Source: Nitrospira sp. (GTDB taxonomy: Bacteria; Nitrospirota; Nitrospiria; Nitrospirales; Nitrospiraceae). From it: DNA of 64,000 nucleotides. The notes beneath the pieces were generated by a model. It ran no database searches. It saw only the letters and a program-made list of their open reading frames with translations, and was not told where the DNA came from. Of this stretch, positions 1-64,000 are shown in pieces (position 1 is the first letter of the stretch; the number at the start of each line of letters is the position of its first letter). Both the position numbers and the translations under genes were made by a program. The stretch is taken from NCBI GenBank assembly GCA_016788885.1, contig JAEURX010000017.1, positions 62,001 through 126,000 of the forward strand, in the 5' to 3' direction.

Positions 1-2907
1 TAGCGTGTCTGAGCCCATCTCCCCCAAGAACGTGTCGTTTCCGCCCCCACCGTCGGCATAGTAGGCGCCGCCATCGACACGAAGACCGCTGGAATCCCAG
101 TAGTCGGCAAGGCCCACCGCATAATCGTCGCCATTCCCTCCGAGGAACATATCCCCCTCGGTCATCATTGCGTAATCATCCCCAGAACCACCGATCAAGT
201 AATCGTCCCCGAACCCACCTATAAACACGTCATCGCCACTGCCGCCATCCAATAGATCATCGAATGGGCCGACAAATGCCCAATTGTCTCCAGAGAGAAG
301 ATCATTGCCGCCGTTTGCATGGATTTCTGTCGCACCGAGACCTGGTGAAAACCCTTCAGACTCTCCACCACCTAGATAGACATCTACAAAGGAGCCTGTG
401 GGGAAACCCGCGTCGCGAGGGATCTCCGACATGTCTCGCAATTGAATTTCCATCTGACCGCTTTGAAAGTTCTCGTCGACGATGAGCACTCCATTAACGA
501 TCAGATCGGTCCCTGACATGACATAGATGGTTTTCCCATCAAGACTCGTATACGTATTCTTGGCATCCCCGGCACGGCGAACCCCGCCTTGCAGCACTCG
601 GTCATCAAAAATAATCTTCCCTTGAGCATCGCTATCTTCAATCCGATCCAGTCCGTCACCGGCATTATAAATGTACGTATCAAAGCCGATGCCACCTTCG
701 AGAAGGTCAAAGTCTCCTGCCCCGCCTAGGAGAACGTCATTGCCCAGGCCTCCCAGCAGATGATCGATACCATCGTTACCCTCTAGTCTATTCGCACCAC
801 TGTTCCCGGCAATTAGGTTATCCAACTCATTGCCGATGCCATTGAGGTTGGCCGAACCCATCAACAGTAAATCTTCTACTGATGTTCCATTGAGAGAAAA
901 TGTCGCTGAACTCCGAATGGTGTCACTGCCATTGTTCCCTACTTCAATAACCTGATCACCAACATCGTCCACAATATAGGAATCGTCGCCTCGGCCTCCA
1001 AACATCCGATCTGTACCAGACCCCCCATCAAGAATGTCATTACCATCATCACCTTGAAGGTAGTCATGACCTCCATACCCTAATAGGGTATCGACGCCAT
1101 CGCCGCCATAAAGATGGTCGTCCGTCAGCGCATGTCCCTCTAGCATCTCAGCATCGCTACTGCCGAAGAGATACTCTCGTTGAAAACTTGGGAAAGTAGC
1201 CAGCACTTCGATTCCCGACGCCATGTCTTTGTAATGAGTTTGCGAAGGGCTGAACGGAGCGGGGATATTTGATAACGTAAGGGCTAGTCGAGCGAGGAGA
1301 AAGGCTCCACGGTCATTTAAATACTGGTCCGTCATATTACCCGCGCCACTCGACGGATCGTACAATGAAAGTTGTCCATCCGCTGTATGGCCAAGACCGT
1401 TGTAGTCCGCCCCTACTACCGCAAAAGGATTCAGTGCTCGCAACGCATAACGATAGGCCAATCCACTATTGCCAGGATCTTGGGCAGCATTCTTTAATTC
1501 CTCGGCCGACAATCGTGGAGCGACTCGTCCTAGACCATCCGTTTGGATTAACGGCTCAATGACATATGTTTGATTATTTAAGGAGGTTCGAACCTGCTCA
1601 ATATGGGAATAAAACTCATTGCGTGCCCCGATGTCCCCAAAGCCTCCCGTGTCATCGTTGAAGTCAGTATTGGGATCTGGATCGCTTGGAACAAACAGAG
1701 CACGAAGGGCATCCAGGGCCACTTCCAGCGTGTCGCCTTCGGCCACGTGCTCATCAACCGGTGAAGCGAAAGAGCTGGCGGCTGCCGAGGATGCAGCTTT
1801 TAAAATGCCTTCAATGTCACCCTGTGTTAGGTCAGGGTCTACCGTCTCGAAAAGTTCTTGCAGAGCCAAGGAATCAACAAGAAGCGTGATGCTATGGGTG
1901 TTGCCATACTGAGACTCACGCGGATTCTGAAGGTTGATCCCCTCGATCAATGGCTGTCCTTCTATAAGAATTTCATGAACGGGGGCGTGGATGCCAGAAT
2001 TGGCAATGATCTGTGGATCAATACCGCTCGTCGCATGACCAAACAATTGCGAGATCTTGTCAAAGGGACCGCCGGTACGAGTAACTCCACCTAGTACTCC
2101 GCCAGGTGGAACAAACACGGACGTCCCAACCGTGGCGTACAGCTGCTGAACAACCGTCAGCGCTTGGGTATATCGAGCATCTGTATATAAGTTCCCCGAT
2201 GCACCGCTCTGCGTCAATAGTTCGCTGGGATCGAACTGTTTGATCTGCGTATCGAGATTGGTCACCATCTCCCTAATTCGAGCAATCTCTTCTGTTTCCG
2301 AGAGCAATACGTTCGCAAATGCGCCACGCCCAGCAGCGTTAAATGTATAGGTATGATTCACTTGATCAGCGTGGAGTTCGGTAAACACTGTCGCTAAATG
2401 TCCACCCAATGAGTATCCCGTGACGTTCAGAATGGCACCTGGCGGTAGGGTTGGCTGGATTTGTTTCCAGTACCGCTCCATACTCACAAGTTGAGCGAAG
2501 GCAAATCCTCTACCTGCTATTTCCCCCGCTGCGCCACCATTTCCATCTCGCTCCCAATCGCCCCCTTTGGCCTGGTCCTGGTACTCCACGCTTCGGAAGG
2601 CTAAGGTGAACGTTTTCCCAGTCGGATCGCTCAAATCTTTGATCAACGTCGCGCTAAACCCCGTCGCATCACTGGCATGTTGGTCGATGATCTGATAGTG
2701 CTGTACAAACGCTTGAGCCTGTCCTTTTTCGAGCGTTCCTGTGAAGCGTGTAAAGCCTGTCTCGGGAAAGCCCTCTCGATTATTCCCGCGCAGCAGGCGC
2801 CGTGTGACTTCTTCAAGACTATTCAGATCGATATTGTCTAAATAGCTTTCTGCGGCCATTTGCTGTAGCGCGAATTTTAGCCATATTGAAATGTCACTTT
2901 GCGGCAT
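1..2907 (-). CDS. RTX-repeat lipase, type I secreted (C-terminus beyond left edge)
   Basis: The frame is open from an ATG at 2907 to the left edge (969 codons), so the C-terminus with the secretion signal is not visible. The N-terminal half is a lipase-like alpha/beta hydrolase with the nucleophile elbow GYSLGGH, putative Ser at about residue 167. From about base 1130 down to 1 there are three separated blocks of glycine/aspartate nonapeptides (GGxGxDxLx type, for example LDGGSGTD, LLGGAGD, FIGGFGDD), the calcium-binding RTX beta-roll. RTX proteins of this kind leave the cell unfolded through an HlyB/HlyD channel and fold in external calcium; here that exporter lies directly upstream on the same strand. 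The start overlaps the end of the preceding gene by 14 bases, which suggests translational coupling. It is most likely a secreted lipase or esterase; the substrate cannot be told. The lipase call is strong, the full length unknown. Confidence 0.9.
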   Translation of the reverse strand, partial: MPQSDISIWLKFALQQMAAESYLDNIDLNSLEEVTRRLLRGNNREGFPETGFTRFTGTLEKGQAQAFVQHYQIIDQHASDATGFSATLIKDLSDPTGKTFTLAFRSVEYQDQAKGGDWERDGNGGAAGEIAGRGFAFAQLVSMERYWKQIQPTLPPGAILNVTGYSLGGHLATVFTELHADQVNHTYTFNAAGRGAFANVLLSETEEIARIREMVTNLDTQIKQFDPSELLTQSGASGNLYTDARYTQALTVVQQLYATVGTSVFVPPGGVLGGVTRTGGPFDKISQLFGHATSGIDPQIIANSGIHAPVHEILIEGQPLIEGINLQNPRESQYGNTHSITLLVDSLALQELFETVDPDLTQGDIEGILKAASSAAASSFASPVDEHVAEGDTLEVALDALRALFVPSDPDPNTDFNDDTGGFGDIGARNEFYSHIEQVRTSLNNQTYVIEPLIQTDGLGRVAPRLSAEELKNAAQDPGNSGLAYRYALRALNPFAVVGADYNGLGHTADGQLSLYDPSSGAGNMTDQYLNDRGAFLLARLALTLSNIPAPFSPSQTHYKDMASGIEVLATFPSFQREYLFGSSDAEMLEGHALTDDHLYGGDGVDTLLGYGGHDYLQGDDGNDILDGGSGTDRMFGGRGDDSYIVDDVGDQVIEVGNNGSDTIRSSATFSLNGTSVEDLLLMGSANLNGIGNELDNLIAGNSGANRLEGNDGIDHLLGGLGNDVLLGGAGDFDLLEGGIGFDTYIYNAGDGLDRIEDSDAQGKIIFDDRVLQGGVRRAGDAKNTYTSLDGKTIYVMSGTDLIVNGVLIVDENFQSGQMEIQLRDMSEIPRDAGFPTGSFVDVYLGGGESEGFSPGLGATEIHANGGNDLLSGDNWAFVGPFDDLLDGGSGDDVFIGGFGDDYLIGGSGDDYAMMTEGDMFLGGNGDDYAVGLADYWDSSGLRVDGGAYYADGGGGNDTFLGEMGSDTL

Positions 2908-3835
2908 CTGCACTTTCCTTCCTCATCATATTGGAACTAGCGGGCAACAGTACTTCTCGAAGGAAGTCAAAAGTATAGAAATCAGTTCTTCCTTTCTTTC
3001 CTTTCGGGCAAGCGTACCCACCTAGCCACCAAATCCCAGTTAGGTTATTGCGCACGTCTCCGCTTCGGATGAACCCACGACGGACGGCCAGTACCTCATT
3101 GGTCTGCGCATTGATAACGAGCAACTCTCCGCCCGCGATGCCGTGCTCGCGATCATGAGGTCGAGTAATTCCACGCCAGATGTAACCAAATCGGCTCTCA
3201 GGCATTGTCATTTCTTCCTCCACTAGAGTCTTTTCGTTGTTGGTATACTTCGACGTGTATCGTCGGTAGGTTGCTTCATTGTTTTCACTCGGCGCCAGTT
3301 CTTCAAGGAACGCATAGGCTCCACGCCTCACGAGCAATTCTCGTTCTGTCTCAACGCTACCTCCTGTCACGTAACCATACGGGTCTTCCATTGCGTACAA
3401 GTGGCTGAGCTCATCATCAGTGGCGGCTCTTCGCAACCGCATCATGTAAAGGCCCTCTACGTTCTCTACTGTCTTGTAGATAAACTCTCCTGCTTCGGTC
3501 TTGCAGAGATGGTCAAAATACTCCTGACTTGTCATCCCTGGCTTGTAGCCGCTGTCTTCGGATACTGGATTCGGAATTTTGATTGAATGGGCGAAACGTC
3601 CCTCTTCCGTCGCAAAGGGGTCCGCTGGCTGCAATTTGACGATTTCGCAACGACGGTTTGCTGGATTGATCTTATGGGTTTTGCAATATTCGGCCTTCTT
3701 CTCAATAGCCTTTCGAAATCGCTCACCCACTGTCTCGTCTTTATCAAAGAGTCCTGCACTACTGACACTCGTCATGGCCAGCAACAGCAGGCCGATCAGA
3801 ACCAGCATGCCCCATATTTTTCTGTTTGGTTTCAT
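2894..3835 (-). CDS. Secreted protein of unknown function in the RTX-lipase operon
   Basis: I do not recognise a family. The 313-residue product starts with a clear signal peptide (MKPNRK, then a leucine-rich core, then SVSSAG), so it acts in the periplasm or outside. The mature part is charged and mixed alpha/beta, with several cysteines (EYCKTH, NRRCEI, DHLCKT, GYACPKG) that could form disulfides. An in-frame ATG at 3880 would add 15 residues before the signal peptide; I prefer 3835 because the signal sequence then begins normally. The gene sits between hlyD and the lipase gene and overlaps the latter, so it is almost certainly co-transcribed with the cargo. A lipase-specific periplasmic helper, a surface partner or a protective protein are all possible; none is shown by the sequence. 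Confidence 0.8.
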   Translation of the reverse strand: MKPNRKIWGMLVLIGLLLLAMTSVSSAGLFDKDETVGERFRKAIEKKAEYCKTHKINPANRRCEIVKLQPADPFATEEGRFAHSIKIPNPVSEDSGYKPGMTSQEYFDHLCKTEAGEFIYKTVENVEGLYMMRLRRAATDDELSHLYAMEDPYGYVTGGSVETERELLVRRGAYAFLEELAPSENNEATYRRYTSKYTNNEKTLVEEEMTMPESRFGYIWRGITRPHDREHGIAGGELLVINAQTNEVLAVRRGFIRSGDVRNNLTGIWWLGGYACPKGKKGRTDFYTFDFLREVLLPASSNMMRKESADAAK

Positions 3836-3887
3836 CACTAACCCTCTTCCTGAAGGTTCATTGCGCCATCCCCGCTTCATGACATTC

Positions 3888-5264
3888 CTACCGCTCCCGC
3901 AAACTCTCTTTCATCGATTTCAGTAAGGGGCTCAGCAAAAATTCGATCACCCGCCGCTGTCCGGTTTTGATTTCCACCGTGACAGCCATGCCGGGGGTGA
4001 GATGAATCTGCTTTCCTTCCACCAGCATCGTGGCTCGATCCATACTCACCCGCGTCACATAGACTAGACCGCCCTTGTCTTTGTCTAACGGTACCGCATC
4101 GTCCGAGACGGTCAACACCTTTCCGGGAATCGTCCCATACAGAGTGAATGGAAACGTTTCGATCTTGAGTTCTACCGGCTGCCCTTCTTTCACGAATCCG
4201 ATATCTCTATTTTCGAGCTGTGCCTCGACCTCCACCGGGTGGTCCTGAGGTACCACCATCAGCAGGGGCTGAGCAGGTGTCACCACTCCGCCCACCGTGT
4301 GCACTGCCAATTGTTGAACGACGCCGTCGATTGGAGAGACCAGTTTCTGCAGCTCAGTTTTTTGTCCGGCTTTCCGCACCTCTTGTATGAGCGACGCAGC
4401 TTTCATCTCCATGGCCGAAAGCTCGGCTTGCTTGCTCTGTTGAAAGTCCGAGATAAGCGCCTGATAATTCTGTTGAGATTCTGCCAATGCTGCCTGGTCC
4501 TGACGCAACTTACTTTTCTGACCCGCCCATTCCTGAGCCTTATCGATACGTTGCTGTTCGAATTGGAGGTAGTCCATCTTCGACACATACTGTTGTACCA
4601 ATAATGCCCGGTAGGCCGCGGCTCGTTCATCTTCCATCGGAACCGTGGCTTCAAGGCGTCTGAGATTCTCTCTTGTGGCATCTACAGCTGCTTTTCGCTG
4701 GCCGACAAGATGTCGTGCAGCATCAACTCGCGCCAAATATTCCGCTGCCTGATCTCGCAAGAGTTGCTGTTGCAACAACACGAATCCTGGATCGGCATCA
4801 TCGGGCCCGGTGAAGGTAGCCTTCCCGGCTATTAGTGCATGCAAACGAGCCGCCTCGACCAGAGCGGCTCGATACTCGCTGGAAGCCCGATCACGATCAG
4901 CACGGTTTTGAGTGGCATCCAGTTCGATCAGCACTTCACCCTGTTTGACCACTTGGCCGTCTTGTATATGAATGGCGGTGATCACGCCGGTCTCGAACGG
5001 CTGAATAGTTTTGGAATGGCCACTGGGAATGATTTTGCCTGGCGCGACCGCCACGATATCGACATGACTCAGTGAAGACCATGCCACCGCTGACGCGAAT
5101 ACCAGCATGATAGTCCAGAGAATAGCGCGGCCGATCGGCGAGGGTGGCACATCTTGAATTTCTAGGACCGCTGGAAGAAATTCGAGCGCCTGTCCGTGGG
5201 CTTCGACCTGAGCCGATTGAGCCGCCTCAAAGCGCCAACCCTTTCGTTGCAGGGCATTCATCAT
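3888..5264 (-). CDS. HlyD-family type I secretion membrane-fusion protein
   Basis: A 458-residue periplasmic adaptor. It has a short cytoplasmic N-terminus, one membrane segment at about residues 46-66 (the WTIMLVFASAVAW region), a first half-lipoyl strand (GKIIPSGHSKTIQPFETGVI), a long coiled-coil hairpin rich in Gln, Ala and Arg, a second lipoyl half (LVSPIDGVVQQLAVHTVGGVV) and a C-terminal beta-barrel domain (LTPGMAVTVEIKTGQRRVIEFLLSPL) typical of HlyD/PrtE proteins. It bridges the inner-membrane ABC exporter to a TolC-type channel. Its start overlaps the stop of the ABC gene by one base, so the two are co-translated. No TolC gene belongs to this operon; the two OprM-like factors elsewhere in the window belong to RND pumps, so the outer-membrane partner is probably encoded elsewhere. 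Confidence 0.93.
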   Translation of the reverse strand: MMNALQRKGWRFEAAQSAQVEAHGQALEFLPAVLEIQDVPPSPIGRAILWTIMLVFASAVAWSSLSHVDIVAVAPGKIIPSGHSKTIQPFETGVITAIHIQDGQVVKQGEVLIELDATQNRADRDRASSEYRAALVEAARLHALIAGKATFTGPDDADPGFVLLQQQLLRDQAAEYLARVDAARHLVGQRKAAVDATRENLRRLEATVPMEDERAAAYRALLVQQYVSKMDYLQFEQQRIDKAQEWAGQKSKLRQDQAALAESQQNYQALISDFQQSKQAELSAMEMKAASLIQEVRKAGQKTELQKLVSPIDGVVQQLAVHTVGGVVTPAQPLLMVVPQDHPVEVEAQLENRDIGFVKEGQPVELKIETFPFTLYGTIPGKVLTVSDDAVPLDKDKGGLVYVTRVSMDRATMLVEGKQIHLTPGMAVTVEIKTGQRRVIEFLLSPLLKSMKESLRER

Positions 5265-7426
5265 TATGCCGCACGCCCTTCCTGGTGTTGGTGGAGTCGC
5301 GTATACATCCCATTGCGCGTAAGCAGTTCATCATGCGTGCCTTGCTCAATGAGTTGCCCGCGATCAATGACATAAATCTTATGCGCAGGACGAACCGTGC
5401 TGAGCCGATGGGCAATAATGATGACCGTACGCCCTTTGCAAATCTGGGCCATGTTGCGCTGGATGATCGCTTCAGACTCATAGTCCAAGGCGCTGGTTGC
5501 TTCGTCAAAGATAAGAATACGAGGGTTGGCCACTAATGCGCGGGCGATGGCGATGCGTTGCCGCTGCCCGCCCGAGAGCGCGCAGCCATGTTCCCCGACG
5601 ATCGTATCGTATCCCTCCGGAAGTTCAAGAATGAACTCATGGGCGCCGGCGAGTTTGGCGGCATGCATGACGCGATCCATGGAGAGCCCAGGATCCGTCA
5701 ACGCAATGTTGTCTCGCACTGACCGGTTAAAGAGAAAGTTCTCTTGCAGCACCACCCCGACTTGGCGCCGCAACCAGGCAGGATCGATTTGCGCGAGGTC
5801 AACGCCATCCACCAACACGCGACCACGCTCCGGCACATAGAGCCGTTGCACCAATTTGGCGATTGTACTTTTCCCCGACCCGGAGCGCCCCACCACACCG
5901 ACGATCTGCCCCGGTTGCAGCGTGAGAGAGACATGCTGAAGTACCGGCGGGCCGTCGATTCGATACCGAAAGCCCACATCGTCAAAGACGATCTGGCCCG
6001 CAATCTGCGGAAGGGTGGTGCGGTTGGGGTTGTAGGAAGGTTCCGCCTTGGCATTGAGGACATCCCCCAATCGCTGAATCGAGATACCGACTTGCTGAAA
6101 CTCTTGCCACAGATTCACCATGCGCAACAATGGTCCCGTCACCTGACCCGACAGCATGTTGAAGGCGATCAACTCCCCGATGCTCAATGCGCCATCAATG
6201 ACTTGATAGGCACCCACCCACATAACCGCAATGGTCGTCGATTTCTGAATGCACGTCGCCGCTTGTCCAGCTACAGCAATGAGGTTGGTGGCGCGGAAAC
6301 TCGCTTGGACATACCCGGCCAATTGCTCATCCCACCGGCGTTGCAGCGGCGGTTCGACGGCAAGCGCCTTCACGGTTTGAATGCCGCTTACCGCTTCCAC
6401 CAGAAAGGACTGATTTTCCGCACCGCGGTTGAATTTTTCATGGAGCCGCGCGCGAATGGTCGGCGTAATGAGCACAGACAGCAGGACATACAATGGCAGC
6501 GAAGCCATCACGACCAATGTAAGCGTGGGACTATAGATCCACATCACACCCAAAAACACGATGGTAAACACCACATCCAACACGACTGTCACAGCATTAC
6601 TCGTGAGGAACTGACGGATTTGCTCAAGCTCCCGTACTCGCGCCACCGTATCGCCAACTCGTCGCGCTTCGAAGTAGGCCAGCGGCAACGCCAAGAGATG
6701 ACGGAACAATTGCGATCCCAATCCTACATCGATCCGATTCGTGGTGTGGGCGAATAGGTAGGTACGCAGTCCTCCCAGCAACCCATCAAACAGGGCGAGA
6801 GCCAACATACCTACAGCCATGACATGAAGTGTCGTGAATCCTTTGTGCACGAGCACCTTGTCGATGACCACTTGAGTAAAGAGCGGGGTTAGCAACGCAA
6901 AGAGCTGGAGGAAGAACGACGCCAGTACCACTTCGCCCAGCAGGCGCCGGTACTTGAGTACCGCGGGGATAAACCAGGTGATGTCGAAGGAACGATCCTC
7001 TATTCGCAAGCCTACGCGTTTTGTACAGAGCAGCAGGCTACCGCTCCATGTGGCGACAAATTCCTCCTTCATGAGAAGATTCGGCCGCTTCTCCAGCGGA
7101 TCTTGAACGAGCACCTTCTCTCCCTGCACTTTCGCTAAGACAACATGCCTACCATCAGTCCGTCGCGCGATCGCCGGAAGTGGCGTCGCGGCTAGTTCGT
7201 CCCATGAAGTGGTTACAAGACCGGCCTTGAGGCCGACATGTTTTGCAGCACGCAATAATGCATTCGTCTTCAGTGAGTGGCCAGACTCACCGAATTGATG
7301 CTGAATTTGGCCACCATCCATCGGCACATCATAAAAGCGCGCAATCAATTGCAGGCACAATAGTCCGGTATCGGGCAGATGTACCGCCGTTGAGCAAGAA
7401 TCGAGATGGGGAGTCGAGACTTCCAT
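5264..7426 (-). CDS. HlyB-type type I secretion ABC exporter with C39-like domain
   Basis: 720 residues: an N-terminal peptidase-C39-like domain (about 10-135), a six-helix exporter membrane domain (about 155-430) and a C-terminal ATPase. The ATPase carries Walker A GRSGSGKST near residue 515, the signature LSGGQRQR near 617, Walker B ILIFDEATSALD near 640 and the switch histidine in AHRLST. The C39-like region lacks the catalytic cysteine at its start (the sequence reads PDTGLLCLQLIARFY), so it should bind substrate rather than cleave it, as in HlyB. This fits RTX cargo, which is not cut at a double-glycine leader. The adaptor and the RTX lipase follow in the same operon. Confidence 0.95.
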   Translation of the reverse strand: MEVSTPHLDSCSTAVHLPDTGLLCLQLIARFYDVPMDGGQIQHQFGESGHSLKTNALLRAAKHVGLKAGLVTTSWDELAATPLPAIARRTDGRHVVLAKVQGEKVLVQDPLEKRPNLLMKEEFVATWSGSLLLCTKRVGLRIEDRSFDITWFIPAVLKYRRLLGEVVLASFFLQLFALLTPLFTQVVIDKVLVHKGFTTLHVMAVGMLALALFDGLLGGLRTYLFAHTTNRIDVGLGSQLFRHLLALPLAYFEARRVGDTVARVRELEQIRQFLTSNAVTVVLDVVFTIVFLGVMWIYSPTLTLVVMASLPLYVLLSVLITPTIRARLHEKFNRGAENQSFLVEAVSGIQTVKALAVEPPLQRRWDEQLAGYVQASFRATNLIAVAGQAATCIQKSTTIAVMWVGAYQVIDGALSIGELIAFNMLSGQVTGPLLRMVNLWQEFQQVGISIQRLGDVLNAKAEPSYNPNRTTLPQIAGQIVFDDVGFRYRIDGPPVLQHVSLTLQPGQIVGVVGRSGSGKSTIAKLVQRLYVPERGRVLVDGVDLAQIDPAWLRRQVGVVLQENFLFNRSVRDNIALTDPGLSMDRVMHAAKLAGAHEFILELPEGYDTIVGEHGCALSGGQRQRIAIARALVANPRILIFDEATSALDYESEAIIQRNMAQICKGRTVIIIAHRLSTVRPAHKIYVIDRGQLIEQGTHDELLTRNGMYTRLHQHQEGRAA

Positions 7427-7447
7427 GACGGTATGGCGAGTAATGAG

Positions 7448-7783
7448 TTAGGACAGTTTCGATTTGGCAGGCTGGAGACTGGCCACCAACTGCTGAAGTT
7501 GCTGGTGCAAGCGGATCACCGCATCAAGAGGCAAGGCCACCCGAACGGTTCTGGTTCCCTCAAGTTGCTTCGGAAGCGTTTCGCCTTTCTGCGCACGCTG
7601 AGCGACGGCGCCCAGTAGCCCTGGCTCTAAAAACCCAAAATCAACGTAAGCCAACCCTTGCGCGAGACTGACATGTGAGTAGTTCGCCAATGTCGGTTGG
7701 TCGGCCTCTCCACTCGGCTTGAGACGGACATGCAGCGCCACAGATTTGCCACCATTCTGCTCGGGACTGCTTCCAACGGCCAT
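7448..7783 (-). CDS. Small DUF3467-like protein at the head of the secretion operon
   Basis: The ATG at 7783 is chosen because an excellent ribosome site (AAGGAGGGGGGAG) lies just upstream; the frame is open further back but without such a signal. The 111-residue product has the layout of DUF3467 proteins: an N-terminal polar segment, then ANYSHVSL, a DFGFLEP strand, and a C-terminal VALPLDAVIRLHQQLQQL helix. DUF3467 proteins resemble SecB-fold chaperones in shape, and relatives occur beside type I exporters; this family match is from memory of the pattern and is tentative. As first gene of the operon it could keep the large RTX lipase unfolded before export. There is no signal peptide, so it is cytoplasmic. 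Confidence 0.6.
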   Translation of the reverse strand: MAVGSSPEQNGGKSVALHVRLKPSGEADQPTLANYSHVSLAQGLAYVDFGFLEPGLLGAVAQRAQKGETLPKQLEGTRTVRVALPLDAVIRLHQQLQQLVASLQPAKSKLS

Positions 7784-8258
7784 GCGCTCCCCCCTCCTTA
7801 TGCAAATGAACGATACCTCGGCTAAACAACCCACGTGCCCAAGCAAGGGCGATACTATTCGAAGGTCGTTGAGTGGAATATTCCCCAGAGGGAGGGCACG
7901 GGCGAAAACTTTGGTAGGCCAGGCTCTTTACCTAGGTGAACGATGATTCCAATGATCTCGGTTAGGCAGGCACACAGCAGATGCCCCAGTCCGAGGCGTT
8001 TGGCGGACGAACGGACACGAGGTGGACTACTCGGCGACGCATATAGGCGGTAGCAACGTGTGTCGATCCGCGGATCTATCCAAGGTGTGGTGATGACTCG
8101 TCGGAGTGGAACATGAACCAGTGGGCTAGGATGGTTTGGAAGCAAGGAATCATGAATATTCTTGAACCAAGGTTATAAAAGAGCTGGTGGAATACGCGAA
8201 CCGTATTCTTCGCATGCACAAGCGGTGTAGGATTGCCCAGGACATCTGGAGGCTCAAT
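7784..8258. other. Divergent intergenic region between secretion operon and lipocalin
   Basis: No convincing gene is seen in this stretch. It must hold the promoter for the minus-strand secretion operon and the one for the plus-strand lipocalin. It contains the perfect 12-base palindrome GATCCGCGGATC at 8065-8076 and the dyad GGAATATTCC near 7877-7886, either of which could bind a dimeric regulator. I could not identify a clear -35/-10 pair. Confidence 0.4.
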
Positions 8259-8840
8259 GTGCAAGGCAGGCCCGATGATTGGCTCCGCGATTACATTGTA
8301 CCGCTGGCTGTAACGCTTTGCGTAATACTCACAGACTGTGCTGCGATAGACCGGAAAGACATCCTGCCGACTGTGCCGGCTGTGGACCTCGACCGCTATA
8401 GCGGCACCTGGTATGAGATTGCACGGCTGCCGATGTGGTTTCAGCGTCATTGCGTACATTCCATGGCGACCTACACAAGACGGCCGGATGGCACGATTGG
8501 TGTGCGCAATGAATGTGTGACCGACACGGGGGGGCAGGATTTTGTCGAGGGGATGGCGCGGGTTGTTGATCCACAGACGAACGCGCGACTGACGGTCGTC
8601 TTCGACAATTTCTTTGCCCGGCTGTTCGGCTCATCCCGTGACGGCAACTACTGGATTCTCGCACTTGATCCAGATTACCGCTCCGCGATGGTGGGTACGC
8701 CCGATCGCCGTTATCTCTGGGTTCTTTCCCGCACGCCTCAACTGGACAACATCACATACCAGCACTACGTCGCACAGGCCAGGCAACTCGGCTTTCCTGT
8801 CTCGTCACTCATCCGCACGCTTCGTCCGACCACACCATAA
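8259..8840 (+). CDS. Lipocalin (Blc-like) lipoprotein
   Basis: The lipocalin core begins with the family signature DRYSGTWYEIARLP, followed by the beta-barrel strands YTRRPDGTIGVRNEC, ARLTVVFDNF, YWILALDPDYRSAMVGTPDRRYLWVLSRTP and a C-terminal helix, as in bacterial Blc. Blc proteins are outer-membrane-anchored carriers of lipids or hydrophobic ligands made under envelope stress. I place the start at GTG 8259 because GGAGG sits 6 bases upstream and the product then begins with a hydrophobic segment ending in a lipobox-like ILTDC. The frame is open upstream to 8187, which would give an odd non-signal extension. It is a single gene facing away from the secretion operon. Confidence 0.9.
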   Translation: MQGRPDDWLRDYIVPLAVTLCVILTDCAAIDRKDILPTVPAVDLDRYSGTWYEIARLPMWFQRHCVHSMATYTRRPDGTIGVRNECVTDTGGQDFVEGMARVVDPQTNARLTVVFDNFFARLFGSSRDGNYWILALDPDYRSAMVGTPDRRYLWVLSRTPQLDNITYQHYVAQARQLGFPVSSLIRTLRPTTP

Positions 8841-8985
8841 GATCTTCCAATCATTGAGTCTTCGCTGGCAGAGAGAGTTCGCACGTTGCCTCAACGACGA
8901 CCACGGTCCTTCCGTGGCGTACTCTGTCTGGCGGAGCTCCTTCAGGACTCATGGCTCCCTCTTCCCCTTCTTCCATACACCTGGC

Positions 8986-9741
8986 TTAGCGGCGGCCCTC
9001 CTGCAACACGGTTTCCAATCGCTGCCGCAGCGCGCCGATCTCCTTCGACTTGAAGGAACTTCGCGTACGCTCCATGACCTCGACTGCATCCTGAATCACA
9101 GCCTCATACCGATCCAGGCGCGGGCACTTCATGAAGGCACAGATATCGGTCGGCTCCGCAGGAGGTCCCGTTCGTGAGGCCTCCATCGTTCGTCCAACCA
9201 ACGCAGACAACTGTGCGATATGTCCCATGGCCTGCGCCATGTACTCCTGCGCACTCCATTCCAGATGATCGCCGGACCGACCGTGCTGTGTGATCGACCG
9301 CCCCAAGCGATCGAAGAGTCCGGCCACTTTGGCTGTTTCAGTCATGGCATCCTTTACCGCTCGCGTGAGGATCCGGCGTCGCAGCCCTCGCTCAACCGCC
9401 CGTTTCAGTTCATCCAACTCGACCGGCTTGATCAAATAATCCACGATCGAAAGGCGAAACGATTCGATCGCCGTCCCCACCGTCGGGTATCCCGTGACCA
9501 CAACCACCGGCAGATCCGGGTGGCGTTTGGCCACCACCTCCAGAAGCTCTAACTGGGCATTTCCAGGCATACGGACATCGGCCAGCAGGAGATCGAAGCC
9601 GTTCTCCAAAAGGCGCTCGGCCTCAACCGCGTCCCTGGCGGAGCTGCATGCGTATCCCGCATCGGCCAGAATCGCCGATGTGGACTCACGAAACGTTTCC
9701 TCATCGTCAGCAATGAGAATGCGTTGCTGCATAGTCATCAT
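8986..9741 (-). CDS. Response regulator with receiver domain and no DNA-binding domain
   Basis: 251 residues. The N-terminal receiver domain has the acidic pair ADDEE near residue 11-15, the phosphoacceptor Asp at about 55 (LLADVRMPG), the conserved Thr in VVTGYPT and Lys in YLIKPVELDELK. The remaining ~120 residues are helical (VKDAMTETAKVAGLFDRLGR, IQDAVEVMERTRSSFKSKEIGALRQRLETVL) and match no output domain that I know; they could form a dimerisation or protein-binding bundle. The gene overlaps the kinase gene by 35 bases, so the pair is co-expressed and very likely cognate. No HTH, GGDEF or EAL is seen. Confidence 0.9.
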   Translation of the reverse strand: MMTMQQRILIADDEETFRESTSAILADAGYACSSARDAVEAERLLENGFDLLLADVRMPGNAQLELLEVVAKRHPDLPVVVVTGYPTVGTAIESFRLSIVDYLIKPVELDELKRAVERGLRRRILTRAVKDAMTETAKVAGLFDRLGRSITQHGRSGDHLEWSAQEYMAQAMGHIAQLSALVGRTMEASRTGPPAEPTDICAFMKCPRLDRYEAVIQDAVEVMERTRSSFKSKEIGALRQRLETVLQEGRR

Positions 9742-12484
9742 CTTGTTGTCCCTTTCCTATTGGCGACTGTGCCCCGAGGGGCTCAATATCGTCGGTCGCG
9801 GCAAGCGGATGCACGACAGTGAAGGTCGACCCACGTTGAATAGTTGTTTCAATTTCGATCTTGCCCCCCATGGCCTGAACCAAACCTCGAGAAACGGATA
9901 AGCCAAGGCCGAGCCCCTGCCAACTCGAGCCGGACTTCGTCGTGAAGAAGGGATCAAATACATGCGGCAGTACATGGGGGGCGATACCGGTGCCGTGATC
10001 GGTCACGCTCCAGCGAAGCTGATCCTCCCGTTCGGCAACAATCAATTCGATCTCGCTGTCGGGACTAGAGGCATCAATGGCATTCTGAACAAGGTTGAGC
10101 AATACCTGAAACAGGTCAGACCTCGACACATCAACACTCTGCCGAGCGATCTCCACTTTCGCGCACAAGCGGATTCGTTTCGCCGAGAGTTTATGTCCAA
10201 GCAACGCGGTCAGGTCCTGAAGGAGTGCGGCGATATCCGTCGGTTCACGCTTGCCCGCCGGAACACCTTGATACAAGGTGTACATCTTCTTCACGATGGT
10301 CGTCAGGCGACGGATTTCTCGCTCAATGAGCTCTACGAACCGATAGTGTCGGTGGTCACGGTCGATTCCCTGCTTCACGAGGTGGAAGGCATTCGTGATC
10401 CCGGCCAAGGGGTTGTTCACTTCATGCGCAATGCCGACGGCCAAATGGCCGAGAGCTGCCAGCTTTTCGGCCTGCGCACGCTGAGACTCCAGCTCCTGAA
10501 TCTTCGCGGTACGCTCCTGCACCCGGTGTTCCAATTCGGTCTGGGCCTCCAGCAATGCCTGCTCGGCCCGCCTACGCTCCGTGATGTCGTGGAACGATCC
10601 GACCACGCCATACGGTTGCCCTCCCTCCGGTCCCGTCAAGGCCTGGGTATTGATGGACACCCACCGCAGTTCCCCCGTCGGCCGATGCAACCCCATGACC
10701 ACTTCGGTACAAGGACGACCGGTTCGAAGGGTCACCGTCGGGGGACGCAGGTCCGCCTCAAACGGCCTCCCGTCAGGACGAATCGCCTGCCAAGCAGGAT
10801 CGACCGATGTTCGCCCCAGCAGTTGATCCGTCGTCAGACCAAGGATCCGTTCCGCACTGGGATTGCAGGCGATGATCCGCCCTTGCGCGTCATGCAACAC
10901 CACGCCTTCGGCGAGGGCTGCCACCACGCCTCGATACCGCTCAGCGGTTTCTCGGAGCGTGGCTTCTAATCGGTAGGACTCGGTCACATCCTCAACGAGA
11001 TATGAGTACCGAACGTGTCCATCGCAGCCGGCGCCGATCCAGCACACGGTCACGGACAAGTGGAGGTTTGCTCCGGTAGCCGGTTCGGGATGGACGTAGG
11101 TAAAGCGCACCGGCTTCTTCCTGCGTTCACTTTCCTCGTAGTGACGGATCCAGTGTTGGATAACCTCCGCAGGAACGCCCATCTCCGAGGCCCGTCGTCC
11201 TCGCATTCGTTCCGGTGTCGTACCGAAAAACGAGGCAACCCGCCGATTGTCCGATACGTGCAAGATATCGCCGTCGACCACTTCCACGATTCCCATCATC
11301 AACACGTCACTCTCGAAAAAACTCCTGAGCGTAGACTCGCTCTGCGACAAGGCCTGCTCTGCCTGTTTACGCTTGGTAATGTCGACATGCGATCCGGTCA
11401 TCCGCCAAGGACGCCCTTCCGGTTCCCGTTGCAGCACCGCCACCGTATGAATCCACCGATACGTCCCGTCTTTGTGACGCAACCGATGTTCCAATTCATA
11501 GGAAGCGATCCGACCGGACAGGTAGTCGTCAACGAGAGCCAGTACGCGCGACTTGTCCTCAGGATGCAGGCGGGACTCCCATTCGGCAGGTGAATCAGAG
11601 AGCTCCCATTCTTCATAGCCCAAACTCGCCTTCCAGAGAGCGGAGTAATACATCCGATTGGTCGACATATCCCAATCCCAGACTCCCGTCTGTGTCGCCG
11701 CGACCACCAGATCCAAGCGCTCTTGCGCGTCATGGCGATCGGCTTCAGCCTGCAACCGGGCCGTCATATCCGTCGCCACGCCTCCGACGGCAATAATCCG
11801 ACCGGCCTCGTCGTAGAATGGAAACTTTCGTGACACAAACCAGCGCAGGCTGCCATTGACCAACGCCGCTTCCTCAAAATTCATCACCGTTCCGGCCTTC
11901 ACGACCTCCGCATCATGTTGTCGATACACGTCGGCCACACCGGCAGGAAAGAAGTCATGATCGGTCTTCCCAATCACCGCCTCAGCCGGAAGCCCGAGCA
12001 ACCCTGCGAACTGATCGCTGACTTCGAGAAACCGCCCATTGAGATCTTTGACGAAAATGATGGTCTGACTGTTGGTCAGCAGCGACTGCAAGCGCGCAGA
12101 GGGCAGATAGGCCCGGGTTTTGGATGCAGCCTGCCATTGAGCAACAATCCAGGCTGCCAGCCAACAAGCGCCGACGAAGATGCCGCGACTTATAGCCTCG
12201 CGCCAGACCCCGTCACCGGGCGAAGTCCCGTACAATCCAAGCCCGGAAAGGCCGGTGGCAAGGGCCGCCACGACCCAGGGAGCTCGGGAAGACTGCACCA
12301 TGCCGGCAGACAACACGGCCAGCAGATATCCCGCACCAGCCGCCAGTTTCAGGGGAGTGAAGACATCGAGCGCGGCCGTGCCAAGAAGGCTTACGGCACC
12401 GAAGGCACACCACAACCACGCTGTACGGCCCGAATCTGAGTGGGCCGGCAGGATACGCTGCCAACAAGAGGCGAGACTGGTCAC
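9707..12484 (-). CDS. Membrane-bound multi-PAS sensor histidine kinase
   Basis: 925 residues. Several N-terminal membrane helices (about residues 20-115) are followed by four PAS domains (about 125-245, 250-370, 375-505 and 510-640), some with PAC tails such as GVVGSFHDITERRRAEQ. A coiled linker and the dimerisation domain follow, with phospho-His at about 687 in GIAHEVNNPLAG, then a HATPase domain with N box NLVQNAIDAS, G1 DHGTGIAPH and G2 GLGLGLSVSRGLV. This is the NtrB-like HPK4 class. Stacked PAS domains imply sensing of redox, gas or small molecules, but no ligand can be read from the sequence. It works with the overlapping response regulator. Confidence 0.95.
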   Translation of the reverse strand: MTSLASCWQRILPAHSDSGRTAWLWCAFGAVSLLGTAALDVFTPLKLAAGAGYLLAVLSAGMVQSSRAPWVVAALATGLSGLGLYGTSPGDGVWREAISRGIFVGACWLAAWIVAQWQAASKTRAYLPSARLQSLLTNSQTIIFVKDLNGRFLEVSDQFAGLLGLPAEAVIGKTDHDFFPAGVADVYRQHDAEVVKAGTVMNFEEAALVNGSLRWFVSRKFPFYDEAGRIIAVGGVATDMTARLQAEADRHDAQERLDLVVAATQTGVWDWDMSTNRMYYSALWKASLGYEEWELSDSPAEWESRLHPEDKSRVLALVDDYLSGRIASYELEHRLRHKDGTYRWIHTVAVLQREPEGRPWRMTGSHVDITKRKQAEQALSQSESTLRSFFESDVLMMGIVEVVDGDILHVSDNRRVASFFGTTPERMRGRRASEMGVPAEVIQHWIRHYEESERRKKPVRFTYVHPEPATGANLHLSVTVCWIGAGCDGHVRYSYLVEDVTESYRLEATLRETAERYRGVVAALAEGVVLHDAQGRIIACNPSAERILGLTTDQLLGRTSVDPAWQAIRPDGRPFEADLRPPTVTLRTGRPCTEVVMGLHRPTGELRWVSINTQALTGPEGGQPYGVVGSFHDITERRRAEQALLEAQTELEHRVQERTAKIQELESQRAQAEKLAALGHLAVGIAHEVNNPLAGITNAFHLVKQGIDRDHRHYRFVELIEREIRRLTTIVKKMYTLYQGVPAGKREPTDIAALLQDLTALLGHKLSAKRIRLCAKVEIARQSVDVSRSDLFQVLLNLVQNAIDASSPDSEIELIVAEREDQLRWSVTDHGTGIAPHVLPHVFDPFFTTKSGSSWQGLGLGLSVSRGLVQAMGGKIEIETTIQRGSTFTVVHPLAATDDIEPLGAQSPIGKGQQDDDYAATHSHC

Positions 12485-12725
12485 ACAGAAGCTCCGTACG
12501 TCACTGTGTCACAAGGACGTCGGATCATGAGGCGGGACGCACACTGCTTCGTGGTCGAGACCCGATGGCGCACTCAGCCCATCGGCAAGCCGTTCAGGAA
12601 TCCTCACCCACGACAGACACCAGCCTCCATGAAGCCGTCATGCCACATATGTTTGGTGCAGGCTGCCATATCAGAGAGGCGGCAGTCCACCGAAACAGTC
12701 TGCCAATAAGTAATCTGGAAAAGTG

Positions 12726-12803
12726 TGGTGTCCCCAACGGGATTTGAACCCGTGTTACTGCCTTGAAAGGGCAATGTCCTAGGCCAGGCTAGACGATGGG
12801 GAC
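12726..12803 (-). tRNA. tRNA-Glu (anticodon TTC)
   Basis: The minus strand reads GTCCCCATCGTCTAG at the 5' end, pairing with TGGGGAC at the 3' end (7-bp acceptor stem), followed by discriminator A and an encoded CCA (12726-12728). The anticodon loop CTTTCAA gives anticodon TTC, and the T arm contains GGTTCAAATCC. These are standard tRNA-Glu features. It stands alone between the kinase and glgB, with no integrase beside it. Confidence 0.97.
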
Positions 12804-12966
12804 GAAGAGAGGCCCGTATTGGCGGGTTGATTCATATCACACTTGCTTGAGATGTGTCACTAGCCCCGTGCAAGATCTCCCGCCTCCTCTCCCGCACAAA
12901 CCATAAACGGCCGATCGGCCTGACAGCCAATTGACGGCCTGGCCTCAGCCGAAGTACTCTCCCCGT

Positions 12967-14937
12967 ATGGACCACTTCCGACACCACCAAGCCGGTCAGC
13001 CACTTGGGTCGATCTCGTCCCTGCACGAAACGTCCCGACAGGACAGCAGCCTCCTTTCCTCGGATGATCTGTACCTTTTTAACGAGGGCACTCACTTTCA
13101 TTTGTATGACAAGCTCGGGGCGCACCCCACGAGTTTCGGCGGAGTGGAAGGCACCTATTTCGCCGTGTGGGCGCCGGAAGCCGAGCAGGTGTCGGTGTTC
13201 GGAACGTTCAATCATTGGGACCCAACCCGTCATCCACTTCGCCCCTGTCAATCATCCGGCATCTGGGAAGGCTTTGTCCCCGGTGTGGGGTGCGGTACGT
13301 TGTACAAATTCCATATCCGCTCACGAAACCGCGGGGCAGTGCTCATCAAAACCGACCCGTTTGCCCGACTCAACGAGGTCCCACCGAAGTCCGCCTCGGT
13401 AGTCTGGGACCTGAACTACACCTGGCATGACCACGACTGGATGCAGTCTCGTGCCCGGCACAATGCGCTGAATGCCCCGATCAGCATTTACGAAGTGCAT
13501 CTCGGCTCCTGGATGCGCGTCCCCGGCGACGGCAACCGCTCCCTGAGCTACCGTGAAGCGGCGCCGAAGTTGATCGACTATGTGCAGCGATTAGGGTTCA
13601 CGCACGTGGAATTCCTGCCGCTGATGGATCATCCCTTTTTCGGGTCCTGGGGCTACCAAACAACCGGATACTTCGCTCCTTCCGGCAACTATGGCACGCC
13701 GCAGGATTTGATGTACCTGATTGATCAGCTGCATCAGCACAACATTGGCGTGATTCTGGACTGGGTCCCCTCGCACTTCCCGACGGACGAGCATGGGCTC
13801 AGCCGATTCGACGGCAGCCATCTCTTTGAACATGCGGATCCTCGCCAGGGGCTTCACCCTGATTGGGGCACCGCGGTCTTCAACTATAGTCGCAATGAAG
13901 TGCGCAGCTTTCTGATCAGCAGCGCCCTCTTCTGGCTAGAGCAATACCACGCGGATGGACTTCGGGTGGATGCGGTCGCCTCAATGTTGTACCTGGACTA
14001 TTCGCGGAAGGAAGGGGAATGGATCCCCAATCGCCATGGCGGGCGGGAAAATTTGGACGCCATTACCTTTCTTCGCCAGCTCAATGAAGAAATCTATCGC
14101 CGACACCCGGACGTGCAGACCTATGCGGAGGAATCGACTTCCTGGCCGTCCGTGTCACGCCCCACGTACGCTGGCGGATTGGGGTTCGGCATGAAGTGGG
14201 ATATGGGCTGGATGCACGACACCCTCGAGTACATGGCGCTGGATCCGGTCTATCGCAAACACCATCACCGGAATCTCACCTTTCGTATGCTGTATGCGTT
14301 TCAAGAGAACTTTCTGTTGCCTCTGTCCCACGACGAAGTGGTACATGGGAAAGGTTCACTCCTGGGGAAAATGCCCGGGGACGACTGGCAAAAGTTCGCC
14401 AACCTCCGTGTGCTTTTTGGCTACATGTACGCGCAGGCGGCCAAGAAACTGCTGTTCATGGGAGGCGAAATCGGCCAGTGGCGGGAGTGGGCCCATGACG
14501 ACAGCATTGATTGGAACCTCCTGCAATACCCGCCTCATCAGGGTGTACAGCGATGGGTCGCCGACCTCAATCGCCTATACCGCACGGAGCCGGCCCTCCA
14601 TGAATGTGACTTTGATCCTCGCGGGTTTGAGTGGATCGATTGTCAAGATGCGGACACCGGAGTCATCAGCCTCCTACGCCATGGCCGATCATCTCCGCAG
14701 AGTGTTGCCATCGTCTGCAATTTCACACCGGTGCCGCGCCAGCAGTATCGAGTTGGCGTCCCGCACGGAGGCTATTGGAAAGAGTTGCTGAACAGCGATG
14801 CCTCGACCTACGGCGGCAGTGGGATGGGAAATCTCGGCGGCCTGTCGGCCGAGCCGGTTCCCGCCCATGGGCATGCCCACTCCCTGGTCATGACCCTGCC
14901 TCCGCTGGCTGTGCTGTTCTTCAAACATGCCGACTGA
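12967..14937 (+). CDS. glgB: 1,4-alpha-glucan (glycogen) branching enzyme
   Basis: A GH13 branching enzyme that cuts alpha-1,4 chains and re-attaches them as alpha-1,6 branches. A CBM48 domain comes first ([36 protein letters not shown]), then the catalytic barrel with nucleophile Asp at about residue 335 ([15 protein letters not shown]) and acid/base Glu at about 388 (YAEESTSW), 53 residues apart as in E. coli GlgB, and [16 protein letters not shown]. The C-terminal all-beta domain ends [12 protein letters not shown]. At about 656 residues it is the short form without the extra N-terminal domain. I use ATG 12967; an in-frame TTG at 12931 is possible and neither has a strong ribosome site. 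No other glg gene is in the window. Confidence 0.95.
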
Positions 14938-15038
14938 CCTCACGCTTCGACTCGCCTTTCCGCTTCCGCTCAGGTAGGATCACCGCAACGATCGTGGATC
15001 ATCGGGTCCGGGATATTGGGACTACTGAGGAGGCAACA

Positions 15039-15530
15039 ATGGTCATGCCTATCCGTACACTTTCGAGCTGGCAGAGCTTAGGCCTATTGACTCTCTGCCT
15101 CATGCTCACGCATTGCTCCCACGACATCCATGAGAAACGCGCGAGCACCGTCAAAGACCATGTTGAAGCCTTTTACGATCACCTGACGCACGATCGCGTG
15201 GCGGCCGCCGTCCGGGAAAACGAAGCCATCGAACAGCTTTCCGCACAACTGGGGGAGATTATTACGAAGCGAGTCAACCATCCCGGGACCAACCCGGTGG
15301 ATCGTGAGTGGACCGACCTCCGCACCGCCAATGAAACGGCCGCTCAAAATTGGCTGGCCCTGGGCCAATATCTCTCGATCAAAAAGCAGTATGCCCAATC
15401 CCGCGCGACCTACCAACGCGTCATCGATACGTACACCGGTGCCAGCGAACGAACCTATCGTGAACAAGCCGCACGGGCCATACGTGACCTCGATATCCTG
15501 AGCCCAGCTCCTGCGACACGCGAACGATAG
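15039..15530 (+). CDS. Small lipoprotein, TPR-like helical, unknown function
   Basis: I do not recognise a named family. ATG 15039 follows GAGGAGG at good spacing. The 163-residue product begins with a hydrophobic signal and a lipobox-like LTHC, so it should be a lipoprotein. The mature part is almost all helical, with YDHLTHDRVAAAVRENEAIEQLSAQLGEIITK followed by a tetratricopeptide-like unit (ALGQYLSIKKQYAQSRATYQRVIDTY). It lies 16 bases before another lipoprotein gene, so the two probably form an operon. Confidence 0.8.
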   Translation: MVMPIRTLSSWQSLGLLTLCLMLTHCSHDIHEKRASTVKDHVEAFYDHLTHDRVAAAVRENEAIEQLSAQLGEIITKRVNHPGTNPVDREWTDLRTANETAAQNWLALGQYLSIKKQYAQSRATYQRVIDTYTGASERTYREQAARAIRDLDILSPAPATRER

Positions 15531-15546
15531 CAGCTAGTACACGCCT

Positions 15547-16101
15547 ATGATGCTGAGACCAATACATCGACTGACCATTCTGCTCTTTGTTGCATGCCTC
15601 ATCGGATCCGGGTGCGTCCACAGGGTTCATCTCTCGGTTCCCGAGACCGGCACCACTCCCTCACCCATTCCGGCGAACGCACAACTCGAAGTCCCGTTTC
15701 TCGCAATAGAGGGTGCGGATCATATGCCGGGAATCCCGCTTTTCGAATGGCCGGTGCAAGATCTTCGGCAAGCCATCACCCAGTACTTTACTCAACGGCA
15801 GACGTTCACCACGATCCGGACTGAACCTGCTGATCTTCGCCTTGTCGTCAAAGCCTGGCTTACCCTGCGCGCCCCGGACCGCTACCTCTACCGTGTCCAT
15901 TTGGAATCCGACGTCTCACTCCCCGGACAAGCACCGATAAAAACTTACGCTGCGGAAGGAGAGGCTCTGGGATCATCAGTGCGTTGGGTCACCACATCCG
16001 ACCAGGAGCCTATTGCCGCGGCTACCGCTCAAGCTCTGCAGCAGCTCGCTACTCAGATTGAAGCGGATCGGGAGGCGTTCCTGAACGTTCTTCATCACTA
16101 A
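15547..16101 (+). CDS. Lipoprotein of unknown function
   Basis: 184 residues with an N-terminal signal and the lipobox GSGC (LLFVACLIGSGCVHRVH). The mature domain has alternating strands and helices (LRQAITQYFTQRQTF, ADLRLVVKAWLTLRA, YRVHLESDVSL) and a C-terminal helix ATAQALQQLATQIEADREAFLNVL. The layout resembles outer-membrane-associated lipoproteins that carry an alpha/beta periplasmic domain, but I cannot assign a family. It probably shares an operon with the preceding lipoprotein gene. Confidence 0.75.
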   Translation: MMLRPIHRLTILLFVACLIGSGCVHRVHLSVPETGTTPSPIPANAQLEVPFLAIEGADHMPGIPLFEWPVQDLRQAITQYFTQRQTFTTIRTEPADLRLVVKAWLTLRAPDRYLYRVHLESDVSLPGQAPIKTYAAEGEALGSSVRWVTTSDQEPIAAATAQALQQLATQIEADREAFLNVLHH

Positions 16102-16518
16102 GGCCACACGGATTCCCCCTTCAAATAACGACCTTACCAGCTGCCGCGCCTCACGGCCGCTCGACGCTCCGACTCGGCACTGACCAAAGACATGTCGCAA
16201 TAGATTGCTAGGTGATACGGTTGAGGCGGCGAGTGTGCGCAGCTGGCGTATACGTTCAGATACAATTCCGTATCGGTTCAGATACGGAATTGGCACACCG
16301 GTGAGTTGATTCTCTCTTACTGAATCCAGCGTACCTGTCCCCTCAATCAATGATAGCCATCAGAGGATGCTTTTTTGCCCAGGCTTACCAGACGGGCATC
16401 ACGTTTGCTTGCCACTTCATCCGCAACCCCAGTCTCCAATTTGCTTCCCCAGGAATTGAGACATGCGGATCATGCGGATGGTGCCAAGAATCGCTCTAAT
16501 TGAAAAGAAAGTGCCAGT
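16102..16518. other. Intergenic region with a structured repeat
   Basis: No gene is seen in these ~420 bases between the lipoprotein and DUF2235 genes. The notable content is the hairpin annotated at 16263-16292 and the direct repeat around it. The stretch before the DUF2235 gene is AT-richer than its surroundings. Confidence 0.4.
16254..16292. repeat. Perfect 12-bp inverted repeat with nested 10-bp direct repeat
   Basis: CAATTCCGTATC (16263-16274) and GATACGGAATTG (16281-16292) are exact reverse complements separated by 6 bases. GTTCAGATAC occurs at 16254-16263 and again at 16276-16285, so the loop and right arm repeat the sequence just outside the left arm. No T-run follows on either strand, so a simple Rho-independent terminator is unlikely. 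It may be an operator, an RNA hairpin or a mobile-element scar. Confidence 0.7.
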
Positions 16519-17715
16519 GTGTCCAAACGCATAATTCTGTGTTTCGACGGCGAATGGCACCGACCTCCCGACACTGGCAGATGGGCGTCTGCACCGACTA
16601 TCGCTGGTCAGCCATTCTGGTCTTGCAACGGAGACCACTCGGACCGAAAGACCAACGTTCGCCAGCTCTATCGATCCATTCTCCCGCAGACCGATAAGGG
16701 ACTCCTTCAACAAAAGCGGTACGACTCCGGCACCGACATGGCCTGGTTTCATCGTTTTCGCGACGGACCATTCGGCTATGGACTGGATCGCACTATCCTC
16801 CTGAGCTATGCCTACCTGGCAGCGACCTATGAACCAGGCGATGAGCTGTTCGTCTATGGATTCAGCCGAGGTGCCTATACTGCCCGATGCCTCGTGGGGC
16901 TCCTCGCAACCGCTGGCCTTCCTTCATCAACACTGCTTGATCAAGACCTTGTCCGCTTCACACGTGAAACCACGACCACATCTCCGGTCGAAACTGGGGG
17001 TGCGCCCGATCTGACTGATTGCCTCCTGCAAATGGTTCTCAAGCCCGTCAGGCATGTTCTTGACGAAGGATACCGGTACTATCGAAGCACACACACATAC
17101 ACAATCGACTCCAACGCTTCCGCTTCGAAGCGACGAGGCTTTCAACATGTCATCGTGACACTCCTCGGACTCTGGGACACCGTGGGTCCGTTGGGAATAC
17201 CCACAAATGCACTCAAGTGGCTAAATGAATCCCGGTATAATTTTCACGATACTGAACTAAGCCCTATCGTACAACGGGCCTACCACGCGCTCGCCATTGA
17301 TGAACACCGGGTCGACCACAACGCGACGCTCTGGACCTCCCCTGCAGTATCTGGGCAAATCATTGAACAGCGATGGTTTGCCGGAGCGCATGGAGATCTC
17401 GGCGGGATCTATCCTGATCGGGATCTAGCCAATATTTCCTTGGAGTGGATACTACGAAGTTCAATCGGAAACGGGCTAGCGATTGCCCCACGCAGCATGC
17501 CGGCAAATGGGAACGCACTAAGTCCGCTTCACGATTCGTTCAGTGAATCGTTTGTCGGGCTTAGGAAATGGATTCATTCACGATTCTATCGACCCGTCAT
17601 GCAAACCGGTACCAGCACCGAGGTGTTAGATGGGTCTGTCCACACACGCTTGCTCGAGAGGCCCTCTTACAGGCCGAAGAACGAAGGCCTCAGCAGCTTA
17701 CTGACATTTCACTAG
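16519..17715 (+). CDS. DUF2235 alpha/beta hydrolase (Tle1-like lipase fold)
   Basis: 398 residues from a GTG start. It opens with the DUF2235 signature KRIILCFDGEW and carries the nucleophile elbow YGFSRGAYTAR with Ser at about residue 116. Downstream are GLWDTVGPLGIP, YHALAIDEHR and QRWFAGAHGDLGGIY, which hold the likely acid and histidine. DUF2235 includes phospholipase effectors of type VI secretion (Tle1) and also many housekeeping or unassigned hydrolases. There is no VgrG, PAAR or immunity-like gene next to it and no signal peptide, so an effector role is not supported here. Confidence 0.88.
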   Translation: MSKRIILCFDGEWHRPPDTGRWASAPTIAGQPFWSCNGDHSDRKTNVRQLYRSILPQTDKGLLQQKRYDSGTDMAWFHRFRDGPFGYGLDRTILLSYAYLAATYEPGDELFVYGFSRGAYTARCLVGLLATAGLPSSTLLDQDLVRFTRETTTTSPVETGGAPDLTDCLLQMVLKPVRHVLDEGYRYYRSTHTYTIDSNASASKRRGFQHVIVTLLGLWDTVGPLGIPTNALKWLNESRYNFHDTELSPIVQRAYHALAIDEHRVDHNATLWTSPAVSGQIIEQRWFAGAHGDLGGIYPDRDLANISLEWILRSSIGNGLAIAPRSMPANGNALSPLHDSFSESFVGLRKWIHSRFYRPVMQTGTSTEVLDGSVHTRLLERPSYRPKNEGLSSLLTFH

Positions 17716-17904
17716 TCAGACACCTGGCAAGAACGGAATGAGGAGTGGAGCACAGCAGAACTTTCACGCGGTGTGGAGCCCTATTCAACTGCCAAGGGCT
17801 TCGGTACTTGCATAGTGGGACCGCACATCGGCCTGATCCCAAGAAATGACATTCATGCGTACCATTCGAAAGACTATGACAGCCTCTGCCCGGACATACC
17901 CATC

Positions 17905-19317
17905 TTAAGGGTTCAAAACACGGGAGGCTGCTCGCCCAATACCCGGGATGAACGCCCTGGCCCGAATCCATCCACCTCTCATCATTCGGCTGGAATCAGG
18001 GCCAACAACGCTCAACCCGCACACCCGCGCATAAAAGTATCCGAACATTGCAAACATCACCACTTTAAGTACCTGCGACGCGAGAACGAGATGCGCATAG
18101 AATTGGGAGTTCGTCAGACTCCCGGAGTAACCGAGCTCAAGAATCAGTGTCGGAACTACAGCGCCAATCCCAACCACCCACCAGGCTGTCTTATGGAACT
18201 GTCCAGAAGAAAGCACCACGACAAGCGGCATGGCAAGCAGCACGGCACCGTATGGATGGCTATGGAAACTCGCGATAAGCGTTCCTAGCAGAGTGAGAAG
18301 AACCTTCACCGGGAAATCCGCCGCATTGGGGTTCCATTCACCTCGCCACACCCAGGCAAGAGAGAACAATGTGGCTGCCGCCAACGCGAGGGTCAGCAGC
18401 GTTCCATTTCTTCCATAAATGCTCGGGTAGAGATCCAGGATGACGGATCGCCAATTGATCATGACCGCCGGATCATCCCCTCGAAATTGCGCCATTCCGC
18501 TAAATGCAGCAGGATAGGCACGTAGTCCGTGTACACCACTGACCAACACCGAAGCCCCCAGAATTATGCTTCCGGCGGCACCTGCACCTAAAACAGCAGA
18601 CCAGCGTCGTTTCCAGAGCAAAAGCAGTCCCAGTAGCAGGCCATAGTGAGGCTTGAGCAGCAGACATCCCAGCCACATACCTGCCCGAAACTCTCGCCCA
18701 CCGCGCATGGCTAAATAAAACTCGGTAATACACCACGCCAGCATGATCTGGATTTGCCCAACATAGAAACTAAGTACCACGGGGTAGGATCCCAGGAATA
18801 ACAAAATGGTGGTTGGTTTATCGAGCGATCCACAATGGCTCGCCAACCGCCAGCCAATGATCAGGGCCAAGCACAAATTTAAACAAAACCATAGAGCAAA
18901 ACTGACCGGTGGTGAAATCCATGTAAACGGTCGAAGTGCCCAGGCGAATATCGGAGGATAGGGGACGGGGCCGACAATAATATCCGCCGTCCATCCTTGA
19001 TAACTCGGATCGCTGTTATACCGATCTAACAATTTTCGGTAGGGGCCGTCCGCAGCCGACAGGTCGTAAATTTGAGAGGAGGCCCCGGAATCCATAACTG
19101 CTGACTGGGCGAGGTACAGCGCATAATCGGTGCCCAAATTCAGGAACAGCCCCATCCCCTGGTAGGATCGCCAGACAAAACAGAGACTGCACAAGACCAG
19201 TCCGAGTGCCAGGGCACGCAGACACCACATCTTCACGACAGGCGAGATCCGCCCTAACCCTTGGGCCCGCAAAGCGCTCAAGCTCAGACCATGTGTTTCC
19301 TGCACTCCCCGCATCAC
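17905..19317 (-). CDS. Polytopic membrane glycosyltransferase, GT87/DUF2029 type
   Basis: 470 residues with about ten membrane helices. After the first helix comes a periplasmic loop (FLNLGTDYALYLAQSAVMDSGASSQIYD) and then YPPIFAWALRPFTWISP, the pattern of GT87 polyprenol-phosphate mannosyltransferases. GCLLLKPHYGLLLGLLLLWKRRW is the conserved lysine/proline stretch of that family. Such enzymes transfer a sugar from a lipid-phosphate donor on the outer face of the inner membrane. It is convergent with the DUF2235 gene and stands alone. Confidence 0.8.
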   Translation of the reverse strand: MMRGVQETHGLSLSALRAQGLGRISPVVKMWCLRALALGLVLCSLCFVWRSYQGMGLFLNLGTDYALYLAQSAVMDSGASSQIYDLSAADGPYRKLLDRYNSDPSYQGWTADIIVGPVPYPPIFAWALRPFTWISPPVSFALWFCLNLCLALIIGWRLASHCGSLDKPTTILLFLGSYPVVLSFYVGQIQIMLAWCITEFYLAMRGGREFRAGMWLGCLLLKPHYGLLLGLLLLWKRRWSAVLGAGAAGSIILGASVLVSGVHGLRAYPAAFSGMAQFRGDDPAVMINWRSVILDLYPSIYGRNGTLLTLALAAATLFSLAWVWRGEWNPNAADFPVKVLLTLLGTLIASFHSHPYGAVLLAMPLVVVLSSGQFHKTAWWVVGIGAVVPTLILELGYSGSLTNSQFYAHLVLASQVLKVVMFAMFGYFYARVCGLSVVGPDSSRMMRGGWIRARAFIPGIGRAASRVLNP

Positions 19318-19705
19318 TCACCCCCTAGACCGCCGACTGCACGGGAGGCGATCGGTTGCGACAACATGTTCGTGACCGCAATGGACACGACACGCTCCAA
19401 ACGATATCGCTGAATGGCTGTATCGACAATCCATCAATAGTTGGGCAACTGACGCGTTGACCTGCTGGCTTGCTTCATCAATCCGGATGTTCCTTGATTT
19501 TCATTCACGCCTTAGGCAACTAGCTGGGCACAGCATCGTTCACAACACCTTGAGCCCGCTTCCAGCCGTCTCCTGTCCCTCTCCCGGCATCAAGCCTGTA
19601 CCCCGATAGACGTACCCTTTTTGCAGACTATCTGACGCTCCAGAAGCGCGATACCCTCAAGACCTGTGTGTGTCCGATAGAACGGTGCCGTAGAAGGAGG
19701 CCACG
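19318..19705. other. Intergenic region, no gene seen
   Basis: About 390 bases lie between two divergent genes (GT87-like on minus, small PilZ-like candidate on plus). They must hold both promoters. I see no convincing ORF, strong dyad or terminator; the only clear signal is the ribosome site AAGGAGG just before 19706. Confidence 0.4.
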
Positions 19706-20068
19706 ATGAGGCGAAAGAGAAACGTGAAATTTCTTGTCCACTGCAGGCTTTCCGGTATGGCCACCGGCTGTGCGGAGCAAGCGCAGATTTATCATCAGGA
19801 ACAGAGCGCCGTACACCGCACAACCTTCCACAGACTGATCGATGGCGACTATCTCGCGATTCAGCTGCACGTTCAGACAGATCGCCGGCCGCTTTCGGTG
19901 AGTTTAGCGAAGGTGCTGTGGATACAGGGGGAGCGATTTGGGGTGGAACTGCTGATCATGGATGCTGATGAGCGCATTCGGCTCGACCAATTCCTCGAAA
20001 CGACTCTTCCACTAGAGCTGGAGGTTCAGAGTACACGCTCGGAACTCATTATTAGCGCGGCAGAATAA
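19706..20068 (+). CDS. Small protein, possible degenerate PilZ-like domain
   Basis: 120 residues with a strong ribosome site (AAGGAGGCC) before the ATG. It begins with basic MRRKRNVKF, continues with beta-strands (DGDYLAIQLHVQTDRRPLSVSLAKVLWIQGERFGVELLIMD) and ends with a helix and a strand (ERIRLDQFLETTLPLELEV). The strand pattern V-W-x-x-G-x-x-F-G-V-E-L resembles the second half of PilZ domains that bind cyclic di-GMP. However, the RxxxR and DxSxxG motifs needed for ligand binding are not clear, so this may be a non-binding relative. No signal peptide is present. Confidence 0.6.
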   Translation: MRRKRNVKFLVHCRLSGMATGCAEQAQIYHQEQSAVHRTTFHRLIDGDYLAIQLHVQTDRRPLSVSLAKVLWIQGERFGVELLIMDADERIRLDQFLETTLPLELEVQSTRSELIISAAE

Positions 20069-20238
20069 GTGACCATCCACGCCAACAAAAATCGTCCACT
20101 CAGGTACGGAGGCAGTCATTGCACCGCAGGAACGTCCAGAAATGTTTCCCCCCAAGGAGGTACTTCCTTCTGGTCTACCGCAGAGGAGCGTTCGAGTCTA
20201 GGCTTACACATAGGCACTGAACCATGGAGGAACCTACG

Positions 20239-20484
20239 ATGAACTGTTCTCGCTGCACTGGCTGTATGGTCGAAGATTTTCTGTTGGATATGGAGGACTC
20301 CTCTGGCCCGATGTGGCTCCAGGCACGGCGATGCATGAACTGCGGAAATATTGATGAACAGGTGCTGCGGAACAATCGGCTGGCAAAGGAGGCGCAGATC
20401 CTTGCCTCGACCGCTCCTGTTCAAGGGCGAAAAGCCGAGCGCGTCTCTCTGAGTGACGAGGGCATGGCCCATCTCGCCGCTTAG
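20239..20484 (+). CDS. Small zinc-ribbon protein
   Basis: 81 residues from ATG 20239, which has GGAGG 8 bases upstream. Two cysteine pairs, CSRCTGC near the start and CMNCG about 30 residues later, form a four-cysteine metal knuckle. The second half is polar and helical (NNRLAKEAQILAS). It probably binds zinc and protein or nucleic acid; no closer function can be given. It is the first of four small plus-strand genes ending at 21372. Confidence 0.75.
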   Translation: MNCSRCTGCMVEDFLLDMEDSSGPMWLQARRCMNCGNIDEQVLRNNRLAKEAQILASTAPVQGRKAERVSLSDEGMAHLAA

Positions 20485-20547
20485 GGTGACGCCGACTGGT
20501 CGGGATAAGCCGACCATATTCTTTACCGAATCTGTGGAACGACTAGC

Positions 20548-20727
20548 ATGTCCATTGATGTAGAGCTGGCCCTGATCCTGGGGCTATTCATAATCGGCGC
20601 CGTGGTGCTCGCAATCGACAACCTTGTGTATGCCTTGTCCAGACGATGGAGTCGTTGGATGCACGAGCGAAAATCCTCGCACCGCTCTCTCCCCTCACCT
20701 GGCTCACCCCAGAGAAAACGGTTGTAA
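20548..20727 (+). CDS. 59-residue single-span membrane protein
   Basis: The ATG at 20548 opens a frame that closes at 20727. The product begins MSIDVELALILGLFIIGAVV, a single membrane helix, then turns strongly basic (SRRWSRWMHERKSSHRS). That amphipathic design, with an outside acidic N-terminus and inside-positive tail, argues for a real small membrane protein. It lies between other short genes on the same strand. No strong ribosome site is visible, so confidence is moderate. Confidence 0.5.
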   Translation: MSIDVELALILGLFIIGAVVLAIDNLVYALSRRWSRWMHERKSSHRSLPSPGSPQRKRL

Positions 20728-20854
20728 CGGAATGTGCGGACATTCAATGGCTCAGCATCACATCGGCACACGACAGGCACTCGCGCGCGACACCAATCCA
20801 TAGTCGGAGGCTTATTCAACAAGTCTTGTGGTCGAGAGACGAAAGGAGGTTTTA

Positions 20855-21004
20855 GTGCCAGGTCCCACATCCAAAACAGTCCGACGCGGAACGTCGCATG
20901 CAGAACGCCGTGACGGCATTCCACAGACGCTTCTCTTTCTTATCCTCAAACAGCTAGAGGGACATCCGTCAGGTGCCAGCAACCAACAGGATACCCTCAA
21001 ATGA
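20855..21004 (+). CDS. 49-residue basic protein coupled to the next membrane gene
   Basis: A GTG at 20855 follows AAAGGAGG at 5-base spacing, the best ribosome site in this stretch. The frame runs 49 codons and its TGA overlaps the ATG of the next gene (ATGA at 21001-21004), the classic coupling arrangement. The product starts basic (MPGPTSKTVRRGTSHAERR) and has a short hydrophobic segment TLLFLILKQLEG. It could be a true small protein or a leader peptide that controls translation of the membrane protein behind it. No family is known to me. Confidence 0.5.
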   Translation: MPGPTSKTVRRGTSHAERRDGIPQTLLFLILKQLEGHPSGASNQQDTLK

Positions 21005-21372
21005 CCTCCTGGCACTTGACGGTATTGCGAGACGCGGCCATTGTCTATGGACTCACGTTTGCCGCAGGAATCGGCATGGCCCTAGCCGGAATCACACTCC
21101 AGAGTGATCCAGCGGCCGCGTACTTGTCGAACCTGCTGTCAGGAGCCCTTGGCTTTTTAATGTCTGGAATTCGCGCCGTCTCTTACCGGGTCGAACACCT
21201 CGCCTGGGTGGCGGCAACCCTCTGGGCATGCAACCTCATCAACATCGTTCTGGGGTTCCAGAGCACCAGATCCTGGATCCACAGTGGCCTCACGGTTATC
21301 CTCATGGCCGTTCTTGGCGGAACCCTTTCCATGATACTCGCGCTTGCCCCGACACCCAGTCGGCCACGCTGA
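21001..21372 (+). CDS. Small four-helix membrane protein, unknown function
   Basis: 123 residues with four hydrophobic stretches (VYGLTFAAGIGMALAGI, YLSNLLSGALGFLMSGI, LAWVAATLWACNLINIVLGF, GLTVILMAVLGGTLSMILAL). I do not recognise a family with certainty. Translation is probably coupled to the 49-codon gene whose stop overlaps its ATG. No catalytic motif is visible. Confidence 0.75.
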   Translation: MTSWHLTVLRDAAIVYGLTFAAGIGMALAGITLQSDPAAAYLSNLLSGALGFLMSGIRAVSYRVEHLAWVAATLWACNLINIVLGFQSTRSWIHSGLTVILMAVLGGTLSMILALAPTPSRPR

Positions 21373-21516
21373 ATCCGACCCATGCACTGCCCATCCGCCA
21401 GGAAACAATTCTGATGGATCACTTACTTTTGTGACGGCAGGAGCTTCTAGAAATAGGCTTGCGACCGCTGGAAAGACCCGTCGAGGAGTAGTGGCGGCTC
21501 AGTCTGACTGTTGGGC

Positions 21517-22950
21517 TTATTTCTGAGTTGCCGATGTCGGCCGTGATGGCTCAGCCGGTGACTGCCCCTCTGGCATCCATCCCCCACCAAGCGCCTTATA
21601 CAACTGAACAATCGATACCAGATGCAACCGATGTGTTCCCATGAGTGCCAACTCGGCGTCAAAGAGATTGCGTTGCGCAATCAAGACATCCAAGTAATTT
21701 GCCAACCCGCCCTTATAGCGTAGGTTGGCAAGGCTTAGTGCTGACCGCAACGCTTCGACCTGTTGCAACTGTGCGGCGCGCTGGTCGCGTACTGTCCTTA
21801 CCGCGACCAAAGAATCCTCCACTTCCTTAAATGCCACCAACACCGATTGCTCGTATTGGGCCACCGCCTGTCGCGCTTGTGCCTCTGCAGCTTTCTGTTG
21901 GAATCCAAGGATTTGCGCATTCAATAACGGGGCAGCCAAACCGGGCCCGGCGACCCCGAATGCCGTCTCATTGGCCACCAACCGAGACAAGTGCGGGCTC
22001 GCTACCCCTAGAATCCCGGTAATACTCAATTTGGGAAACCGGTCGGCCTTGGCCATTCCGATTCGGGCCGTGGCAGCGGCCAGATCTTGTTCGGCCTGCA
22101 AAATATCCGGACGCCGTTGAAGGAGCTCGGAAGGAAGCCCGGGTGGCACCTCTGGCGGCATGACCTGATCGGTAAGTGAATGCCCGCGTGCGATCCGCCC
22201 GGGGTTTCGGCCCAGCAATACACTCAACTGATTTTCCTTCTGCACCTTTTGCCGCTCGAACTCTGCGGCCTTAGCCGCGGCATTGGCCCGTTCAGCCTCG
22301 AACTGATCGGCATCGAGCTTGGAGATCATGCCCTGTCGCAAGCGAGCCTGCGCAATCCTGACCGATTCTTCCCAGGATTTGAGAGTGCGGTGGGCAATGT
22401 CGAGCTGCATGTCAAACTGCAACAAGTCGAAGTAGGCCTCGGCCACGCCACTGACCAGCTGCAACACAATGGCACGTCGATTTTCCTCTCGAGACAAGAG
22501 ATCGCCCCGCGCCGCCTCATTGGACCGGCGAATTCGTCCCCAGATATCGATCTCCCAGGACAGATTCCCTTGCAAGTAATAGTTGAACGGGTTGGGAAAT
22601 CCGGGGAAGAGAAAGTTGCTCTTACGACCGAAGAGCGGAGCGTTAGCCGTCACATTCATTTGCGGAGCGAAGTCGGTCTTCGCGACAAACAATCGGGCCT
22701 GAAATTCTTCGACCGCCGCCGCGGCACGCTTGAGGTCTTTGTTTTCCTCCAACGCCGTCCTAATCAGCTTTTGAAGTTCTTGGTCCTTCAGCAACTCCCA
22801 CCAGGGCGTATTGGCTATGGACGCGGCTTCACCGCCAGGCCCCGCCATGCGGAATGCATCAGGAGTCGTGGCATCAGGTCGGGTGAAATCAGGGCCGACC
22901 GCACAGGCCGCCAGAAGAGTCGAAGAAAGCACCAAGGCCAATCTACGCAT
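21517..22950 (-). CDS. OprM/NodT-type outer-membrane efflux lipoprotein (RND system 1)
   Basis: About 477 residues from the ATG at 22950, which overlaps the stop of the pump gene; a longer start at 22980 would precede the signal peptide with extra residues. Signal and lipobox are STLLAACAVGPDF. Two repeats of the TolC/OprM fold follow, including PWWELLKDQELQKLI, LSWEIDIWGRIRRSNEAA, GVAEAYFDLLQFDMQLDIA, the second-half LPSELLQRRPDILQAEQDLAAA and LRYKGGLANYLDVLIAQRNLFDAELAL. It forms the trimeric outer-membrane duct for the RND pump encoded just upstream. It is strikingly similar along its whole length to the factor at 35932-37404. Confidence 0.95.
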   Translation of the reverse strand: MRRLALVLSSTLLAACAVGPDFTRPDATTPDAFRMAGPGGEAASIANTPWWELLKDQELQKLIRTALEENKDLKRAAAAVEEFQARLFVAKTDFAPQMNVTANAPLFGRKSNFLFPGFPNPFNYYLQGNLSWEIDIWGRIRRSNEAARGDLLSREENRRAIVLQLVSGVAEAYFDLLQFDMQLDIAHRTLKSWEESVRIAQARLRQGMISKLDADQFEAERANAAAKAAEFERQKVQKENQLSVLLGRNPGRIARGHSLTDQVMPPEVPPGLPSELLQRRPDILQAEQDLAAATARIGMAKADRFPKLSITGILGVASPHLSRLVANETAFGVAGPGLAAPLLNAQILGFQQKAAEAQARQAVAQYEQSVLVAFKEVEDSLVAVRTVRDQRAAQLQQVEALRSALSLANLRYKGGLANYLDVLIAQRNLFDAELALMGTHRLHLVSIVQLYKALGGGWMPEGQSPAEPSRPTSATQK

Positions 22951-25900
22951 GCTGATAATCACGCTCCTTTTCAGGTTCATCCGGCCCCTTGTGGATGGAA
23001 GGAGGAATCTGATTTTTCTGACTACGACTCAGCGAACGAATCAACACAAAGAACAGCGGCACAAAGAAAATTGCGAGGAACGTGGCGGCCAACATTCCAC
23101 CGAAGACCCCCGTCCCAATTGAGTTTCGACTGGCAGCTCCGGCGCCGGTCGCAATCACCAAGGGAACGACACCAAGAATGAAGGCCATTGACGTCATGAC
23201 GATCGGGCGGAACCGGAGCTTGGCCGCCTCGATAGTCCCCTCCAGCAAGTGATGACCTTCCTCATACCGTTTGTTGGCAAACTCCACGATGAGAATGGCA
23301 TTCTTCGCCGAAAGGCCGATGAGCGTGACCAGACCGATCTGGAAATAGATGTCATTCGTCATCCCCTTCAACCAGACGGCGCTCAATGCGCCGAACAAGC
23401 CGATCGGAACCGCGAGGATGACCGCAAAGGGAACCACCCAACTTTCATATTGCGCCGCCAATACCAGAAACACCATCAACAACCCAAAGCCGAAGGCATA
23501 CAGCGATTGATTGCCGACCATGCGTTCCTGATAGGAAATGCCACTCCAATCGATTCCATATCCTTGCGGTACCAGGACCTCCTTCCCCAATTTATCAAGC
23601 GCATCCAACACCTGCCCAGAGCTCACCCCCGGCGCGGCCGAGCCCAGCACGAGCGCCGTATTGTATCCATTGAAATGGGTCACAGGATCGGGACCGCTGC
23701 TGAACTCCGTATTCACGACCGTATCCAAAGGAATCATGGTTGGTCCCTGCGCGCCAACGGCCCGCACATAAATCTTGGAAATATCGTCCGGTGTTGAGCG
23801 ATATTGCGCCTCAGCCTCTGTCTGTACGCGAAAGACGCGACCGAACTTGACGAAGTCATTGATGTATAGGTTGCCGAAATAGGCCTGCAACGTATCAAAA
23901 ACCTCCGAAATAGGCACGCCTAACGCTTTGGCGCGCTCGCGGTTTACTTTGGCGAAAATTCGCGGAGCACTGACGCGAAAGCTGGTTCCGATGGCACCGA
24001 TCGCCGGATTCTGCCGCGCTTTGGCCACAAACTCCTGCGCCACCGCCGAGAATTTATTGAAGTCGCCGCCGCTGGGATCTTGGAGCTGTATGGAAAACCC
24101 ACCCGTTGCGCCGAGTCCTCGGATCGACGGCGCGTTAAAGGCCAGGATCAACGCTTCCGGAATCTTCGCAAATTCACCATAGGCCGCACCGATCAACGAT
24201 TTGACATGTTGCTGCGGTGCCGTCCGCTCATCCCAATGCCTCAGCGGAACAAACATGGTCGCCGCATTGGGGCCACGTGTACTGAACACGAAATTTTGAC
24301 CCGAAAGCGCATCCGTTGAATGAATCGCCGGATTGGCCAAAAAGTAGCTTTCGATCTTGCTCAATACCGTATCCGTACGCTGCTTCGAGGCCCCATCCGG
24401 TAGTTGCACGATCGTGATGAAATATCCCTGGTCTTCTTCCGGCAAAAAACTATTCGGAATGATCCTGAACAACAGAAACACCCCGACAAGAAGGACGGCG
24501 AATACCGCAACCGACAGCACACGCCGCGTCAGCGCCATCCCGACCGTCGAGATATAGCGCCCCTGCATCCAGGAAAAGGTCCGGTTGAACAAACCAAACA
24601 GTCCATGATGCCGTTCTTCGCCCGGCTTGAGGACCAGGGCGCAGAGGGCAGGGCTGAGCGTCAACGCCACAAAACCTGAAATAATAACGGCAATGGAAAT
24701 CGTGATGGCGAATTGCTTGTAGAGCTCCCCGGTGATACCGCCGAGAAAGCCGACGGGCACGAACACCGCGCACAACACCAGCACAATGGCGATCACCGGC
24801 CCTGTCACTTCTTCCATTGCCCGCTTGGCGGCGTTCTTCGCCGAAAGCTTGCCCTGGGTCATGTGCCGTTCGCAATTTTCCACGACGACGATGGCATCGT
24901 CCACCACGATGCCGATGGCCAGGACCATCCCGAACAAGGTCAGGGTATTGATCGAGAACCCCAGCGCCTGCATGCCGGCGAACGTGCCGATCAGAGACAC
25001 CGGCACCGCCACACCTGGTATCAACGTCGCGCGCCAGCTTTGCAAGAAGAGGTACACCACCAGGATGACGAGCACCATCGCCTCGCCCAGCGTCTTCACC
25101 ACCTCTTTGATGGAGACTTCGATAAAGCGGGTGGTGTCATACGGAATGTCGTACGACACGCCGGTGGGAAACCCTTTGGACACCTCTGCCAATTCAGCGC
25201 GAACCCGCTTCACCGTTTCCAGCGCGTTCGCCCCCGGTGAAAGGAACGTCAACAGAAACACGTTCGGCTTGCCGTTCCAGCGCCCTTCCAGCGTATAGGA
25301 TTGCGCTCCCAGTTCAACACGGGCGACGTCCTTCAACCGGACCATGGACCCATTGGGCATGGCGCGGACGATCATCTCCTCGAAGTCCTTCACTTCCGTG
25401 AGGCGGCCTTGCGTAATGACGGGAATCGTCAGCTCGGTGCCCTTCAACGCCGGCTCCCGCCCGATAGTCCCGGCGGGAAAATCACGGTTCTGCTCGCGAA
25501 CGACATTCGCAATGTCCGTCGGCGTGAGGCTAAGTTGAGCCATGCGAATCGGGTCCAGAATCAGCCGCATTGAATAATTCTGGGACCCGAACACGATCGC
25601 ATTCCCCACGCCACGAAGGCGCTTCAGGTTGTCGAGGACGCGAAGAATCGCATAATTGGAAAGATAGACCGTGTCATGCGTCGGATCGGTCGAACTCAAC
25701 GCGACGACGGCCAACAGGTCCGGCGAAACCTTGTTGATGCTGATGCCTTGCCGGACGACTTCGGGCGGCAGCTGGGGCTCCGCGAGTTTCACCCGATTCT
25801 GCGTCTGGACCTGCGCGATATCGACATCCGTGCCGATTTCGAAGGTCAACTTGATCGACATGTGCCCGTCGTTCGTACTGGTGGAATCGTAGTACAGCAG

Positions 25901-26125
25901 GTTGTCGATGCCGGGGAGTTGCACTTCAATCGGCCGCGCCACCGAATCGGCCAGAATTTCCGCGTTGGCGCCGGGATAGTCGGCTTCGATCTGCACAACG
26001 GGAGGAGTGATTTCGGGGAACTGGGCGATCGGGAGCGCCTGCAAGGCGACTAAGCCGATCACCACGATGACGATCGACAATACCGAAGCAAAAATCGGGC
26101 GATCGATAAAGAAATGCGAGATCAC
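22943..26125 (-). CDS. RND multidrug efflux pump, HAE1 family (system 1)
   Basis: 1060 residues of AcrB/MexB/MexF type: FFIDRPIFASVLSIVIVVIGL as the first helix, two large periplasmic loops (the first with PEITPPVVQIEADYPGA) and twelve membrane segments. The proton-relay aspartates lie in the TM4 sequence GIVVDDAIVVVENCERHM, and the partner lysine is in GLSAKNAILIVEFANKRYEEG. It expels hydrophobic or amphiphilic compounds using the proton gradient, together with the adaptor (upstream) and the outer-membrane factor (downstream). Gene order adaptor-pump-channel with overlaps indicates one transcript. Substrates cannot be read from sequence. Confidence 0.96.
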   Translation of the reverse strand: MISHFFIDRPIFASVLSIVIVVIGLVALQALPIAQFPEITPPVVQIEADYPGANAEILADSVARPIEVQLPGIDNLLYYDSTSTNDGHMSIKLTFEIGTDVDIAQVQTQNRVKLAEPQLPPEVVRQGISINKVSPDLLAVVALSSTDPTHDTVYLSNYAILRVLDNLKRLRGVGNAIVFGSQNYSMRLILDPIRMAQLSLTPTDIANVVREQNRDFPAGTIGREPALKGTELTIPVITQGRLTEVKDFEEMIVRAMPNGSMVRLKDVARVELGAQSYTLEGRWNGKPNVFLLTFLSPGANALETVKRVRAELAEVSKGFPTGVSYDIPYDTTRFIEVSIKEVVKTLGEAMVLVILVVYLFLQSWRATLIPGVAVPVSLIGTFAGMQALGFSINTLTLFGMVLAIGIVVDDAIVVVENCERHMTQGKLSAKNAAKRAMEEVTGPVIAIVLVLCAVFVPVGFLGGITGELYKQFAITISIAVIISGFVALTLSPALCALVLKPGEERHHGLFGLFNRTFSWMQGRYISTVGMALTRRVLSVAVFAVLLVGVFLLFRIIPNSFLPEEDQGYFITIVQLPDGASKQRTDTVLSKIESYFLANPAIHSTDALSGQNFVFSTRGPNAATMFVPLRHWDERTAPQQHVKSLIGAAYGEFAKIPEALILAFNAPSIRGLGATGGFSIQLQDPSGGDFNKFSAVAQEFVAKARQNPAIGAIGTSFRVSAPRIFAKVNRERAKALGVPISEVFDTLQAYFGNLYINDFVKFGRVFRVQTEAEAQYRSTPDDISKIYVRAVGAQGPTMIPLDTVVNTEFSSGPDPVTHFNGYNTALVLGSAAPGVSSGQVLDALDKLGKEVLVPQGYGIDWSGISYQERMVGNQSLYAFGFGLLMVFLVLAAQYESWVVPFAVILAVPIGLFGALSAVWLKGMTNDIYFQIGLVTLIGLSAKNAILIVEFANKRYEEGHHLLEGTIEAAKLRFRPIVMTSMAFILGVVPLVIATGAGAASRNSIGTGVFGGMLAATFLAIFFVPLFFVLIRSLSRSQKNQIPPSIHKGPDEPEKERDYQHA

Positions 26126-27318
26126 GAAGCGCGCTCCGGCTGCGTCGGAGGAGCAGTCGGAACGGTCGAGGCACCGGCGGCGGGAACCGGCACAGGTTTC
26201 ACCGGCGCCCCGGGCGCGATTTTATGCAGGCCCTCTACAATAATGCGATCGCCGACATGTACCCCTTCTTCGACAATCCACTGGTTCCCCTGCCAACTCG
26301 TCGCCACAATCTCCCGCATCTCAACTTTATCGTCCTTGCCCACAACGAACACGATGGAACCCTTTGCGCCCTGCTGCACCGCGCGTTGCGGCACCAGGAT
26401 CGCGCCGGTCTTGAGGGTGCCCTTGAACCGCACCCGCACGAACTGTCCCGGCAACAACACCCGGTCCGGATTGGGAAATACCACCCGCGCCTGCCTCGAT
26501 CCCGTGTCGGTTTTCAAACCCACATCGAGCAGATCCAACACGCCTTCATGCTGGTAGGTCGTTCCGTCGACAAACGTGAGCACGCCGCGCAATTGGTACA
26601 CACCGGGATGCTGAATGCGTTTGGCATCGGTATCGCGCCTGCGTTTCAGCAAAAAACTCTCCGGCGCACTGACGATCACATACATGGGATCGACTTGATG
26701 AATCATGGTCAGCAAGTCCGTTTGTGCCGACACCAATCGGCCTTCATACACACGAGTGCGTTCGATCATCCCGCTGATAGGCGCGATGATCAGCGTATTA
26801 TCGAGATCGAATTTGGCTTTGACGAGTTCCGCCTTCGCGCCTTCGAGGGCGGCTTTCGCGGCCAGTTCTTCCGCCACCGCATCATCCACATCCTTGGTAC
26901 TCACGGCCTGTTCCGCCAACAGCGGTTTCACGCGGGCTAAATTCTGCTTAGCCTGGACAAGGCGCGCTTCGGACTGAGCCACTTTCGCCTTCGCGCTCAG
27001 CATCGCGGCATGGAAGGGCACGGGATCGATTTGATAGAGGCGATCGCCTTTCTTGACGTCGCGGCCTTCCTTGAAAAACCACTGTTTCAAAATGCCGGTC
27101 ACCTGGGAGCGTATTTCCACGGGGCGGGACGACTCCGCCTGTCCGATGAACTCCGGTTCGTCAGGCACATCCTGAGCAGCCGCCACCACAATTCCCACTT
27201 CCGGAACCTGGGGTGCCGGCGCGGAACCGGCTTCCTGCTTGCACCCCGGCAGAAGGGCCAACGCGAGCCACCCGCACACCATCGGGACTACCGTGGACCA
27301 TTGCCGTCGCCTCACCAT
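26122..27318 (-). CDS. RND periplasmic adaptor lipoprotein (system 1)
   Basis: 398 residues of MexA/AcrA type. The signal sequence ends in the lipobox ALLPGCKQEAG. The lipoyl half GQAESSRPVEIRSQVTGILKQWFFKEGRDVKKGDRLYQIDP, the coiled-coil hairpin (AKAKVAQSEARLVQAKQNLARVKPLL), the second lipoyl half and the beta-barrel/membrane-proximal domains (VQQGAKGSIVFVVGKDDKVEMREI) follow in the usual order. Its stop overlaps the start of the pump by 4 bases. It is the promoter-proximal gene of system 1; no local TetR or MarR regulator is encoded beside it. Confidence 0.95.
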   Translation of the reverse strand: MVRRRQWSTVVPMVCGWLALALLPGCKQEAGSAPAPQVPEVGIVVAAAQDVPDEPEFIGQAESSRPVEIRSQVTGILKQWFFKEGRDVKKGDRLYQIDPVPFHAAMLSAKAKVAQSEARLVQAKQNLARVKPLLAEQAVSTKDVDDAVAEELAAKAALEGAKAELVKAKFDLDNTLIIAPISGMIERTRVYEGRLVSAQTDLLTMIHQVDPMYVIVSAPESFLLKRRRDTDAKRIQHPGVYQLRGVLTFVDGTTYQHEGVLDLLDVGLKTDTGSRQARVVFPNPDRVLLPGQFVRVRFKGTLKTGAILVPQRAVQQGAKGSIVFVVGKDDKVEMREIVATSWQGNQWIVEEGVHVGDRIIVEGLHKIAPGAPVKPVPVPAAGASTVPTAPPTQPERAS

Positions 27319-27646
27319 GCGTACTCCCTGCTCACAATCGGAATGACTGGACGCGCTGCCATCAACGCGAGTTCATCTTACTGGTTGGCCGTCATGTAAG
27401 CAACGGAGGCACAGCCTGCTCAAGCCTCTGCGAAGGAGCAATCCTCTGCACAGAGTTGCAGCCCGACCGCGTCAGAATGAGGCAGGCGATGGCACGGGAA
27501 TGTGGGCACTGAAACTGGTCGCACTCCTCCTGTTACATTCACGATGCCGATGACGGGATGGCAGCCTCGATCGAAGGTAGCGGAAGAGCGCGCTCTTCTC
27601 ACACACAGGTGAAGGCGCTCTCCGCCCCCGTCAGCCATCTGGAGCA
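27319..27646. other. Intergenic region upstream of RND system 1, no gene seen
   Basis: About 330 bases between the adaptor start and the end of the next minus-strand lipoprotein gene. It should hold the promoter of RND system 1. I see no convincing ORF, dyad or terminator here. Confidence 0.35.
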
Positions 27647-28081
27647 TCACTTGAGCGACTGCACCGTCTCCCGAAGTTCCTTCAATTCGGCTGCGAGCAA
27701 ATCCAAGTGCTGATCGCGCTGTGGCTGATCATCCTTGAACTTCCATAGCCGTTTGAAGATCGCCGCCAGTTCCTTTTTATGAGTAACCGCCAACGCATAC
27801 GTCGGCGTCTTGCGTTGCGCATCCGTCACCCCACAAAACGAATCATCCAATGCATGGAACTGATTGTGCAGATCATCAAACGCCGCATCAACCCCTTTCC
27901 CGCCCTTCGCTTTCGAGGCAGTGGCCTCCATCATGCTGGTCAGGTTCACGAGGGTCTCCGCTCCATTCGCGCCCTTGGCCTGTGTCGCGTAGTCGCCGGC
28001 ACGTGGATAAAACAGGTAGCTACACCCGCTCAGCGTGGTCAGCATGAGCGCCGTCATGAGCAATCCGGTCACACGTTGCAT
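27647..28081 (-). CDS. Small helical lipoprotein, unknown function
   Basis: 144 residues from ATG 28081 with ribosome site AAAGGAGG; the frame is open further upstream, but this start gives a proper signal peptide and lipobox (TTLSGCSYLF). The mature part is helical and charged: ETLVNLTSMMEATASKAKG, FDDLHNQFHALDDSFCG, HKKELAAIFKRLWKFKDDQPQ, AAELKELRETVQSL. One free cysteine lies in DSFCGVT. It is the last gene of the minus-strand run that begins with the ECF sigma factor. No family assignment. Confidence 0.78.
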   Translation of the reverse strand: MQRVTGLLMTALMLTTLSGCSYLFYPRAGDYATQAKGANGAETLVNLTSMMEATASKAKGGKGVDAAFDDLHNQFHALDDSFCGVTDAQRKTPTYALAVTHKKELAAIFKRLWKFKDDQPQRDQHLDLLAAELKELRETVQSLK

Positions 28082-28154
28082 GGCTTCCTCCTTTGCCGGA
28101 TTAGGATACCCGCCTGGGCAAGCATCTCGTTGCCATGAGGGTATCGCAAAACGC

Positions 28155-28754
28155 TTACGGTTTTCTCGTATAAGTGATCTCGAGCACTTTTGATTCCTTT
28201 TGCCCGTGATGCGTGCCGTACATTTCGAAGGTCTGGGTATTGCTGTCCGCAATCTTCCAGACTGCGCGGTGATGCATCTGGCCTCCGCCCGGCTCCGGAT
28301 GCGAGCCCTTCAACGTGATGGTCCTGCCGTCGGCTCCGGCCGTGCCTTCCATAATAAAGAGGCCCGTGCCCATGCTGTCCATCCAGGCGGTGACATACTT
28401 CTTCTTCATGTTGTCGTAGCCGTCGATCCCGATTCCGGAGTAGGACTGCCCCATCATGGTGCCCCGGTATTCCTGATAGATAAATCGGCCGTCCATCAAG
28501 GTCTTGATCTCGGCCGTTCCCTCCGATTCCGTCGCGGGCTTGCCCGGCTCCATCCACTCCTTGGCCTTGGTCGTCCAACTGCCGGCCAGGCTTGCCAGCA
28601 TTTTGTGCGGCTCGCCCGGCGTGGCCAGTTGCTTCCAGAGCTCCATCATCGCGTCCTTGTCCATAGGCGTGCCGCCCTGCTTTTCCTTGGCCATGGCGGG
28701 AGCCGCCATCAACAACGCACAGAGGCACAACATCATGACACATGAGCGTCGCAT
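28155..28754 (-). CDS. Exported DUF1579 family protein
   Basis: 199 residues from ATG 28754 with signal peptide MRRSCVMMLCLCALLMAAPAMA. The body fits DUF1579: HKMLASLAGSWTTKAKEW, GTAEIKTLMDGRFIYQEYRGTMMGQSYSGIGIDGYDNMKKKYVTAWMDSMGTGLFIMEG and a closing TFEMYGTHHGQKESKVLEITYTRK, a lipocalin-like barrel. Its biochemical role is unknown; members often occur beside YCII/DGPF and ECF genes, as here. It is expected in the periplasm. Confidence 0.85.
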   Translation of the reverse strand: MRRSCVMMLCLCALLMAAPAMAKEKQGGTPMDKDAMMELWKQLATPGEPHKMLASLAGSWTTKAKEWMEPGKPATESEGTAEIKTLMDGRFIYQEYRGTMMGQSYSGIGIDGYDNMKKKYVTAWMDSMGTGLFIMEGTAGADGRTITLKGSHPEPGGGQMHHRAVWKIADSNTQTFEMYGTHHGQKESKVLEITYTRKP

Positions 28755-28838
28755 GGGAACCTCCTTCTCAGACGCGGCAACCGGATCGGTCGCCGACAGG
28801 GTCAACGATAACCGGCCGCATCGGCCGGCCTTCCTGCA

Positions 28839-29267
28839 TCATGCCCGTCGCGAAATCTGTTCTCGCATCCGGTCTTCGTGCGCTCTCAACTCGGGGGTCA
28901 ATTCGGAACCGAAATCTTCGGCCTCAAACAACGGCCGGATTTCGATTTCGGACTCCTCTCCCGGCATCGGATTGGGACAGCGCTTCACCCACTCGATCGC
29001 CTCATCCATCGATCGGCACTGCCACAGCCAGTAGCCTGCGACGACCTCGTTCGTTTCGGCGAAAGGCCCGCCGGTGACAACGCGCTTGGAGCCGGAGAAT
29101 CGCACCCGGGCGCCTTTGCGGCTTGGATGCAACCCCTCGCCAGCCAGCATGATGCCGGCGTCGACCAACGCTTGATTGTATTGCATCATCGCGGTCAGCA
29201 ATTCCTGAGTCGGCATCACGCCCGCTTCGGAATTCTTTGTCGCCTTGACCAGAATCATGAACTTCAT
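28839..29267 (-). CDS. YCII/DGPF-domain protein (copy 1)
   Basis: 142 residues. The ATG at 29267 is 6 bases from AAGGAGG; the adjacent ATG at 29270 is also possible. It begins MKFMILVKATKNSEAG, contains the DGPF-like motif VTGGPFAETNEVVAGYWLWQCRSMDEAIEWVKRCP and ends EIEIRPLFEAEDFG. YCII proteins have a ferredoxin-like fold. In ECF42 loci they are the conserved partners of the sigma factor, but their reaction is not settled. It has a longer C-terminus than the two copies at 31 kb. Confidence 0.9.
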   Translation of the reverse strand: MKFMILVKATKNSEAGVMPTQELLTAMMQYNQALVDAGIMLAGEGLHPSRKGARVRFSGSKRVVTGGPFAETNEVVAGYWLWQCRSMDEAIEWVKRCPNPMPGEESEIEIRPLFEAEDFGSELTPELRAHEDRMREQISRRA

Positions 29268-29344
29268 CATGGGCCTCCTTTGGGACACGTCGCACTCAAA
29301 GTCGCGACTGCACCCGCCGCTGGCAACTCGTTTCAACAGCCTGC

Positions 29345-29641
29345 TTACCCGCCGGCCATGGCGCCGACGATCAACAGCGGCTCCTGCCCCTGGGCCACGG
29401 CATCGGGCAACGGTCTATCGTCCGGCTCGTGGGAGAGATCCTGTTCGCAGGCAAAGAACCGGATGAACGGCCGTCGCCGCTTGGCCGCATGGTCGCGGAT
29501 GGTCCCCCGCAACATGGGAAACCGAGCCTCCAACGCATCGAGCACCGACCGTTGCGTCACAGGCTCGACCACCTCCAACGACAGCTCTCCCTCAATCCTC
29601 GCCAGCGCTCGCAAATGTTGCGGTAAAATCACACGCACCAT
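29345..29641 (-). CDS. MoaD/ThiS-family small carrier protein ending in Gly-Gly
   Basis: 98 residues with a beta-grasp layout: [16 protein letters not shown], a helix [18 protein letters not shown], then [12 protein letters not shown], and the C-terminus [10 protein letters not shown]. The final diglycine is what MoaD and ThiS use for adenylation and thiocarboxylation. No moeB/thiF-type activating enzyme, moaE or thiG lies nearby, so the partner is encoded elsewhere or the protein has another role. It is next to the BNR-repeat gene; from memory such pairs recur in other bacteria. Cofactor synthesis is therefore only one of several possibilities. Confidence 0.85.
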
Positions 29642-29779
29642 GGATTGAGCTCCAAACGTTGTTCGTATCTCATTGGATCAGACGCGTATCACGTGAAGCG
29701 TCGCTCCTATCTCGCCTGCTCGAAACGGCGGACGCAAATCACTAGCCGTCAGTTTCGGGCCGGCTGCTCAAAATGGCCG

Positions 29780-30961
29780 TCACAGGGTTTGGACTTCGAC
29801 GGACAACACCCCCGGCAAATTGCTCACAATCGACGTCCAACTGTCGCCACCATTTGCCGACGCGTAGACTTGCCCCCCGGTCGTCCCGAAATAGATGCCG
29901 CAGGGATCGCAAGCATCCACCGCCATCGCATCGCGGAGAATGTTCACATAGCAATGTTCCTGCGGCAGGCCGTTGGTCAACGCCTCCCATTCATTGCCTC
30001 CGGTCTTGCTGCGATAGACGCGCAGTTTTCCGTCCGGCGGATAATGTTCGGAGTCGCTCTTGATCGGTACGACGTAGACCGTCTCTGGCTCATGGGCATG
30101 CACCGCGATGGGAAATCCAAAATCCGTCGGCAGATTGCCGCTGATCTCGTGCCAAGAATCGCCGCCGTTGTCGCTGCGCATGACGTCCCAATGCTTCTGC
30201 ATGAAGAGGACATTCGGACGTGACGGATGCATGGTAATGCGGTGCACGCAATGGCCGACTTCCGCATCCGGGTCCGGCAACTCATACTGAGACAGCAACC
30301 CCTTGTTCGTCGGCGTCCAAGTCTGCCCGCCATCCTCAGTCCGAAACGTACCGGCTGCCGAGATCGCCACGAACATGCGGTTCGGTTGCCGTTGATCGAG
30401 CAGGATCGTATGCAGACACATCCCCCCGGCGCCCGGCTGCCAGAGTTGCCCCTTGGCGCTGCGTAACCCGGCCAGCTCCCTCCAGGTTCGTCCGCCGTCC
30501 GTCGATTTGAAGAGCGCGGCATCCTCAACCCCAGCATACACGGTGTCGGGCTCCGTCGGGGAAGGCTCCAGGTGCCAGACACGTTTGAATTCCCAGGGAC
30601 GCTGCGTGCCGTCGTAATGCTGGTGCGTCGTGAGCGGCTTGCCGGTTTCCGCGGACTGGTCGTAGAGGAACATGTTGCTCTCCCCCTTCGGCATGCCGTC
30701 CGGCCCCATCAGATCCTCCGGTTTCGTCCCGGGAGGGTTCCAGGTCTTCCCGCCATCATCTGATCGTTGGATGACTTGTCCGAACCAGCTGCTCGTCTGT
30801 GACGCGTAGAGCCGATCGGGGTCAGCGGGCGAGCCGGTCAGGTGATAGATCTCCCACCCGCCCCACAGGGGCCCCTGCACGTCCCACTTCTTGCGCGTTC
30901 CATCCGACGACAGGATGAACGCCCCCTTCTTGGTTCCCACCAACACTCGTACGCGGCTCAT
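29780..30961 (-). CDS. BNR/Asp-box repeat beta-propeller protein (sialidase-like fold)
   Basis: 393 residues from ATG 30961 (GGAAGGAG upstream). It carries repeated Asp-box turns: [59 protein letters not shown] and [12 protein letters not shown], which make a six- or seven-bladed propeller. It starts [17 protein letters not shown] without a signal peptide, so it is cytoplasmic. Databases often call such proteins exo-alpha-sialidase, but the sialidase arginine triad cannot be confirmed and a binding or scaffold role is as likely. The MoaD-like gene follows directly. Confidence 0.88.
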
Positions 30962-31009
30962 ATCAAACTCCTTCCGCTGTGAATCGTCTCTCGTCTGATC
31001 GCTCACGTC

Positions 31010-31369
31010 TTATGGCAAGCCCGTCACGTCCCGCACCGGTCGGACCTCGACTGTTCCGATGGTGGCTCCGGGCACACGCAACGCCACGGCTACCGCTTCA
31101 GCGTGATCCTTCGCTTCAATCAGAAAATATCCCGCCATCTGCTCACGCGTTTCGATAAACGGCCCGTCCGTGACCACCGCCTTGCCGTCCTTCACCCGCA
31201 CCAACGTCGCCGTTGCGGCCGGATGAACCGGCGAGGCGTGCACATACTGCCCCTGCGTCTCCAACTGGTGGCACAGCCCGATGGAGTCCGACAGCAACGA
31301 GCGTTTCCTCTCCTCGTCGAGCTGCTCAAACACGGCTTCGTCGTGATGCACCAAGAGAATGAACTTCAT
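31010..31369 (-). CDS. YCII/DGPF-domain protein (copy 2)
   Basis: 119 residues starting MKFILLVHHDEAVFEQ. The core motif is VTDGPFIETREQMAGYFLIEAKDHAEAVAVALRVPGA, with the closing strand GTVEVRPVRD. It contains the conserved DGPF signature and HASPVHPAATATLVR. It is closely related in length and sequence to the next gene at 31404-31760, so the two look like a tandem duplication. Part of the ECF42-type locus. Confidence 0.92.
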   Translation of the reverse strand: MKFILLVHHDEAVFEQLDEERKRSLLSDSIGLCHQLETQGQYVHASPVHPAATATLVRVKDGKAVVTDGPFIETREQMAGYFLIEAKDHAEAVAVALRVPGATIGTVEVRPVRDVTGLP

Positions 31370-31403
31370 CGTCGGCTCCAATGTCGTTCGGCGAAATCAG
31401 CGA

Positions 31404-31760
31404 TCAGGCGCAGCCGCCTTCCTTGATCGGCCGGACTTCGATGCTGCCGTATTTCGCGCCAGGGAATTTCGCCGCAACCCGCAACGCATCATTCAGATCC
31501 CGCACATCAATCAGCAAATAGCCGGCCAATTGTTCCTTCGTCTCCGCAAAGGGCCCGTCGGTCGTGGAGACCTTGCCGCTACGGACCCGAACGGTTGTCG
31601 CGGTCTCCACCGGATGCAACGGCGACGCCGACAGCATCTCGCCCTGCTTCACCAGCGCATCACAATAGGCCATCGACTCATCGGACAGCACCTTCCGTTC
31701 AGCCTCCGACATAGCCTGCAGATTTTTTTCTTCCATATAGACCAGGCACAGATACTTCAT
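31404..31760 (-). CDS. YCII/DGPF-domain protein (copy 3)
   Basis: 118 residues starting MKYLCLVYMEEKNLQAMS. It contains TTDGPFAETKEQLAGYLLIDVRDLNDALRVAAKFPGA and the closing strand GSIEVRPIKEGGCA, the canonical form of the family that accompanies ECF42 sigma factors. The stop of the upstream VOC gene overlaps its start (ATGATG), so translation is coupled. The second ATG (31760) has the better spacing to GGGAGG; the first (31763) would add one Met. Confidence 0.93.
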   Translation of the reverse strand: MKYLCLVYMEEKNLQAMSEAERKVLSDESMAYCDALVKQGEMLSASPLHPVETATTVRVRSGKVSTTDGPFAETKEQLAGYLLIDVRDLNDALRVAAKFPGAKYGSIEVRPIKEGGCA

Positions 31761-32212
31761 CATGACCTCCCTTTTGAGGAACGGGCCCTGGGAGCTTTCC
31801 TAGGTGTGCGCAGCATCGGCTCCCACAGAGCGAACGTATTACCTTCCGTGTCCTCGCAGACGGCGAAATAGCCCATACCCGGCACTTCAGTCTTCGTCTT
31901 GCACACCGAGCCACCAAGCTTCTCGACTTTCGCCACCGCCCGGTTCACCGACGGCACCGCCACATAATTGGTGATGCCCTGCCCAGGGTACATGCGTGGC
32001 ATCAATCCACCGTCCGGCGACGCATCCTTGCCGGCGGTGTCGATGTGCCAGTAGTCCTGGATCGCGGTCGGAATCTTGGCAAACGTCCACCCGAAGAGCC
32101 CGCCATAAAATTTTTTGGCCCGGGCGATATCATCGGCCGGCACCTCGAACCAGCAGAGACTGGCCGGCACCTTGGTCACCTTACCCTCTCGCTTCTGCTT
32201 CACCTTGGCCAT
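31760..32212 (-). CDS. VOC-superfamily (glyoxalase/dioxygenase-like) protein
   Basis: 150 residues. After a basic N-terminus (MAKVKQKREGKVTKV) there are two beta-alpha-beta-beta-beta units: SLCWFEVPADDIARAKKFYGGLFGWTF and NYVAVPSVNRAVAKVEKLGGSVCKTKTEVPGMGYFAVCEDTEGNTFALWEP. That is the vicinal oxygen chelate fold of the type often annotated as glyoxalase/bleomycin resistance. Single-domain VOC proteins of this class frequently sit in ECF/DGPF loci. Substrate and metal are unknown. Confidence 0.9.
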   Translation of the reverse strand: MAKVKQKREGKVTKVPASLCWFEVPADDIARAKKFYGGLFGWTFAKIPTAIQDYWHIDTAGKDASPDGGLMPRMYPGQGITNYVAVPSVNRAVAKVEKLGGSVCKTKTEVPGMGYFAVCEDTEGNTFALWEPMLRTPRKAPRARSSKGRS

Positions 32213-32381
32213 CGCATCATCTCCTCTCAATCATCCGTTCATCCACACACAGCCACCATGTGACTGCCCGTTTCACGAGATAGTCGTCGAGCAAGGTCGA
32301 AATCGACAACCCTCGATCCCTTTTCGACAAAAAATCGTCCACGCTGATTGTTCAATGAGTCACACGACCGCTCGACCGATC

Positions 32382-33650
32382 TCAGGGACGTGGGCCGGCC
32401 AACTCCACCAGCCTTCGCTCCAAAAATCGCCGTTCTGGTTCTTGTTGGGTCAGGCTGAGGGCGCGTTCGTAGGAACGGCGTGCTTCATCGACCTGTCTCA
32501 ATCGACGACACAGGTCCGCCTTGGCCGCATGCGCCAAGTGATAGGTCGTCAGTTCCCCTCGCGCAAGCAGGCCGTCTATGAGGGCCAACCCGGCTGCTGG
32601 ACCGTCACGCATCGCGACCGCCACCGCGCGGTTGAGTTCGACAATCGGAGACGGCTCAGCCTGCAGGAGCACATCATACAGACCGACGATACGCCCCCAG
32701 TCCGTGGCGGACGCGGTGGGCGCCCGGGCGTGGGTCGCGGCGATGGCCGATTGAATGGCGTAGGGGCCGACTTCCCCCATCGAGAGCGCTCGCTGAACGA
32801 GGGCTGTTCCCTCGGCGATTTGGTCCCGATTCCACCGCGTTCGATCCTGATCTTCGAGCAGAACCACGTCCCCCGATTCGGACACCCGCGCCGCGCGCCG
32901 CGAATCCTGCAAGAGCAGCAGGGCGAGCAGACCGAGCACCTCAGGATCGGGAAGCAGCTGCATCAGAACCCGGGCGAGGCGAATGGCTTCTCCGGACACA
33001 TCGTGACGGGTCACCGTATCCCCGGAGGACGCCGAGTACCCCTCATTGAACACGAGGTAGACGACACGCAAGACTGCATCCAATCGCTCCGGCAGATCCT
33101 GTGGTGACGGCACGTCATAGGGGATGCGCGCATCGCGAATCTTGGCCTTGGCCCGCACGATCCGTTGCGCAATGGTCGCCGGTTTCGTCAGAAACGCCCG
33201 GGCGATCTCTTCCGTCGTCAGCCCGCAGACCTCCCGCATGGTCATTGCGATTTGCGCTTCCGGCGTCAAAGCCGGATGGCAGCAGGTAAAAATCAGCCGC
33301 AGCCGGTCGTCCTCCACCGATGGCCCATCGGTGGCGTCCATGTCGAAACTGGCCGTGGCAGATTCAAGCTGGCGGGCCAGTTCTTCCAAGGAGGCGTCGA
33401 AGCGCGCACGACGCCGCATACCGTCGATGGCTTTGAAGCGGCCCGTGGAGACCAGCCAGGCGCGGGGGTTCGCCGGAATGCCGTCCCGACTCCATTGTTC
33501 GACGGCGACCGTGAAGGCTTCGTGCACGGCCTCTTCCGCTGCGTCGAAATCGCCGAGTAGGCGGATCAGCGTGGCGAGGACCTGCCGCGACTGCGACCGG
33601 TAGAGCTCCTCGACCACCGTCCGGAGATGTTGCGCGGATTCTTCGCTCAT
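32382..33650 (-). CDS. ECF42-type RNA polymerase sigma factor with TPR-like C-terminus
   Basis: 422 residues, about twice the size of a plain ECF sigma factor. Region 2 is LIRLLGDFDAAEEAVHEAFTVAVEQW with NPRAWLVSTGRFKAIDGMRRR; region 4 is TMREVCGLTTEEIARAFLTKPATIAQRIVRAKAKI. The remaining ~230 residues (from YDVPSPQDLPERLDAVLRVVYLVFNEGY on) form the helical extension typical of the ECF42 group, ending in a TPR-like RSYERALSLTQQEPERRFLERRLVEL. ECF42 factors lack a classical anti-sigma factor and are found with DGPF/YCII genes; three such genes lie downstream on the same strand. No membrane anti-sigma gene is present here, in line with the group. Confidence 0.93.
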   Translation of the reverse strand: MSEESAQHLRTVVEELYRSQSRQVLATLIRLLGDFDAAEEAVHEAFTVAVEQWSRDGIPANPRAWLVSTGRFKAIDGMRRRARFDASLEELARQLESATASFDMDATDGPSVEDDRLRLIFTCCHPALTPEAQIAMTMREVCGLTTEEIARAFLTKPATIAQRIVRAKAKIRDARIPYDVPSPQDLPERLDAVLRVVYLVFNEGYSASSGDTVTRHDVSGEAIRLARVLMQLLPDPEVLGLLALLLLQDSRRAARVSESGDVVLLEDQDRTRWNRDQIAEGTALVQRALSMGEVGPYAIQSAIAATHARAPTASATDWGRIVGLYDVLLQAEPSPIVELNRAVAVAMRDGPAAGLALIDGLLARGELTTYHLAHAAKADLCRRLRQVDEARRSYERALSLTQQEPERRFLERRLVELAGPRP

Positions 33651-33710
33651 GGCAGGCTCGCCTCGAGAAAAGGCCGTCCCGGATCGTTGCTGTTCGTCAC
33701 CGTCGCCGCC

Positions 33711-34028
33711 TCACGTCCTCCCCAATTGAGCTTTGGCGGCCGCACTCATCATGTCCGGCTTCCACGATGGCTCCCACACGAGGTCGACCTCCACCGAACG
33801 CGCTTCGGGAAGCTCGCGTAAAATGGAGGAATGCACCATCTCCATCAGCAACTCTTCCATTGGACAAGCGGGCGTCGTCATCGTCATCGTGACATGGACT
33901 TGTCCATCACGGACCTCGCTGCCATAGACCAACCCCAAGTCGACGATGTTGATCCCCAACTCGGGATCCACCACTTGGCGCAACGCGTCCATCACCCGCG
34001 GATCTGCTCCTGCTTCTCGGTTCTCCAT
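33711..34028 (-). CDS. DUF59/MIP18-family iron-sulfur assembly-like protein
   Basis: 105 residues from ATG 34028; the open frame further upstream overlaps the next gene and is not needed. The family pattern is complete: RVMDALRQVVDPELGINIVDLGLVYG, then VHVTMTMTTPACPMEELLMEMV with the conserved cysteine, and VDLVWEPSWKPDMMS. DUF59 proteins (SufT, PaaD-like) help mature Fe-S or di-iron enzymes. Its neighbours encode an NnrS-like membrane protein and a hemerythrin, which suggests iron or NO stress rather than the SUF pathway, whose genes are absent here. Confidence 0.9.
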   Translation of the reverse strand: MENREAGADPRVMDALRQVVDPELGINIVDLGLVYGSEVRDGQVHVTMTMTTPACPMEELLMEMVHSSILRELPEARSVEVDLVWEPSWKPDMMSAAAKAQLGRT

Positions 34029-34081
34029 GGTTTCCCCACACCCCCTGTTGCTTGCTACGACAGCATCCTCACCATCGCCCA

Positions 34082-35182
34082 TTAGGACTGCGCGCGCACT
34101 GCGGAGCCAGGCCGATCCGGCAGACTCCCCAAGGCCGTGACCGTATTCGCAAGGAACAGGACCAGCGTGACGGCATTCAGCAGGCCACCGACCTGCCGTC
34201 CCGGCCCCCACCCGGCCACATCACCGCCCAACCGTATCAATAACGTGATCTGCAACAGCACCACATGCGCATAGAACAGCGGCCGATAGGTGATGCGCGC
34301 CCCGAGCACCGCCGGAAAGATGACCGGCGCATGGGCGAAAATCATCGCGAAGACGAACCCCAGGAAAAAGGCGTGCAAGATGACGTCGTACTGCGGTCCG
34401 ACCGGCACGCCGCCATAGATCAAGGCGGCCAGTCCGCTCAGCCCCAGCCAGACATACCCGCTCAGCAGACAGATCGCCATGAATCGGGTGAGGCCCACCT
34501 GCGTCACGGTTCGCCTGGCAATGTCATGACGGCCCAACCACAGGGCCAAGCCAGCAAACCCCGCACCGGCCAGACGAACCCCGGCATCGAACGACCATTC
34601 CAACAGGACCAACCCCGTGAGCAGAACTCCCAGCAGGAACAGAAACAGCGCCTGAGCCACGGTGGTCACTTGCTGTAACCGGGCCAACTCGAGACGTTCG
34701 CCGGCAATGGTCACGAGGAGAAACGCGGCCCACCAGAATACGATGTGGAAGAAAGGTCGTCCGACGCACCAGAGCACATTGCCCATAACCCAGATGGCGG
34801 CCCCGCCACCCATCGCAAACGTATAGAGCGCCGGATGCCGCCGGATGATCGCCGCAAAGATCGCCACCAACCCGACGCTTCCGGCCAGGATCAGCACCTG
34901 TGCGACCGGCAATGGAATGCCGAGGATCAACCCTACTGCGCCCAGGCCTGTGAGCAGCGGCGCCGCATAGGCCCAGAGTTGGCCAAGCGCGACCGCTCGT
35001 TCCAGACTGATCAGTGTCCCGAGAAAACCGGACACCATCAAGGGACCATGCAAGGCAGAGAACTCCTGACGAGGTACGGGAACATCCCAGCCGAGACGCG
35101 CAAGTCCAGCCCACAACCCCGTCAGCAAGGCCACCATGCCGAGTGCGAGCAGCGGAAGCCGTCGCGGGTGTCGGATCGTCAT
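34082..35182 (-). CDS. NnrS-like polytopic membrane protein
   Basis: 366 residues with about ten to twelve membrane helices. Histidines occur in ALHGPLMVSGFLGT and in HAFFLGFVFAMIFAHAPVIFPAVLG, and FFHIVFWWAAFLLVTIAGERLELARL is also characteristic. The pattern resembles NnrS, a heme- and copper-containing membrane protein that protects cells during nitric oxide exposure. The match is by pattern only. It lies 25 bases after the hemerythrin gene, in one transcription unit with it and the DUF59 gene. Confidence 0.75.
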   Translation of the reverse strand: MTIRHPRRLPLLALGMVALLTGLWAGLARLGWDVPVPRQEFSALHGPLMVSGFLGTLISLERAVALGQLWAYAAPLLTGLGAVGLILGIPLPVAQVLILAGSVGLVAIFAAIIRRHPALYTFAMGGGAAIWVMGNVLWCVGRPFFHIVFWWAAFLLVTIAGERLELARLQQVTTVAQALFLFLLGVLLTGLVLLEWSFDAGVRLAGAGFAGLALWLGRHDIARRTVTQVGLTRFMAICLLSGYVWLGLSGLAALIYGGVPVGPQYDVILHAFFLGFVFAMIFAHAPVIFPAVLGARITYRPLFYAHVVLLQITLLIRLGGDVAGWGPGRQVGGLLNAVTLVLFLANTVTALGSLPDRPGSAVRAQS

Positions 35183-35207
35183 CGTGCGAACCTCTTCGGC
35201 GATCTCT

Positions 35208-35753
35208 TCATGGCTCGTCCGCTGTATGCATGGGGATCGGCTCCAGGCAGTAACCCGCCCTGCCCAGCGCGCCCTCCAGCGTCTTCATCACCGCCGGACT
35301 GTCGGAGTGCGGCATGACACGGACAGCGGGCGCCGCCCGCAGCGCCGCCAGCAGCGACTCCATCTCCTTCGCCGGCAGACGATCGCAGATGGCATACAGA
35401 CCATCTTGGCCTTCCTCCAATCGGTTGTGGTCAGACAAGATCTGTCGAATCGTCGCAAGGATCTGTGCCGTCGGGGCAGGCATGAGCAAGGTCGCCAACG
35501 CACTATGATCGAGCCGAAGTTTCGCGGCAATCGGCAGAGGTGTTCCGCCCCGCCAACGCTGCACCGCCGGCAACAACAGTTTTTCCTCCATACCGATGTG
35601 CCTCAGCAGCCCCGCGCGAAATTGATCGTAGACCGCCTGGTCGATGTGATCTGCAGCGCTGGTCGCCGAATGCAACAACGCGTCTAGTCGTCGATGATCC
35701 TCCGCCAGCACGGTCGTGAGAGGACCAGACCCTTCCCTGTCTGCGACTGTCAT
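35208..35753 (-). CDS. Hemerythrin (HHE) domain protein
   Basis: 181 residues with a four-helix HHE bundle and a full set of likely iron ligands: H20 (LAEDHRRLDALL), H52 and E56 (RHIGMEEKLLLPA), H83 (LDHSALATLL), H109 and E113 (SDHNRLEEGQDGLY). The last ~55 residues (ALRAAPAVRVMPHSDSP and on) are extra. Bacterial hemerythrins bind oxygen or NO at a di-iron site and are linked to repair of iron centres. It is the first gene of a three-gene unit with NnrS-like and DUF59 proteins. Confidence 0.92.
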   Translation of the reverse strand: MTVADREGSGPLTTVLAEDHRRLDALLHSATSAADHIDQAVYDQFRAGLLRHIGMEEKLLLPAVQRWRGGTPLPIAAKLRLDHSALATLLMPAPTAQILATIRQILSDHNRLEEGQDGLYAICDRLPAKEMESLLAALRAAPAVRVMPHSDSPAVMKTLEGALGRAGYCLEPIPMHTADEP

Positions 35754-35931
35754 CCGATCACATCCGTCGTGAATTCGATCCGTTTGCCTCGGCGCTGCAC
35801 CATCTCTCCCCTCAGCGGAGACAAAAGCTACTGCGTGAAGCGCAGACTGTCAACGTGCTCAAGACAGGAGCACGTGGAAGGATCCGGCGGGAACGCTTGG
35901 GTGACGGAATGCGGCCACCAGAGCCGACCGA

Positions 35932-37404
35932 TTACCCACGACCGGCTGGTGCAGCGCCGACTGTCGGTTCGACTTGCCCGCGTGCCCCTGGAGCCTGCCT
36001 CGGTTGCGGCTGCGCCATCTCCAGCGGCGACCATCCACCACCCAGCGCCTTGTAGAGTTGCACCACCGAGACGAGTTGCAACCGATGCGTGCCGGTCAGA
36101 GCGAGTTCGGCTTCAAACAGATTCCGTTGCGCGACCAAGACATCCAGGTAGTTGGCCAGTCCGCCTTTATACCGAAGATTCGCCAACCTCAGGGCCGACC
36201 GCAAGGCATCGACCTGCTGTGCCTGTGCATCCCGTTGGTCACGCGCCGTGTGCACCGCCACCAACGCATCTTCCACTTCGCGAAACGCGACCAGCACCGC
36301 CTGTTCATATCGCGCCAGCGCCTCCCGGCCCTGCGCTTCGGCGGCGTCCTGCTGAAATCCCAGGATCTGCGCATTCAGCAACGGTCCGACCAGCCCCGGC
36401 CCGACCACCCCAAACGCTGTCTCATTGCCAACGAGACGCGACAACTGCGGACTGGCCACACCCAACATGCCGGTGATGCTCAGCTTGGGGAATCGATCCG
36501 CCTTGGCCACGCCGATCCTCGCCGTAGCCGCTGCCAATTCCTGTTCGGCTTGCACGAGATCAGGCCGGCGCTGGAGCAACTCGGACGGCAGACCTGCCGG
36601 CACCTCCGGCGGCAACACCTGCTCCGTCAAAGAACGGCCCCGCGCCACCGGCCCCGGCGGTCGCCCGAGCAGGACGCTGAGCTGATTCTCTTTCTGCACC
36701 ATCTGCCTGGTGAGCTCCGCGGCCCGAGCCGCAGCATTGGCCCGTTCCGCCTCAAACTGATCCGCATCGATACGCGAAATCATCCCCTGGCGAAGTCGCG
36801 CGTCGGCGATCCGCACCGATTCCTCCCAGGACTTCAGCGTTCGCTGCGCAACCCCGAGCTGCATATCGAACTGCAACAACTCGAAGTAGGCCTCCGCAAC
36901 GCCGCTCACCAGCTGGAGCACGACCGCACGTCGCGCGTCTTCCCTCGCGAGTAGATCGCCCCTCGCAGCCTCATTCGACCGGCGCACACGCCCCCAGATA
37001 TCCAACTCCCAAGACAAATTGCCCTGGAGGTAGTAGTTGAACGGATTGGGAAAGCCGGGAAAGAGAAAGTTCGCCTTGCGACCAAACGCCGGCGCATTGG
37101 CCGTGACATCCGCCTTCGGGGCAAACTCCATTGTTGAGATGAACAGGCGCGACTGGAATTCTTCAACGGACGCCACCGCCCGCTGCAGATCCCTGTTCTC
37201 CGCCAGGGCGATGCGAATGAGGCGACGCAATTCCTCGTCTTGCAGCAAATCCCACCAGGGCAGATTGACAAAAGACTCCGTCTCCCCATCCGACATCGCC
37301 ATCCGGAATCCGGTCGGCACCTGGAGGTCCGGACGTGAATAGTCAGGTCCAACCGCACAGCCGGCCAGAACAAAGAGAGTCATGCTGAACGCAAGTGTAC
37401 GCAT
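35932..37404 (-). CDS. OprM/NodT-type outer-membrane efflux lipoprotein (RND system 2)
   Basis: 490 residues with lipobox FVLAGCAVGPDYS. It shares long nearly identical stretches with the factor at 21517-22950, such as LFPGFPNPFNYYLQGNLSWE, ERANAAARAAEL and LRYKGGLANYLDVLVAQRNL. The C-terminus differs, with a proline/glutamine-rich tail MAQPQPRQAPGARGQ. It is the outer-membrane channel of the second pump. It follows the STAS-like gene rather than the pump directly. The two factors probably arose by duplication of one operon or by gene conversion. Confidence 0.95.
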   Translation of the reverse strand: MRTLAFSMTLFVLAGCAVGPDYSRPDLQVPTGFRMAMSDGETESFVNLPWWDLLQDEELRRLIRIALAENRDLQRAVASVEEFQSRLFISTMEFAPKADVTANAPAFGRKANFLFPGFPNPFNYYLQGNLSWELDIWGRVRRSNEAARGDLLAREDARRAVVLQLVSGVAEAYFELLQFDMQLGVAQRTLKSWEESVRIADARLRQGMISRIDADQFEAERANAAARAAELTRQMVQKENQLSVLLGRPPGPVARGRSLTEQVLPPEVPAGLPSELLQRRPDLVQAEQELAAATARIGVAKADRFPKLSITGMLGVASPQLSRLVGNETAFGVVGPGLVGPLLNAQILGFQQDAAEAQGREALARYEQAVLVAFREVEDALVAVHTARDQRDAQAQQVDALRSALRLANLRYKGGLANYLDVLVAQRNLFEAELALTGTHRLQLVSVVQLYKALGGGWSPLEMAQPQPRQAPGARGQVEPTVGAAPAGRG

Positions 37405-37416
37405 GTGTCGCCAATC

Positions 37417-37722
37417 CTATGCCGGGTCGCAGCGGCCGGAGGCCGACATGGGTCCCGTCCCGGTAATTTCTCCCACGATGTGCTTGGTGCAGCAGCCATG
37501 GGCAATCAATGCCGCCCCTTCCCGCCACATCCTGGCGAGGAGCGCCTTGCCGTCCTCCGAAATGAATGTGATGCCGGCGAGTTCGACGACAGGGGCGAAC
37601 ATGCCGGACTGGCGCACGGTTTGCCACACTCGTTCCAGTTCCGTCACCCACGGCCCGCTCAAGCTGCCTTCCAGGGTCAGGCGTGCGGAATCTCCACTCT
37701 GCTCCGACGTAATTTTCAGCAT
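37417..37722 (-). CDS. STAS-like small protein inside the RND operon
   Basis: 101 residues from ATG 37722 (GGGA at 5 bases); a GTG at 37737 overlapping the pump stop is also possible. The layout is that of a STAS/anti-sigma-antagonist domain: MLKITSEQSGDSARLTLEGSLSGPWVTELERVWQ, VVELAGITFISEDGKALLARMWREGAAL, the usual strand-helix alternation with a central DGK in place of the phosphorylatable Ser motif. The C-terminus has a cluster of cysteines (HGCCTKHIV, GRCDPA) unusual for the family. It lies between pump and outer-membrane factor on the same strand with tiny gaps, so it is part of the operon. Confidence 0.75.
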   Translation of the reverse strand: MLKITSEQSGDSARLTLEGSLSGPWVTELERVWQTVRQSGMFAPVVELAGITFISEDGKALLARMWREGAALIAHGCCTKHIVGEITGTGPMSASGRCDPA

Positions 37723-37733
37723 GGTTGTCCCAT

Positions 37734-40700
37734 TCACCCCTTCGCACTGGCGAGTTGCAAGCCCGGCTCCTCGGCTGCGTCCAGTTCCTCCGCCGGCTGA
37801 TGCCGCGTCGCGATCAATGCATAGAACACCGGCACCACAAACAACGTGAACAGGGTGCCGACCGTCATGCCCGTGACCAGCACCATGCCGATGCTGTTAC
37901 GCGCCGCCGCGCCGGGCCCCGACACCAACACCAACGGCAGATGGCCAAACACCGTCGCCGCCGAAGTCATCAACACCGGCCGCAATCGCGTCATGGCCGC
38001 TTCGCGCAAGGCTGCCGTCTTCGACAGACCTCGCGCCTGCAAGGTGTTGGCGAACTCCACGATGAGAATGCCGTTCTTCGCAATCAACCCGACCAGCGTA
38101 ATCAAGCCGACCTGCGAGTAGATATTGATCGTCGTGAGATCCAAAAAGCTGAACACCAGGGCGCCGGAAATCGCCAAGGGCACCGAACCCAACAACACGA
38201 TCAGGGGATCGCGGAAACTCTGGAATTGCGCGGCCAGCACCAGATAGATCAGCACCACCGCAAACCCCAGGGTCACGATGAGGGCCGACCCCTCGTGCCT
38301 GATCTGGCGTGATTCACCCGCAAAATCAAGGGTCGTGCGAGAACCGGCGGCGGCCGCAGCGGCAGTCTCCAACACCCGCAGCGCTTCGTCTTTCGTCATG
38401 CCGGGCTTCACGCCGCCGAAGATACGCACCGCATTTCGCTGTTGAAACCGATTCAGCGTGCGCGGGGCGGTACTGGTCTCGATGCGGGTGAAGGTCGAGA
38501 CCGGGACCAACTGGCCTCCGGGCGTTTTGATTTTCAAGTCGAGCAGCGGATCCAGTGTCGCCCGATCCTTGTCGCCGATCTGTGGAATGACCTTGTAGCT
38601 CCGGTCATAAAAGTTGAACCGATTCACGTACGCGCCACCGAGCAATGTGCCCAATTCCTGGCCGACGCGCGCCAGATCGAATCCCAGGTCGGCCAGCCGC
38701 TCACGATCGATCACGACCCGGGCCTCGGGCAAATCAATCTTGAGGTCCGTATCGACGTAGAGGAACTTCCCGCTCTGCCAGCCGGCTCCGAGCACCGCCC
38801 CCGTAATGTCCAGCAACTGCGCCGCTGGCAATTCGCTTTCCAGGATCAATTCCACGTCATACTGGCCGGGCGTCGGCAGCGGCGGATCGAGCCGTGGAAA
38901 GACTCGCAAGCCGGGAATTTGGGAGACCGCGCCATAGACCTGGCCATACATCATCTCCGTCGAACGAGATCGTTCGCGCCAATCCTTGGCCACCAAGCCG
39001 CCGAACCCTCCCCACGAAGATGTCAGCGACCAGGTGAAGCGCGCCTCGGGGAACGATCGGAGTGCGTCGATGACCTTCAAGGAATCCCGGTTGGTTGCCG
39101 CCACCGTCGAGTCCGGCGCCGCTTCGAGGAAGAGACTGATGTGACTCTGGTCTTCCACCGGCGCCAGCTCCTGTCGCGAGAACTGGTACAACGGCCAGGC
39201 CGCGACCATCACCAACAGGGCCGCGGCCACGATCGCCCAGCGCATCTCCAATGCGCCGTCGAGCAGACGTCCATACGCCGCGCGTGTGGCGTCGAAGACT
39301 CGATTCACGAGCTTGGTCAACCGCCCTTCCTTGCCTTCAGGATGGACGAAGTACGAACTCATCACGGGCGAGAGCGTGATCGCCACGACACCGGACAGAA
39401 CCACGGCGGCAGCCAGCGTCATCGCAAACTCCAAGAACAACGATCCCGTCAACCCGCCTTGAAACCCGATCGGGGCATACACGGCAGCCAGCGTAATCGT
39501 CATGGCAATGATGGGTCCGACCAACTCGCGGGAGCCGAGCAGCGCCGCCTGCCGTCTGGTGTTCCCTTCACGGACATGCCGCTCGACGTTCTCGACGACC
39601 ACGATCGCATCGTCCACCACCAACCCCACCGACAACACGATGGCGAGGATCGTCAATAGATTCAGACTGAAGCCGAACGCATACATAAAGATCGCCGCGC
39701 CGACCAACGACACCGGCATGGCCACCAACGGCACCAAAGCTGTCCGCACCGAGCCCATGAACAGAAACACCACCGTCGCGACGATCAGAATCGTTTCCCC
39801 GAGCGTCTTGGTAATTTCCGCCAAGGCGCTCCGCATGAACATGGTGCCGTCCCACACCAACTGCATGTCGATGTCTTTCGGCAGGGTGGGCCTGATGCGC
39901 TCCATTTCCTCCCGCAGGCCTTGGGCCACGTCGATCTCATTCGAACCCACAAGAGGCCAGATGCCGAGATACACGCCCTCCGTCCGATTGTACTTGGCGA
40001 CCATGTCGGCTTCCTCAGCGCCATTCTCGACCCGCGCCACGTCTCTCAAGCGCACGATGGCTCCGCCGCGATCCGTGACGATAAGGTCCTCGAACTCCTC
40101 CGTGCTTCGTAGATCCGTATTCGCCAGGAGATTGACCTGCACCAAGTTGCCCTTCGTCCGGCCCACCGCAGCCAAGTAGTTGTTGCGCCGCAACGCCGCC
40201 TGCACATCGCCGGGCGAGAGGTTGTAGGCCGCAAGACGATCCGGATCGATCCAGACACGCATGGCGATCTGGCGGCCCCCCTCAATGGTCACACGTTGCA
40301 CCCCGGTCAACGTCGCGAATTGCGGTTGGAGTGACCGCAACAGCCAGTCCGTCAACGCCGGCACCGTGCGATCAGGCGAGGTGAAACTCAGGTAAAACGA
40401 GGCGTAGGGACGATCGGCCCGCTGCACCTCCACGGCAGGCGGCTCCGCCTCCGCCGGCAGCTCCGACCTGACTTGTTGCAACCGGGCCGTCACCTCGGCC
40501 AACGCCGCCGTACTGTTGTGATTGAGTTTCAGATGGACCGTGACGGTACTGACGCCGGCCCGGCTGGTGGATTCCAGATAGTCGACGCCGCTGATGGCGG
40601 ACACCACCCGTTCGATCGGCGTCGTCAGAAACCCTCGCACCGTCTCGGCACTGGCCCCGTAATAGACCGTGGTGATGACGATCGACGAACTTTCAATCTT

Positions 40701-40817
40701 CGGGTACTGCTGCACCGGGAGGGTGGTCAGCGCGCGCCAGCCGACGAGCACGATGACGAGGTTGATCACCACGGCCAACACCGGGTGCTTGATAAAGACA
40801 TCGGTAAAGGAACGCAT
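37734..40817 (-). CDS. RND efflux pump, HAE1-type, second subfamily (system 2)
   Basis: 1027 residues from the ATG at 40817 (GAGG 7 bases upstream), starting MRSFTDVFIKHPVLAVVINL. It keeps the relay motif VGLVVDDAIVVVENVERHV and the lysine in VGLIAKNGILIVEFANTLQ. In the periplasmic part the sequence clearly differs from the pump at 22943-26125 (for example LPVQQYPKIESSSIVITTVYYGASAET), placing it in an MdtB/MexI-like group rather than the AcrB/MexF group. It is the membrane transporter of system 2 and sits between adaptor and STAS gene. Confidence 0.95.
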   Translation of the reverse strand: MRSFTDVFIKHPVLAVVINLVIVLVGWRALTTLPVQQYPKIESSSIVITTVYYGASAETVRGFLTTPIERVVSAISGVDYLESTSRAGVSTVTVHLKLNHNSTAALAEVTARLQQVRSELPAEAEPPAVEVQRADRPYASFYLSFTSPDRTVPALTDWLLRSLQPQFATLTGVQRVTIEGGRQIAMRVWIDPDRLAAYNLSPGDVQAALRRNNYLAAVGRTKGNLVQVNLLANTDLRSTEEFEDLIVTDRGGAIVRLRDVARVENGAEEADMVAKYNRTEGVYLGIWPLVGSNEIDVAQGLREEMERIRPTLPKDIDMQLVWDGTMFMRSALAEITKTLGETILIVATVVFLFMGSVRTALVPLVAMPVSLVGAAIFMYAFGFSLNLLTILAIVLSVGLVVDDAIVVVENVERHVREGNTRRQAALLGSRELVGPIIAMTITLAAVYAPIGFQGGLTGSLFLEFAMTLAAAVVLSGVVAITLSPVMSSYFVHPEGKEGRLTKLVNRVFDATRAAYGRLLDGALEMRWAIVAAALLVMVAAWPLYQFSRQELAPVEDQSHISLFLEAAPDSTVAATNRDSLKVIDALRSFPEARFTWSLTSSWGGFGGLVAKDWRERSRSTEMMYGQVYGAVSQIPGLRVFPRLDPPLPTPGQYDVELILESELPAAQLLDITGAVLGAGWQSGKFLYVDTDLKIDLPEARVVIDRERLADLGFDLARVGQELGTLLGGAYVNRFNFYDRSYKVIPQIGDKDRATLDPLLDLKIKTPGGQLVPVSTFTRIETSTAPRTLNRFQQRNAVRIFGGVKPGMTKDEALRVLETAAAAAAGSRTTLDFAGESRQIRHEGSALIVTLGFAVVLIYLVLAAQFQSFRDPLIVLLGSVPLAISGALVFSFLDLTTINIYSQVGLITLVGLIAKNGILIVEFANTLQARGLSKTAALREAAMTRLRPVLMTSAATVFGHLPLVLVSGPGAAARNSIGMVLVTGMTVGTLFTLFVVPVFYALIATRHQPAEELDAAEEPGLQLASAKG

Positions 40818-40834
40818 GGTCGTGCCTCTCTGAC

Positions 40835-41962
40835 TCACGGTTGTCCCGACACGTGACTTGAATCGGACTGCATGTCCGGCCCGCCGGCGGCGACGACGAG
40901 TACGCCGTCCCGCAGTTTAAACGCACCCGATGCCGCCACCTGCTCACCCACGCTCAACCCTGCATGCACGATGATGTCATCGCCCGACATCGCACCACTC
41001 TCGACTTGACGCAGATGCGCACGGGATTTGCCTTGGCCGTCCGGACCGATCACGAACACCTGATCGCCGCCTGGTCCCTTCCGCAACGCATTCACCGGAA
41101 TGGCCACTGCGCTATGCGGCGCCCCCACCCGCACCTTGATCCGCACGGCGGCGCCCGGTGCAGGCATGGAAGGAGAGTGGTCGATCCTGGCGCGCACCAT
41201 CGCATTCCGCGTCGCGGGATCGATACGGGCATCCAACGCGACGATCGTGGCTTGAACCGGAGCCGCCTCACCGGCCGGATAGACATCCACCAGGTCGCCG
41301 TGCCGCAACCCGACCGCGACATGCTGCGGTACCGCAAAGTCCACATGCACGGCTTCATCGATCCCCTGGAGGGTCGTGAGCGACGTGCCTTCATTGAGGT
41401 ATTGCCCCGGATGGACATCGGCAAGGCCGACCCGGGCGCGGAACGGAGCACGGATAGTCTTACGGGCAATCAACGCTTTCGTGCGGGCGATTTGCGCCTG
41501 CGCAACATCGAGATCCGCCCTGGCGCGATCGACCTCTTCCTGAGCCGCGGCAAGATCCTGGGTCAAGGCTCGGCGTCGATCGAGAACCGTACGCGCCAAG
41601 ACGGCTTGAGCCTGTTGAGCACGAAGATCAGCCTCTTCCACCGAGACATCGAGCGCCACCAGAACCGCGCCGGCCTGCACGATGTGCCCCGGAGTGAATC
41701 GCACCTGGCTCACGGTCCCGGCCAATTCATTGCGCAGGGTAATGGAACGGAGCGCCAATACTGTTCCGATCGATGTAGAGGTCTGATGATGGTCAACAGC
41801 CCTGGCTACAGCGAGCGTCACGACTTCCATCGGCTCCGGCTGGTTCGCTGACGCAGCGGCTTGGTTCTGGATACTGCCGTATTTCCAGGCTCCCAACCCC
41901 ACCCCGACTGCAACCACCATCAGCAGCAGCAACGACGATCCGATCCACCCACGACGATTCAT
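40835..41962 (-). CDS. RND periplasmic adaptor (system 2)
   Basis: 375 residues from ATG 41962, with ribosome site GGGAGGG. The first helix (WIGSSLLLLMVVAVGVGLGAW) has no lipobox, so it is membrane-anchored, unlike the system 1 adaptor. Lipoyl halves (LRNELAGTVSQVRFTPGHIVQAGAVLVALD and TIRAPFRARVGLADVHPGQYLNEG), a short hairpin (RALTQDLAAAQEEVDRARADLDVAQAQIARTKAL) and barrel domains (NALRKGPGGDQVFVIGPDG) follow in standard order. Its stop region overlaps the pump's possible upstream GTG. It is the first gene of system 2. Confidence 0.93.
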   Translation of the reverse strand: MNRRGWIGSSLLLLMVVAVGVGLGAWKYGSIQNQAAASANQPEPMEVVTLAVARAVDHHQTSTSIGTVLALRSITLRNELAGTVSQVRFTPGHIVQAGAVLVALDVSVEEADLRAQQAQAVLARTVLDRRRALTQDLAAAQEEVDRARADLDVAQAQIARTKALIARKTIRAPFRARVGLADVHPGQYLNEGTSLTTLQGIDEAVHVDFAVPQHVAVGLRHGDLVDVYPAGEAAPVQATIVALDARIDPATRNAMVRARIDHSPSMPAPGAAVRIKVRVGAPHSAVAIPVNALRKGPGGDQVFVIGPDGQGKSRAHLRQVESGAMSGDDIIVHAGLSVGEQVAASGAFKLRDGVLVVAAGGPDMQSDSSHVSGQP

Positions 41963-42146
41963 GAGCCCTCCCGGCCAGTGACAGATGTAGCAGGCCACTC
42001 CCGCGTTTCACATTTAGATGACGGTGACGGACACAGCGCAACAGGCGTTCCTTCCGAACGGCCCGTCCACGCCTTCGTCTCACCACTGATTTCATCGACG
42101 CCATTCCCACCACACTCCTCTCAAGGCCCGGACACGATGCGGGTCT

Positions 42147-42178
42147 GTGCCGAGCCCTGACGGTCTACCATTCGGCAC
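42147..42178. repeat. Structured intergenic element, copy A
   Basis: GTGCCGA (42147-42153) pairs with TCGGCAC (42172-42178) across an 18-base loop, followed by CTGTCGACATA. The same arrangement, with the same loop length, occurs at 43364-43395. It lies about 75 bases downstream of the DedA-rhodanese stop and about 185 bases upstream of the RND adaptor start. No T-run follows, so it is not a typical terminator. Confidence 0.65.
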
Positions 42179-42252
42179 CTGTCGACATACCGGCAGGCTC
42201 TTCGCCTCATACGTGAACACCACAGCCAGCTGACACAGGATCATCCGCACGG

Positions 42253-43209
42253 TCAGCTCGCGAGCCCCTGCACCTGAATCATTCGCACCGATACCGTCCC
42301 TTCCGCGGTGGCGCGCCAGGCCTCAAGACCACCGGCGAGCGGCCAGACTCGCGAGAACCCTTTCTGCTGCAACAGCAACACTCCCTGCGCACTTGCGGCA
42401 TCAGCCGGGCACGCGCAATACAGTACCAGGTCGCGGGAACGCGGTAGCTCTCCATGCCGATGCGCTAAATCCTCCAATGCAATGTGCAAGGCGTTGGGAA
42501 TGCCCGGCTCTGCCTCCACGGTCTGGCGCGGCCGCACATCGATGAGCAGCGGAGGCTCGGACGTCGTTAATTTGTCCAACAATGCTTCCACCGTCATTCT
42601 CGGGATCGTCTGAAGTTGTCGGCGCAGATGCCACGCCTTCCAGCCGATGTAGGCCGGGAAGAGGATCACTGTTGCCAGCACAAGCGCCGGCATAACCCGC
42701 TCCGAATAGGCCAGAGCCTGCTCCACCTGCCCACTGAAGAGCAGGCCGACCCCCAATCCCGACCCAGCCCAGGCGGCCGCACCCAGCGCGTCATAGAGCA
42801 GGAACAGCGGGAGCCCCAATCCGACAATCCCCGCCAGCGGCGGAGCGATGGTGCTCAACCCTGGGATAAACTTCGCCACCAGCAGCGACTGCACGCCATA
42901 CCTGCGGAACAGGTCCTCCGTCTGCCGCACGCACGCGTCCGGCTCCAACGCAATCCGGCAGAGCAGCCTAAGCATAGGGCGTCCGCGCCACCGCCCGGCG
43001 AGAAACCAGACAACATCGGCCAGCAGCGTCGCCGACAGCGCCGCGATCAACGCACCCGACCAGGTAAGGTGGCCGGCCCCCACCAACACACCCGCCGCCA
43101 CCAACAGCGGCAACGCCGGAAACGGCAACCCGAGTTGTTCGGTCAACACGCCGCCAAACAACACCCACGCCCCATGTTGTTCCAACAAGTCGCCCACCGA
43201 TTCCATCAT
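42253..43209 (-). CDS. DedA-family membrane protein fused to a rhodanese domain
   Basis: 318 residues from ATG 43209 (GAGGAG upstream). Residues 1-200 are a DedA/SNARE-associated domain: HGAWVLFGGVLTEQLGLPFPALPLLVAAG, LLADVVWFLAGRWRG, FRRYGVQSLLVAKFIPGLSTIAPPLAG and several helices. The C-terminal ~100 residues form a rhodanese domain: PPLLIDVRPRQTVEAEPGIPNALHIALEDLAHR, active-site cysteine in DLVLYCACPADAASA, and GFSRVWPLAGGLEAWRA. DedA proteins move lipid carriers or maintain the proton gradient; rhodaneses transfer sulfur or sense redox state. The fusion places the sulfur domain on the cytoplasmic side. Confidence 0.93.
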   Translation of the reverse strand: MMESVGDLLEQHGAWVLFGGVLTEQLGLPFPALPLLVAAGVLVGAGHLTWSGALIAALSATLLADVVWFLAGRWRGRPMLRLLCRIALEPDACVRQTEDLFRRYGVQSLLVAKFIPGLSTIAPPLAGIVGLGLPLFLLYDALGAAAWAGSGLGVGLLFSGQVEQALAYSERVMPALVLATVILFPAYIGWKAWHLRRQLQTIPRMTVEALLDKLTTSEPPLLIDVRPRQTVEAEPGIPNALHIALEDLAHRHGELPRSRDLVLYCACPADAASAQGVLLLQQKGFSRVWPLAGGLEAWRATAEGTVSVRMIQVQGLAS

Positions 43210-43363
43210 CCACTCCTCTTCGACTCCCGCCGACCCACGTCGCAGCGAGATACAAAGCAGGGATTGTTCCAGCATACGAGACCATGCAGTGGGAGGAGGA
43301 TCAGCTGATCCCGAAAGGAGTTAGCGTGATGAGCGAAAGACAAGCCGATGTGTCGAAGCGGTG

Positions 43364-43395
43364 GTGCCGAACTCTGAGTGCCTTCCCTTCGGCAC
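43364..43395. repeat. Structured intergenic element, copy B
   Basis: GTGCCGAA (from 43364) pairs with TTCGGCAC (to 43395) across an 18-base loop. The right arm is also part of a second dyad, TTCGGCACCTGCCGAA at 43388-43403. Similarity to copy A (42147) extends about 20 bases past the right arm. It lies about 56 bases past the stop of the NDH-2-like gene and about 155 bases before the DedA start. Confidence 0.65.
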
Positions 43396-43450
43396 CTGCC
43401 GAAATATCGTCGCGCTCGCCTGAAGAAACGACTTCATTCAGGGGGAACAG

Positions 43451-44716
43451 TCAGGGGTGGTGCCGATCTTGAGGCTGATCGATGAGTCGAGCGCCTGGTT
43501 TGAAGGTCAGGTAGTACCAGATCCATTCGGAGACCACGCGGAAGCGATTGCGAAAGCCGATCAGAAAAAAGATATGCACGGTGCACCAGAGCAGCCAGGC
43601 CACCAAACCGGACACGTGAATCGATCCGAATTGCGCCACAGCCTTGGCACGACCGATGGTGGCTAACATCCCTCGATTGAAATAGCGAAACGCGACCCGA
43701 TTCATCGGCGGCGTCCGACCAGTAATGATCGTCGCCACGTATTGCCCCTCCTGCATGGCGACCGGAGCCACACCCGGCAGCGGATGGCCTTGCCCGTCCT
43801 GCACGGCGGCGGCATCCCCGATCACGAACACCCAGTCGTCTCCAGGAACTGTCAGATCAGGCCGCACGAGGACCCGGCCCGCCTTGTCCAAAGGGACGTG
43901 GAGCGAGCCTAGAAGTGGAGAGGCACGATTACCCGCTGCCCAGATGATGTTACGAGTCTCGATGACGTGCCCGTCCAGCGCCACACCATTCGGGCGAACG
44001 TCACGTACCGCCTGATTCACGAGGACAGTCACGCCCATCGACTCCAACGTACCCTGCGCATTCGCGGACAGATCAGGCGGAAAGCTCGAAAGGATTCGTG
44101 ATCCCGCCTCGACGAGGAGGATCTTGACTGCACGACGCTGCAGAGAAGGAAAATCCGGGAGCATGGCATTGCGACCGATCTCCGCCATGGCCCCGGCAAG
44201 TTCCACACCGGTTGGGCCTCCACCCACAATAACGAACGTCAATGGAGCCGTATCGTCAGACGTGGCAGCATGGCGCTCCGCCTCCTCAAAGGCCAGCAGC
44301 ATGCGTGCACGCAAGGCAACCGCATCGGCGAGCGTCTTGAGTCCCGGGGCAGACCCCTCCCAGTCGGGATGGTCGAAATAGGCGTGTCGGGCACCGACCG
44401 CAACGATCAGGACATCGTAGGGAATCGGCGGCAGGTCCGTCGCGTGTACCTGCTTGGCCGCACGATCAATCCCTTGTACCTCCCCCATCACGACACGAAC
44501 GTTCCGCTGCGACCGGAAAATGGTCCGCAGCGGCCAGGCGATATCGCCCGGCGACAGAGCCGCCGTGGCCACCTGATAGAGCAACGGCTGGAAGAGATGG
44601 TGGTTCGTTCGATCGATCAGGGTGATGTCGACCTCGGCCTCTCGCAGCGCTTGCGCCGCCGCCAATCCGCCGAATCCACCCCCGATAATGACCACGCGTG
44701 TGAGGGTCGTCTCCAT
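43451..44716 (-). CDS. Type II NADH dehydrogenase-like FAD oxidoreductase
   Basis: 421 residues. An N-terminal FAD-binding Rossmann motif (VVIIGGGFGGLAAAQALREAEVDITLID) is followed by LLYQVATAALSPGDIAWPLR, the second NAD-binding site (TFVIVGGGPTGVELAGAMAEIGR) and the second FAD motif DDWVFVIGDAAAVQDGQGHPLPGVAPVAMQEGQYVA. The C-terminal LVAWLLWCTVHIFFLIGFRNRF is the membrane-association segment usual in NDH-2. It would pass electrons from NADH to quinone without pumping protons. It stands alone between the DedA-rhodanese gene and the sigma-54 activator. Confidence 0.93.
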   Translation of the reverse strand: METTLTRVVIIGGGFGGLAAAQALREAEVDITLIDRTNHHLFQPLLYQVATAALSPGDIAWPLRTIFRSQRNVRVVMGEVQGIDRAAKQVHATDLPPIPYDVLIVAVGARHAYFDHPDWEGSAPGLKTLADAVALRARMLLAFEEAERHAATSDDTAPLTFVIVGGGPTGVELAGAMAEIGRNAMLPDFPSLQRRAVKILLVEAGSRILSSFPPDLSANAQGTLESMGVTVLVNQAVRDVRPNGVALDGHVIETRNIIWAAGNRASPLLGSLHVPLDKAGRVLVRPDLTVPGDDWVFVIGDAAAVQDGQGHPLPGVAPVAMQEGQYVATIITGRTPPMNRVAFRYFNRGMLATIGRAKAVAQFGSIHVSGLVAWLLWCTVHIFFLIGFRNRFRVVSEWIWYYLTFKPGARLIDQPQDRHHP

Positions 44717-44752
44717 CTCCAGACTTTATCGCGAACCACTCGTCGAATCACC

Positions 44753-44768
44753 CTGGGAATGTTCCCAG
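44753..44768. promoter_or_regulatory. Dyad upstream of the NDH-2-like gene
   Basis: CTGGGAA and TTCCCAG are perfect inverted arms around a 2-base centre, ending 37 bases before the gene's start at 44716. The position and symmetry suit a binding site for a dimeric regulator. No regulator can be named. Confidence 0.45.
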
Positions 44769-44885
44769 CCCTCGTTGTCCCCGATGCACAACAGACCAGC
44801 ACCAGGCTTGTGACGAGGCAGGCGAAGCGTGAGAAACACGGAGCGTGTTGCATCCCCGACAAGAAGAACGGCGAACAGCGTTGCG

Positions 44886-44903
44886 GCCTCCGCCGGCGGA
44901 GGC
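44886..44903. repeat. 18-base perfect palindrome after the sigma-54 activator
   Basis: GCCTCCGCCGGCGGAGGC is self-complementary over its full length and lies 28 bases past the activator's stop. It would form a very GC-rich hairpin that could slow or end transcription, but no T-run follows. Confidence 0.5.
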
Positions 44904-44930
44904 ATTGCGCGAACGAGAGACTGATGCGCG

Positions 44931-47537
44931 TTACAACGGTCGGGCGATGCCGAGTTTCTGCATCTTGGACTGGAGCGTCGTGCGCTTCATCCCCAGCCTA
45001 GCGGCGGCTCCGGACGATCCCCCGATAACCCAATGCGTGTCCCGCAGAGCCTTGAGGATATGATCGCGTTCGGCGTCCTCCAGCGTCGTGACCGACCCGT
45101 TGGGCAGAGTGGCGTGACGTTTCAATTCCGCCGTCGGCACGAAGAGCTCCGACCCGGATGACAAGATGACGGCCCGCTCGATGAAGTTTTCCAACTCCCG
45201 CACGTTGCCGGGCCACCCATAGGATTGCAGCGCGCGCATGGCGTCAATCGGCACCGTCTCGATGTGTCTCTTCATGCGCGAGGCAAATTTCTGGACGAAA
45301 TGCCGGACGAGCACCGGCACGTCTTCGACTCGGTCGCGCAGAGGAGGCACAGTCACCGGGAAGACCTTCAGGCGGTAATAGAGGTCACTGCGGAACTTCT
45401 GTTCCTCCACCATCTGCCCCAGGTCACGATTCGTCGCGGCGATGACACGGACATTGACCCGCATCGTCCTGGTACTGCCCAACCGTTCGAATTCCTGTTC
45501 CTGGAGCACGCGCAGCAACTTGACCTGCAACTCGAGCGGAATCTCCCCCACCTCATCGAGAAAGATCGTCCCGCGATCCGCCAACTCGAATCGTCCGATT
45601 TTCGTGGCGATCGCGCCGGTAAAGGCGCCCTTTTCATGGCCAAAGAGCTCGCTTTCCAACAAACCGGTGGGAATCGCGGCGCAATTGAGTTTGACGAAGG
45701 TCCGTTCCCGTCGGCCGCTGAGATTGTGGAGCGCGCGCGCGATCAGTTCCTTTCCGCTTCCTGTCTCGCCGAGAATCAACACCGTGGAATCAGTGGCCGC
45801 CACCGTCTGCACCTGGTTCAGTACCTGGTTCAGCGCACGGCTCTCCCCGACGATCTCCTCAAAGTTGTAGGCCGTTTGAATTTCCTCTTCGAGATAGACC
45901 TTTTCCTTCGCCAAGGTATCTTTGAGGGCCGCGATCTCCCGGAACGCGAGGGCGTTCTCGACCGCGATGGCGATTTGCTGCGCGACCTGCCCAAGCAGTT
46001 GCACATCCTCCGGATCGAACCCGGCGTCCTTCCGCCGTCCCACATTCAAGGCCCCCAGCGCACCGTTACGAGAGAGTAACGGCACGGAGCAGAACGATTT
46101 GATGCCACGATCCAGCAAATCCTGTGCGCAGGGTGAGGTGCCCCCCATCGCCAGCAACTCTCGCTCTCCGAACAAGGCCGGCTTCCCCGTCGTAATCGCC
46201 AGACAGGACGGCGACTGTATGCTCTCCTCGATACGCCCTTCCTCAATGAAGTTTTCGTTCCGATCGAAATCCAACACATGGATACGCCAGCGGCCGGTGT
46301 TCTCATTGCACAGCAGCAGGCTCGACCCGTCATGCTGAATCACCCGGCGCAAGCAACCACTGACGGCGGGAAACAGTTGGTCCAAATCCAGGTGCGAGAC
46401 CACGGCGTTGTTCACTTCGAGCAGCAGGCGTTGCCGGTCGCGCTCCCTTGTCAATTGCGCTTGATAGGCCAGGGTGGACTCCGAGTTGAGCGCGTTGTCC
46501 AATGCCACCGCGACCTGTTGCGCCACCTGCTTCATGAAGGCGATTTCGCTCTCGAGATAGATTCGCGGCTGCAGGCTCCCGAATCCCATCGCCCCGAGAC
46601 GTCGTTGCGCGGTCGTGAGGGGTACCACACAGAACGAGCGCACGCCGTTTTGCCGGAACAGTGCCATCAACGCGGGAAATCGTTGCTCACGCTCAACATC
46701 ATCAACCGTCAGGGGCTGCTGCGTCTTCCACACCAGGCCACCGGGCGATTCGTCGACCGGCGTTTCCAATCCCGGTTCAATCGTGGATCGCTCTGACGTC
46801 ACCAACAGCCAAAGCCGCATCATGTCGCGTGACGGATCGTACCGCACGACGTTCATGAAATCGAACGGCACCACCTGGGGCAGCCGTTGAGCCAGGTCGG
46901 CCAGCAACAGACGCTGATCATGGTGCGACGCGATCGATTCCGTCACCTCGAGCAGGAGACGCAGCCGGTCCCGGTCTCGGGCCAGATCCTGGTGATGCAG
47001 CACGTTGTCCACGGCGACCGCCACCAACTTGGCCACCTGATTGAGAAAGGTGACGCTGCCTTCGTCAAAGGCAAAGGGCTTCAAACTGCCGAACCCAATG
47101 GCGCCCACCCGGCGCATGCCGGTCGTGAGCGGAAAGAAGCAGACGGATTGCATGCCGATTCCACGCAGGGCGTCCATCCCGACCTGAAACCGCGTTTCCT
47201 CCGCCAGCGAGGGAATCAGGATCGGTTGTTGATGCTCCCACACCCACCCGCTGGCCGAGTCCTTCATCGGCATTTCAAGCCCGTCGAGACGCCGTGTCAC
47301 GCGCCGGGCCTCCGCCGTTTCGAGGACATGCACTTGCATCACCTGTTTGGCGGCATCATGCAACACCAGTCCGACGAAATCGAACGGCGCCACCACCGGT
47401 AGGCAGTGCGCCAGATCCTGAAAGAGCGACGGCAAATCATGGTGCGCGGCAATGACCTCGGCCACCCGCAACAGGGCTGCGCCTTGATCGGCCACCATCG
47501 GTTCGACACTGCTTGGCATCATCTCGTGCATGCGCAT
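44931..47537 (-). CDS. Sigma-54-dependent activator with three GAF domains (FhlA-like)
   Basis: 868 residues. Three GAF domains (about 20-190, 195-360, 375-550) share the repeated phrases [13 protein letters not shown] / [13 protein letters not shown] and [15 protein letters not shown] / [16 protein letters not shown] short linker leads to the AAA+ domain with Walker A GETGSGKE at about 590, the sigma-54 contact loop GAFTGA at about 637-642, Walker [10 protein letters not shown] and arginine-finger region [14 protein letters not shown] Fis-type HTH closes it ([21 protein letters not shown]). The arrangement matches FhlA-type activators. Ligand and targets are unknown; no -24/-12 promoter was found near it. 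Confidence 0.96.
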
Positions 47538-47567
47538 AGTATACGGTTCCGTCGGGGCTCCGATGCA

Positions 47568-47604
47568 ACTCCCGGGAGTCGGGCCATCCGTTCACCCGGT
47601 GAAC
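47568..47604. promoter_or_regulatory. Two adjacent dyads upstream of the sigma-54 activator
   Basis: ACTCCCGGGAGT (47568-47579) is a perfect 12-base palindrome and GTTCACC-C-GGTGAAC (47590-47604) a perfect 7+1+7 dyad. They begin 31 and 53 bases upstream of the activator start. The ~300-base gap (47538-47837) between this gene and the DUF4188 gene otherwise shows no gene. Confidence 0.5.
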
Positions 47605-47837
47605 TCTCACCTGACATGAAACTCCCAGGTCGTACCCTGTGCAAAAATGCGGCGCGCCGGTCGTCGCGTCGAGGAAGACACAGATCAAGGCGGAGGGAGC
47701 GGGGGGACGGTATGAATCGCGAACTGCAGATGGACGGTGCGCTCTCGAACCCACTGCCACGATGACGCTGTCTGACAAACCCGCTTGATCGGGGCAACAC
47801 GAACCACGCGGCACATCGCCCGCCGGATCGACGGAGG

Positions 47838-48350
47838 TTACCGCTCCAGTTCTTCTTCCGTCACCGCCGGCGGTAGCGTCGATTCACCGGCTCGTCCCGC
47901 CCGACTTCTTGCGGTAAACAGCGCGCCTTTGGCCGCCTGGACCGGAGCAAACCGCAAGAACCCGATCTCCTGCAGGATGTCGTTGTACACCGCCTCCATC
48001 CCGCCGCGCATGCAATAGGTTTCGTGCCAAAATCCCGTGCCGCCGGTATCGCGGAGAAAGTGTTGCCACCACCGCCGGTGGGGATCGGAACGTGCCCAAC
48101 GCTCGAGTGAGTCAAAATCCCGCCAATATTGCCGCATCCCGACATGCGGAGGGAACAAGGACCACACGAGATTTTCATGGAGCAGCAGCCCATCCGGCCT
48201 GGCCTCGACTGACTGGGCGATTTGAGGGCCGAAACCGAACAGCGTCTTGAGCCCGGTCCAGCGATTAACCCGCATCCCGAGGTAGATCACCACGAGATCC
48301 GGGAAGCCGGACAGGTCGACGGTCCTGCGCAGAATAGGGCTGGACATCAT
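47838..48350 (-). CDS. DUF4188 family protein
   Basis: 170 residues from ATG 48350 with GAGAGG upstream. Family marks are VVIYLGMRVNRWTGLKTLFGFGPQI, WSLFPPHVGMRQYWRDFDSLERWARSDPHRRWWQHFLRDTGGTGFWHETYCMRGGMEAVYNDI and GFLRFAPVQAAKG. DUF4188 belongs to the dimeric alpha/beta-barrel monooxygenase-like group; some relatives are annotated as heme-binding. Its function here is unknown. The next gene upstream encodes an exported small-barrel protein. Confidence 0.88.
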   Translation of the reverse strand: MMSSPILRRTVDLSGFPDLVVIYLGMRVNRWTGLKTLFGFGPQIAQSVEARPDGLLLHENLVWSLFPPHVGMRQYWRDFDSLERWARSDPHRRWWQHFLRDTGGTGFWHETYCMRGGMEAVYNDILQEIGFLRFAPVQAAKGALFTARSRAGRAGESTLPPAVTEEELER

Positions 48351-48405
48351 AGCCTCTCGGGAGGGATTGCGAATGGGTCCGGCTAACGCCACGGTGACTC
48401 GACGC

Positions 48406-48732
48406 CTACTTGCCGCGCCGCACAAGCACCGCCGCCACCTGATCCAGCCGTACAGTGGCATCGAAAAATTCCATCCCGGACAACTCGCTGAGCACCACCA
48501 CCTGGCTGTCGACCTTCGCCACCTTGCCGTCGAGGTCCTGTCCGGACACCAACTTCACCTTCACCCGCTTGCCCTGCTGTTGTTCGAGCGCCTGCCTGAT
48601 GGCGTCCGGACTGTTGGCATCGACCGTCGGCTCATCGGCCAGCACGCTTGGCACCCATGCCGTCCCTCCACCCGCCAGACACAGGACGAGCATGACCGCA
48701 CCGATCCCACAACGCCCAATCACATACCTCAT
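48406..48732 (-). CDS. Exported small beta-barrel protein, unknown function
   Basis: 108 residues with a strong ribosome site (GAGGGGGG) and a signal peptide (MRYVIGRCGIGAVMLVLCLAGGG...VLADE). The mature domain has a helix (SPDAIRQALEQQQ) and then a Sm-like or SH3-like strand pattern: GKRVKVKLVSGQDLDGKVAKVDSQVVVLSELSGMEFFDATVRLDQVAAVLVRR. I cannot assign a Pfam family. It resembles small LSm-type barrels, but the signal peptide puts it in the periplasm. Confidence 0.8.
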   Translation of the reverse strand: MRYVIGRCGIGAVMLVLCLAGGGTAWVPSVLADEPTVDANSPDAIRQALEQQQGKRVKVKLVSGQDLDGKVAKVDSQVVVLSELSGMEFFDATVRLDQVAAVLVRRGK

Positions 48733-48910
48733 AGTTGCCCCCCTCAGGAATGGACGACATCGACGTCGCTCGATACCTGCCCGACCTCACAGGCGAGCCG
48801 AGGATACCTGGAGGCTGCGGGAAAGTCACGCCGGCCGACTGCTTTACAGACGTGCACACCCGCGTTATCATCCCGCCCAGCCGCCACCCGATCTGACCAA
48901 GGAGACCCTC

Positions 48911-49459
48911 ATGGGATGGATCATCCTCATCGTGCTCGTGTTGCTCGTGCTGATCGTCGTCGGGATGTACAACGGCCTGGTGCGGCTCCGCGCCGCCTGC
49001 GAAAGCGCGTGGGCCGACATCGACGTGCAACTCAAACGCCGCTACGACCTGATCCCGAACCTCGTGGAAACCGTCAAGGCCTACGCCGCGCATGAAAAAG
49101 GCGCCCTTGAGGCCGTCATCAACGCCCGGGCCAACGCGATGGCGGCGCAGGGGCCGGAAGCCAAGGCCGCGGCAGAAAACCAACTCACCCAATCCTTACG
49201 ATCGTTGTTTGCGCTCGCGGAAGCCTACCCGCAACTGCGCGCGGTGGAAGCCTTCACGCAATTGCAAGGCAGCCTGAATCAGATCGAAGACGCGCTCCAA
49301 AACGCCCGCCGCTACTACAACGCGGTGGTCCGCGACTACAATGCCAAGCGCCTTGAGATTCCCACCAACTTCATCGCGCAATGGTTCGGGTTCATGGGAC
49401 GGCAATTTTTCGAACTGAGCGACAGCATCCAGCGCGAACCACCGCGAGTCCAGTTCTAA
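48911..49459 (+). CDS. LemA family protein
   Basis: 182 residues from ATG 48911. One N-terminal membrane helix ([21 protein letters not shown]) is followed by the LemA helical bundle: [100 protein letters not shown] and FIAQWFGF. LemA is a widespread envelope protein of unclear function. The next gene, DUF2207, begins 2 bases after its stop, a pairing seen in many genomes. Confidence 0.95.
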
Positions 49460-49460
49460 C

Positions 49461-51233
49461 GTGATTCGCCTGGTCGGCAGGACCTTGAGCGCCAGACGAC
49501 CGCACGGTCCATCCCCTGCATGGCTCTCGCTGCTCCTGCTGTGCCTCTGCCTCTTCTGGCAGGTGCTGCACGCCGATGCACGATCGTTCGTGCTCAGTCG
49601 CTTCGACGTCGATCTTCAGGTGCTCCCGAGTGGCGACCTGCTCGTCACGGAAACCGTCAGCCCTCGGTTCGAAGGTTCCTGGAACGGCATCGAGCGCCTC
49701 ATTCCCGTCGAATACCGCACCCCGCAAGGATTCAACTACCGGCTCCTGCTCGACATGGTCTCGGTCACCGACGAGCAAGGGACCGCGCTCAAATTCGAAA
49801 GCAGCCGTGAACGGCATTACCGGAACTTCCGCATCTGGATTCCCGGCGCAACGGACGCCACGCGCACCTTCGTCTTGAAATACCGGGTCCGCAACGGGCT
49901 GAAGTTCTTCGACGACCACGACGAGCTCTACTGGAATGTCACCGGCGATGAGTGGGACGTGCCGATCGAGCAGGCGTCCGCTCGCATCCTGCTGCCGCCG
50001 AATGCGACCGGCGTGCGCGCCCTCGCCTTTACCGGCGCCTATAGAGCCAGGGAAGAGGCGGCGACGGTCTCCACCGAAGGATCGCGCATCACCATGACGA
50101 TGACCCGCACACTGGGATTTCGCGAGGGACTCACGGCGGTGGTCGGATGGGACAAGGGCATCGTGGCGGCTCCCACGGCGGTGGATCGGACAGAGACCTT
50201 TCTCGTGAGCAACTGGGCACTGGGAATTCCCTTGCTCGTCTTCCTCGTCATGTATCGCCTGTGGAGCACGCGAGGCAAGGATCCGCGACTCCGGCCCATC
50301 ACGGTCGCCTACGAACCACCGGATCGACTGACTCCCGCCGAAGCCGGAACCCTCGTGGATGACAGTCCCGACACGCGCGACCTCACCGCCACCATCGTCG
50401 ACCTCGCCGTACGAGGATATCTTCGAATCGCCGAGCAGAAAGCCGAGCACTTGTTCGGCCTCTGGTCAAGTACCGACTATCGGTTTCAACGCACCAAGCC
50501 CACGCAGGAGTGGAGGACCTTGCCGGCCTATGAGCGCCTCCTGCTGGAAGCCCTGTTCAAAGACGCCGCCGCCGAGGAGGTCTTGCTGAGTTCCCTCGAA
50601 AACCGCTTCTACAAATCCCTGCCCCCGATTCAAGACGCACTCTTCGAGTCGCTCCAACAGCGAAAGTACTATGCGCAACGGCCGGACCGGGTAAAGCAGG
50701 GGTATCTGATCGGCGGGGTGGTACTGGGCATGCTGCTGACCGTCGGACTTTCCGTAGTGGCCGCTCGATGGGGGATGGCGCCGATGACATTTCTCTGGGC
50801 CGGCCTGCTTTCAGGCCTGATCGTGGTTGGATTCGGGCGCATCATGCCGGCTCGTACGGTGAAAGGGACGCGCGCGTTGGAAGGCGTGCTGGGCTTCGAG
50901 GAATTCCTGACCCGAGTGGAGGCGGACCGATTCGAGCGGGTGGTGAAAACACCGGAGTTGTTCGAGAAGTTTCTGCCCTATGCCATGGCCCTGGGTGTGG
51001 AGACGAATTGGGCGCGAGCGTTCGAGTCCATCGTGATGACCGCCCCGGCCTGGTACCAGGGAAGCGACCTCGCGCAGTTCAACACACGCGGCTTCACTAG
51101 CCGCATGGGGGACATGGCGTCCCGTACCGGTTCGACGATGACCTCAGCCCCGCGCAGTTCCGGCGGATCGGGATTCAGTGGAGGCGGCTCATCCGGCGGG
51201 GGCTTCGGCGGCGGAGGTGGCCGGGGCTTCTGA
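49461..51233 (+). CDS. DUF2207 membrane protein with glycine-rich tail
   Basis: 590 residues from a GTG start. A signal-like helix precedes a periplasmic beta domain ([45 protein letters not shown]), then a membrane helix ([17 protein letters not shown]), a cytoplasmic region ([38 protein letters not shown]) and two more helices near residue 415-465. It ends in a Gly/Ser-rich tail ([20 protein letters not shown]). The gene is coupled to lemA. Its function is unknown; the tail may be surface- or partner-binding. Confidence 0.93.
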
Positions 51234-51288
51234 GCCGTCGACAGCAACCGCTCGTGCGGCTACCACGGATAGCCTGACCCGCCATCTG

Positions 51289-51468
51289 TCACGAGGTCAG
51301 CTTCTCCGCAAGAAAAATACCCGCCAGGATAAACGTGCCACAGATCGCCAGGAAGATGTAGAACAGGATCTGCGCAATCTCAGCGGCGCCTTGCGCAACA
51401 CCGCCGAATCCCAATGCCCCGGCAGCCATGGCAATGATGAAAAAAATCGCCGCCCATTTCAAAAACAT
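51289..51468 (-). CDS. DUF1328-type small membrane protein
   Basis: 59 residues from the ATG at 51468 (GGGAGGG upstream) to a TGA at 51289. The product [20 protein letters not shown]... followed by [22 protein letters not shown] matches the DUF1328 pattern of two membrane helices linked by a GxGGVA turn. Such proteins are common near stress-linked envelope genes. It sits just after the PRC-barrel gene and probably shares its transcript. Confidence 0.85.
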
Positions 51469-51480
51469 GGCACCCTCCCC

Positions 51481-51924
51481 TTACCTGGTGACCTTGTGCT
51501 CGCCGCTCACATTGGGCACGGGGACTCCGTAGAACTCATAGATAACGGTGGTCTGCGCCAAATCGCCGAAATCCGGCCAGTGGCTCTTGTCGAACCCCGG
51601 AGCCTGCTTCAAATCCCGCTTCGTCGCGTCGATGAGAATGTGGCTCTTATCCGTCGCCACCTGTAGCGCATCCCACGGAATCGCGAAGTATTTGTCCTTG
51701 ATGCCCAGGAACCCGCCAAAATCGAGCACCGCATAATCGATGGCCCCGTCGTCCGGATTGATGACCAGATCCTTGATATCGCCCAGGTTTTTTCCATCCG
51801 TTCCCAACACATTCATCCCCATCAACTGGCTGGCCTTAAACACCCCGCTGCGATCTCGCGCATCGGCTTGGTGAACCAGGGCGACCGATAGGCATGTCAC
51901 GAGAATGGCGATGGCGTACCGCAT
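51481..51924 (-). CDS. Exported PRC-barrel protein
   Basis: 147 residues with signal peptide (AIAILVTCLSVALVHQADA) and strong ribosome site (AAAGGAGG). The PRC-barrel is FKASQLMGMNVLGTDGKNLGDIKDLVINPDDGAIDYAVLDFGGFLGIKDKYFAIPWDALQVATDKSHILID. The C-terminal KSHWPDFGDLAQTTVIYEFYG is common in relatives annotated as exported PRC-barrel proteins. It acts in the periplasm; the partner is unknown. Confidence 0.9.
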   Translation of the reverse strand: MRYAIAILVTCLSVALVHQADARDRSGVFKASQLMGMNVLGTDGKNLGDIKDLVINPDDGAIDYAVLDFGGFLGIKDKYFAIPWDALQVATDKSHILIDATKRDLKQAPGFDKSHWPDFGDLAQTTVIYEFYGVPVPNVSGEHKVTR

Positions 51925-52176
51925 GGAGGCCTCCTTTCAAGAATCGCTCACAGTGCCTTCTGCGTATTGAACACCGGCGACGGAGGGAAGACACTTCTCG
52001 GAAACCCTAGTTTCCAAACACGGCACCCACCCTGACAGGAGATGGTTCAGCGGAAGATCATCCCAAAGAGGATGAGGCACACACCGACGAGGCCGCCGAC
52101 CGAAGGCTTGTCGTAGCAACGGATCGGCGATTCCAGCAGAAATGCTCCTGACTACTGTGGGTTCACCTGAGGCGAA

Positions 52177-52620
52177 TCAGGAACCAACGGGAACCGGTCT
52201 GCGCCGTTCATCCATGTCGATAAGATCGAACAGGGGGTGCTGCGTAAATTCAACCTGCTTCGCCAGCTCAGGGCTGAGCCTGCCCAAGAGCCGGGCCAAG
52301 GCACGATCAGGTTGAAGCCGCACCAAGCCATCGCTCCAGGCCTCGATCTCTTGAGAGGTGTGCAGCAGCGCCGTCGCCGTGACCCAGGCCAGAATGGCCT
52401 CATCGTCGTCGTTGGACAGCACCGCCTGTCGAAGGGCCTCCGGTTGCAATCCGGTGAAGGCGAGGAACCGACCGTCCAACGGCAAGCCGGGGCGAAGAAG
52501 GAACGGCACGTACGGTTCAGGTAAGAGCCCCTGCGCATGGAGCCGCACCTTGTCGATCAGCCGCGGCAGAATGACATAGCCGCCCAGACGCTCCCGTGGC
52601 GACCGAAGTCTATCCGACAT
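52177..52620 (-). CDS. DUF5069-like protein
   Basis: 147 residues. It begins LRSPRERLGGYVILPRLIDKVRLHAQGLLPEPYV, the DUF5069 start, followed by FLAFTGLQPEALRQAVLSNDDDEAILAWVTATALLHTSQEIEAWSDGLV. The end HPLFDLIDMDERRRP is also family-like. No signal peptide. Function unknown. Confidence 0.85.
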   Translation of the reverse strand: MSDRLRSPRERLGGYVILPRLIDKVRLHAQGLLPEPYVPFLLRPGLPLDGRFLAFTGLQPEALRQAVLSNDDDEAILAWVTATALLHTSQEIEAWSDGLVRLQPDRALARLLGRLSPELAKQVEFTQHPLFDLIDMDERRRPVPVGS

Positions 52621-52736
52621 GACTCACCGAGGCTTGCAAGACCATACTCTCCTCACCCGATCGTCCCCCACTCCGCCACCGATCGTCCGTTGAACGCGCG
52701 CTGATGGAGAGTGGGGATCGACGACCGCGCAACAGG

Positions 52737-53759
52737 CTAGACCGAGGACACCAGCACCTGCTCGATCGACCCGGCCACAGGATACAGTTCCGTCCTGGAA
52801 AATCCCGCAGCCGCAAACATCTGCTCGTATTCACGAAACGTGTAGGCGTCCCCTTCCGGTGTGGTGGCGAGCATGATCAAGCTAAATTCCGCGACCGGCG
52901 GCGGCGTCACACGGTCGTCGTGCGGGATGAATTCCAACGTGATGACCCGCCCGCCAGGCGCCAACGCCCGATGAACCTTGCGCAACAGCGCCTCGCAGGT
53001 CGGCACGGAAAAATGATGGAGAAAATTCGTGAGCAGGACGAGATCGTAGCCGGACCCTAAATCCTGCTGGAATGCATCGCCGGCGATCGTGTGATAGCGC
53101 GACTCGAGGCCGGACTTCTGGGCTAGCTCGCGGGCCACCGTCAATACGTTGGGCCAATCCAGGGCCGTCACTTCAGCCTCAGGACACCGGGCCGCAATCT
53201 CGATGCCGAACAGCCCGTGCCCGGCTGCAACATCCAATACCTTTTTTACGTTCGGCTGCGACTGTCGCACGAAGATGCCGATTTCCTCTGCCGGCTTGAC
53301 CATCATCGGGATCATCGAGCGCGCGAAATCGACCCAGAGCGGATGCTCCGGCGTGACCGTGCCGGCGTCGCCCACCACGGTTCCTCCTTTACGTACCGCC
53401 TCGGTCAAGTTGTCGAAGGCAGCGATGAACTTCGGCGCATGCAAAAACCCGAGGACCGACCCCATGTAGGCAGGCGACCGCCGGTCGAGAAACACCTGAC
53501 TGTCCGGCGTCAATTTGTACCGATCGCCTTCTTTGGTGAGGAAGCCTTGGATGGTGAGGTAATCTGCCAGGATGCGCACGCCGCGCTGGGCTGCGCCGCA
53601 ACGCTCGGCGAGGGCCGGCACCTGGTCATGCCCCAATCCGATGGCGGTGAAGAGATCCAACTCGACAGCGGCCTTGAGCGCCTGTGAACGCTGGTACGCA
53701 TTCGCGGTTTGGAAGAACAACTGCGGGGTCGGCCCACCGGCCGGCTCGGGTTTCAACAT
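52737..53759 (-). CDS. SAM-dependent O-methyltransferase-like protein with dimerisation domain
   Basis: 340 residues from ATG 53759. An N-terminal winged-helix dimerisation domain (AYQRSQALKAAVELDLFTAIG, GVRILADYLTIQGFLTKEGDRYKLT) precedes a class I methyltransferase domain with SAM motif VKKVLDVAAGHGLFGIEIAARCPEAEVTALDWPNVL, the motif DLVLLTNFLHHF and GGRVITLEFIPHDDRVTPP. This is the architecture of small-molecule O-methyltransferases. No biosynthetic partners lie beside it, so the acceptor is unknown. Confidence 0.93.
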   Translation of the reverse strand: MLKPEPAGGPTPQLFFQTANAYQRSQALKAAVELDLFTAIGLGHDQVPALAERCGAAQRGVRILADYLTIQGFLTKEGDRYKLTPDSQVFLDRRSPAYMGSVLGFLHAPKFIAAFDNLTEAVRKGGTVVGDAGTVTPEHPLWVDFARSMIPMMVKPAEEIGIFVRQSQPNVKKVLDVAAGHGLFGIEIAARCPEAEVTALDWPNVLTVARELAQKSGLESRYHTIAGDAFQQDLGSGYDLVLLTNFLHHFSVPTCEALLRKVHRALAPGGRVITLEFIPHDDRVTPPPVAEFSLIMLATTPEGDAYTFREYEQMFAAAGFSRTELYPVAGSIEQVLVSSV

Positions 53760-53919
53760 CGGCAACACTCCTCGGTTCGATGGTGAAGGCCATACGACGG
53801 ATCGGCATGGGCGAATTGTAATCCTTTGCGCGGATTGATGCGAGGGCAGGACAGGAGCGCGTCGGCTGACAGGATTCACGGCGAGGCGAGAGCACGAACC
53901 GGGGCAGCGGGCATGTCCC

Positions 53920-56900
53920 TCAATGAACCATCGGCTTGTGCGTCAGCTTCACCTCAGTGCCGGCAGGGAACGCCGGGCCCAATCGAATGTGCCGCGAAGG
54001 CCCTCGCAGCGTGACGCGCATCACATGGCCGTCCCACTGCCACGTGATGGTTCCTCCGGGAATGGCCAGGTTCGACACGGCCATCGGCTGCGCAAGCCAG
54101 GCCGGAGTGATGCCTGCCCCGATCACCACTGAGGGCACTGCCGCCGTCTCATCGACGTAGGCCAGCATGTCCTGCTGCAGCAACAGTAGCAACGCCGCCG
54201 TTTCATAGTCCGGCGTAACGGCCAGCTCATTGTGCCAGCCCCTCGCATATTGCCATCCGTCCGCCAACTCATCCGTGATCGACCTTGCGCTGTCCCAGGT
54301 ATATAACCCGGGAGAGGCCTGTCGGCTCCACGCGTGATGGAGCGTGCTCCACACCACCTCCGGCCGCCCCGAGCGCAAGGCCTGATGGGCCTGTGCCAAT
54401 TGGCCCGTAACCGTGCCCCGCTCCTCCGTGGGACGATAGGTCACCATCGGCTGGCCCAACTGATGCTTCCGGAGAGCGGACCCGACCAACGAACGCAGTC
54501 CCGTCGGTGACGCGCCGCCGTCCTGAGTCCCATCGGGAAACTGCCGCATCCAACTTTCTTGGAGACTCTGTGCCTCCGTTCGCCAACGCGCCGCATAGTG
54601 GCGCTTCCCGAGTCGTTCAGCAAACTCGGCGGCAGCCAGGAGGCCGCGATAACTCACGGCGTTCACATAGCGTACCGGCCAGTCCTCGCCGACCCGCCCG
54701 ACAATCACCCCGTCGCGGGCCGGTTGAGCCAGCACCGCCGTCCTGGTCTGGCGAAGATGCTGGAAGTCATGCGGAGCCGGCACCGTGTAGGATTCCACAA
54801 TGGGCGAGCGGGCCTCCATCATCTCCTCGATTCGCCCGACCTTTCGCAGCAGATGCGGCCATAACCAGTCGTCGTGCACCGGATCGGCAATATAGCCGGC
54901 GGACTCGGTGAGCGCCCAAATCGCCAGGCCCGGCGCGTCGGCTTCCGGCCCTGATCCTCCCGCGAAATCATGCGTCGCCAAAAACTGCGAGAGCACCCGG
55001 CCGACTTTGGGATCTCCGGCACGGGCCAGCGCCGCCGTGATATAGGCCCCCTGCCGATGCCAGGCGCGATAGAACAGGGCCGGATCGCCGGGTCGCGTTT
55101 CATCATCGACCAGGCTCATCATCAGATGGCTGATTTGGGCATTCATGGACGCCTGCATACGCGGGTCGGGCAACGCCAGACGCGCGCGTTTCGGCGCATC
55201 CCTGTACGAGCGCTCCATTTCCACAGGCGGCTGCAGATCGGAAAGGACCAGACGAATCTCCTCGCCGGCTTTGGCTGACGACGCCGCGAATGCGATCCGC
55301 GCATAACCCCACCCGGCTTCCCCGCTCCAGGACGTGGCCGTCGATTGCGCAGTCATCCAGCCCGGCTGATTCTCGTCCCCCAACGTAATGGCCGCAGGAG
55401 CGGGGGTGGCACTCAGTGCCCACCGATGATTCACCGTGAGCTGTCCCGCATCCTGGCTCAGTGCGGTGACCGGTCCTCCAGCAGGCCCCACGCTTCGAAT
55501 CACAATCACCGGCACGTGTGGCGTCTCGTTCTTCAATCGAAGCTCCCAACGAGTCGCATCCAGCCTGGACCAGGTGGCGTGATAGTACGGCGTCTTCGTC
55601 ACGATGGCAGGAATGGTCGCATGGGTGGCCGGCCCGAATTCCTGCGTGATCACGTTGAGCGGCACAGTCTGACTGATCACCACCGGCAACCCCTTGGCAT
55701 CGCAGAACCACAGCGACACGCCGAAGCTCGGTGTCTGCGGGCTAAAGTCCCCGCCCGGTTCATGGTAGGCCGTGCCGCCCTCCGGCGCTCCTGGGACCGC
55801 AAGCGGCACATGACCGACCGATCGCGGCCAGGGGCGCGCCGGGTCCTGCTCCATCATCGTCGTCATCAATTCGCGCTGCGGGGTGAACTGTGTGGCCGAA
55901 TGAGCGGCGGCTTGAAATTGTTGCCAGTTGTTGAACGCGACACAACAGAGCAGCAGCGCCGTGAGACTCAGCACGATCCGACGGCCAGGCCCGACGGCGC
56001 CGAATGCCGCCACCGCGAGCAGCAGTGGCAGAAAATTCAAACTGTAGACAAAGGTCTCTTCGCCGTAGAGGAGATGCAGCACGAATTCAAACAGCAGCAA
56101 GCCGCCAAGAACCAGTCGAAACCGCACTTGTCGATCCGACACTAGAAATCGCCACAGCCCGTTCAGGAGCAACAGGGACCAGAGGACGACGGCCACACGC
56201 CCAAGCCAGCCGGCCGAACCGGGTGAGGAAAACTGGAAGGTCAGCCGATCCGCCAGGCGGAAGGCGTCCGCCTTCGATTGCGCGTAAGCGTCATCTTTCA
56301 CAAAGCGGACCGTCGGCGCGACGAGGCTGTGAAATACGAAGGAGGAGACAATATTGGAGATCCCCCCGGACTGCGGGTGATTGATAAACGAGGTCTCCGC
56401 GCGGTGGCCGATGAAAAATTCCGACGAGGGAAAGATGAATTTCTGAACACCCCAGAGCAGCACCACCAGACAAAGCGCATTCACGGAGAGCTGGACCGCC
56501 TGCTTCCAAGGCCATCGGGCCAGACTGACGAGCAGGCCGGCCACCCAATTGGTCACGGTGAAACTGAGCGTCAATGCGCTGGCGACCACGTAGGCACCGG
56601 CGCCGAACGTCCGCTGCTCGGCACTGAGCAGCAGCACCAGTGCCAGCATGATCGACAACGAGCCCCAGGAATAGGAGTTGGGGATCGGAAGCCAAAACAA
56701 GGCTGCTGCGCTACAGAGGCCGAGCAGCGTGAACAAGATCGCATCGATGAAGCGACAGCCCAGCAGACGAAACAGGAGGTACAGCGTGCCGCCCCAGAGT
56801 CCGGCGACCAGGCCGCTGACCAACAACACGGCGCGTAACGGGCTGACCGAGAGGCCGTGCTTCACCAGATAGACCGGTACAAACGTGATTAAGGAGAACA

Positions 56901-57165
56901 GGGGATGCACCGACGTGCGGTAATGATCGTCATGCACGCGGGTCATGTTCGAGATTTCGCGAAGCGTGTCGGCCTCGAACCAGAAATCCATCGACTGAAA
57001 GAGAAACGATGGGAGCGCACGGGCGATGAAAAGACACGCAACCGTCACCGCCAGACCGAAGAGCACGGCCATCAGCCAATCCATTCGATTGAGACCCGAA
57101 TGGCTGGAGGGAGGCGTAGGTCCCGGCAGCTCCGGAATGTCCAGTTCATAGTCGTGCGCGGCCAT
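53920..57165 (-). CDS. Giant membrane protein: GT39-like N-terminus fused to alpha-toroid domain
   Basis: 1081 residues from ATG 57165; the frame is open to 57303, which would add a non-signal extension. The N-terminal ~430 residues have about 9-11 membrane helices (MDWLMAVLFGLAVTVACLFIARALPSFLFQ, VHPLFSLITFVPVYLVKHGL) and resemble GT39/GT-C-type mannosyltransferase membrane domains. A periplasmic beta-rich middle part (ISQTVPLNVITQEFGPAT, TRWELRLKNETPHVPVIV) follows. The last ~420 residues are helical repeats (YRAWHRQGAYITAALARAG, AGYIADPVHDDWLWPHLLRKVGRIEEMM, NAVSYRGLLAAAEFAERLGKRHYAARWRTEAQSL), like the (alpha/alpha)6 toroid of glycoside hydrolases. The domain reading is mine and moderately secure; no catalytic pair is identified. 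Confidence 0.8.
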   Translation of the reverse strand: MAAHDYELDIPELPGPTPPSSHSGLNRMDWLMAVLFGLAVTVACLFIARALPSFLFQSMDFWFEADTLREISNMTRVHDDHYRTSVHPLFSLITFVPVYLVKHGLSVSPLRAVLLVSGLVAGLWGGTLYLLFRLLGCRFIDAILFTLLGLCSAAALFWLPIPNSYSWGSLSIMLALVLLLSAEQRTFGAGAYVVASALTLSFTVTNWVAGLLVSLARWPWKQAVQLSVNALCLVVLLWGVQKFIFPSSEFFIGHRAETSFINHPQSGGISNIVSSFVFHSLVAPTVRFVKDDAYAQSKADAFRLADRLTFQFSSPGSAGWLGRVAVVLWSLLLLNGLWRFLVSDRQVRFRLVLGGLLLFEFVLHLLYGEETFVYSLNFLPLLLAVAAFGAVGPGRRIVLSLTALLLCCVAFNNWQQFQAAAHSATQFTPQRELMTTMMEQDPARPWPRSVGHVPLAVPGAPEGGTAYHEPGGDFSPQTPSFGVSLWFCDAKGLPVVISQTVPLNVITQEFGPATHATIPAIVTKTPYYHATWSRLDATRWELRLKNETPHVPVIVIRSVGPAGGPVTALSQDAGQLTVNHRWALSATPAPAAITLGDENQPGWMTAQSTATSWSGEAGWGYARIAFAASSAKAGEEIRLVLSDLQPPVEMERSYRDAPKRARLALPDPRMQASMNAQISHLMMSLVDDETRPGDPALFYRAWHRQGAYITAALARAGDPKVGRVLSQFLATHDFAGGSGPEADAPGLAIWALTESAGYIADPVHDDWLWPHLLRKVGRIEEMMEARSPIVESYTVPAPHDFQHLRQTRTAVLAQPARDGVIVGRVGEDWPVRYVNAVSYRGLLAAAEFAERLGKRHYAARWRTEAQSLQESWMRQFPDGTQDGGASPTGLRSLVGSALRKHQLGQPMVTYRPTEERGTVTGQLAQAHQALRSGRPEVVWSTLHHAWSRQASPGLYTWDSARSITDELADGWQYARGWHNELAVTPDYETAALLLLLQQDMLAYVDETAAVPSVVIGAGITPAWLAQPMAVSNLAIPGGTITWQWDGHVMRVTLRGPSRHIRLGPAFPAGTEVKLTHKPMVH

Positions 57166-57938
57166 CTTCGCTCGAGGACGTGTGTGCAGAGAATGAGTGG
57201 CCCTTACCAGATCCATACCGGCTCGGCATCCTGGGTAAACAAGACTTCCCTTCGCGCCTTCATAATGCGCGAGCGGAGAAGTGAACGATGTCAGCAGAAA
57301 CAACGGAAAGGCCCGTGATCGCAGGAACTCTCGATGAGACGCAGGGTGTAGGACGTACGCGCAGGGGGGACGGTCTCATCTCGCGCCGCCGAATGGACGG
57401 CGTATGTCCTGTCGGCTGCACAGCAGCGAATGTATTCCTAGCAGACTGACTACTGCAGATCAACCTTTCATACCTCAGGCTACCGGGCGAAACGTTTTTG
57501 TGTCGGCGAGGAACACTCTGATGGACGCATCGTTCCACAATCAGACACATGGCCGAACGGCTGAGGCAATTAGAGTACGGCCACGTGCACAATGGGAATA
57601 GGGAGGTGAAACAACAGAGTCCATCTCCTCTGATATAAAGGCCGCGACACGATACTCATGTCACCACGACGCACCGTATCAACGAACCCCTACCTTGTAC
57701 TTTGAATATTGATCCGATAGCATCCATCGCGCCTGCAGTTGAGGCGCTGTGCCTCCCTGCTCATGTGCAACCTCACTGAGCACACGAAGGTTCGCGGGAG
57801 CCGAGCCGGAATTCAAACGACTGGCCGGGCAAACGCCAGCGATCCCAGTGCAGGACGACTGGGATCAGGCTGCGGAGTGTCGAGAAACCGGATAACTCCA
57901 CAACACAACGACATGTTCAATCGCAAAGGAGGGGCACC
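57166..57938. other. Long intergenic region between giant membrane gene and RidA-like gene
   Basis: About 770 bases between two divergent genes, with no gene that I can support. It holds the dyad annotated at 57841-57866 and the RidA ribosome site AAAGGAGGGG at 57925-57934. Both promoters should be here, but none is obvious by eye. Confidence 0.4.
57841..57866. promoter_or_regulatory. 9-bp inverted repeat upstream of the exported RidA-like gene
   Basis: GATCCCAGT (57841-57849) and ACTGGGATC (57858-57866) are exact reverse complements around an 8-base centre. The site is 73 bases before the start at 57939. The spacing and symmetry suit an operator or an RNA hairpin; no T-run follows. Confidence 0.5.
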
Positions 57939-58436
57939 ATGCTGAAACCTGCAATAGCAAGCGTCCTCATCGGCATCCTGTGCGCCATCGGCATGGCGCG
58001 TCCGGCGCAAGCGCTGGAATACCTCAAAGACGAAGCGGGCCAGCACTTCGGCTACTCGCCGGCCGTGCTGACGAAAGGCGGTACCATCGTGTGGATGGGC
58101 GGGCAATTTGCTTTGAAGGACGACCAGGGCAACTCGATCGCAGAGGATGTTGAAGCGCAGACGAGACACATTTTCAAATTGATGGACGAGACCCTCCGTA
58201 AACTCGGCGGCACGCTCCAGAAGAACCTTGTACTGATGACCGTCACCATGAATGATCCGCGGTACGGCGACACGTTTTTCAAGGTGCGCAAGGAAGTGTT
58301 TCCCGACGGCAACTACCCGGCCAGTCAAGCGCTGACCATCTCGAACTTCGCCATTCCGGGGATGAAGATCGAAATTCAAGGTATGGCGGTCTTGAATGAC
58401 GACTGCTCCACGGAACGGCCATGCCTCAAGAAGTAG
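57939..58436 (+). CDS. Exported RidA/YjgF-family protein lacking the catalytic arginine
   Basis: 165 residues with AAAGGAGG upstream and a signal peptide (IASVLIGILCAIGMARPAQA). The Rid fold follows: GGTIVWMGGQFALKDDQGNSIAEDVEAQTRHIFKLMDETLRKLGGTLQKNLVLMTVTMNDPRYGDTFFKVRKEVF, then YPASQALTISNFAIPGMKIEIQGMAVL. In archetypal RidA this last part reads PARSxVEV...IEIEAIAV; here the arginine is replaced by Ser at residue 129. The enamine/imine deaminase activity is therefore probably absent, and the periplasmic location also differs from RidA. It is a non-canonical Rid protein of unknown role. Confidence 0.9.
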   Translation: MLKPAIASVLIGILCAIGMARPAQALEYLKDEAGQHFGYSPAVLTKGGTIVWMGGQFALKDDQGNSIAEDVEAQTRHIFKLMDETLRKLGGTLQKNLVLMTVTMNDPRYGDTFFKVRKEVFPDGNYPASQALTISNFAIPGMKIEIQGMAVLNDDCSTERPCLKK

Positions 58437-58701
58437 CCCATTGCGGGACAGCCACCGTCCGACTGGCAGACCATGCTAGACCGGGGTGCCGGTAGCAAAC
58501 ACCGGAAACGCTTGAACTCAAGACAGCGACGTCAAGGATCTTGGGGTTGGCACACACCACTGAATGGGTCGGGGCAGTCTTCGGGGATGTGTTCCTCGGG
58601 AAAGTGTTCTCGAATGCGATCCTATTGATCGTCGCGCAGACGCACCATACGGACGCATGACAGGATCTTCTCTTATGGAGACCACCATTTTGAACGAGGT
58701 T

Positions 58702-58908
58702 CTAGTGTGCCTGCCAGGCATCTTGCGCGATCAACACCAGCAGCGAGAGACACAGGACCGCCAGCGCGGCAAGACCGGAGACGAGGACTGAGCAGGCCGC
58801 ATACTGCCTGAACCGTTCCCGACGCATATGGGGGAATCGCATGAGACAGTACGTCGTGACCGACGCCCCCATCCCGACAATCGCGATCAGCACCCGTGCC
58901 ACGTCCAT
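58702..58908 (-). CDS. Small two-helix membrane protein
   Basis: 68 residues with a good ribosome site (GGAG, 5 bases before ATG 58908). Two hydrophobic stretches, VARVLIAIVGMGASVTTYCLM and YAACSVLVSGLAALAVLCLSLLVLIA, flank a basic loop RFPHMRRERFRQ. No family is known to me. It is divergent from the downstream GNAT gene. Confidence 0.7.
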   Translation of the reverse strand: MDVARVLIAIVGMGASVTTYCLMRFPHMRRERFRQYAACSVLVSGLAALAVLCLSLLVLIAQDAWQAH

Positions 58909-59024
58909 CGTATCTCCGTAGGTAGAACACTGGTGCCACCCTACGCGCGAACAGGAAAGCCGTCAAGAAACGCGGCGAAAGCCGACCGTTGTGTCTTGCC
59001 CAGGCGATGTGATGAGATCGACCC

Positions 59025-59609
59025 ATGCCCGCTGTTCCCACCATCCGCACCGAACGACTGCGTCTCCGGCCATTTCAGACGACGGATGCAGAGGCGGTGC
59101 ATCACCTGGCTGGAGCCAAAGAGGTGGCCGCCGGCACCTTCCTCCCGCACCCGATGGATCGACAAGCGGCTCACGACTGGATCGCGGAACGTCAGAAGGA
59201 CGCGTCGGCAGGAACGAGCGTGACATTTGCCGTCACCCTCGCAGAGAGCGGGGACGTCATCGGCTCAATCAGCCTGGAGATCCTCGCCGAACATGAACAG
59301 GGACGGTTGAGTTATTGGCTGGGCCAGGCCTATTGGAATCGTGGCTTCGGCACTGAGGTCGTCACGGCGCTTCTGGAGTACGGCTTCAACAGCCTGACGC
59401 TGCATCGCCTGTACGCGCCGCACTTCCATACCAACCCGGCTTCGGGGCGAGTGTTACAAAAGGTGGGCATGACGCACGAGGGCCGCCTGCGCGAACACTA
59501 TCTTCGCTTCCGGCAACGGATCGACGTGGAGCTCTACGGCATGTTGCGACAGGAGTTTATCGCCCGCCGATCGGCGGCCGTCGGCGCGACGACGCCACCA
59601 GCGCCGTGA
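59025..59609 (+). CDS. GNAT acetyltransferase, RimJ/RimL type
   Basis: 194 residues. The order of motifs is that of the N-terminal/ribosomal-protein acetyltransferase group: TERLRLRPFQTTDAEAVHHLAG, SVTFAVTLAESGDVIGSISLEIL, GRLSYWLGQAYWNRGFGTEVVTALLEYGFNSLTLHRLYAPHFHTNPASGRVLQKVGMTHEGRLREHYLRF. The acetyl-CoA loop is NRGFGTEV. The substrate may be a ribosomal protein, an antibiotic or another amine. Its 3' end overlaps the opposite-strand amine oxidase gene by 53 bases. Confidence 0.93.
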   Translation: MPAVPTIRTERLRLRPFQTTDAEAVHHLAGAKEVAAGTFLPHPMDRQAAHDWIAERQKDASAGTSVTFAVTLAESGDVIGSISLEILAEHEQGRLSYWLGQAYWNRGFGTEVVTALLEYGFNSLTLHRLYAPHFHTNPASGRVLQKVGMTHEGRLREHYLRFRQRIDVELYGMLRQEFIARRSAAVGATTPPAP

Positions 59610-60930
59610 CTTCTTCCGCGGCTCGCAGTCCGCTTTCGACGGCCCCGTTCATGTAGCCTTGCCAGTGCAGACTGGTATGCTCGCCGGCAAAGAGAATGCG
59701 TCCATGCGGCCTGGCCAGCCAGGCTCGCTGCTCCGGATCATACCCCGGCTGAAACACCGCATACCCGCCCCGCACGAATGGATCGTCTTCCCATGACACG
59801 TGACGCGCCGCGCGCAGAACGGCCTTCGTCGACCCCAACCACTTCAGCTGTGCCGCCACGGCCTCGGCCCCACCTCGGGCGATGAGCTGCTTCGTGTCAC
59901 GACTTGCCGAGCCGCCCGCAAGCAACGTCAAGATGCCGGCCCCTCCACGCTGCTCTTCGTTTCCGTCCCATATGGCGCCGATGGGCAACTCGGTGCCATA
60001 CGCCAGAGCCCGGCCTGGCCGACGCCAAAATCGCCGATCAAACTGCAGGAGCGTCTTCGTTGCCGGTCCGTATCGCAGATCTCGAAAGGCGTGGCGCTGC
60101 AGCACCGGCAATGACAGCGTGAAGGCAATACGCCGCACCATGGTGGCAGGCAACGCCATCACCAGCGCATCGGCACTCATCTCACCTTGCCCATCCTGTC
60201 CGCGCAAGGTCAGACGCACCTTGCCTCGTCGCTGTGCCACAGCGAGCAATCTGGTCTGGAGTAACACCGGCTCTGACAGCCTCCCGGCGAGCGCGGTGGC
60301 GAAACGATCGTTGCCGCCCCGAATGCGGTAGAACCGATCCCATGCGGACGACTCGGTAGCCAACTGATCGACGAGCGCGAGCAACGACAGGTTCGCAGGA
60401 TCGGCGAGAAAAAATCCGCGCAACCCGGTCAGCCTCGCGCGCGTCCGTCGATCAGCCCGGATCTCAGCCAACCACTCTTCGACAGAACAGTCCGCCAACT
60501 GCCGTGCAATCGGACCATCCCAACGCTTCTCACTCACGCGATAGGCCCGCACCCAGGGTTCGGCCACTCGCGCCAATGCCGCCCACAGTCCCCCGCCAGA
60601 GGAACCCGACTCGATCACAGGAGCACGAGTCCCTCGTCGGACATAGGCAAATCCGCCTCGCAGAATCGGGACAAGAGTCACCCCCACATCCTTCGCCAAT
60701 CGGCGAATCGCCTCCTGGTCCGGATCGATCAAATCCGCTCCGGCTTCAGCATGTTGACCGTTGCAAAAGCCGTCCCGCATCGTCCACACACGACCCCCGA
60801 CGCGGTCACGCGCCTCCACCACCGTCACCTGCGCACCGCGCCGGCTCAGTTCATAGGCGGCGGTCAGTCCGGCAAGGCCTGCCCCCGCCACGATCACCGA
60901 CGTGCCGCGCAATGATGCCCTGTTTCCCAT
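59557..60930 (-). CDS. Flavin-containing amine oxidase (MAO-like)
   Basis: 457 residues from ATG 60930, which gives the dinucleotide fold VIVAGAGLAGLTAAYELSRRGAQVTVVEARDRVGGRVWTMRDGF close to the start; the longer frame to 61026 is unlikely. FAD contacts recur at the C-terminus ILFAGEHTSLHWQGYMNGAVESGLRAAEEV. The middle (RYGPATKTLLQFDRRFWRR) is typical of the amine-oxidase/protoporphyrinogen-oxidase group. The substrate is unknown; no pathway partners are adjacent. Confidence 0.93.
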   Translation of the reverse strand: MGNRASLRGTSVIVAGAGLAGLTAAYELSRRGAQVTVVEARDRVGGRVWTMRDGFCNGQHAEAGADLIDPDQEAIRRLAKDVGVTLVPILRGGFAYVRRGTRAPVIESGSSGGGLWAALARVAEPWVRAYRVSEKRWDGPIARQLADCSVEEWLAEIRADRRTRARLTGLRGFFLADPANLSLLALVDQLATESSAWDRFYRIRGGNDRFATALAGRLSEPVLLQTRLLAVAQRRGKVRLTLRGQDGQGEMSADALVMALPATMVRRIAFTLSLPVLQRHAFRDLRYGPATKTLLQFDRRFWRRPGRALAYGTELPIGAIWDGNEEQRGGAGILTLLAGGSASRDTKQLIARGGAEAVAAQLKWLGSTKAVLRAARHVSWEDDPFVRGGYAVFQPGYDPEQRAWLARPHGRILFAGEHTSLHWQGYMNGAVESGLRAAEEVTALVASSRRRPPIGGR

Positions 60931-61109
60931 GATTCTTGACGATACGCGATTCTGCAACCGGGAGATAGTGCGATGTGCGCGTGGGGACCTGGAGAGGTGG
61001 AGAACTGTGACCGTCGAAGGCCGCAACCCATTGTGATGATAGCTATTCCATTGCTTGATCCCACGTACCAGAATCGTTAGGCTACGGCCTTTGAACGAGG
61101 AGGATGAGC

Positions 61110-61754
61110 ATGGATGCAGATCGACCGAACAGCCCTTCCTCCCCTGATAGCCCCATGCCTGAACCGGCTGCGGATTCCACCGCTGCCGACGAGCGGAGCT
61201 TTCGTATCAGACTCGCGGTTTTCGTGTGTGTGGTCATCGCAGCAGTGATCGGCGCGTTCGTGGGGTATCCGACCTGGCAGGAATACGTCTCGCAGCAAGA
61301 AGCCAAACTCGAATTGCGTGCCTACGTCGATGCCCGCGCGCAGGGACCAACGACTTTGAAGGAAGGCGTGCCGCCTCGAGTCCGGGAGACGATCCAGAAC
61401 ATCGGACGGACGCCGGCGTACAACGATGCCGTCCAGGCCGCCATCACCGTGGCCGACTACCCGCTGACCAAACACTTCGAGCGAGTCGCCTGCCCCGACA
61501 GTCAACAACCAGACAAACGAAGGTGGTTCGTCGGCAAGTTGTCGCGACCGGAAACAGTCCGCGAAACGCCGTTTACTGCCGAGGAGATCACCGCCATACG
61601 AACGACCAGGTCGGCGCTCTATTTCCATGGAACGGTCTGTTACCGGGATATCTTCCACGAACCGCACCGCACCGACTTTTGTATGTTTTGGAAATGGGAT
61701 GCAGGGCGCGTGAGTCCCTCGATCTCCTGCGAGCAAGGAAACAAGGCGGACTAG
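61110..61754 (+). CDS. Single-span membrane protein with periplasmic domain, unknown
   Basis: 214 residues. Start 61110 lies 6 bases after AGGAGG; the ATG at 61104 would touch it. A proline/serine-rich cytoplasmic start is followed by one helix (LAVFVCVVIAAVIGAFVGY), then a domain with YRDIFHEPHRTDFCMFWKWDAG and two or three cysteines (RVACPDSQ, GTVCYRD, DFCMF). The family is seen as hypothetical in other Gram-negatives; I give no function. Confidence 0.8.
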   Translation: MDADRPNSPSSPDSPMPEPAADSTAADERSFRIRLAVFVCVVIAAVIGAFVGYPTWQEYVSQQEAKLELRAYVDARAQGPTTLKEGVPPRVRETIQNIGRTPAYNDAVQAAITVADYPLTKHFERVACPDSQQPDKRRWFVGKLSRPETVRETPFTAEEITAIRTTRSALYFHGTVCYRDIFHEPHRTDFCMFWKWDAGRVSPSISCEQGNKAD

Positions 61755-61799
61755 GGAGCGAACAGGGCGAAAAAGTAGGATTAGGATAAAAACGGAACA

Positions 61800-62150
61800 T
61801 CACAGCACAAACACATGGTCGACAAGGTAGCGGCCCCCCTGCTGCACCAGAACCATCTCTGCGACATACTCGCCGGGCGAATTGGTGAATTGCTGCTTCC
61901 ACACAATAGCGATGGAGCCGGGCCGACGGAACACCGCGACCGGCGTCCGCGCGCCGAATGTGCCCATTTCAGTTTGATACTGCCGACACACCCGCTCGAG
62001 ATAGTCTTTCGTGACGATGGCTTTGAGCCGTTCAGTAAAGTCCCGCACATGGCGGGCATGGTCGATAGCTGTTGATGCCTCCATCAGATTGTCCATGATC
62101 GGATCAGCAATGGCCAGAATTTCCGCCTCGGACTTCTTCTCTAGATCCAT
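61800..62150 (-). CDS. Small hypothetical protein
   Basis: 116 residues with GAGGGA upstream of ATG 62150. It is mostly helical at the start (EAEILAIADPIMDNLMEASTAIDHARHVRDFTERLKAIVTKDYLERVCRQYQTEMG), then strands (PVAVFRRPGSIAIVWKQQF, EYVAEMVLVQQGGRYLVDHVFVL). The second half looks like a NTF2-like or cystatin-like sheet, but this is a guess. No signal peptide. Confidence 0.7.
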   Translation of the reverse strand: MDLEKKSEAEILAIADPIMDNLMEASTAIDHARHVRDFTERLKAIVTKDYLERVCRQYQTEMGTFGARTPVAVFRRPGSIAIVWKQQFTNSPGEYVAEMVLVQQGGRYLVDHVFVL

Positions 62151-62339
62151 CTCATTCCCTCACACATGTTCGAAACGTTGGCAGCAGGGCAAAGATACGC
62201 AGGGGACAGGGGAGGAATCAATTAGGGGATATCTCGAGGGAAGAAAATAAGCCGTCGAAAGCCCTTTGCTGAGGTTAAGATTTGCCTCAAAAGGGAACAC
62301 CTTCATCTCGATCTGGAGGGAGCTTATGCATCCAGCCCG

Positions 62340-62402
62340 GCAAACCGGATCAGAACGCATTCATCGAACGGTTCAAAGGACGTTTCGAAGATCGTGTAGT
62401 GC
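62340..62402 (+). pseudogene. IS3-family transposase remnant
   Basis: The plus strand reads I-Q-P-G-K-P-D-Q-N-A-F-I-E-R-F-K, the conserved block of the integrase domain of IS3-type transposases. About 21 codons remain; no transposase sequence is recognisable before or after. It is a scrap of a decayed element, with no terminal repeats seen. Confidence 0.8.
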
Positions 62403-62412
62403 TCCCCTGAAA

Positions 62413-62649
62413 TCAAGCCACCTGGGTTACTTGTGAACCCCGGGCGACCAATCGATGGATGGCGTTCGTAGTGAGTATGCTGAGCCGCAAAAATTCGTAG
62501 ACTAAGGCGACGCGAACGCATAGACCTACGGTTGGAAGTGGCGGGGTAATGCTCTGGTTAAAATAGAAAATGTACTGCAGAGCTGGCCGCAAGACAAAGG
62601 GCGCTGCAAGCACGAGCAGATCAACAAGCAAAAACCGAAAATCGGACAT
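62413..62649 (-). CDS. Small membrane protein candidate
   Basis: 78 residues from ATG 62649, preceded by GAGGGG. It holds hydrophobic segments FRFLLVDLLVLAAPFVL and VGLCVRVALVYEFLRLSILT. No family is known. Because it lies next to transposon debris it could also be a chance frame. Confidence 0.5.
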   Translation of the reverse strand: MSDFRFLLVDLLVLAAPFVLRPALQYIFYFNQSITPPLPTVGLCVRVALVYEFLRLSILTTNAIHRLVARGSQVTQVA

Positions 62650-62881
62650 ATTCCCCTCGACAACGATATTCTGCGGGAAACCTTGAAGCGAATCGATTTT
62701 TGACCGCAAGACAGCTGACGACCAAGCGCAGCGCTACCAACTGTGCAGAAACGACGGACGTGCATAGAACTTGCCGGCACCCTGGCCCGTCCGCACCGGC
62801 CTACCGCTGTGGGGGAGCGATGCCGACGGACCGCCCCTGCCACGGACTACAACGGCCCTGCGAATCTACGCTCCATATCGA

Positions 62882-64000
62882 TCAGGGTCTGCATACAGAA
62901 CTACTTTTAAATGCACTTTCGTCAAGTTGGCACAAAATATTGGCAAAATGATCGGGCTGCAAGAAATCTTCGTGATACTCAGGTGCAAACCCATGATTCA
63001 AGACTCTTCGCTGCGACAAGTAGGTGTGAATACGATCCCGCAAATTGGCTCTGGCCCACAAGACATTGAGTGGTCTAAAGGGCGACGTAGCGCGGGAAAA
63101 ATACTCAACGAGGGAGCGCTTGGGCTGCGGGGCAGATGAAGTTCCATAAAAATCTTCCAGCGCTTTTGCCCATCCCAAACGCCCTTCTGCGGGGCCGGTT
63201 TCCTGCTCTAGAAATGTATCAATCCAGGCAAGCAATGTCCCGCGAGGCAAGAAGACTGCCCAACCGTTCAATGGTATCTGCCGGCTTTCATCACGCTTGT
63301 TCAAAGCAAACAGCCAGAAATGCGTCTGCTCATGCCTTTCAAGATATGGCATAAGTAGTTGCTCTGCCTCATTGATTGAGCATGCGGGTGCTAAAAATAC
63401 AACTCGTGTGATGGGCAAACTTCTATTGGAGGCGGACGCATGAGTATCATTCATGACGTCCAAGAGCCTATTAACAACCATTGCTCCCATACTGTGACCA
63501 ACCAGGGTTATGTCTACCTCGGTGCTGCTATTGGACCAGCAGTATCTCCGGCCATCCACAGCACGACTTTGGATTCGCCCACAAGCCTCGTCAACCACAA
63601 CCCGTGCTTGTAAAGCTTCCATGAGAGTTCTGGCCGCGCCCTTAAATCCGGGGCTGATCGCAGGAGTACGGACACTAGTTGCGTCATCCACACGCTTCTT
63701 CATAATTCCCCACGCTGGACTTCCAATGCCTTCGGCAAAAGGAAGAAACGCCATTCCTAAACCGTAAGCGGGAAGGTTGAGGAGAGTGTCTCCTACGATC
63801 CCTAACCAAGGATCCCCCTCCTCATAGGCTCCTGAAATTCCATGCCAAGCTGTTTGGCCTTGGTGAAGAATGGCCGTTGGCACACTCATGGCACTTGCCA
63901 GTATTCGATTTCCTAGCACGATTGGAAATGTGCTGGTCGCCAGCGAAGCATTGTGCTTACCAAACCGATACCTGAACAGATCATCTGCAATGGAGTCTGG
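62882..64000 (-). CDS. Alpha/beta hydrolase, N-terminus beyond the right edge
   Basis: The frame is open without a stop from 62882 to the right edge (372 residues visible), so the GTG at 63919 is not the true start. The nucleophile elbow VDITLVGHSMGAMVVNRLLDV is classical, followed by ITRVVFLAPACSINEAEQLLMPYLERHEQTHFWLFALNK and a late TYLSQRRVLNHGFAPEYHEDFL that may hold the histidine. The hydrophobic N-terminal part (GDTLLNLPAYGLGMAFLPFAEGIGSPAWG) could be membrane-associated. It is a probable lipase/esterase-like protein of unknown substrate. Confidence 0.8.
   Translation of the reverse strand, partial: PDSIADDLFRYRFGKHNASLATSTFPIVLGNRILASAMSVPTAILHQGQTAWHGISGAYEEGDPWLGIVGDTLLNLPAYGLGMAFLPFAEGIGSPAWGIMKKRVDDATSVRTPAISPGFKGAARTLMEALQARVVVDEACGRIQSRAVDGRRYCWSNSSTEVDITLVGHSMGAMVVNRLLDVMNDTHASASNRSLPITRVVFLAPACSINEAEQLLMPYLERHEQTHFWLFALNKRDESRQIPLNGWAVFLPRGTLLAWIDTFLEQETGPAEGRLGWAKALEDFYGTSSAPQPKRSLVEYFSRATSPFRPLNVLWARANLRDRIHTYLSQRRVLNHGFAPEYHEDFLQPDHFANILCQLDESAFKSSSVCRP

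Follow-up and report, generated by a model that had tools for sequence, protein, structure and literature searches.

What is a gene for a single STAS domain doing inside the operon of a multidrug exporter, and on what would its product act? The question is raised by a stretch of 64,000 nucleotides from Nitrospira sp. (GCA_016788885.1, contig JAEURX010000017.1, positions 62,001 to 126,000), here called the window, in which the original prediction, made from the sequence alone, had placed a STAS-like gene between an RND pump and its outer-membrane factor. The open reading frame is indeed there, with gaps of 11 nt to the RND permease gene and 12 nt to the outer-membrane-factor gene, and the features around it are as follows.

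35208..35753, minus strand: hemerythrin HHE protein (PF01814, E 2.4e-7)
35932..37404, minus strand: outer-membrane factor of the NodT family (TIGR01845, 365 bits, cut-off 210)
37417..37722, minus strand: STAS-only protein gene, 101 aa (ATG at 37722, stop at 37417-37419)
37734..40838, minus strand: RND permease (ACR_tran, HAE-1 type; PF00873, E 8.7e-244)
40835..41998, minus strand: periplasmic adaptor (membrane fusion protein; TIGR01730, 174.5 bits, cut-off 94.9)
42253..43206, minus strand: VTT (DedA-like) + rhodanese protein, start placed by homologues (about 43206)
43257..43271, minus strand: sigma-54-type -24/-12 site TGGAACAATCCCTGC, 65 nt upstream of the VTT start, a consensus match only
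43451..44716, minus strand: NADH-dehydrogenase-like flavoprotein (NDH-2-like), between the activator and the exporter operon
44931..47537, minus strand: sigma-54-dependent activator with three GAF domains, AAA+ with GAFTGA, and Fis HTH (Pfam), of the STAS-linked clade in the tree

The mechanical start of the VTT-rhodanese ORF is at 43275 and its homologues start at about 43206; the exporter operon probably starts with this gene. The NDH-2-like name was judged by eye from the sequence, with no family hit behind it, and homologues of this gene adjoin the exporter operon in a few other loci. Beside the HHE gene, window positions 34082-35182 (minus strand) encode a 366-residue, probably multi-membrane-spanning protein, for which no Pfam or NCBIfam match was found at the limits used. 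A second adaptor-RND-outer-membrane-factor operon, which has no STAS gene, lies at 21562-27264 (minus strand), about 9 kb from the STAS operon; it is of the type found directly 3' of the STAS gene in many relatives, and in five loci (L076, L078, L079, L092 and L105) both pumps are adjacent, with the STAS gene between them.

The STAS ORF has a pairwise dN/dS of 0.10-0.22 against seven relatives and is, therefore, a gene under purifying selection. Its ATG start is conserved, MLKIT being the N-terminus common to its relatives. A chance ORF or a strain-specific insertion was rejected, since relatives are widespread and dN/dS is low. No signal sequence was seen in the protein by eye, and it is probably cytoplasmic.

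On its own the window protein matches no Pfam family, and among NCBIfam models only TIGR00377 (SpoIIAA/RsbV) was hit (E 0.19, 11.6 bits, cut-off 53.45). Its family is more readily recognised: PF13466 (STAS_2) is matched by 37 of 48 members (E up to 1; best 1.2e-6) and PF01740 (STAS) by 31 of 48 (E up to 1), while two fused relatives reach 23.6 bits against a curated STAS profile cut-off of 29.2. The AlphaFold model of the window protein (mean pLDDT 85.1, pTM 0.76) has the beta-beta-alpha-beta-alpha-beta-alpha order of a STAS fold, and its best PDB match is the anti-sigma antagonist 4qtp (Z 11.8, 89 residues, 1.8 A). Anti-sigma antagonists as a group gave Z 11.8 to 10.3, SpoIIAA (1thn) Z 11.2 and MlaB (7cha) Z 8.2. 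The closest solved folds are SpoIIAA, RsbV and RsfB; misses in the structure search are not counted as absence. As judged from the predicted model, the family has the STAS fold; the identity given in the original prediction is upheld, and no different fold was seen.

The gene is also not peculiar to this strain, a possibility that the original prediction had named as speaking against it. The source genome has two copies at E <1e-10 (in the window and on contig C43), at least one relative is present in 67 of 98 sampled Nitrospiraceae genomes, and a profile search found the family in 57 of 245 genomes of the phylum Nitrospirota and in 30 of 297 Acidobacteriota genomes. Scanning named genomes brought up 116 relatives; among the best 80 of these 116, 73 bear the name Nitrospira, Nitrospirae or similar (two of them Nitrosospira) and 7 the name Acidobacteria, Acidobacteriota or Terriglobia. 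Carriage by viruses or plasmids was considered and rejected, as eight pattern matches in viral contigs included no relative and plasmid records gave no match.

How constant is the exporter? Neighbourhoods were counted in three sets of STAS loci (80, 20 and 27) that overlap in part, the last being acidobacterial and made up of 7 loci from G292-G294 (one of which, L205, coincides with L086) and 20 further places from 45 Acidobacteriota hits. An RND exporter is present in 70/80, 13/20 and 10/27 loci, respectively (within 9 kb and on the same strand in the set of 80), and in those loci of the set of 80 that have at least 5 kb on both sides it lies within 9 kb of the STAS gene in 48 of 50. The arrangement of the window, with the STAS gene after the RND gene and before the outer-membrane-factor gene, occurs in 21 loci; elsewhere it stands before the adaptor gene or after the outer-membrane-factor gene. 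The original prediction of an RND operon component is, thus, half right: the association is conserved, but it is not specific to RND pumps, as relatives also sit with an MFS or ABC pump plus adaptor, or with no exporter. An MFS exporter is beside the STAS gene in the acidobacterial locus L115, the C43 copy in the source genome is accompanied by genes for an adaptor, an ABC ATPase and an ABC-2 permease, and the 27 further acidobacterial loci contain RND (10), ABC (4), MFS (3) or partial (2) exporters, with none found in 8. Two members of the genus (L011 and L023) keep the STAS gene with the outer-membrane factor missing or largely deleted. The adaptor, pump and NodT/TolC components of the STAS-bearing exporters are ordinary, and the source genome has 16 RND matches; in 11 regions around its other RND matches no STAS gene was found, and only one of these regions has sigma-54 activators. 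A hemerythrin HHE gene accompanies the STAS operon in 18 of 80 loci, and lies between the STAS and adaptor genes in L067, L070, L071, L081, L084, L087, L088 and L093.

The other neighbour is a sigma-54 activator (GAF or PAS, AAA+, Fis HTH), which most STAS loci have upstream, in the same orientation. It lies within 9 kb in 55/80, 12/20 and 20/27 loci, short contigs included, and stands close beside the STAS gene in five loci where no exporter was found (L113, L200, L201, L241 and L254); in L113, at about 4121-9503, the activator and STAS pair is upstream of a phosphoketolase gene. In a tree of 96 AAA+ stretches, which used 30 of the 31 source-genome activators and has many long background branches, 66 STAS-linked rows together with those of the window and C43 form one clade (support 100/98) that excludes 27 of 28 other sigma-54 activators of the source genome. 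A third clade activator of the source genome (C55), the one of these 28 that falls inside, stands beside an outer-membrane factor and an adaptor with no STAS gene, and the activator can therefore go with exporters alone. Within the source genome the clade scores at least 369 bits and the other activators at most 313; intermediate scores occur in other genomes.

The two genes also occur together. With clade activators counted above 375 bits, 62 Nitrospiraceae genomes have both, 5 the STAS gene only, 2 the activator only and 29 neither (Fisher 1.8e-17); in Acidobacteriota (activator E up to 1e-100, STAS E up to 1e-8) the corresponding counts are 27, 3, 11 and 256 (Fisher 2.7e-26), and all these counts and p-values overstate the case because genomes and loci share ancestry. 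In Nitrospiraceae, 72 of 96 clade activators have a STAS gene within 15 kb, downstream and on the same strand in 72/72; the remaining 24 have none within that distance, and some of them have one on another contig. Of 29 listed activators scoring 330-375 bits, 4 have a STAS gene within 15 kb, again downstream on the same strand. In Acidobacteriota, 26 of 52 activators have a STAS gene within 10 kb (23 downstream on the same strand, 3 divergent), 26 of 45 STAS genes have an activator within 10 kb and 19 do not, and 11 of 38 activator-bearing genomes have no STAS gene. In one locus set, 4 of 6 ABC-linked loci also have no clade activator within 9 kb. A mirror-tree comparison of the 51 loci that have all five proteins, based on identity distances, short alignments and the nearest exporter gene, gave r 0.70 between STAS protein and activator (partial 0.53), and partial correlations with the STAS protein of 0.28 for the adaptor, 0.11 for the outer-membrane factor and -0.20 for the RND permease. 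Exceptions apart, one activator lineage shares both the occurrence and the evolution of the STAS gene; as far as genomes and trees can tell, its steadiest partner is the activator and not the pump. An acidobacterial ORF in L206 (7974-9707, minus strand), in which a sigma-54 AAA+ protein ends in a partial STAS-like stretch without GPW, and which has the gene of a response-regulator sigma-54 activator nearby, was set aside as evidence of pairing, since it looks degenerate.

Promoter sites were searched with a weight matrix and consensus patterns, and the sites reported are consensus matches only. The strict pattern TGGMAYN5TTGC, of which about 0.011 matches are expected per locus, was looked for within 400 bp ahead of the STAS gene. 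It occurs in 25 of the 72 loci in which the gene directly before the STAS gene is not one for an RND, VTT or outer-membrane-factor protein, and in none of the 28 in which it is. No strict match was found upstream of the window operon; the site at 43271-43257 was found after the -12 element had been relaxed from TTGC to YTGC. Relaxed sites stand 62-64 nt ahead of the VTT gene in four orthologous loci and 129-142 nt ahead of the adaptor gene in nine, and none was found ahead of the first operon gene in the remaining loci where the STAS gene follows an RND, VTT or outer-membrane-factor gene.

There is good support for placing the STAS gene in a sigma-54 exporter module. Since the activator is its steadiest partner, the STAS protein most likely acts on the activator, and we put the probability that it is a feedback partner of the sigma-54 activator, the two together governing export operons, at roughly 0.45. 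To hypothesize, one activator lineage and the STAS protein would form a control module over export operons, mostly of the RND type. The N-terminal GAF/PAS domains would sense a signal, whereupon the activator would open the sigma-54 promoter before the exporter operon; the STAS product of that operon would then most likely bind the activator and adjust or shut off its activity, resulting in a feedback loop like that of PspA on PspF or NifL on NifA, but built with a STAS domain. That the activator drives the operon and that the STAS protein binds it, as well as the sign of the effect, are inferred. The wider claim, of an undescribed module of activator and dedicated STAS protein that, in two phyla or more, is placed over pumps of unrelated class, with the STAS protein as direct feedback regulator, is held tentatively, at somewhat less than even odds.

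The conserved residues agree with a binding role. Residues were counted in three sets of STAS sequences (80, 20 and 29) that overlap in part: all three have an invariant G19 and an almost invariant G58, and G23-P24-W25 and E28 are nearly invariant in the first two. In the predicted secondary structure, GPW comes after strand 2, a DxxGK stretch after strand 3 and GC77 after strand 4, which should place them together along one edge of the STAS sheet. This edge is the partner-binding edge of STAS proteins, which points to protein binding as the conserved function of the family.

Would the bound partner rather be the exporter? The main rival to a feedback partner of the activator is an accessory protein of the MlaB kind, which would bind the cytoplasmic face of the exporter and tune or stabilise it. 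The STAS gene does lie inside exporter operons, between permease and outer-membrane factor, and the MlaB fold is similar (Z 8.2). This rival keeps its support because of a joining, in one frame, of the STAS sequence ahead of the outer-membrane factor, and not to the activator, which recurs in five acidobacterial loci:

L096:8001-9656: STAS-outer-membrane-factor ORF
L109:4880-6529: STAS-outer-membrane-factor ORF
L204:8283-9932: STAS-outer-membrane-factor ORF
L237:6390-8120: STAS-outer-membrane-factor ORF
L240:5384-8551: STAS and outer-membrane factor in one long ORF, ending in an adaptor

In these ORFs the STAS part precedes the apparent signal sequence of the outer-membrane factor. On the other side, the STAS gene persists where the inner-membrane pump is of another class (RND, MFS, ABC) or missing, the RND permease gives a negative partial correlation in the mirror-tree comparison, and the 11 other RND regions of the source genome do without a STAS gene. 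We consider an MlaB-like accessory unlikely, and a cytoplasmic subunit specific to RND pumps was lowered on two of these grounds, namely, relatives that go with MFS, ABC or no exporter and the negative partial correlation.

The original prediction had also drawn attention to an unusual C-terminal cysteine cluster, possibly a redox or metal switch on the pump. HGCC and GRCD are present in the C-terminus of the window protein, but the cluster is not a feature of the family: the cysteine of GRCD is found in close relatives only, and Cys77, kept in 77/79 and 20/20 complete sequences of the first two sets, is mainly a Nitrospirota residue, being kept in 3 of 26 complete acidobacterial sequences and replaced in 23. 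A thiol, metal or NO switch, in which Cys77 with Cys78, Cys81 or His81 would sense redox state or metal and gate the pump or the activator, draws on this conservation, on a C-x3-C or CC-x2-H motif in 60 of 80 sequences of the first set, on the position of Cys77 after predicted strand 4, at the edge with the other invariant residues, and on the hemerythrin gene as a frequent neighbour. However, with Cys77 in so few acidobacterial sequences, this residue is dispensable for the core function, and a thiol or metal switch can, therefore, be no more than an elaboration within Nitrospirota. The cysteine cluster was lowered as a core mechanism on these grounds, the case for a switch on the pump is weak, and we regard this reading as very unlikely.

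The closest solved folds (SpoIIAA, RsbV, RsfB) would fit an anti-anti-sigma or partner-switch protein of the classical kind, with an unlinked kinase or anti-sigma factor as its target. Yet at the SpoIIAA phospho-serine position, as placed by alignment and the SpoIIAA motif, 2 of 129 family sequences have Ser/Thr and 78 have Asp/Glu, the window protein having Asp57 before the conserved Gly. In addition, the TIGR00377 score is far below the cut-off, and no constant kinase or anti-sigma gene was noticed in reading through the neighbourhoods. Little credence is given to this alternative. Least likely of all is a hitch-hiker: a stress protein would then be carried along in sigma-54 exporter regulons and touch neither activator nor pump directly. 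In favour of this it can be said that all evidence of association is genomic; against it stands an activator lineage that is constant across two phyla and three pump classes.

These considerations suggest that the STAS protein is an unrecognised regulatory partner of the sigma-54 activator. The original prediction knew of no RND operon with a STAS component, and in the open-access literature searched, outside of which most subscription papers lie, we likewise found no description of a STAS protein with RND efflux or with a sigma-54 activator. Among the papers found there, work on STAS domains and multidrug efflux is foremost that on MlaB, and work on sigma-54 enhancer-binding proteins and RND efflux is that on Pseudomonas. 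Multidrug exporters are usually thought to be controlled by local repressors or two-component systems; if a STAS feedback partner is confirmed, its pairing with a sigma-54 activator would amount to a new layout of efflux control in Nitrospira and soil Acidobacteriota. STAS domains, known from anti-sigma switches and transporters, would gain a role at sigma-54 activators, and STAS anti-sigma logic would extend to these from alternative sigma factors.

Among known systems, SpoIIAA, RsbV and RsfB share the STAS fold, the single domain and the length of the window protein. They differ from the family in the phospho-serine position, which is replaced here, often by Asp/Glu, and the window protein does not reach the profile cut-off of SpoIIAA/RsbV (11.6 vs 53.45 bits); unlike them, the family travels with a sigma-54 activator and exporters. 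MlaB, reported to be a STAS regulator of an ABC transporter (PMC7367683), is likewise a stand-alone STAS_2-type domain encoded with an envelope transport system. The MlaB operon has the MlaF ATPase and MCE, whereas the neighbours in the window are RND permease, adaptor, outer-membrane factor, VTT-rhodanese, HHE and others; MlaB is a subunit of MlaFEDB, whereas the operons in which the STAS family is found encode tripartite exporters of several pump classes.

Separate protein partners of sigma-54 activators are known in PspA-PspF, NifL-NifA and HrpV-HrpS, and none of PspA, NifL and HrpV is known to be a STAS domain. In each of these pairs a separate protein is genetically paired with one activator, as the STAS protein seems to be here, and like the PspA-type partners it is probably a product of the operon under control. 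Compared with ordinary RND, MFS and ABC tripartite exporters, the STAS-bearing ones add a STAS gene and a sigma-54 activator of one lineage.

Follow-up and report, generated by a model that had tools for sequence, protein, structure and literature searches.

The window, a stretch of 64,000 nucleotides from Nitrospira sp., carries on its minus strand an open reading frame of 1081 codons, which is present as the original prediction had described it (Table 1). The predicted product starts with a polytopic GT-C-like membrane domain and continues into a beta-sandwich, an (alpha/alpha)6 toroid and a small beta module at the C-terminus. An in-frame TTG at 57303, 138 bases upstream of the ATG, is an alternative longer start, and residues 1-24 show no conservation; the ATG start is thus a tentative one. 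Like the O-methyltransferase gene just downstream, a Methyltransf_2 gene lies near the fusion gene at five further loci of Nitrospira, but the remaining orthologues have none nearby. The synteny of the source locus (LemA, DUF2207, a sigma-54 regulator, GNAT and the methyltransferase) gives no functional clue.

Table 1. Features of the fusion gene and its downstream neighbour, in positions of the window.
Feature	Position	Strand	Basis
1081-residue GT-C/toroid fusion gene	53920..57165	(-)	ORF (ATG 57165 to stop 53920), homologues, purifying selection
GT-C membrane domain, residues 25-428	55882..57093	(-)	predicted fold; VIA structural alignment
First extracytoplasmic loop motif, W62 F63 x x D66 x x R69 ... 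R83 ... H87 P88 L89	56899..56982	(-)	alignment conservation
Beta-sandwich domain, residues 449-664	55174..55821	(-)	model secondary structure
(alpha/alpha)6 toroid, residues 665-1005	54151..55173	(-)	model and structural alignment
C-terminal beta module, residues 1012-1077	53935..54132	(-)	model secondary structure
Gln705 (Asp of WxRD in others)	55051..55053	(-)	alignment
E741-A742-D743 of the GPEADAPG loop	54937..54945	(-)	alignment
Gly826 (putative general acid in others)	54688..54690	(-)	alignment; acidic pair E827-D828 next
Leu992 (Glu of HYWTAAE in others)	54190..54192	(-)	alignment
Downstream O-methyltransferase (Methyltransf_2)	52737..53879	(-), same strand as fusion gene	Pfam

The open reading frame is a genuine gene. 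Full-length homologues share 61-86% identity with its product, a second copy (paralogue, 61% identical) is found in the source genome, and dN/dS is about 0.1 across both halves. That an error of assembly or gene calling has joined two genes can practically be dismissed, since dozens of continuous full-length copies are found in independent genomes, including the complete N. defluvii chromosome and cyanobacteria; what speaks for such an error is that a few copies are split (L045, L039 and L029). One of these is broken between the modules (512 + 633 residues) and the others within the toroid, and they could be products of fission, pseudogenes or assembly errors.

In a phylum-wide scan, the fusion protein was found in the genus Nitrospira only, most genomes of which have 1-3 copies of the gene each. 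A scan of species genomes added full-length or near full-length carriers in cyanobacteria and in one contig labelled Tatlockia. The copy on the latter (L050, 1-6032) is about 56% identical to the cyanobacterial ones and adjoins a transposase-like fragment, and the contig may be misbinned. In the same scan, the region of about residues 430-1075 stands alone in Bryobacterales, Verrucomicrobia, Fimbriimonadaceae, Armatimonadetes and Planctomycetota, and these toroid-only homologues group into Acidobacteria, Verrucomicrobia, Armatimonadota and Planctomycetota. Two of them (L051 and L052) have N-termini that by eye resemble signal peptides. Among 388 cyanobacterial genomes of a class-wide scan, 32 gave a match, about 20 with the fused form and 8 with the GT-C half alone (~450 residues). 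Since each module exists alone and joined elsewhere, this is a true two-module fusion. Two matches of the phylum scan (L012 and L013), considered as a shared domain, were chance matches to unrelated reading frames, and viral contigs searched for homologues gave no matches. Nitrospira sp. RSF1 has only a 424-residue toroid fragment (L053, 9953-11227) with mostly canonical residues and His at position 826, which is probably a remnant. Near the toroid-only gene of a member of Fimbriimonadaceae (L054, 8439-20779), two sulfatase genes lie within about 10 kb, which suggests that the ancestral toroid module degraded a sulfated glycan.

The N-terminal half is, by its predicted fold and its conserved loop Asp, a member of the GT-C superfamily. 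The model of this domain contains about 11 membrane helices and, when folded alone by AlphaFold, reached a pLDDT of 76.5 and a pTM of 0.82. The best structural matches of residues 25-430 were ALG12 (VIA Z 21.0), Pmt (19) and PglB (18.5), followed by ArnT, AftB and AftD (17.4 each). All rows above Z 11 are of the GT-C type, and the first row of another type appears at Z 5.4; the GT-C-like N-terminus of the original prediction was thus borne out. In the alignment of 74 sequences, 64 include the GT-C domain, and W62, F63, D66, H87, P88, E370, T371 and F372 are invariant in all of them (64/64). The first-loop motif reads WFxxD..R..NM..H.R..(x)HPL, and its Asp66, in the loop that follows membrane helix 1, is a candidate catalytic residue as judged from the alignment. 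The prediction had looked to this loop for the DxD or Asp-Glu motif of GT39; an invariant Asp is there, but the Asp-Glu pair of GT39 is not.

For the C-terminal half, the predicted beta domain and glycosidase-type helical toroid were likewise upheld, both by the model and by its alignment with solved structures. Just ahead of the beta-sandwich, the conserved module starts with WPRSxGHVxLAxPG...YHEPGGxFSP, which is kept in the standalone homologues. Residues 449-1081 matched solved glycosidase-type structures of GH78, GH15, GH65, GH94 and GH116 with Z of 18-23.5. The top value was for GH78 (23.5), followed by dextran dextrinase 9ju0 of GH15 (21.6 over 467 residues), GH65 (21.2), GH15 glucoamylase 1lf6 (20.1), a GH116 exo-beta-D-arabinofuranosidase (19.6 over 521 residues) and GH94 (about 19). 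These values are too close for a choice of family; those of GH78, GH116 and GH94 differ little, and the sequence matches are weak. The beta-sandwich plus (alpha/alpha)6 toroid of GH15 is present in the model, but the curated cut-off is not reached. In the full-length model (pLDDT 79.0, pTM 0.68), the mutual placement of the two halves is unreliable.

Family libraries gave almost nothing for this protein. No Pfam model matched it at E<=1, and the single NCBIfam match, to TIGR01577 (oligosaccharide amylase), scored 15 bits against a cut-off of 820.7. The Pfam model of GH15 did not match the source protein, and its best match among the relatives had an E of 4.6e-4. Searched directly by sequence, the fusion protein matched no solved structure, and profile searches against the structures gave weak matches only, such as that to ExoMA2 (E 0.024). 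A search of the literature for GT-C/GH fusions found no description either. Across the libraries and papers searched, we thus met no family described with this architecture, in keeping with the original impression that the architecture was not a recognised one, and the two ends do not belong to one known family of this length.

The assignment of the active-site positions of the toroid relies on motifs and on placement in the loops, not on superposed coordinates; these positions were compared between the main Nitrospira clade (n=29, source protein included) and 33 sequences outside it. Four loops precede inner helices, namely WxRD (705), GPEADAPG (741-743), GRMD (826) and HYWTAAE (992). In weak HMMER alignments, the WxRD loop is matched by W-S-R-D of the bacterial glucoamylase 1lf6. 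The GRMD loop lies in the stretch immediately ahead of the helix for which 1lf6 and ExoMA2 (8ic6) align. We take the GRMD-loop region to be the expected general-acid site of enzymes of the 1lf6/ExoMA2 type. Outside the main clade, position 705 is Asp in 33/33, position 826 is Asp in 20/33 or Glu in 9/33 (D/E in 29/33), and position 992 is Glu in 33/33. In the main clade, by contrast, the 28 readable sequences of 29 have Gln (25), Pro (2) or Glu (1) at 705, and all 29 have Gly at 826 and Leu at 992. E741 and D743 are kept on both sides, in 32/33 and 33/33 sequences outside and in 28/29 each inside, where the exception is an incomplete sequence. The GH15 arrangement of a general acid before helix 6 and an Arg-Asp of the -1 subsite is therefore missing here, Gly826 and Gln705 standing in its place. 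The pair of catalytic Asp/Glu residues that the original prediction proposed to look for in the toroid is accordingly lacking from the canonical positions of the source protein (Gln705, Gly826 and Leu992). Since the main Nitrospira clade as a whole lacks these carboxylates, canonical trimming is unlikely there. The prediction that the protein builds and trims, or builds and binds, an envelope glycan thus named the right pair of alternatives, of which trimming in the canonical manner is the unlikely one here. Judged by their residues, the cyanobacterial copies and three Nitrospira copies that keep them may be capable of canonical trimming.

The main Nitrospira clade is monophyletic with support of 100/100 and has a stem of 1.15 changes per column. 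Within it, dN/dS of the toroid is 0.07-0.15 in most pairs (maximum 0.195), similar to the GT-C half. The canonical residues have been lost and yet dN/dS is low, so the toroid is kept for a function that is not, or not exactly, the ancestral chemistry. Residues 827-828 are acidic in 15/15 sequences of the source protein's orthologue group, and Glu988, which precedes 992 by one helical turn, occurs in 29/29 of the main clade, where the others have Trp (Arg in two); relocated carboxylates are therefore possible. In four sequences of the paralogue group, however, an acid at 826-828 is missing (L062, which is the own-genome copy, L034, L077 and L082). Another set of altered loops occurs in a cyanobacterial subclade (L146-L154 and other loci), where GPEADAPG is changed to xPEADIPA and GRMD to GKME or GKMD; from the alignment, the pocket of the toroid looks to have drifted here as well, though in part.

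The donor sugar can be approached from the cyanobacterial neighbourhoods. In cyanobacteria, copies of both kinds (fused and GT-C-only) have in their vicinity a gene for decaprenyl-phosphate phosphoribosyltransferase (NF008978, over the cut-off), which is within about 10 kb of the family gene in 17/28 genomes. Genome-wide, NF008978 is present in 26/28 cyanobacteria with the family and in 4/20 without it (Fisher p 2.5e-7, with no phylogenetic correction and with genomes that are not independent). A YqeG-type HAD phosphatase often adjoins the cyanobacterial copies, and the clusters at L044 and L046 also contain an SMR transporter; components of both kinds occur in pentofuranose systems that have been published (PMC11127046). 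This clustering points to a lipid-linked pentofuranose donor. In the pathway of Citrobacter, a HAD-UbiA protein makes undecaprenyl-phosphoribose, which is moved by a flippase (PMC11127046). The source genome also has a HAD-UbiA fusion (NF006088, 674 bits), with the layout of the characterised Citrobacter PPPRS. In Nitrospira, however, the HAD-UbiA gene is not beside the fusion gene, and it is over the cut-off in all but one of 29 Nitrospira genomes, including those without the fusion. Its presence within Nitrospira was thus rejected as a functional link, and the link to a pentose rests on cyanobacteria, from which a similar donor may be supposed for Nitrospira. As for the kind of pentose, full-length DprE1, which is needed for the arabinose form, is absent from the source genome (best match 25 bits) and is found in only 2/28 cyanobacterial genomes with the family. 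This weakens decaprenyl-phospho-arabinose as the donor, and ribofuranose is the simpler guess. The HAD-UbiA polyprenyl-phosphoribose synthase-like gene of the source genome (L061, 6079-9841) has an SDR gene and two small genes of glycosyltransferase-like type next to it; a gene of this type is nearly genus-wide in Nitrospira and rare in sister genera.

Other neighbourhoods in Nitrospira concern the acceptor. A copy with canonical residues (L063) is beside genes for GDP-mannose dehydratase, GDP-fucose synthase and a flippase, and the copy of UBC2 (L047) lies in a polysaccharide-type cluster. The paralogue of the source genome (L062, G000:C63, 5550-13173) has as neighbours a class GN sortase (TIGR03784), the VIT/VWA protein targeted by it (TIGR03788) and a GT87-like gene that is divergent. 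From these contexts, the acceptors would be envelope or exopolysaccharide glycans. In N. defluvii, a similar neighbourhood has a 712-residue protein and a divergent GT87 gene (related loci L041 and L033). The neighbourhoods of the paralogues hint at glycosylation tied to a sortase system.

We propose that the fusion protein is a GT-C transferase of the inner membrane, probably a pentosyltransferase facing the periplasm, whose C-terminal module was recruited from a secreted six-hairpin glycosidase like those of GH15, GH78 or GH116 and now mainly binds the acceptor glycan; we put the probability of this reading at about one half. From a polyprenyl-phosphate carrier, the GT-C half would transfer a sugar to an extracytoplasmic glycan; this sugar is most likely a pentofuranose, for example ribofuranose. 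The polyprenyl-phosphate pentose would be bound at the membrane face, and Asp66 as a candidate base would deprotonate the acceptor glycan, as precedents among GT-C enzymes suggest. In the source clade, the toroid lost the canonical Asp of the -1 subsite, the general acid and the conserved Glu under continued purifying selection, and its most likely role is to bind the acceptor glycan and present it, as the CBMs of EmbC, AftD and GT136 do. The fusions of cyanobacteria and the three Nitrospira copies with canonical residues could also trim or transglycosylate. That the GT-C domain is a scaffold which binds a glycan or lipid carrier and transfers nothing is very improbable: no curated GT family matched it, but its loop and E370-T371-F372 residues are retained throughout the family.

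As the donor, a different lipid-linked sugar (mannose, glucose, fucose or aminoarabinose) is a serious though lesser possibility, in which case the phosphoribosyltransferase link would reflect lineage history of cyanobacteria. The top structural matches do include mannosyl- and aminoarabinosyl-transferases, the nucleotide-sugar genes beside L063 belong to mannose and fucose, and the paralogue adjoins a GT87 gene; against this stands the strong proximity of the cyanobacterial copies, GT-C-only ones included, to the genes of the phosphoribosyltransferase and of its phosphatase. It is rather unlikely that the toroid of the source clade still acts as a glycosidase or transglycosidase whose acid has moved to E827/D828, whose other carboxylate has moved to E988 and whose sugar specificity has been altered by the change of Asp705 to Gln, so that the protein both builds and trims. 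The acidic pair in the orthologues, the invariant E988, the retention of E741, D743 and D999 and the low dN/dS all agree with such rewiring, and Cgs provides a precedent, a phosphorylase that controls length in a membrane GT (PMC10901819). However, the paralogue-group sequences without an acid, the own-genome copy among them, the loss of an Asp705 that is invariant elsewhere and the long stem branch argue against it. A wider version is doubtful, namely a so far undescribed class of envelope enzymes in which one polypeptide adds a lipid-linked pentofuranose and edits or senses its product through the on-board toroid, which would be catalytic ancestrally, as in cyanobacteria, and rewired or sensor-like in Nitrospira, where it would govern chain length or acceptor choice.

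Small binding domains in the periplasm are known from GT-C enzymes. For a complete glycosidase-type toroid on a GT-C domain, Pfam and NCBIfam have no model, and the papers searched did not bring one up. The toroid alone, the GT-C half alone, the fusion with canonical residues and the fusion without them form a natural series, which is suited to testing how a degrading enzyme turns into an accessory domain of biosynthesis. In addition, a pentofuranose-type modification is indicated for the envelopes of cyanobacteria and possibly of nitrite oxidisers.

Among known systems, GT136 of Citrobacter is a GT-C enzyme that adds pentofuranose and carries a periplasmic CBM (PMC11127046). Like the fusion protein, GT136 (ORF12 of Citrobacter youngae) combines a GT-C domain with a C-terminal periplasmic domain for glycan binding, a role that we infer for the toroid, and its partners, a HAD/UbiA polyprenyl-phosphoribose synthase and a flippase, resemble the contents of some cyanobacterial clusters. 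The two differ in the C-terminal domain, which is an immunoglobulin-like CBM in GT136 and a glycosidase toroid here; moreover, the source locus has no three-component pentofuranose operon, whereas the synthase gene adjoins the cyanobacterial homologues. The mycobacterial EmbA/B/C, AftB and AftD share the GT-C fold (Z 12-17) and extra extracytoplasmic domains, and their pentofuranose donor is made from polyprenyl-P-ribose, but their C-terminal domains are CBMs or others instead of a toroid, and full-length DprE1 is lacking in the source genome. Cgs (GT84-GH94) also unites a glycosyltransferase and a toroid-type GH module in one membrane protein, and this module has a role within the membrane synthase beyond its own activity (PMC10901819). 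In Cgs, however, the transferase is a GT84 enzyme of GT2-like fold that uses a nucleotide-sugar donor, and all soluble domains are cytoplasmic; the fusion protein has no GT84 domain, its transferase half being of the GT-C fold. GH15 glucoamylase and dextran dextrinase, GH78 rhamnosidase, GH116 ExoMA2 and GH94 phosphorylases share the layout of beta-sandwich and (alpha/alpha)6 toroid, whereas the fusion protein is far below their family cut-offs, lacks the canonical residues and is joined to a GT-C domain. In the oligosaccharyltransferases PglB/STT3, a periplasmic domain follows the GT-C domain at the same position, though its fold and the chemistry differ. The fusion is a previously unmodelled form of GT-C enzymes with additional periplasmic domains.
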